16,160 nt of DNA, from the NCBI GenBank assembly GCA_001871015.1, contig MNUO01000062.1, positions 8,689 through 24,848 of the forward strand. Reading direction: 5' to 3'. This document shows positions 1-16,160 of this stretch, piece after piece (position 1 is the stretch's first letter; every line of letters begins with the position of its first letter). The DNA comes from Candidatus Desantisbacteria bacterium CG1_02_38_46. GTDB taxonomy: Bacteria; Desantisbacteria; UBA1551; UBA1559. The position numbers and the translations under genes were made by a program. The notes under the pieces were generated by a model that was not told where the DNA came from, made no database searches, and saw nothing but the letters and a program-made list of their open reading frames with translations.

Positions 1-55
1 GACTAAAGTCCTGAGTTACAAAAAGTTAAGCAGTAACTCAAACCTTTAGGTTTGA
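1..55. repeat. Palindromic repeat, GTAAC-tag family, 5' partial copy
   Basis: The window opens inside an element whose arms are a truncated GACTAAAGTCCTGAGTTAC (1-19) and GTAAC followed by TCAAACCT-TT-AGGTTTGA (33-55). The right-hand half is identical to 3938-3960 and close to 11147-11169. It ends a few bases before the ribosome-binding site of the first gene, the same position it takes upstream of panD and hypD. Confidence 0.85.
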
Positions 56-69
56 AAGGAGCAAAAGGA

Positions 70-930
70 ATGGAGAATGAAATTTTACCATTGGGTGTGA
101 TGACCAATGTCGGACTGGATGCGTTACCACATCTGGAGAAAGTTAAAAATCTGGGTCTTCATACCTGTCAATTAGGAAACCCTCCGGATGAGTATGTCTA
201 TGGAGAAAGAGCTGACGAACTTACCCAGAAACTTAAGGATGCCATAAAGAAAACAGGAGTTAAAATATCTTCAGTTTTTATAATGTACAAAGGTCACATC
301 TGGGATTTGATTGATGGTCCAAAGACTATAGGCCTGGTTCCTGAACAGACCAGGGCCCCTCGGGTTGTTCATGCTTGTGCGATGTCCAACTGGGCAAAAA
401 AGGTTGGCATAGGCGTGGTGACAAGTCACATAGGTTTTATACCCATAGATGCAGCAAGTTTACAATATAAAGGTTTTATTGAAACTATGAAGGCGTTTGT
501 TTCTTTCTGCAAGGCAAATGGTCAGATGTTTGCTTTTGAGACCGGACAGGAGCCACCTAAAGTTTTAAGAAGGACAATTGACGATATCGGAATGGACAAT
601 GTCAGAGTTAATTTAGATTCAGCAAACATTCTTTTGTATGGAATGGGCAAGCCCATGGAGGCAGTGGAAGCATTCGGAGAATTTGTAGTAAACACTCACA
701 TTAAAGATGGTAAATGGCCCACTGAGCCAGGGAAATTAGGTCACGAGTATCCGATAGGCGATGGCGATGTGCATTATGAAGAAGTTCTGCCCGCGTTATA
801 TAAAAAAGGATTCCGCGGACCACTGACCATTGAACGGGAGATAAGCGGAGAACAGCAAATAACAGACATCAAAAAAGCAATGAAAATTATGGAAGATATA
901 AAATCTAAGTTATTAAAAGGGGGAGGATAA
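70..930 (+). CDS. Sugar phosphate isomerase/epimerase (xylose isomerase-like TIM barrel)
   Basis: This 286-residue protein belongs to the AP-endonuclease 2/xylose isomerase-like TIM-barrel family, which isomerises or epimerises sugars and inositol-type compounds in the cytoplasm. The four metal or catalytic positions expected of the family are visible: Glu157 in FETGQ, Asp183 in NLDSAN, His210 in NTHIKD and Glu255 in TIERE. Length fits the family. I chose ATG at 70 because AAAGGAG at 56-62 lies at good spacing; an upstream TTG at 52 is open but falls inside the repeat and would bury that site. It is followed after 3 nt by a Gfo/Idh/MocA oxidoreductase, a common pairing for sugar or cyclitol metabolism. 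The exact substrate cannot be read from the sequence. Confidence 0.88.
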   Translation: MENEILPLGVMTNVGLDALPHLEKVKNLGLHTCQLGNPPDEYVYGERADELTQKLKDAIKKTGVKISSVFIMYKGHIWDLIDGPKTIGLVPEQTRAPRVVHACAMSNWAKKVGIGVVTSHIGFIPIDAASLQYKGFIETMKAFVSFCKANGQMFAFETGQEPPKVLRRTIDDIGMDNVRVNLDSANILLYGMGKPMEAVEAFGEFVVNTHIKDGKWPTEPGKLGHEYPIGDGDVHYEEVLPALYKKGFRGPLTIEREISGEQQITDIKKAMKIMEDIKSKLLKGGG

Positions 931-933
931 CGG

Positions 934-1935
934 ATGGTTAAAATTGGAATCATTGGATGCGGTGGAATTGCAAATCTTCATATGGATATGCTGGCGAAGC
1001 TGAAAGACAGGGTACAAATTATCGCTGTTTGTGACCTGGATGAAAAAAAGGCAATAGCAGCAAAAGAAAAGACCTGCGCAAAAAAGCATTTTACTGATAT
1101 GCAAGAAATGCTCAAACTTGATATTAATGCGATATTGTGCTGTGTGCCGACTCTGTATCATGCAAAGGTAGTAATTGATGCTGCTAAATCAGGCAAGCAT
1201 ATCTTTTGCGAAAAACCAATTGCTATGACCCTGGCTGATGCGGATAATATGATAGAAGTGTGCAAGAAAGCAGGAGTTGTTTTTCAAGTTGGGTTCGTGA
1301 GAAGATTTGATGAAGAATGGCTGAAATTCAGAGAATTGGTTCAATCCGGGGTTATAGGCAGACCTGTAATATGGCGTAGTGCCGCTGGTAGTCATGTGCC
1401 GATTAAATGGTTTATAGATGAAAAAATTGGTGGAGGTCCTTTTATAGACGGATGTGTGCACAATTTTGATTTTGCTTTATTTACATTCGGTGAAGAACAG
1501 TTAGCAATTGCAAGTCTGAAAAAATTTCGTTCTGATACAACTGCACTTGATACAGGAACAGCAGTAGTAAAGTTTAAGTCAGGAGATGAGCTGATGCTTT
1601 CATGGTCCTGGGGATTGCCTGCACAATGTCACGGGTCAACTTTGCATGATGCACTTGGCCCGGCAGGTGCCATAATTTTTCCGTCCGGCGGTAATCCTGA
1701 AGATAAATTTATGGAATTCAAAATTTTTAACGAAAAAGAAAAAGACAAAGCTGAAAAAGTTGCACGGGACAGTATTTTTAAAGCATTCTACAAGCAAATG
1801 GAACATTTTATAGATTGTGTTGAAAATAAAAAAGAACCTATTGTGACCGGCGAGGATGGAAAAAAAGCGATTGCAATAGCTCTCGCTGTAATCCAATCGG
1901 CAAAAACTGGCAAACCTGTAGTTATTGGAAAATAA
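934..1935 (+). CDS. Gfo/Idh/MocA family NAD(P)-dependent oxidoreductase
   Basis: A 333-residue dehydrogenase of the glucose-fructose oxidoreductase/inositol dehydrogenase/MocA family, which oxidises or reduces a sugar or cyclitol hydroxyl with bound NAD(P). The N-terminal Rossmann fold starts with IGIIGCGGIANLH (residues 4-16). The family EKP motif is at 93-95 (FCEKPIAM), with the catalytic lysine. GGGPFIDGCVHNFDF (167-180) carries the conserved Asp172 and His176 of the C-terminal domain. GGAGG-like sequence at 920-927 precedes the ATG, and only 3 nt separate it from the isomerase gene, so the two are surely co-transcribed. Its TAA stop is followed directly by repeat sequence. Substrate is unknown; inositol, hexose or amino-sugar derivatives are all possible. 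Confidence 0.9.
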   Translation: MVKIGIIGCGGIANLHMDMLAKLKDRVQIIAVCDLDEKKAIAAKEKTCAKKHFTDMQEMLKLDINAILCCVPTLYHAKVVIDAAKSGKHIFCEKPIAMTLADADNMIEVCKKAGVVFQVGFVRRFDEEWLKFRELVQSGVIGRPVIWRSAAGSHVPIKWFIDEKIGGGPFIDGCVHNFDFALFTFGEEQLAIASLKKFRSDTTALDTGTAVVKFKSGDELMLSWSWGLPAQCHGSTLHDALGPAGAIIFPSGGNPEDKFMEFKIFNEKEKDKAEKVARDSIFKAFYKQMEHFIDCVENKKEPIVTGEDGKKAIAIALAVIQSAKTGKPVVIGK

Positions 1936-1990
1936 GAACCTTTCGCTTCGCTCAAGAACCTTGTTTTTCGCACCCACACTTCGTGTGGGT
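1934..1990. repeat. Short direct repeat plus hairpin after the Gfo/Idh gene
   Basis: AAGAACCTT occurs at 1934-1942 and again at 1954-1962, separated by TCGCTTCGCTC. Downstream, 1972-1990 forms a perfect hairpin, ACCCACAC-TTC-GTGTGGGT (8-bp stem, 3-nt loop). It fills most of the 86-nt gap before the next gene. It may act as an mRNA hairpin, but no T-tract follows it, so it is not a convincing terminator. The hairpin style (8-3-8) matches the one inside hypF at 10446-10464. Confidence 0.7.
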
Positions 1991-2021
1991 ACCCGAAACA
2001 TCGTGGGCTGGTCAAAATAAA

Positions 2022-3863
2022 ATGGAAAAATCAATTAAGGTAACTTTTCAACCTGAAGGATTGAGCGTTTATGTTATGCCAGGTACCACTGCCTTAGAAG
2101 CAGCTGGAGAAGCAGGCATTATTATTGATTCTACTTGCGGCGGAGGGGGAACCTGTGGGAAGTGCCGTATTGTGGCAGTTGAGGGACAGACAGACCCCAA
2201 TGCGGTTGAGAGGAAATTAATTGAAAAGCGTGATATTCAAAAGGGTGTACGGCTCGCCTGTCAGACAAAAATTATTGCACCTTTTGTATTGCATGTTCCT
2301 CAATCTTCACGTTTTTCAGCACAGAGAATCCTTGTTTCAGGAGTAGAAGGTGATAGGGAAATAAAACCAAGCATATGGAAAACATATGTAGAGTTACCTC
2401 GTTCTACACTGGCTGCTCCGATTGCTGACCTTGAGCTTATCAGAAAAAAAATGGAAGGTTTTCATGTAGATATTTATTTGATGCGCAGATTGTCAGCACT
2501 ATTGCGTGAAAGTGATTTTAAAATCACCTGCGTATTTTCAAATGGGGAATTGATTAGCGTTGAGAAGGGAGACACTTCAAAGCAAATCTATGGAGTAGCT
2601 TTTGATATTGGCACAACTACACTGGTGGGGACGTTGCTTGATTTAAGCACCGGAAAGGATATAGCAGTTTCAAGCAGAATGAACCCCCAGGTGATTTACG
2701 GCGACGATGTTATTTCGCGGATTAATTATGTGATTAATAATGAAAAAGGACTCCAGGAACTTCACGATAGGCTCGTGGAAACAATGAACGAAATGATTGG
2801 TGAATTAGCGCAGGCAGCGAACATCAAAAGGGAAAATATTTACAAGATAACTGTTGCCGGAAATTCCACGATGCAACACCTATTTTTGAATATTACACCT
2901 GAATCTTTAGGTTCCATTCCATTCGTTCCCGTATTAAAGGAAGGACTTGAGGTTAAAGCAAAGCGGATGGGAATCGAGATTAACCCGGATGGCATGGCTT
3001 TTGTACTTCCCAACATTGCGGGTTTTGTTGGTGGAGATACAGTGGCAGTTATGCTTGCTACTCAATTATACAAAGGTAAGAAGCTCATGCTTGCCATAGA
3101 TATCGGGACGAACGGAGAAATAGTTTTGGGAAATGAAGACCGTTTAATTTCTGCATCCACTGCTGCTGGACCTGCTTTTGAGGGAGCCAGAATAGGACAG
3201 GGTATGAGGGCCTCTACGGGTGCGATAGAAAAAGTTGTAATAAGTGACGATGTGTCCGTAAATGTAATTGATAATGCTCCTCCAATAGGAATCTGCGGGA
3301 CTGGATTAATAGATGCAGTGGCAGAGATGCTTAAATACGGTATAATCGATGAGAGCGGCAGGATTCTTTCTAAGTCGTCTTTGAATGGTAGAGTCCCTGC
3401 AGAAATTCTTAAACGGATTGTCGAAAGAGATGGAAGTAATAACTTCATATTGGTGGAAGAATCCGAATCCTGTCCACCGATTTTTATTACCCAGAGAGAT
3501 GTTCGGGAATTGCAACTTGCAAAAGGAGCGATATACGCGGGGATAAAAATACTGGAGAGTGAATTAGGAATAGGGGATGACGATATTGATGAAGTACTCC
3601 TTGCAGGTGCATTCGGGAATTTTATCCGCAGGGAAAATGCCAGGGCTATTGGGTTAATTCCAGACTTACCTCTGGAGAAAATAAAATTTATTGGAAATGC
3701 TGCTTCATCCGGAGCAAAATTGGTTTTACTTTCTGAAAACCTGCGTTTGAAAGTTGAAGAAATTTCAAAGAATACAGAATATATTGAGCTTTCTAACCGT
3801 ATTGATTTTCAGGATGAATTTGCCAGCGCAATGTTTTTTAATAAATCAGGACTAAAGTCCTGA
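2022..3863 (+). CDS. RACo-like ASKHA/DUF4445 protein with N-terminal [2Fe-2S] domain
   Basis: This 613-residue protein matches the reductive activators of corrinoid proteins (RACo), which use ATP to drive an electron onto the cobalt of a corrinoid methyl carrier. The N-terminal ferredoxin domain has Cys39, Cys45, Cys48 and Cys80 in the CX5CX2CX31C spacing of a plant-type [2Fe-2S] cluster. The actin-like ATPase region shows phosphate-binding segments at about 192-201 (VAFDIGTTTL) and AIDIGTNGEIVLG, and VLLAGAFGNF near the C-terminus. I chose ATG at 2022; an upstream GTG at 1983 lies inside a hairpin repeat. No strong Shine-Dalgarno is visible. The last residues SGLKS and the TGA stop come from the palindromic repeat. 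No corrinoid protein or methyltransferase is adjacent, so the partner is unknown. Confidence 0.88.
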   Translation: MEKSIKVTFQPEGLSVYVMPGTTALEAAGEAGIIIDSTCGGGGTCGKCRIVAVEGQTDPNAVERKLIEKRDIQKGVRLACQTKIIAPFVLHVPQSSRFSAQRILVSGVEGDREIKPSIWKTYVELPRSTLAAPIADLELIRKKMEGFHVDIYLMRRLSALLRESDFKITCVFSNGELISVEKGDTSKQIYGVAFDIGTTTLVGTLLDLSTGKDIAVSSRMNPQVIYGDDVISRINYVINNEKGLQELHDRLVETMNEMIGELAQAANIKRENIYKITVAGNSTMQHLFLNITPESLGSIPFVPVLKEGLEVKAKRMGIEINPDGMAFVLPNIAGFVGGDTVAVMLATQLYKGKKLMLAIDIGTNGEIVLGNEDRLISASTAAGPAFEGARIGQGMRASTGAIEKVVISDDVSVNVIDNAPPIGICGTGLIDAVAEMLKYGIIDESGRILSKSSLNGRVPAEILKRIVERDGSNNFILVEESESCPPIFITQRDVRELQLAKGAIYAGIKILESELGIGDDDIDEVLLAGAFGNFIRRENARAIGLIPDLPLEKIKFIGNAASSGAKLVLLSENLRLKVEEISKNTEYIELSNRIDFQDEFASAMFFNKSGLKS

Positions 3864-3960
3864 GTTACGTTGGGCAGGTCAGGACTAAAGTCCTGAGTTA
3901 CGTTGGGCAGGTCAGGACTAAAGTCCTGAGTTACGTTGTAACTCAAACCTTTAGGTTTGA
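3846..3960. repeat. Tandem 33-bp palindromic repeat array ending in an inverted half
   Basis: Two full 33-bp units (3846-3878, 3879-3911) and a third partial one (3912-3937) each begin with TCAGGACT-AA-AGTCCTGA, an 18-nt palindrome, followed by GTTAC and a GTTGGGCAGG linker. The array closes with GTAAC and TCAAACCT-TT-AGGTTTGA (3938-3960). The first unit overlaps the end of the RACo-like gene and supplies its stop codon. The array ends 18 nt before the panD ATG. There are no unique spacers, so it is not a CRISPR array. Confidence 0.92.
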
Positions 3961-3977
3961 TTCAATTGGGAGGCGAA

Positions 3978-4343
3978 ATGCTTAGAATAATGTTGAAGTC
4001 AAAAATTCATCGGGCAAGAATTACCGCTGCCGAGCTTGAATACGAGGGTAGCATTACTATAGATAGCCTATTAATGAGGGAAGCCGATATCCTGCCGGGT
4101 GAACAAGTGTGGGTTTTAAATATGAGAAATGGGGAAAGGTTTATTACATATGTCATAAAGGGCAGTGAAGATTCCGGAGAGATTTGCCTGAATGGTCCTG
4201 CGGCTCATCTTGGCAAAGTTGGTGATGAAGTCCTAATTTTATCTTTTGTTTCTGTTGATGAGAAAGACATAAAGAATTATAAGCTAAAGATTGTTCTTGT
4301 TGATAAGAAAAATAAAATTGTCTTAGGACCTGCTCGGTCTTAG
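3978..4343 (+). CDS. panD: Aspartate 1-decarboxylase
   Basis: PanD converts L-aspartate to beta-alanine for pantothenate and coenzyme A synthesis. The 121-residue proenzyme has the self-processing site in EYEGSITID: cleavage between Gly24 and Ser25 gives the pyruvoyl group. Lys9, His11, Arg54 and Tyr58, which act in catalysis and processing, are all at canonical positions. ATG at 3978 is preceded by GGGAGG at 3968-3973. The longer upstream start would run into the repeat. The C-terminus after about residue 114 (VLGPARS) and the stop codon come from the 17-bp tandem repeat, so the native tail may have been replaced. The core is intact and the enzyme should be active. Confidence 0.96.
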   Translation: MLRIMLKSKIHRARITAAELEYEGSITIDSLLMREADILPGEQVWVLNMRNGERFITYVIKGSEDSGEICLNGPAAHLGKVGDEVLILSFVSVDEKDIKNYKLKIVLVDKKNKIVLGPARS

Positions 4344-4404
4344 GACCTACTTGGTCGTAAGACCTACTTGGTCGTAAGACCTACTCGGTCGTAAGACCTA
4401 CTCG
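4320..4404. repeat. Five tandem copies of a 17-bp repeat between panD and def
   Basis: Five head-to-tail 17-bp units (starts 4320, 4337, 4354, 4371, 4388) share the form GTCGTAAGACCTACTYG; the first two read GTCTTAGGACCT. Each contains a GACC...GGTC inverted pair with its neighbour. The array covers the last panD codons, including the TAG stop in unit 2, and abuts the AGGAG site of def. Seventeen is not a multiple of three, so expansion here shifts frame and would only be tolerated at a gene end. Confidence 0.93.
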
Positions 4405-4421
4405 GCAGGAGTAAAGTGAAT

Positions 4422-4913
4422 ATGGCAATAGTGCCAATAATAAAGTATGGGGACCCGATACTGAGGAAAAAGTGTGCGTCCGTCAAGAAAATAGGTCCGG
4501 ACGAAAAAAAATTATTTGAAGATATGGTTGATACAATGCACTTTGAAAAGGGAGTAGGGTTGGCCGCTCCCCAGGTTGGTATATGTAAACAACTTATCGT
4601 CGTGGACATTGGTGAAGGAGCAATAAAGCTTGCAAACCCCCGTATATTAAAAAGAAAAGGAAAAAGTACACTTGAAGAAGGATGCCTTAGCCTGCCGGGT
4701 ATAAAAGTGATAATTAAACGGGCAAAGGAAATAATACTCGAGGGAATAAATGAGAAAAATCAAAAAGTGAATATCAGAGCGGCCGAGTTGCTGGCGCATA
4801 TATTTCAACACGAGATCGACCACTTAAAGGGAAAACTGATAATTGACCACATAGGACTAATAGATAAAATAAGAATTAAAGGAAAGTTGAAGAGATTGAA
4901 AAAGGTAGAATAG
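4422..4913 (+). CDS. def: Peptide deformylase
   Basis: Def removes the formyl group from the N-terminal methionine of new proteins at the ribosome, using a metal ion. All three family motifs are present in this 163-residue protein: GVGLAAPQ (44-51), EEGCLSLPG with metal ligand Cys88, and QHEIDHL with ligands His130 and His134 and catalytic Glu131. I prefer ATG at 4422 because AGGAG at 4407-4411 is 10 nt upstream; a GTG at 4416 in frame is only 4 nt from it. The stop codon TAG directly touches the ATG of the next gene, which indicates translational coupling. Length is typical. Nothing looks damaged. Confidence 0.96.
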   Translation: MAIVPIIKYGDPILRKKCASVKKIGPDEKKLFEDMVDTMHFEKGVGLAAPQVGICKQLIVVDIGEGAIKLANPRILKRKGKSTLEEGCLSLPGIKVIIKRAKEIILEGINEKNQKVNIRAAELLAHIFQHEIDHLKGKLIIDHIGLIDKIRIKGKLKRLKKVE

Positions 4914-5693
4914 ATGCATTCTTTTATTATTAAGGGAATAATAGAAACTTCTTTGCTTGACTGGGAAGGCAAGGTTGTCACTACACTTTTTACCCCCGGT
5001 TGTAACTTTCGCTGTCCATATTGCCAGAATGCAGGATTGGTTCTTCGTCCCAGGAGATATAAAACAATTTCTTTATCAACAATTGCAGATCATTTGTTAA
5101 AATACAAAAATTGGATTGATGGAATTTGCCTCACTGGAGGAGAACCCTGCCTGTATGAGGATATTGATGAGTTTCTACAGGAGATAAAGAGACTCAAATT
5201 TGGCGTCAAACTTGATACAAACGGCGCATTTCCAGAGGTTATCGAAAGACTGATTCGAAAAAAACTGGTGGATTATGTAGCTATGGATGTGAAGGCACCC
5301 ATAGAAAACAGTTCAAAGCTCGAAGCTCAAAGCTCAAAGTTAAAAGACGATGTAGTGGCAGGGCTTGCCCTGCAAAAAGAAACAAAGTACCAAAAAGCGA
5401 CGGGAATAAAAGTTGACATAGAAAAAATTAAAGAGAGCATAAATATAATTATGAAATCTAAGATTGATTATGAATTTAGAACAACAGTTGTGCCAACCCT
5501 GCACACTCCTGAGGATATACTGGCAATCGCAAGATGGATAAATGGTGCGAAGAAATACAGTCTGCAAAATTTTTCCAACAAAGAGCCGATGAACCCGGAT
5601 TTTAAAAAGATAATTCCTTACAAGAGAGAAGAATTGGAGGAAATGAAGAATCTGGCGTTTCCGCTTGTTAAGGAATGTGTGGTAAGAGGGTGA
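4914..5693 (+). CDS. nrdG: Radical SAM anaerobic ribonucleotide reductase activating protein
   Basis: This 259-residue radical SAM enzyme belongs to the NrdG-type activases that install the glycyl radical on class III ribonucleotide reductase in anaerobes. The [4Fe-4S]/SAM motif is CNFRCPYC (Cys30, Cys34, Cys37), followed by the GGEP SAM-binding segment (about 74-77). The start IIKGIIETSLLDWEGKV is characteristic of the short NrdG2-like subgroup. Residues 131-156 are not expected: this is an in-frame insertion made of degenerate CTCAAAG repeats and a 23-bp palindromic element, lying between DVKAPIE and KYQKATG. A pyruvate-formate-lyase-type activase is an alternative, and no nrdD is visible. 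The start overlaps nothing but directly follows def. Confidence 0.85.
   Translation: MHSFIIKGIIETSLLDWEGKVVTTLFTPGCNFRCPYCQNAGLVLRPRRYKTISLSTIADHLLKYKNWIDGICLTGGEPCLYEDIDEFLQEIKRLKFGVKLDTNGAFPEVIERLIRKKLVDYVAMDVKAPIENSSKLEAQSSKLKDDVVAGLALQKETKYQKATGIKVDIEKIKESINIIMKSKIDYEFRTTVVPTLHTPEDILAIARWINGAKKYSLQNFSNKEPMNPDFKKIIPYKREELEEMKNLAFPLVKECVVRG
5311..5373. repeat. In-frame composite repeat insertion inside nrdG
   Basis: Bases 5311-5346 are degenerate copies of GCTCAAA(G) giving the peptide SSKLEAQSSKLK. Bases 5351-5373 are a TGTAGTG tag followed by GCAGGGC-TT-GCCCTGC, the same 23-bp design as in hypD and the cca gene. The reading frame (GTA GTG GCA) differs from that in hypD, and the third frame would give a TAG stop. 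Confidence 0.82.
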
Positions 5694-5703
5694 AAATTGC
5701 CCA

Positions 5704-5736
5704 AAATTTGACTTTTTTAGAAAAATGAGTAAAATA
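5704..5736 (+). promoter_or_regulatory. Sigma-70-type promoter upstream of the DUF4143 ATPase gene
   Basis: TTGACT at 5708-5713 and TAAAAT at 5730-5735 are separated by 16 nt, a near-consensus -35/-10 pair. The 33-nt block matches 7111-7143 at 31 positions. Downstream lies a 20-nt perfect palindrome and then the ATPase gene. Assignment as a promoter is inference from the motif, the repeat and the intergenic location. Confidence 0.65.
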
Positions 5737-5753
5737 TAAAAGTGGCGATGATT

Positions 5754-5773
5754 TTGTCTTCCATGGAAGACAA
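5754..5773. promoter_or_regulatory. Perfect 10-bp inverted repeat in the leader of the ATPase gene
   Basis: TTGTCTTCCA is followed at once by its reverse complement, giving a 20-nt perfect palindrome. It lies between the predicted promoter and the ATG at 5816. It could be an operator for a dimeric repressor or an mRNA hairpin; the AT-rich flanks do not distinguish these. Confidence 0.6.
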
Positions 5774-5815
5774 TTTTATATAGAAACTTGACTTTTTAAG
5801 AAGGCAGATATAATT

Positions 5816-7099
5816 ATGAATAATCAGATAAAAAAAGAAGATTTTAAACTTCTAATCAAGGAATTTCATACAGACCTTTTACCTGAAACCTTTCAGAGAG
5901 AATTAAAAATCCCTTTTTTTTCTAAGAAAATAATTACTGTTTATGGTCCACGTCGGAGTGGGAAAAGTTTTTATTTTTTAACTTTGATTAAAGAACTTCT
6001 GCGACAATCTATTCCAAGGGAAAGAATTTTATACCTTAATTTTGAAGATGATCGAATTTTACCTCTTGATTTTAAAGAATTAAATCTCCTTTTAGAAGCA
6101 TATTTTGAACTTTATCCAGAAAATAAAAGTAAGGAAATATTTTTGTTTTTTGATGAAATTCAAAATATTAAAAATTGGGAAATTTTTGTAAGGAGAATTT
6201 ATGACCGAGAAAATGTAAGAATATTTATCACTGGCTCTTCTTCAAAATTATTATCAAAAGAAATCGCCACTTCTCTTCGCGGTAGAACAATAAGTTATTC
6301 TTTATACCCTCTAAGTTTTAAGGAATTTTTATCTTTTAAAAACGAAAGAATAGAAAAGGATTTTGAATATACTTCCCTGAGATTTAAAATTAAGAAATTA
6401 CTGGAAAAATATATTGAATGGGGTAGTTTTCCTGAAATTGTTCTTGAAGAAGATTTAATTTTAAAAAGAAAAATTCTCTCTGAATATTTTAATTCCCTGG
6501 TTTACCGTGACCTTTCTGAGAGATTCTCTTTAGAAAATACCGATTTATTAAAAGATCTTTTAAAATTTCTTTTTACCAATTTTACCTCTTATTTTTCTAC
6601 AAATTCTTATTTTAATCTAATTAAACAAAAACTATCAGTTTCTCGAGAAACAATTTCACTGTATTTATCCTATATCAAAGAAACTGATTATTTTTCTTTT
6701 TTACCTTTATTTTCTTATTCTTTAAAAGTTCAAAAGATAAATTCTAAAAAGATAATTTGTCTGGATAATGGGTTAAGGAACGCCGTAGCGTTTCAATTTT
6801 CTCAGGACAGAGGAAAACTTATAGAAAATATTGTAGGTATGAACCTGAAGATGAAAGAAAAAGAAATTTTTTTCTGGAAAAACAAAAGAGAAGTAGATTT
6901 TATACTAAAAGAAAAAAATAATCTTAGTGCAGTTAATGTGTGTTTTTCTCAAACACTACCACAAAGAGAAATAGATGGCCTTTTAGAGGTTAAAGAGAGA
7001 TTGAAAAATATAAAGGAACTGATTTTGATTACTAAAGATATACAAAAAGAAGAAAATGGAATTAAATTCATTCCTCTCTGGAAGTGGTTGTCAGTATAA
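5816..7099 (+). CDS. ATP-binding protein, AAA_14/DUF4143 family
   Basis: A 427-residue protein with an N-terminal AAA+ domain and a C-terminal DUF4143 domain. Walker A is GPRRSGKS (44-51), and Walker B is EIFLFFDEIQN with Asp113-Glu114. ITGSSSKLLS and LRGRTISYSLYPLSFKEFL (about 138-171) are the usual sensor and post-sensor segments. The C-terminal end resembles the degenerate PD-(D/E)XK fold of these proteins (LIENIVG near 335, KREVDFILK near 358), but the expected ExK is replaced by SAVNV, so nuclease activity is doubtful. Cellular role of the family is not settled. The gene is visibly more AT-rich than its neighbours, has its own promoter and is flanked by 33-nt direct repeats, which suggests acquisition as a separate unit. 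AAGAAGG at 5799-5805 is the probable ribosome-binding site. Confidence 0.9.
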   Translation: MNNQIKKEDFKLLIKEFHTDLLPETFQRELKIPFFSKKIITVYGPRRSGKSFYFLTLIKELLRQSIPRERILYLNFEDDRILPLDFKELNLLLEAYFELYPENKSKEIFLFFDEIQNIKNWEIFVRRIYDRENVRIFITGSSSKLLSKEIATSLRGRTISYSLYPLSFKEFLSFKNERIEKDFEYTSLRFKIKKLLEKYIEWGSFPEIVLEEDLILKRKILSEYFNSLVYRDLSERFSLENTDLLKDLLKFLFTNFTSYFSTNSYFNLIKQKLSVSRETISLYLSYIKETDYFSFLPLFSYSLKVQKINSKKIICLDNGLRNAVAFQFSQDRGKLIENIVGMNLKMKEKEIFFWKNKREVDFILKEKNNLSAVNVCFSQTLPQREIDGLLEVKERLKNIKELILITKDIQKEENGIKFIPLWKWLSV

Positions 7100-7110
7100 A
7101 AATTTTGTTG

Positions 7111-7143
7111 AAATTTGACATTTTTAAAAAAATGAGTAAAATA
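7111..7143 (+). promoter_or_regulatory. Sigma-70-type promoter upstream of the LysM-NlpC/P60 gene
   Basis: TTGACA at 7115-7120 and TAAAAT at 7137-7142 with a 16-nt spacer. This near-copy of the block at 5704-5736 differs at two positions. It begins 12 nt after the ATPase stop codon, so the wall enzyme has its own transcript start. Confidence 0.68.
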
Positions 7144-7144
7144 A

Positions 7145-7168
7145 TATTTATCTACTGAGAGATAAATA
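7145..7168. promoter_or_regulatory. Hairpin in the leader of the LysM-NlpC/P60 gene
   Basis: TATTTATCT and AGATAAATA form a 9-bp stem around ACTGAG, directly downstream of the predicted -10. Position relative to the promoter parallels the palindrome at 5754-5773, although the stem sequence is unrelated. With the start within 15 nt, it may influence initiation of translation. No clear Shine-Dalgarno is visible before ATG 7183. Confidence 0.55.
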
Positions 7169-7182
7169 ATTACAAAAAACTT

Positions 7183-8082
7183 ATGAGAAAAAGAATTGTA
7201 TTGATATTTTTTACTTTGACAATATTTATTCCATACATTTCTCATGCCGGGATATACAGGGTTAAACCTGGTGATAACCTCACAAAAATTGCTTCAAGAT
7301 ATAATATTACAGTTAGAGAATTAATGAGCCTTAACGGATTAAGAGGCGAATTAATCAAGGTTGGTCAGAAAATCAAGGTTCCTGACATTCAAAATAGTGA
7401 ATTCTCCACTTCATCGGCGAGCAGGAAAGATTCTACTACAACTAATACTGAAGTTGTATTTAAAGTGCCTCGCAGAATTCTGGTCGGATATAAAGTTAAA
7501 AGTGGCGATACTTTGCTCGGGCTGGCGCGTCGTTTCCACACTTCGGTCAGAGAATTGAAGAGAATCAATTCACTCAAGACTGATACTATTGTGATAGGTC
7601 ATGTTTTGAAAGCGCCGTCTTATAAAATGGAAGAAGTAAGGTTACCCAGAGTGGATATTGCCATAGATACAAATGTTTGCGCCGAAGCTGAAGCCTTCGA
7701 TACCAGACCATTTCAGCTGGTGCAGATTGCCAAAGAATATCAGGGTATTCCTTACAAGCGTGGAGGGGAATCTCCATATAGAGTTGATTGCTCGGGTTTT
7801 GTGAGGATGCTATTCAAGTGTTTTGACATATTGCTGCCAAGGACAAGCCGCAATCAATTTGAAATAGGTGAAAAGGTAAAGACTATTACAGTTGGGGACC
7901 TGCTGTTTTTTGCTACCCGTGGTTCCAGTCGCGTCAACCATGTTGGAATATATATCGGGGACGGCAAATTTATACATGCTTCTTCTGCAGAAGGTAAAGT
8001 TGTAATTTCTCCAATCAGTTCATACTACAAAAATAGGTTTCGCGGTGCAAGGAGGGTCTGGGAACTTTTTGCACAAGAATGA
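7183..8082 (+). CDS. Secreted LysM-LysM-NlpC/P60 peptidoglycan endopeptidase
   Basis: A 299-residue exported cell-wall hydrolase that should cut peptide stems of peptidoglycan. The signal peptide has basic residues (MRKR) and a hydrophobic core, with likely cleavage after SHA (residues 20-22). Two LysM domains for glycan binding lie at about 24-67 (YRVKPGDNLTKIA) and 102-145 (GYKVKSGDTLLGLA), joined by a Ser/Thr-rich linker. The NlpC/P60 domain occupies about 178-295, with catalytic Cys203 in DCSGF, His253 in NHVGIYIG and a third polar residue at His265. Its own promoter lies upstream. The stop is followed 5 nt later by a long inverted repeat. The domain order is typical of Spr/gamma-glutamyl endopeptidase-like enzymes. 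Confidence 0.94.
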   Translation: MRKRIVLIFFTLTIFIPYISHAGIYRVKPGDNLTKIASRYNITVRELMSLNGLRGELIKVGQKIKVPDIQNSEFSTSSASRKDSTTTNTEVVFKVPRRILVGYKVKSGDTLLGLARRFHTSVRELKRINSLKTDTIVIGHVLKAPSYKMEEVRLPRVDIAIDTNVCAEAEAFDTRPFQLVQIAKEYQGIPYKRGGESPYRVDCSGFVRMLFKCFDILLPRTSRNQFEIGEKVKTITVGDLLFFATRGSSRVNHVGIYIGDGKFIHASSAEGKVVISPISSYYKNRFRGARRVWELFAQE

Positions 8083-8087
8083 AAAGT

Positions 8088-8155
8088 GAAAAGGGGACGC
8101 TTCTACTTTTTCTTATCCGTCGGGGTGTAGTAAAAAATAGAAGCGTCCCCTTTTC
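8088..8155. repeat. 18-bp perfect inverted repeat around a 32-nt centre
   Basis: GAAAAGGGGACGCTTCTA at 8088-8105 is repeated in inverted orientation at 8138-8155. The left arm follows the NlpC/P60 stop codon and the right arm ends in CCCCTTTTCTTTT, so it could also terminate transcription in either direction. Inner flanks (CTTTTT and AAAAAAT) continue imperfect pairing. GGGGACGCTTCTA repeats of this kind are commonly seen next to IS200-like REP-associated transposases in environmental genomes, but no transposase is present here. It separates the wall-enzyme unit from the hyp genes. Confidence 0.85.
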
Positions 8156-8169
8156 TTTTAGAGGTAGAA

Positions 8170-8412
8170 ATGCATGAGAGTGGGATAGTAAAAGGAATAT
8201 TGAAGAAAGTAATTGCTGAGGCACAATCCAATCAAGCTAAGAAGGTTTTAAAAATAAAATTGAAGGCTGGTAGTTTTGAAATGCTTACTTCTGAGCATCT
8301 CCAATATCACTTTTCTTTATTGTCAAAAGGTTCCATTGCAGAGGATGCACTTATTGAGCTCGAGGAGTTTCCTGGTTCAGGTATAACGATTGAAACATTG
8401 GAGGTCGAGTAA
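8170..8412 (+). CDS. hypA: HypA-like nickel metallochaperone lacking the zinc finger
   Basis: HypA binds nickel and delivers it to the [NiFe]-hydrogenase large subunit. The start MHESGIVKGILK carries the nickel-binding Met1-His2-Glu3, and the alpha/beta core with MLTSEHLQYHF is clear. The protein has only 80 residues instead of about 115. The part normally holding two CXXC pairs is missing: IELEEFP runs straight into GSGITIETLEVE, which is the usual final strand. There is no cysteine in the protein. The gap is clean and in frame, so this is not a sequencing frameshift. AGAGGTAGAA upstream is the likely ribosome-binding site. The TAA stop lies inside a palindromic repeat. hypF follows. Confidence 0.85.
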   Translation: MHESGIVKGILKKVIAEAQSNQAKKVLKIKLKAGSFEMLTSEHLQYHFSLLSKGSIAEDALIELEEFPGSGITIETLEVE

Positions 8413-8454
8413 ACTCGACCACTACATTGGAGTCGAGTAAACTCGACCACTACA
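8404..8454. repeat. Two tandem copies of the 23-bp TGTAGTG-tag palindrome, minus orientation
   Basis: GTCGAGT-AA-ACTCGAC followed by CACTACA occurs at 8404-8426 and 8432-8454, joined by TTGGA. On the opposite strand this is the tag TGTAGTG plus a 7-2-7 hairpin, the same design as in hypD, nrdG and cca, but with a different paired arm. The first copy provides the hypA stop codon. Confidence 0.9.
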
Positions 8455-8499
8455 GTAGTGACACGACCCTGGCTCTGTAAAAAAGATGATTGGTTTAAA

Positions 8500-10857
8500 A
8501 TGAAAAATAAAAGAATCAGGATAATTTTGGATGGAGTGGTTCAGGGCGTAGGGTTTCGTCCATTTGTGTATCGTCTGGCGAACTTGTTAGGTTTAAAGGG
8601 ATATATTTTTAATTCAACGCAGGGCGTTGTTATTGAAATTCAGGGGGAAACATCGTTAATTAAGAGGTTTTTGCATTCATTGAAGAGAGATGCTCCTCCA
8701 ATTTCACTCGTAACAGGAGAAAAAATTGAGACCCTGCCAGAGAAAAAATTCCGTAAGTTTGAAATCAGAGAGAGCCGTAAAGAGAGAGAAAAAAACATAC
8801 TAATTTCTCCCGATATTGCTACCTGCAATAAATGTCTTCAGGAACTTTTCAATGCCCAGGATAGAAGGTTTCATTATCCTTTTATCAATTGTACGGATTG
8901 CGGGCCAAGGTTTACAATTATTCATGACCTTCCTTATGACCGTCCCAGGACTACAATGCGAAAATTTAAAATGTGCGTGGACTGTCAAAGGGAGTATGAA
9001 GACCCGATGACACGTAGATACCATGCCCAGCCCAATGCCTGTCCAAAATGCGGGCCTGCTATTACATTGATTTCGTCTGCCAATCCATCAGAGTTTAAGT
9101 ATAGAGGAGAAAGGGCTGTATCCAGGGCAGTAACACTGCTTAAAAGAGGTTATATTCTTGCTGCTAAAGGGATTGGGGGGTATCATTTAATCTGCGATGC
9201 ACAGAATTCAGAATCCGTAAAGAAATTGAGGGAAAGAAAAAAACGTCCATTCAAGCCATTTGCTATTATGTCTCTGGATGCAGACAGGATTTCCCAATAC
9301 TGTTATGTAAGCAAAGACGAGAAGAGATTGTTGGAGAACCCCAGACGTCCAATTGTGCTTTTACGCAAAAGGGACAATAATTCAATCAGCAAATTTGTTG
9401 CCCCGAACAATAATTACTTAGGTACAATGTTACCATACGCACCAATTCATTATCTTTTGTTATCTTCATGTTCCACGCTGGCAATTGTAGCGACGAGTGC
9501 AAATTTAGTAGACCAACCTTTGATTATAAATGATAAAGAGGCAATTCAAAAACTATCGGAAATAGCAGACTATTTTTTGATTCATAACAGAGATATATAT
9601 AATCGCTGTGACGATTCAATAATTCAGGTTATGGATGGAAACCCTGTGCTCCTGCGCAGAGCAAGGGGTTATGTGCCACTGCCAATTCGCCTCAGGTTCC
9701 ACCTCCGGTGGAAGAATGATAAAATTCAGATGCTTGGATGTGGAGCAGAACTGAAAAATACATTTTGTCTGGTAAAGTCTGAGCATGCTTTTATGAGCCA
9801 GCATATAGGTGACTTAAAGAATTTAGAAACTTTTGAATTTTACAGGGAGCAGATTGAATCTTTTAAAGATTTGTTCGGGATTAAACCACGGATTGTCGTT
9901 TATGACATCCATCCTGATTATCTTTCCACCAAATATGCCTTTGAACAGAAGAATTGCAGAATGTTTGGTGCACAGCATCATCATTCGCATATCGCAAGCG
10001 CTATGGCAGAAAATGGATTAAATAAAAAAGTTATCGGTGTTGCATTTGACGGCATTGGTTATGGGCTTGATGGCAACATATGGGGCGGGGAATTTTTCAT
10101 TGCAGACTATAATGATTTCAAGAGAGTCGGGCAATTAAATTATATACCAATGCCCGGGGGAGATAAGGCAACACAAGAACCTTACCGTATGGCAATCAGT
10201 TATCTTTATCACGCTTTTGGGCAGGCTATTAGAAAATTGAAAATAGATTTTATAAGAAGGATAAAACCTGAGAATCTAAATTTAATTTTAAATATGATAA
10301 ATGAAAATATAAATTGTCCACTTTGTTCAAGCATGGGAAGGTTTTTTGATGCGGTGTCATCTATTCTTGGCATCTGCGATATTTCAACTTATGAAGGACA
10401 GGCAGCAGTGGAATTGCAGATGAAAGCAGAAAAGGCAGAAGTAGCGCCCCGATTTTATCGGGGCTGTAGTTATAATGGGTTCAGAGCTCAAGGTTATAAA
10501 TACAAAATAACAGAAAAAAATGTGGTATGGATTATAGAAACAGATTGGGTTATTCAGAATATTGTTAAAGATTTACAAAAGAAAATTCCTGCAAATGTGA
10601 TTGCTGATAAATTCCACAGGACGATTTCCTGTATTGTTCTGGATACTTGCAGTAGAGTGAAAAATAAATCTGGAATAAATGATATTGTGCTCAGCGGGGG
10701 TGTATTCCAGAATAAATTGCTTACCGAAATGACCCTGAAATTATTGAGAGAAAATTATTTTTCGGTCTATACGCATCATGAGATTCCCCCAAATGATGGA
10801 GGAATTTCTTTAGGGCAGGCAGCAATCGGGATTTCAATGATGGAAAGCCGAGCGTAG
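8500..10857 (+). CDS. hypF: Carbamoyltransferase HypF, [NiFe]-hydrogenase maturation
   Basis: HypF carbamoylates the C-terminal cysteine of HypE using carbamoyl phosphate and ATP, the first step toward the cyanide ligands. All domains are present in 785 residues: an acylphosphatase domain (VVQGVGFRPFVYRL, 13-26), a double zinc-finger region with paired cysteines 109/112, 131/134, 159/162 and 181/184, a YrdC-like domain (about 205-395), and a Kae1-like domain with HHHSH (493-497), DGIGYG and LSGGVFQNKL. I chose ATG 8500 because the acylphosphatase fold starts there; GTG 8458 is open but begins in repeat sequence. No strong Shine-Dalgarno is seen. Small palindromes at 9697-9713 and 10446-10464 lie in frame at two interdomain or loop positions. 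The final residues and stop come from a GAGCGTAG repeat. Confidence 0.96.
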   Translation: MKNKRIRIILDGVVQGVGFRPFVYRLANLLGLKGYIFNSTQGVVIEIQGETSLIKRFLHSLKRDAPPISLVTGEKIETLPEKKFRKFEIRESRKEREKNILISPDIATCNKCLQELFNAQDRRFHYPFINCTDCGPRFTIIHDLPYDRPRTTMRKFKMCVDCQREYEDPMTRRYHAQPNACPKCGPAITLISSANPSEFKYRGERAVSRAVTLLKRGYILAAKGIGGYHLICDAQNSESVKKLRERKKRPFKPFAIMSLDADRISQYCYVSKDEKRLLENPRRPIVLLRKRDNNSISKFVAPNNNYLGTMLPYAPIHYLLLSSCSTLAIVATSANLVDQPLIINDKEAIQKLSEIADYFLIHNRDIYNRCDDSIIQVMDGNPVLLRRARGYVPLPIRLRFHLRWKNDKIQMLGCGAELKNTFCLVKSEHAFMSQHIGDLKNLETFEFYREQIESFKDLFGIKPRIVVYDIHPDYLSTKYAFEQKNCRMFGAQHHHSHIASAMAENGLNKKVIGVAFDGIGYGLDGNIWGGEFFIADYNDFKRVGQLNYIPMPGGDKATQEPYRMAISYLYHAFGQAIRKLKIDFIRRIKPENLNLILNMINENINCPLCSSMGRFFDAVSSILGICDISTYEGQAAVELQMKAEKAEVAPRFYRGCSYNGFRAQGYKYKITEKNVVWIIETDWVIQNIVKDLQKKIPANVIADKFHRTISCIVLDTCSRVKNKSGINDIVLSGGVFQNKLLTEMTLKLLRENYFSVYTHHEIPPNDGGISLGQAAIGISMMESRA
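9697..9713. repeat. Small in-frame palindrome inside hypF
   Basis: TTCCACC-TCC-GGTGGAA gives a 7-bp stem with a 3-nt loop. It encodes part of RFHLRW between GYVPLPIRL, the end of the YrdC-like region, and the KIQMLGCGAELKN that begins the Kae1-like domain. It falls at a domain junction, where extra residues are easily tolerated. Confidence 0.6.
10446..10464. repeat. In-frame palindrome inside hypF Kae1-like domain
   Basis: GCCCCGAT-TTT-ATCGGGGC, an 8-bp GC-rich stem with a 3-nt loop, is preceded by GTAGC and followed by TGTAGT. The encoded peptide APRFYRGCSYNG is atypical for this part of HypF. The GTAG context is reminiscent of the TGTAGTG element family. Confidence 0.65.
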
Positions 10858-10871
10858 CAAGGGGAAAAAAT

Positions 10872-11093
10872 ATGTGTCTGGCAGTTCCTGTTAAAGTGGT
10901 AAAGATTACAGGCGATACAGCAACTATTAATGCAGGAGGAGTTTTGAAAGATATAAGTATTCTCCTGCTTCAAGGAGTAAAAGCTGGCGACTACGTCCTT
11001 CTTCATGCCGGTTTTGCCATTCAGAAGATAGACGAGAAAGAAGCAAATGAAACCCTGAAAATCATATACGAAGCTGGTTTACTTGATAGCTAA
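10872..11093 (+). CDS. hypC: Hydrogenase maturation chaperone HypC
   Basis: HypC is the small chaperone that carries the Fe(CN)2CO unit with HypD and then binds the hydrogenase large-subunit precursor. The 73-residue product starts MCLAVPVKVV with the essential Cys2 (Cys1 after Met removal) and has the OB-fold pattern GDYVLLHAGFAIQKID typical of the family. AAGGGG at 10859-10864 lies 7 nt before the ATG and overlaps the end of the repeat that closes hypF. Length is normal. A 92-nt gap with a palindromic repeat separates it from hypD. Confidence 0.96.
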   Translation: MCLAVPVKVVKITGDTATINAGGVLKDISILLLQGVKAGDYVLLHAGFAIQKIDEKEANETLKIIYEAGLLDS

Positions 11094-11123
11094 GGAAATT
11101 ATACCAAAAGTTATCCACAACCT

Positions 11124-11169
11124 TCAGGACTAAAGTCCTGAGTTACGTAACTCAGACCTTCAGGTCTGA
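11124..11169. repeat. Complete double palindrome, GTAAC-tag family, between hypC and hypD
   Basis: TCAGGACT-AA-AGTCCTGA followed by GTTAC joins head to head with GTAAC followed by TCAGACCT-TC-AGGTCTGA. The 46-nt unit could fold as two hairpins or as one long imperfect cruciform. Compared with 33-55 and 3938-3960, the right arm changes AAACC/GGTTT to AGACC/GGTCT, so pairing is kept. It ends 16 nt before the hypD ATG. Confidence 0.93.
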
Positions 11170-11185
11170 TTTTACTTGAGGAGAA

Positions 11186-12394
11186 ATGAAATTCAGCACA
11201 GAGTTTCACAATTATAAATTAGCAGGTGGTTTGGTCCAGGCAATAGCCAGGATTGCACCCCGAAGTTCACTAACCTTTATGGATATATGTGGAACGCACA
11301 CTGTAAATATCTTTAAATTTGGAATAAAAAATCTCTTGCCTCCGACAATAAATTTGATTTCTGGTCCTGGATGTCCGGTTTGTGTTACTTGCGAAGAAGA
11401 TATAAATTCTGCCATAGAAATTTGCAATCTACCAGATACAATTCTTCTGACCTTCGGCGATATGTTGAGAGTACCAGGCAGTTACTCGAGTCTTGAAAAG
11501 GAAAAGTCAAAAGGAAGAGATGTGAGAATTCTTTATTCTCCTCTCAAAGCGCTGGAGATATGCAAAAAAAATTTATCCAGGAGAGTAGTATTTTTTGCAA
11601 TTGGATTTGAGACCACATCTCCTACCATTGCTGCTACCTTAATCCAGGCAAAGCACGAATGCGTAAAAAACTTTTTCATCTATCCATCTCATAAATTGAT
11701 TCCACCAGCGATGAGAGCAATTCTGGATGGTGGTTATGCCAACATTGATGGTTTTATCTGTCCGGGACATGTGAGCACAATAATTGGCTCCCGAGCCTAT
11801 GAACATATAGCCCGCAGGTACAGCATTCCCTGTGTTATAACTGGTTTTGAACCACTTGATATTCTCCAGGGAATTTATATCCTTCTGAGGCAGATTGTCC
11901 GTATCAGAAATTCTGGATGCGGTGCTAAGGTTGAAGTTCAATACAAAAGATGTGTGACAGGAAATGGCAACACGGTTGCAAAGAACATTCTTTCAAAGGT
12001 ATTTAAAGTCGTGGACGCTAAATGGAGAGGACTGGGAATAATACCGAATAGCGGTCTGGCATTGCGTAGAGAATATGCAATGTTTGATATAAGAAGTAGC
12101 TGTCCGATTCATCGCACTTGTAGTGGCACGATTCATCGCACTTGTAGTGGCACGATTCATCGCACTTGTAGTGGCACGATTCATCGCACTTGTAGTGGCA
12201 GAGTTTACTCTGCAGTTTACTCTGCAAAGAAATGTCGCTGTGGCGAAGTGCTGCGCGGTATAATTAATCCGGAAGAATGCCGTTTATTTGCAAAGGTTTG
12301 CACTCCACAGAATCCTTGTGGACCCTGTATGGTTTCAAGTGAAGGTACCTGCGCTGCACATTATAAATACGGTCAAAAGTACGATTTTGCTTGA
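11186..12394 (+). CDS. hypD: Hydrogenase maturation protein HypD with in-frame repeat insertion
   Basis: HypD is the iron-sulfur scaffold on which, with HypC, the Fe(CN)2CO group of [NiFe]-hydrogenase is built. Family motifs are intact: DICGTH (Cys35), SGPGCPVCVT (Cys63, Cys66), FAIGFETTSPT and CPGHVSTIIGSRAYE. The C-terminal iron-sulfur region has CRCGEVLRG, PEECRLFAKVCTPQNPCGPCMVSSEGTC. The protein is 402 residues, about 40 longer than usual. The excess is at 308-347: four copies of IHRTCSG plus VYSAVYSA, placed between YAMFDIRSSC and KKCRCGEV, encoded by tandem palindromic repeats. This adds four cysteines just before the cluster-binding segment. GAGGAG at 11178-11183 sits unusually close to ATG 11186. 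Frame is kept, so it is probably functional. Confidence 0.95.
   Translation: MKFSTEFHNYKLAGGLVQAIARIAPRSSLTFMDICGTHTVNIFKFGIKNLLPPTINLISGPGCPVCVTCEEDINSAIEICNLPDTILLTFGDMLRVPGSYSSLEKEKSKGRDVRILYSPLKALEICKKNLSRRVVFFAIGFETTSPTIAATLIQAKHECVKNFFIYPSHKLIPPAMRAILDGGYANIDGFICPGHVSTIIGSRAYEHIARRYSIPCVITGFEPLDILQGIYILLRQIVRIRNSGCGAKVEVQYKRCVTGNGNTVAKNILSKVFKVVDAKWRGLGIIPNSGLALRREYAMFDIRSSCPIHRTCSGTIHRTCSGTIHRTCSGTIHRTCSGRVYSAVYSAKKCRCGEVLRGIINPEECRLFAKVCTPQNPCGPCMVSSEGTCAAHYKYGQKYDFA
12105..12200. repeat. Four tandem 24-bp repeats in frame inside hypD
   Basis: Four identical 24-bp units (12105-12128, 12129-12152, 12153-12176, 12177-12200) each contain TGTAGTG and CGATTCATCG. Read from the tag, a unit is TGTAGTG plus a 16-nt imperfect palindrome (GCACGAT-TC-ATCGCAC) plus T, so it is a 24-nt version of the 23-bp element. 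The length, a multiple of three, keeps the hypD frame at any copy number. Confidence 0.96.
12191..12225. repeat. 23-bp TGTAGTG-tag palindrome with 12-bp duplication in hypD
   Basis: TGTAGTG plus GCAGAGT-TT-ACTCTGC occupies 12191-12213, then AGTTTACTCTGC is repeated at 12214-12225. The encoded peptide TCSGRVYSA is nearly identical to TCSGRACSA in the CCA enzyme. The tag is shared with the last of the 24-bp units. Confidence 0.92.
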
Positions 12395-12468
12395 TTAGAA
12401 TTAAAAAATTTGGAGAGCGAAATTCAGGCAACAGAAAATAAAATTGAAGGGTACCTGAAGGAAATAAA

Positions 12469-13935
12469 ATGACAGTAATTATGGAACCCTATAGTAAATA
12501 TGAAACAATAAAAATTGAATATAAGGAGTCAAGGCAAAGTCTGTCCCAGAATATCTATCAGACAATTTCTGCATTCGCCAATACAAAGGGCGGAAAAATT
12601 GTGCTGGGAATAAAACAGGAAGGAAACAAATTGATAAAACAGGGCGTGGAAAATCCTCAAAAACTTATAGACGACCTCATTTCTACTGTCAGTCAGAAAT
12701 TCAATATCTGCCCGATGGTAAAACCTGAGATTAAAAAGGAAGGAAAGAAATACCTCGTAGAAATTTATGTAGACGAGGCTTTGAGATACGAAAAGCCTAT
12801 TTACATAAAAGATGCAGGTCCATTAAAAGGTGGGTTTAAGAGAGTTGGTTCGGTTGACATAAATCTGACAGACAAAGACCTCCAGATATTCTATCAGGAG
12901 AGAATGGATTCCCCGGATGCGCAGGTATTAAAAGATACTTCTTTGTCTGACACAGATAAAAAAGCAATCTCTGCTTTCAAGAATATGAGGGAGTTTGAAA
13001 TAGGAAAGAAAGGGGAATCTCGTCTTTCTGGTAAGGAATTGCTCAAATCCTACAACCTATTGTCAAAAAATAGCAGACATCTTGCAATTGCAGGTTTATT
13101 ACTTTTCGGAAAGATCCAAACAATAAAAAGACACTTCCCACATTTCAGGATTGACATTATCCGTATAAAAGGCACCGAATGGGGAAAAGACAAAGACCCG
13201 TTCTTGTCAACAGACCTTCAAGGGAATTTAATAAACCTGAGGATTCAGGTTCTGGATATCATAGATAGATTTTTTCTGACTCCCTTTAAGCTGGGGAAAG
13301 ACCTTGCACGAATTGATATTGACCCATTCAAAGAGGCATTGAGAGAGGCGTTAAGCAATCTCTTGATGCACCAGAATTATTTTCATCCTTCTCCTTGCCA
13401 AATAAGAATTTACAATGACAGGATTGAATTTTACAATCCTGGCTATTCCCTAAAAAATCCTGATTCCTATGACATTCCTGGTTCAGAACTACGCAATGCT
13501 TTAATTGCCACGGTTTTCTATGATATTGGCTGGGCAGAGACAAAAGGTACAGGATTCAGGACTACAATATTGACACTAGAGAAAGAGGGATACCCAAAAG
13601 CAATCTGGACAAACGACGAAAGGAATGACACTTTCACAATAGTTTTTCCCTATCCTGCCGAGCAGATCACCCCACAAGTCAGTGACCAAGTCAGTGACCA
13701 AGTCAGTGACCAAGTCAAGGAGATGGATAGGAATGCCAAGATTTTGAAATTTTGTGAACAAGTTCGCTCCTTAAAGGAAATAATGCAATTTTTAGGGGTG
13801 AAACACAGGACTCATTTCCTGAGCCAGACTTTGGACCCGTTAATAGAAAAGGGATATTTAAAAAGGACAATACCAGCTAAACCCAAAAGTAGATTCCAGA
13901 AATATGTTGCATCAGGCAAGTCATTGCGAGCGTAG
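12469..13935 (+). CDS. Schlafen/AlbA_2 domain ATP-binding protein (transcriptional regulator-like)
   Basis: A 488-residue protein with an N-terminal AlbA_2/Schlafen domain ([27 protein letters not shown] with LGI, about residues 15-50), a middle region, and a C-terminal GHKL-type HATPase_c_4 segment ([33 protein letters not shown]). QVSD is repeated three times (about 403-414) before a C-terminal winged-helix-like part. Such proteins are usually annotated as putative transcriptional regulators; ligand and target are unknown. AAGGA at 12458-12462 supports ATG 12469, with ATG 12481 as an alternative. It interrupts the hyp gene order between hypD and hypE and looks like a later arrival. The last residues SLRA and the TAG stop come from a TCATTGCGAGCGTAG repeat. 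Confidence 0.9.
13674..13717. repeat. 12-bp tandem repeat encoding QVSD
   Basis: CAAGTCAGTGAC occurs three times and a partial fourth follows, giving [14 protein letters not shown]. It is a linker between the ATPase-like part and the C-terminal helix-turn-helix part. Similar QV-(S/T)-D-QV linkers are common in this protein family, so it is probably not a mobile element. Confidence 0.85.
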
Positions 13936-13978
13936 CGAAGCAATCTATCTTTTTTCTCCCTAGTGTGGGAGAGGTTCG
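13921..13978. repeat. TCATTGCGAG...GAAGCAATCT element plus CTCCC/GGGAG hairpin
   Basis: TCATTGCGAG and GAAGCAATCT at 13921-13946 form an inverted pair (ATTGC...GCAAT) around CGTAGC. This is followed by TCTCCC-TAGTGT-GGGAGA at about 13956-13973. The first part overlaps the end of the Schlafen-like gene and gives its stop. The same outer arms occur in frame inside the cca gene at 15414-15518. Confidence 0.85.
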
Positions 13979-14038
13979 AAGGACTCCGTATGAGTTTTTG
14001 GATTCCATCGGAGACGAAGGTGAGAAGTGGAGATTAGT

Positions 14039-15055
14039 ATGAAAAATAACGAAAGGATACTTTTAGGGCATGGGTCAGGCGGTGAGTTAATGCATAATTT
14101 GATTAAAGATATTTTTGTCAAAGAGTTTAATAATCCAATTTTGAATCGTCTGAATGATGGCGCTGTTTTGAATCTGGGTAGAAATAGTAGACTGGCATTT
14201 ACAACTGATTCCTATGTCGTCAGCCCGATTTTTTTTAAAGGAGGAGACATTGGTTCACTTGCTGTATACGGCACAGTTAACGACCTGGCAATGTGTGCAG
14301 CCACTCCACTTTACCTTTCCCTTTCTTTGATTATAGAAGAAGGATTTTCTATTTCTGATTTGAAAAAAATAATTTGTTCCATAAAAAGAGCAGGTAGTAT
14401 TGCTGGCATATCTGTTATAACAGGGGATACTAAGGTGGTGGAAAAGGGAAAAACCGACAAAATTTTTATAAATACCAGCGGGATAGGTGTTGTCCATAAA
14501 AACTTGAGTATTTCCGGCAACAATGCAAAAACAGGAGATAAAGTAATCTTAAGCGGGTCCATCGGAGACCACGGCATTACCATATTAAACGAAAGAGGAA
14601 ATCTGGGATTTAAAGCTAATCTGAAAAGCGATTGTCAGCCCCTGAATTATCTCGTATTAAAAATGCTCAAGGTGAGCAGGAAAATTCATTGTCTCAGGGA
14701 CCCGACCAGAGGGGGATTGGCTACCTCGCTGAATGAAATTGCTATTGCTTCGAAGGTGGGAATAGAAATAAATGAAAGTGCAATTCCAATTCGCAGAGAA
14801 GTCAGAGCAGCCTGCGAGATGCTCGGTCTTGACCCGATTTATGTGGCAAATGAAGGAAAACTTGTTGCAATTGTTGCCAAGGATGATGCGAAGGCAGTTT
14901 TAAGTGTTATGAAGAAATCTAAATGGGGAAGAGATGCGGCTATAATTGGTACTGTGATTAAGGATTCATCAGGAACGGTCGAACTTAAAACAACAATAGG
15001 TGGAACCCGGGTGGTTCAGATGTTAACAGGCGAGCAACTTCCAAGAATATGCTGA
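14039..15055 (+). CDS. hypE: Hydrogenase maturation protein HypE
   Basis: HypE dehydrates the thiocarbamate made by HypF on its last cysteine to thiocyanate and passes the cyanide to the HypC-HypD complex. The 338-residue protein shows the ATP-binding pattern of the PurM/ThiL fold: LLGHGSGGELMHNLI at the N-terminus, FTTDSYVVSPIFFKGGDIG, VNDLAMCAA, TGDTKVVEKG and DPTRGGLATSLNEIA. It ends in EQLPRIC, with the C-terminal cysteine that is carbamoylated and dehydrated, so it is complete. I chose ATG 14039, preceded by GGAG at 14029-14032; GTG 14027 is open but too close to that site. The TGA overlaps the start of the cca gene. Confidence 0.97.
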   Translation: MKNNERILLGHGSGGELMHNLIKDIFVKEFNNPILNRLNDGAVLNLGRNSRLAFTTDSYVVSPIFFKGGDIGSLAVYGTVNDLAMCAATPLYLSLSLIIEEGFSISDLKKIICSIKRAGSIAGISVITGDTKVVEKGKTDKIFINTSGIGVVHKNLSISGNNAKTGDKVILSGSIGDHGITILNERGNLGFKANLKSDCQPLNYLVLKMLKVSRKIHCLRDPTRGGLATSLNEIAIASKVGIEINESAIPIRREVRAACEMLGLDPIYVANEGKLVAIVAKDDAKAVLSVMKKSKWGRDAAIIGTVIKDSSGTVELKTTIGGTRVVQMLTGEQLPRIC

Positions 15056-16160
15056 AGAAAAAGGCGGTTTCGATTTTGGGGATAGCCAGCAAACTTGCCG
15101 CGGCAAGGAATGAGAAAATTTACCTTGTCGGCGGATATATTCGCGATTTGTTGTTGGGAAGAGTGACATATGACATGGATTTTGCACTTGATGGCAACGC
15201 AAAAAAATTTTCGAGCTCGCTCGCTAAGAAAATTGGTGCAAAGTTTTTTGTTCTTGATGAAAAAACCCAGACCTTCAGGATAACTTGTAGTGGCAGAGCT
15301 TGCTCTGCGCGTTGGAATATAGACATCAGTAAAATGCAGGGAAAAGATATAATTGCTGACCTCAAACGACGGGATTTCAGCATCGATGCGATGGCAATTG
15401 ACCTCAATAATGGTCATTGCGAGTCGAAGCCCCCCAATTTTACTTTCGCCGAAAGTAGGCTCTCTGGAAGAGCCGAAAGTAGGCTCTCTGGAAGAGCCGA
15501 AAGTAGGCGAAGCAATCTCGTTGTTTTGATAGATCCATTTTCTGGATTAAAGGATTTGAAAAAACGCATAATCAGGGTTACTTCTCCAGGAGTGTTAAAT
15601 GACGACCCTCTGCGTTTATTAAGGGCGTTTCGCTTGGCTGCAACGTTAGGGTTTAAGATTGAAAGCAGGACCCTGAAAGCAATTTCTGTCCGTTCCTCAC
15701 TCATTAAAAAAGTGAGCAGAGAAAGAATAAGGGATGAACTTTTCAAAATTTTGCCAGTTGATAATAGTTATGAGTATATTTCGCAAATTGATAAATCCTG
15801 CCTGCTCGAAAGAATTATTCCTCAGATAAAAAAAATGAAACAGGAGCGGGGTTTATGGATGCACTCGCTATTAACCCTCAGATTCCTGGAGAATCTCCTT
15901 AGAAAGAATCGTCTTGAACGAATCTGGTCCACAGCTATAGCCAGCAAGACAAAAATCCATCTCAGGAATGAAGTTTCAACCCAGAACACGAGGGGCACTC
16001 TGCTCAAATTTGTTTCATTGTTCCACGATATTGGTAAACCATCTACGAAGAAGATGCTAAATGGGAAAATGAGTTTTATAGGACATGATAGAGTTGGTGA
16101 AGAAATTTTAAGGAAAATATCAGAATATCTCAGATTGAGCAATAAGGAGATAAAAGTTAT
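15049..16160 (+). CDS. cca: CCA tRNA nucleotidyltransferase, 3' end outside the window
   Basis: The reading frame is open from ATG 15049 to the window edge (370 codons, no stop). It is a class II CCA-adding or poly(A) polymerase family enzyme that builds tRNA 3' ends. The nucleotidyltransferase core shows LVGGYIRDLLLGR (27-38), the catalytic DMD at 42-44, RRDFSIDAMAI (107-117), DPFSGLKDLKKRIIRV and DDPLRLLRAFRLAATLGF. An HD-type segment FHDIGKPSTKK with GHDRVGEEI follows. Two in-frame insertions are unexpected: TCSGRACSA (79-87) and about 34 residues at 123-156, both encoded by palindromic repeats. The ATG overlaps hypE by 7 nt, so translation is probably coupled. The product may be tRNA-specific or poly(A)-adding; specificity cannot be read. 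Confidence 0.9.
   Translation, partial: MLKKKAVSILGIASKLAAARNEKIYLVGGYIRDLLLGRVTYDMDFALDGNAKKFSSSLAKKIGAKFFVLDEKTQTFRITCSGRACSARWNIDISKMQGKDIIADLKRRDFSIDAMAIDLNNGHCESKPPNFTFAESRLSGRAESRLSGRAESRRSNLVVLIDPFSGLKDLKKRIIRVTSPGVLNDDPLRLLRAFRLAATLGFKIESRTLKAISVRSSLIKKVSRERIRDELFKILPVDNSYEYISQIDKSCLLERIIPQIKKMKQERGLWMHSLLTLRFLENLLRKNRLERIWSTAIASKTKIHLRNEVSTQNTRGTLLKFVSLFHDIGKPSTKKMLNGKMSFIGHDRVGEEILRKISEYLRLSNKEIKV
15286..15308. repeat. In-frame 23-bp TGTAGTG-tag palindrome in the cca gene
   Basis: TGTAGTG followed by GCAGAGC-TT-GCTCTGC. It is read in the same frame as in hypD and gives TCSGRACSA. It falls between the strands QTFRI and WNIDIS, next to the active-site region, where family members normally have only a short turn. 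Confidence 0.9.
15414..15518. repeat. Nested repeat insertion in frame in the cca gene
   Basis: Outer arms TCATTGCGAG (15414-15423) and GAAGCAATCT (15509-15518) match the element at 13921-13946. Inside lie TACTTTC-GCC-GAAAGTA (15441-15457) and 24-bp tandem units beginning GCCGAAAGTAGG (15448-15471, 15472-15495, partial 15496-15508). The encoded peptide repeats AESRLSGR. It separates MAIDLNNG from VVLIDPFSGLKDL. Confidence 0.92.

Follow-up and report, generated by a model that had tools for sequence, protein, structure and literature searches.

The repeated hairpins in the window (the whole stretch of DNA that was analysed, 16,160 nucleotides of Candidatus Desantisbacteria bacterium CG1_02_38_46) very probably form a GTAG-type REP family, which is organised as REPINs, is non-autonomous and would be spread in single-stranded form by a TnpA_REP (RAYT) of the class-2.4 kind. 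The evidence comes from the observed anatomy and copy number of the element, covariation of its stem, dimer units, depletion in genes, keeping of the reading frame inside genes and linkage with a transposase in other genomes.

Five 23-mers had been reported in the window by an earlier note, and re-reading showed all of them to be exact, three on the plus strand and two on the minus strand. The copy within nrdG (5351..5373, plus) carries TGTAGTG and the arms GCAGGGC and GCCCTGC around TT, and is read in frame as (D)VVAGLAL. Its host gene (4914..5693, plus) matches NCBIfam TIGR02495 NrdG2 with 197.5 bits, and the match spans 215 protein residues for 191 model positions. On the minus strand, the copy at 8404..8426 (TGTAGTG, arms GTCGAGT and ACTCGAC around TT) provides the TAA stop of a small upstream ORF at 8170-8412, and a second copy of the GTCGAGT type follows in head-to-tail tandem at 8432..8454, directly upstream of hypF. 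The gene hypD (11186..12394, plus; TIGR00075, 451 bits, match in two stretches) hosts four tagged in-frame copies in total, three of which are imperfect. These three chimeric copies, TGTAGTGGCACGATTCATCGCACT, form a 24-bp tandem array at 12119..12190 (plus) which encodes repeats of HRTCSGTI; they start at 12119, 12143 and 12167, read TGTAGTGGCACGATTCATCGCAC and keep 5/7 pairs. They stand ahead of the exact copy at 12191..12213 (plus; TGTAGTG, arms GCAGAGT and ACTCTGC around TT, read as CSGRVYSA), which is followed by a 12-bp partial duplication. The repeat segment has no counterpart in the HypD of 2z1d, where query residues 307-347 lie opposite chain residues 309-320. The last copy (15286..15308, plus; TGTAGTG, arms GCAGAGC and GCTCTGC around TT, read as CSGRACSA) lies within cca, a tRNA nucleotidyltransferase gene at 15031..16160 (plus) with a provisional start codon, which runs off the window. 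The cca frame has no stop codon between 15001 and the end of the window, and CCA/polyA polymerase homology is found on either side of the copy. The best match of cca is in an Elusimicrobia genome, at an identity of only 41%.

The element is abundant beyond the window, and collecting genome matches to the tag and palindrome, as had been suggested, gave roughly 200 copies of the GTAG-tagged hairpin in a sampled portion of the genome. This sample comprised 513 kb (about 0.5 Mb of the 1.73-Mb draft genome) from contigs picked for having matches, so its element density is not the genome average. There, a 7-2-7 hairpin with at least 6/7 pairs follows 137 of the 205 TGTAGTG sites and none of the unrelated control tags, and 211 copies of GTAGTG plus hairpin are found at ≥5/7 pairs. 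In the whole 1.73 Mb, the pattern TGTAGTGGN6TTN7 has 162 matches versus 9 for the reversed control, and the strict 23-mer has 91 versus 0. Many copies are identical to one another. The tag TGTAGTG had been taken as invariant, which does not hold genome-wide: the leading T varies among the 211 copies (T 154, A 35, G 16, C 5), and the constant part is GTAG followed by TG, or rarely CG. The centre of the 7-2-7 hairpin is TT or TC. No exact match of the element was found in IMG/VR viral contigs when carriage by phages was examined.

Arms changing in pairs had been described from the window copies, and a covariation test on 45 distinct 23-mers, which were picked without requiring pairing, agrees with it. 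Among these, 81.9% of cells pair compared with 63.5% in shuffles, and the covariation score is 0.531 compared with 0.227 when shuffled; none of 500 shuffles scored as high, and slid alignments scored 0.13 or less. Two-sided compensatory changes occur at all 7 stem pairs, but the cells are not a count of independent events, because many of them trace back to two ancient types of stem, GCAGAG.. and GTCGAG... The types are mixed in six chimeric copies, which means that some copies lack full pairing.

In REPINs or BIMEs, two inverted REPs spread together as a single unit, the flanks of different copies are unrelated, and such units also occur in tandem clusters. The two stem types here form head-to-head heterodimers of this kind: 27 units with unlike stems, 49-55 bp long, are dispersed in unrelated flanks. 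The neighbours combine one stem of each type (A–B) in 22 of 26 head-to-head and 16 of 18 tail-to-tail cases. Weighing against the preferred reading, head-to-tail arrays dominate among the 123 neighbour pairs (79 head-to-tail, 26 head-to-head, 18 tail-to-tail). Together with copy number and covariation, the REPIN-like head-to-head dimers support the earlier view of a REP-type sequence whose hairpin is under selection.

As stated from the window, copies lie both between and within genes, and in the 513-kb sample 145 of the 211 are outside ORFs. The share inside is 31%, versus 85% for random sites, which is a depletion in genes. Inside ORFs, 25 of 26 array spacings are divisible by 3, versus 25 of 69 outside (Fisher P 7e-8). 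In-frame copies occur in about 20 unrelated genes of this one small genome, many of them housekeeping genes, with hypD, nrdG, cca, topA, ispG, tsaD, trpE and trpG among the hosts.

A REP-associated transposase flanked by the same tag had been proposed elsewhere in the genome. Class-2.4-type genes do occur in other element-bearing genomes, but none was found in the source genome's own assembly (88% complete, 133 contigs). Because of this absence, mobilisation by a class-2.4 transposase in the source lineage is proposed by homology, and we do not class the repeats as a full REPtron system; a REP flanking TnpA_REP in the same genome is seen only in the other element-bearing genomes. The candidate transposases there carry NH[IVLF]H and Y(I/V)xNNP motifs, and their best NCBIfam match is NF047646 REP_Tyr_transpos. 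GTAGNN 7-2-7 hairpins lie near or inside the transposase gene at 16 of 17 loci in these genomes, and REP peptides are encoded in frame within the genes. Against a shared system, the hairpins closest to the transposase are tagged TGTAGTT, TGTAGCG or TGTAGGG rather than TGTAGTG in many of the REPtrons of other genomes. Strong transposase matches (E below 1e-45) were found in 12 of 21 element-bearing genomes versus 1 of 40 genomes lacking the strict element, although 6 of the 12 had themselves supplied the sequences for the search model.

Mechanistically, TnpA_REP, a HUH/tyrosine transposase, would bind the folded hairpin on exposed single-stranded DNA, and with GTAG as guide it would cut and rejoin the element at nearby sites. 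In the biochemical precedent, cleavage requires GTAG, the loop and stem pairing, while changes of stem letters are tolerated, most of all at the bottom positions (PMC8266576). According to this scheme, the enzyme would recognise tag, loop, stem pairing and few stem letters, and compensated drift of the stem may arise because pairing rather than most of the letters is read. A GCAGAG.. stem and a GTCGAG.. stem standing head-to-head would act as one mobile unit of 49-55 bp, and arrays and chimeric stems may originate where tandem copies multiply locally and units recombine with each other. Retained insertions would be mostly intergenic, and the intragenic survivors would be only those that keep the frame in tolerant loops.

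The rival with the most weight, to which we give somewhat less than an even chance, is that these are orphan REPs whose transposase is now lost, and which persist and multiply only through local tandem duplication and recombination. The failure to find a class-2.4 transposase in the assembly, the many head-to-tail arrays and the chimeric stems all speak for it. However, the incompleteness of that assembly speaks against a firm loss, and the many identical copies and the 27 head-to-head units in unrelated flanks fit a dispersal that is not very old. Mobilisation by the genome's own Y1 proteins is much less credible, and we regard it as very unlikely. Its Y1 genes are only two of class 2.1 type (L031 and L032), the sole ones of REP-transposase kind in the assembly, and one IS200-type fragment, which lies at a contig end and was rejected as the cognate. 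L031 and L032 were rejected too, with no GTAGTG hairpin in their flanks; published class 2.1 genes carry no REPs (PMC6006769), and L031 has terminal repeats of another kind, AAAAGGGGACG, and a TAA within its frame.

Conserved stem pairing and the intergenic majority would also suit hairpins that are mainly regulatory RNA or DNA, retained for a role in mRNA stability, attenuation or protein binding. We consider this unlikely: in-frame copies sit in more than 20 unrelated genes, copies occur in both orientations and patchily across phyla, no Rfam match at gathering score was found in the window, and recognition by a transposase accounts equally well for stem conservation. The frame kept by copies inside ORFs recalls the palindromic elements of Rickettsia, which are inserted in frame and code for protein, a precedent given in the earlier note. 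This likeness is limited to in-frame coding because those elements are CGTC-tagged; RPE-4 and RPE-6 have 8-9-bp stems and 4-5-nt loops (PMC3733652), whereas here the tag is GTAG, the hairpin is 7-2-7 and about 70% of copies lie outside ORFs. Tag and loop already contradict this reading, the least probable of all. The GTAG REP family organised as REPINs stays our preferred reading.

Identical 23-mers occur in genomes of WOR-3/Stahlbacteria, Elusimicrobia, Ratteibacteria, Planctomycetes and Omnitrophota, and the strict element was absent from 40 other genomes taken nearest first. One system (a class-2.4-like TnpA_REP with TGTAG-NN 7-2-7 hairpins of the same two stem types) might have crossed horizontally at least 5 uncultured phyla, each time adding short peptides in frame to essential proteins as well as to its own transposase gene, with the hairpin peptide IVVAELAL now part of the enzyme; we hold this to be rather doubtful. 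A transposase tree of 10 rows, from which Stahlbacteria, WOR-3 and G001 rows were left out by the motif filter, cannot decide on horizontal transfer because its central support is weak.

Our results extend GTAG REP/REPIN biology to uncultured lineages. With its many natural, strongly covarying stem variants, the family offers a dense test bed for single-strand hairpin recognition, and the identical 23-mers shared by several phyla allow a test of whether a repeat–transposase pair has spread horizontally. The about 20 genes with in-frame hairpin insertions represent a route for selfish DNA to add peptides to proteins.

Among known systems, the Rickettsia palindromic elements share in-frame palindromic repeats in genes for functional proteins, but with their CGTC tag and longer loop they are a different family; the CGTC super-family has a 4-5-nt loop, and here the centre is 2 nt. 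REPINs and BIMEs share the inverted two-REP unit, unrelated flanks and tandem clusters of units, although here the stems of a unit almost always differ in type and the units are short. Class 2.4 REPtrons (Quentin et al. 2018, PMC6006769) share NH[IFV]H, YIxNNP motifs and WQ, hairpins that flank the gene and sit in frame within it, and scattering over many phyla, but the REPs published for that class have a long or double-foot form instead of the short 7-2-7, and the class-2.4 gene is lacking from the source assembly here. Closest is the GTAG super-family (Di Nocera et al. 2013, PMC3733652). Our element has unpaired GTAG at the palindrome end (211 copies, control tags 0), a stem within 5-13 bp with a short loop, many mostly extragenic copies and sub-families with complementary stem changes at all pairs. 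The published families, with stems of 6-9 bp and 2-3-nt TY loops, likewise show subfamilies with alternative complementary stem letters, intragenic copies and REP ends giving stop codons. Head-to-head and tail-to-tail dimers are common there and also occur here, but head-to-tail ones are rare there and predominate here; moreover, a TG dinucleotide separates GTAG from the 7-bp stem here, and the host lineages fall beyond that survey. We regard the element as a new GTAG hairpin family of a known kind, which the 24 families of PMC3733652, compared by description, may include. Every feature found has published precedents in Di Nocera 2013, Quentin 2018 and Corneloup 2021.

All five 23-bp copies of the GTAGTG repeat described in the earlier note are exact in the window, at 5351-5373 (nrdG), 12191-12213 (hypD) and 15286-15308 (cca) on the plus strand and at 8404-8426 and 8432-8454 on the minus strand, and hypD carries three further imperfect copies at 12119, 12143 and 12167, forming a 24-bp array. 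Single-stranded DNA folding of each of the five copies gave a six-pair stem with the tag unpaired; the folding model cannot accommodate a loop of only two bases and so leaves the innermost, seventh pair unformed. Beyond the five copies, the tag TGTAGTG is not invariant. In 513 kb of the own genome, sampled as stretches where pattern matches occur, AGTAGTG is also accompanied by a hairpin at 34 of 67 sites, TGTAGCG at 7 of 40 and TGTAGTT at 2 of 71, and no hairpin was found with TGAAGTG, TGTTGTG, TCTAGTG, TGTAGTC, TGTAGTA and other changed tags. From these differing counts, the first T is not constant and the constant core is GTAG, then mostly TG. A small ORF upstream of hypF (8170-8412) takes its TAA stop from inside the repeat at 8404-8426.

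Further copies in the own genome (1,728,469 bases, 133 contigs, 88% complete) are neither absent nor few. The strict pattern for the 23-mer gave 91 matches versus 0 for the control and the loose pattern 162 versus 9 for the reversed control, with 0 strict matches in 40 other genomes. Among 205 TGTAGTG sites in the 513 kb, seven pairs form in 114 and six pairs in 23. The proposal that the arms vary in pairs while complementarity is kept was borne out in 45 distinct 23-mers, selected by tag and TT/TC centre only: the covariation score was 0.531 versus 0.227 in shuffles (0 of 500 as high) and at most 0.13 with slid partners, 81.9% of cells were paired versus 63.5%, and 66 cells showed two-sided change versus 24.1. 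The two main stem types differ at stem positions 2 and 3 (CA/TG versus TC/GA), and much of the two-sided change falls there, hence independent events are fewer than the cells counted. Six chimeric copies combine the two types.

Each head-to-head unit (n=27, 49-55 bp) joins a stem of one type to a stem of the other, tags outward, across a spacer that is usually 5-7 bp long (maximum 11), and the flanking sequences are unrelated. Among neighbour pairs, 26 are head-to-head (one stem of each type in 22), 18 tail-to-tail (16) and 79 head-to-tail, the last mostly of the same stem type. Of 38 isolated copies, 31 have a T directly in front.

Only 31% of copies (66/211) lie inside ORFs, versus 85% for random sites. 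Inside ORFs, the distance between same-strand neighbours is divisible by three in 25 of 26 cases, versus 25 of 69 outside (Fisher P 7e-8). Besides hypD, nrdG and cca in the window, host ORFs by Pfam match include DprA, topoisomerase I, GHMP kinase, GcpE/IspG, semialdehyde dehydrogenase, AIR synthase, TsaD, ABC transporter, PLP enzyme, TrpE, TrpG, NADH-quinone oxidoreductase/antiporter subunit and Mfd. Most of the HypD segment is absent from the solved homologue 2z1d (41 query residues opposite 12); in cca the repeat lies in a variable loop, and net insertion is less evident than in HypD. A second in-frame insertion in cca (15448-15508) consists of a 24-bp unit x2.5 that is read as AESRLSGR. 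The 513-kb sample contains 18 related GCCRAAAGTAGGC hairpins, several adjoining GTAGTG.

Other repeats are also present in the window. A second covarying hairpin family (1-55, 3846-3960, 11124-11169) has the tag GTAAC, which does not fit GT[AG]G, before an 8-2-8 palindrome, with stems TCAGGACT TT AGTCCTGA, TCAGACCT TC AGGTCTGA, TCAGGGCT TT AGCCCTGA and TCAAACCT TY AGGTTTGA; its five main stem/loop sequences total 82 copies in the 513-kb sample. At 4320-4405, at the end of one gene and ahead of the next, a 17-bp unit x4.6 reads on the reverse strand as GTAG plus GTCTTACGAC, a short GTAG-tagged palindrome. The ORF at 12469-13935 contains an in-frame 12-bp tandem repeat (QVSD, 13675-13717).

A REP-associated transposase with tagged flanks had been anticipated in this genome. 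The class-2.4 search of the own genome (88% complete) gave no match, its two weak hits being Y1 genes of class-2.1 type: L031, with TAA in frame and GGGGACG terminal repeats on its flanks, and L032, with a DnaA-type C-terminal domain. A third Y1 gene, at a contig end, is an IS200-type fragment. The inverted pair AAAAGGGGACGCTTCTA at window 8088-8155 looks like a miniature derivative of the L031 element, since near-identical repeats lie on both sides of that gene (1427 +, 2140 -).

The anticipated association is instead found elsewhere. Listed GTDB matches to the strict 23-mer include WOR-3/Stahlbacteria, Elusimicrobia, Ratteibacteria, Planctomycetes (including Brocadiales) and Omnitrophota; none was found in viral contigs. 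Y1 transposase genes occur in 20 of 21 element-bearing genomes examined. One separate group among them, characterised by the motifs NH[IVLF]H and Y(I/V)xNNP, agrees with class 2.4 as defined by Quentin et al. (PMC6006769). One member scores above the NCBIfam cut-off for REP-associated tyrosine transposases, and another, with hairpin inserts in the gene, slightly under it. GTAGNN 7-2-7 hairpins lie inside or close to the class-2.4-like gene at 16 of 17 loci; the remaining locus has hairpins with longer loops. Strong class-2.4 matches (E < 1e-45) occur in 12 of 21 element-bearing genomes versus 1 of 40 genomes lacking the strict element, an independent contrast of 6/15 versus 1/40, because six of the 12 helped to build the search model. 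In a same-order relative (G001), TGTAGCT-GCAGGGC-TT-GCCCTGC copies bracket such a gene, and their stem is that of the nrdG copy in the window. The hairpin TTGTAGTTGCAGAGCTTGCTCTGC, encoding IVVAELAL, is found at an identical position in Ratteibacteria and Elusimicrobia REP transposases (L251 1795-1818, L253 523-546; strand -), as if it were a now-fixed portion of the protein; reverse copies in these genes encode AKQALPLQ. Hairpins within class-2.4 transposase genes have already been published (PMC6006769).

A class-2.4-like enzyme probably spreads the hairpins and their head-to-head pairs in single-stranded form, with tandem expansion, recombination and loss of harmful insertions afterwards. 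In the perfect-palindrome REP studied by Corneloup et al. (PMC8266576), cleavage was shown to depend on stem pairing as well as on GTAG and the loop; a mismatch in mid-stem weakens or almost abolishes it, and the three bottom stem positions tolerate changes. Constant and variable parts of the repeats in the window's genome follow the same pattern. A 2013 study (PMC3733652) already described GTAG REPs whose stems show compensated changes, which occur within genes and as dimers, and which are associated with RAYTs; the GTAGTG repeats are a further family of this kind, new from an uncultured lineage.
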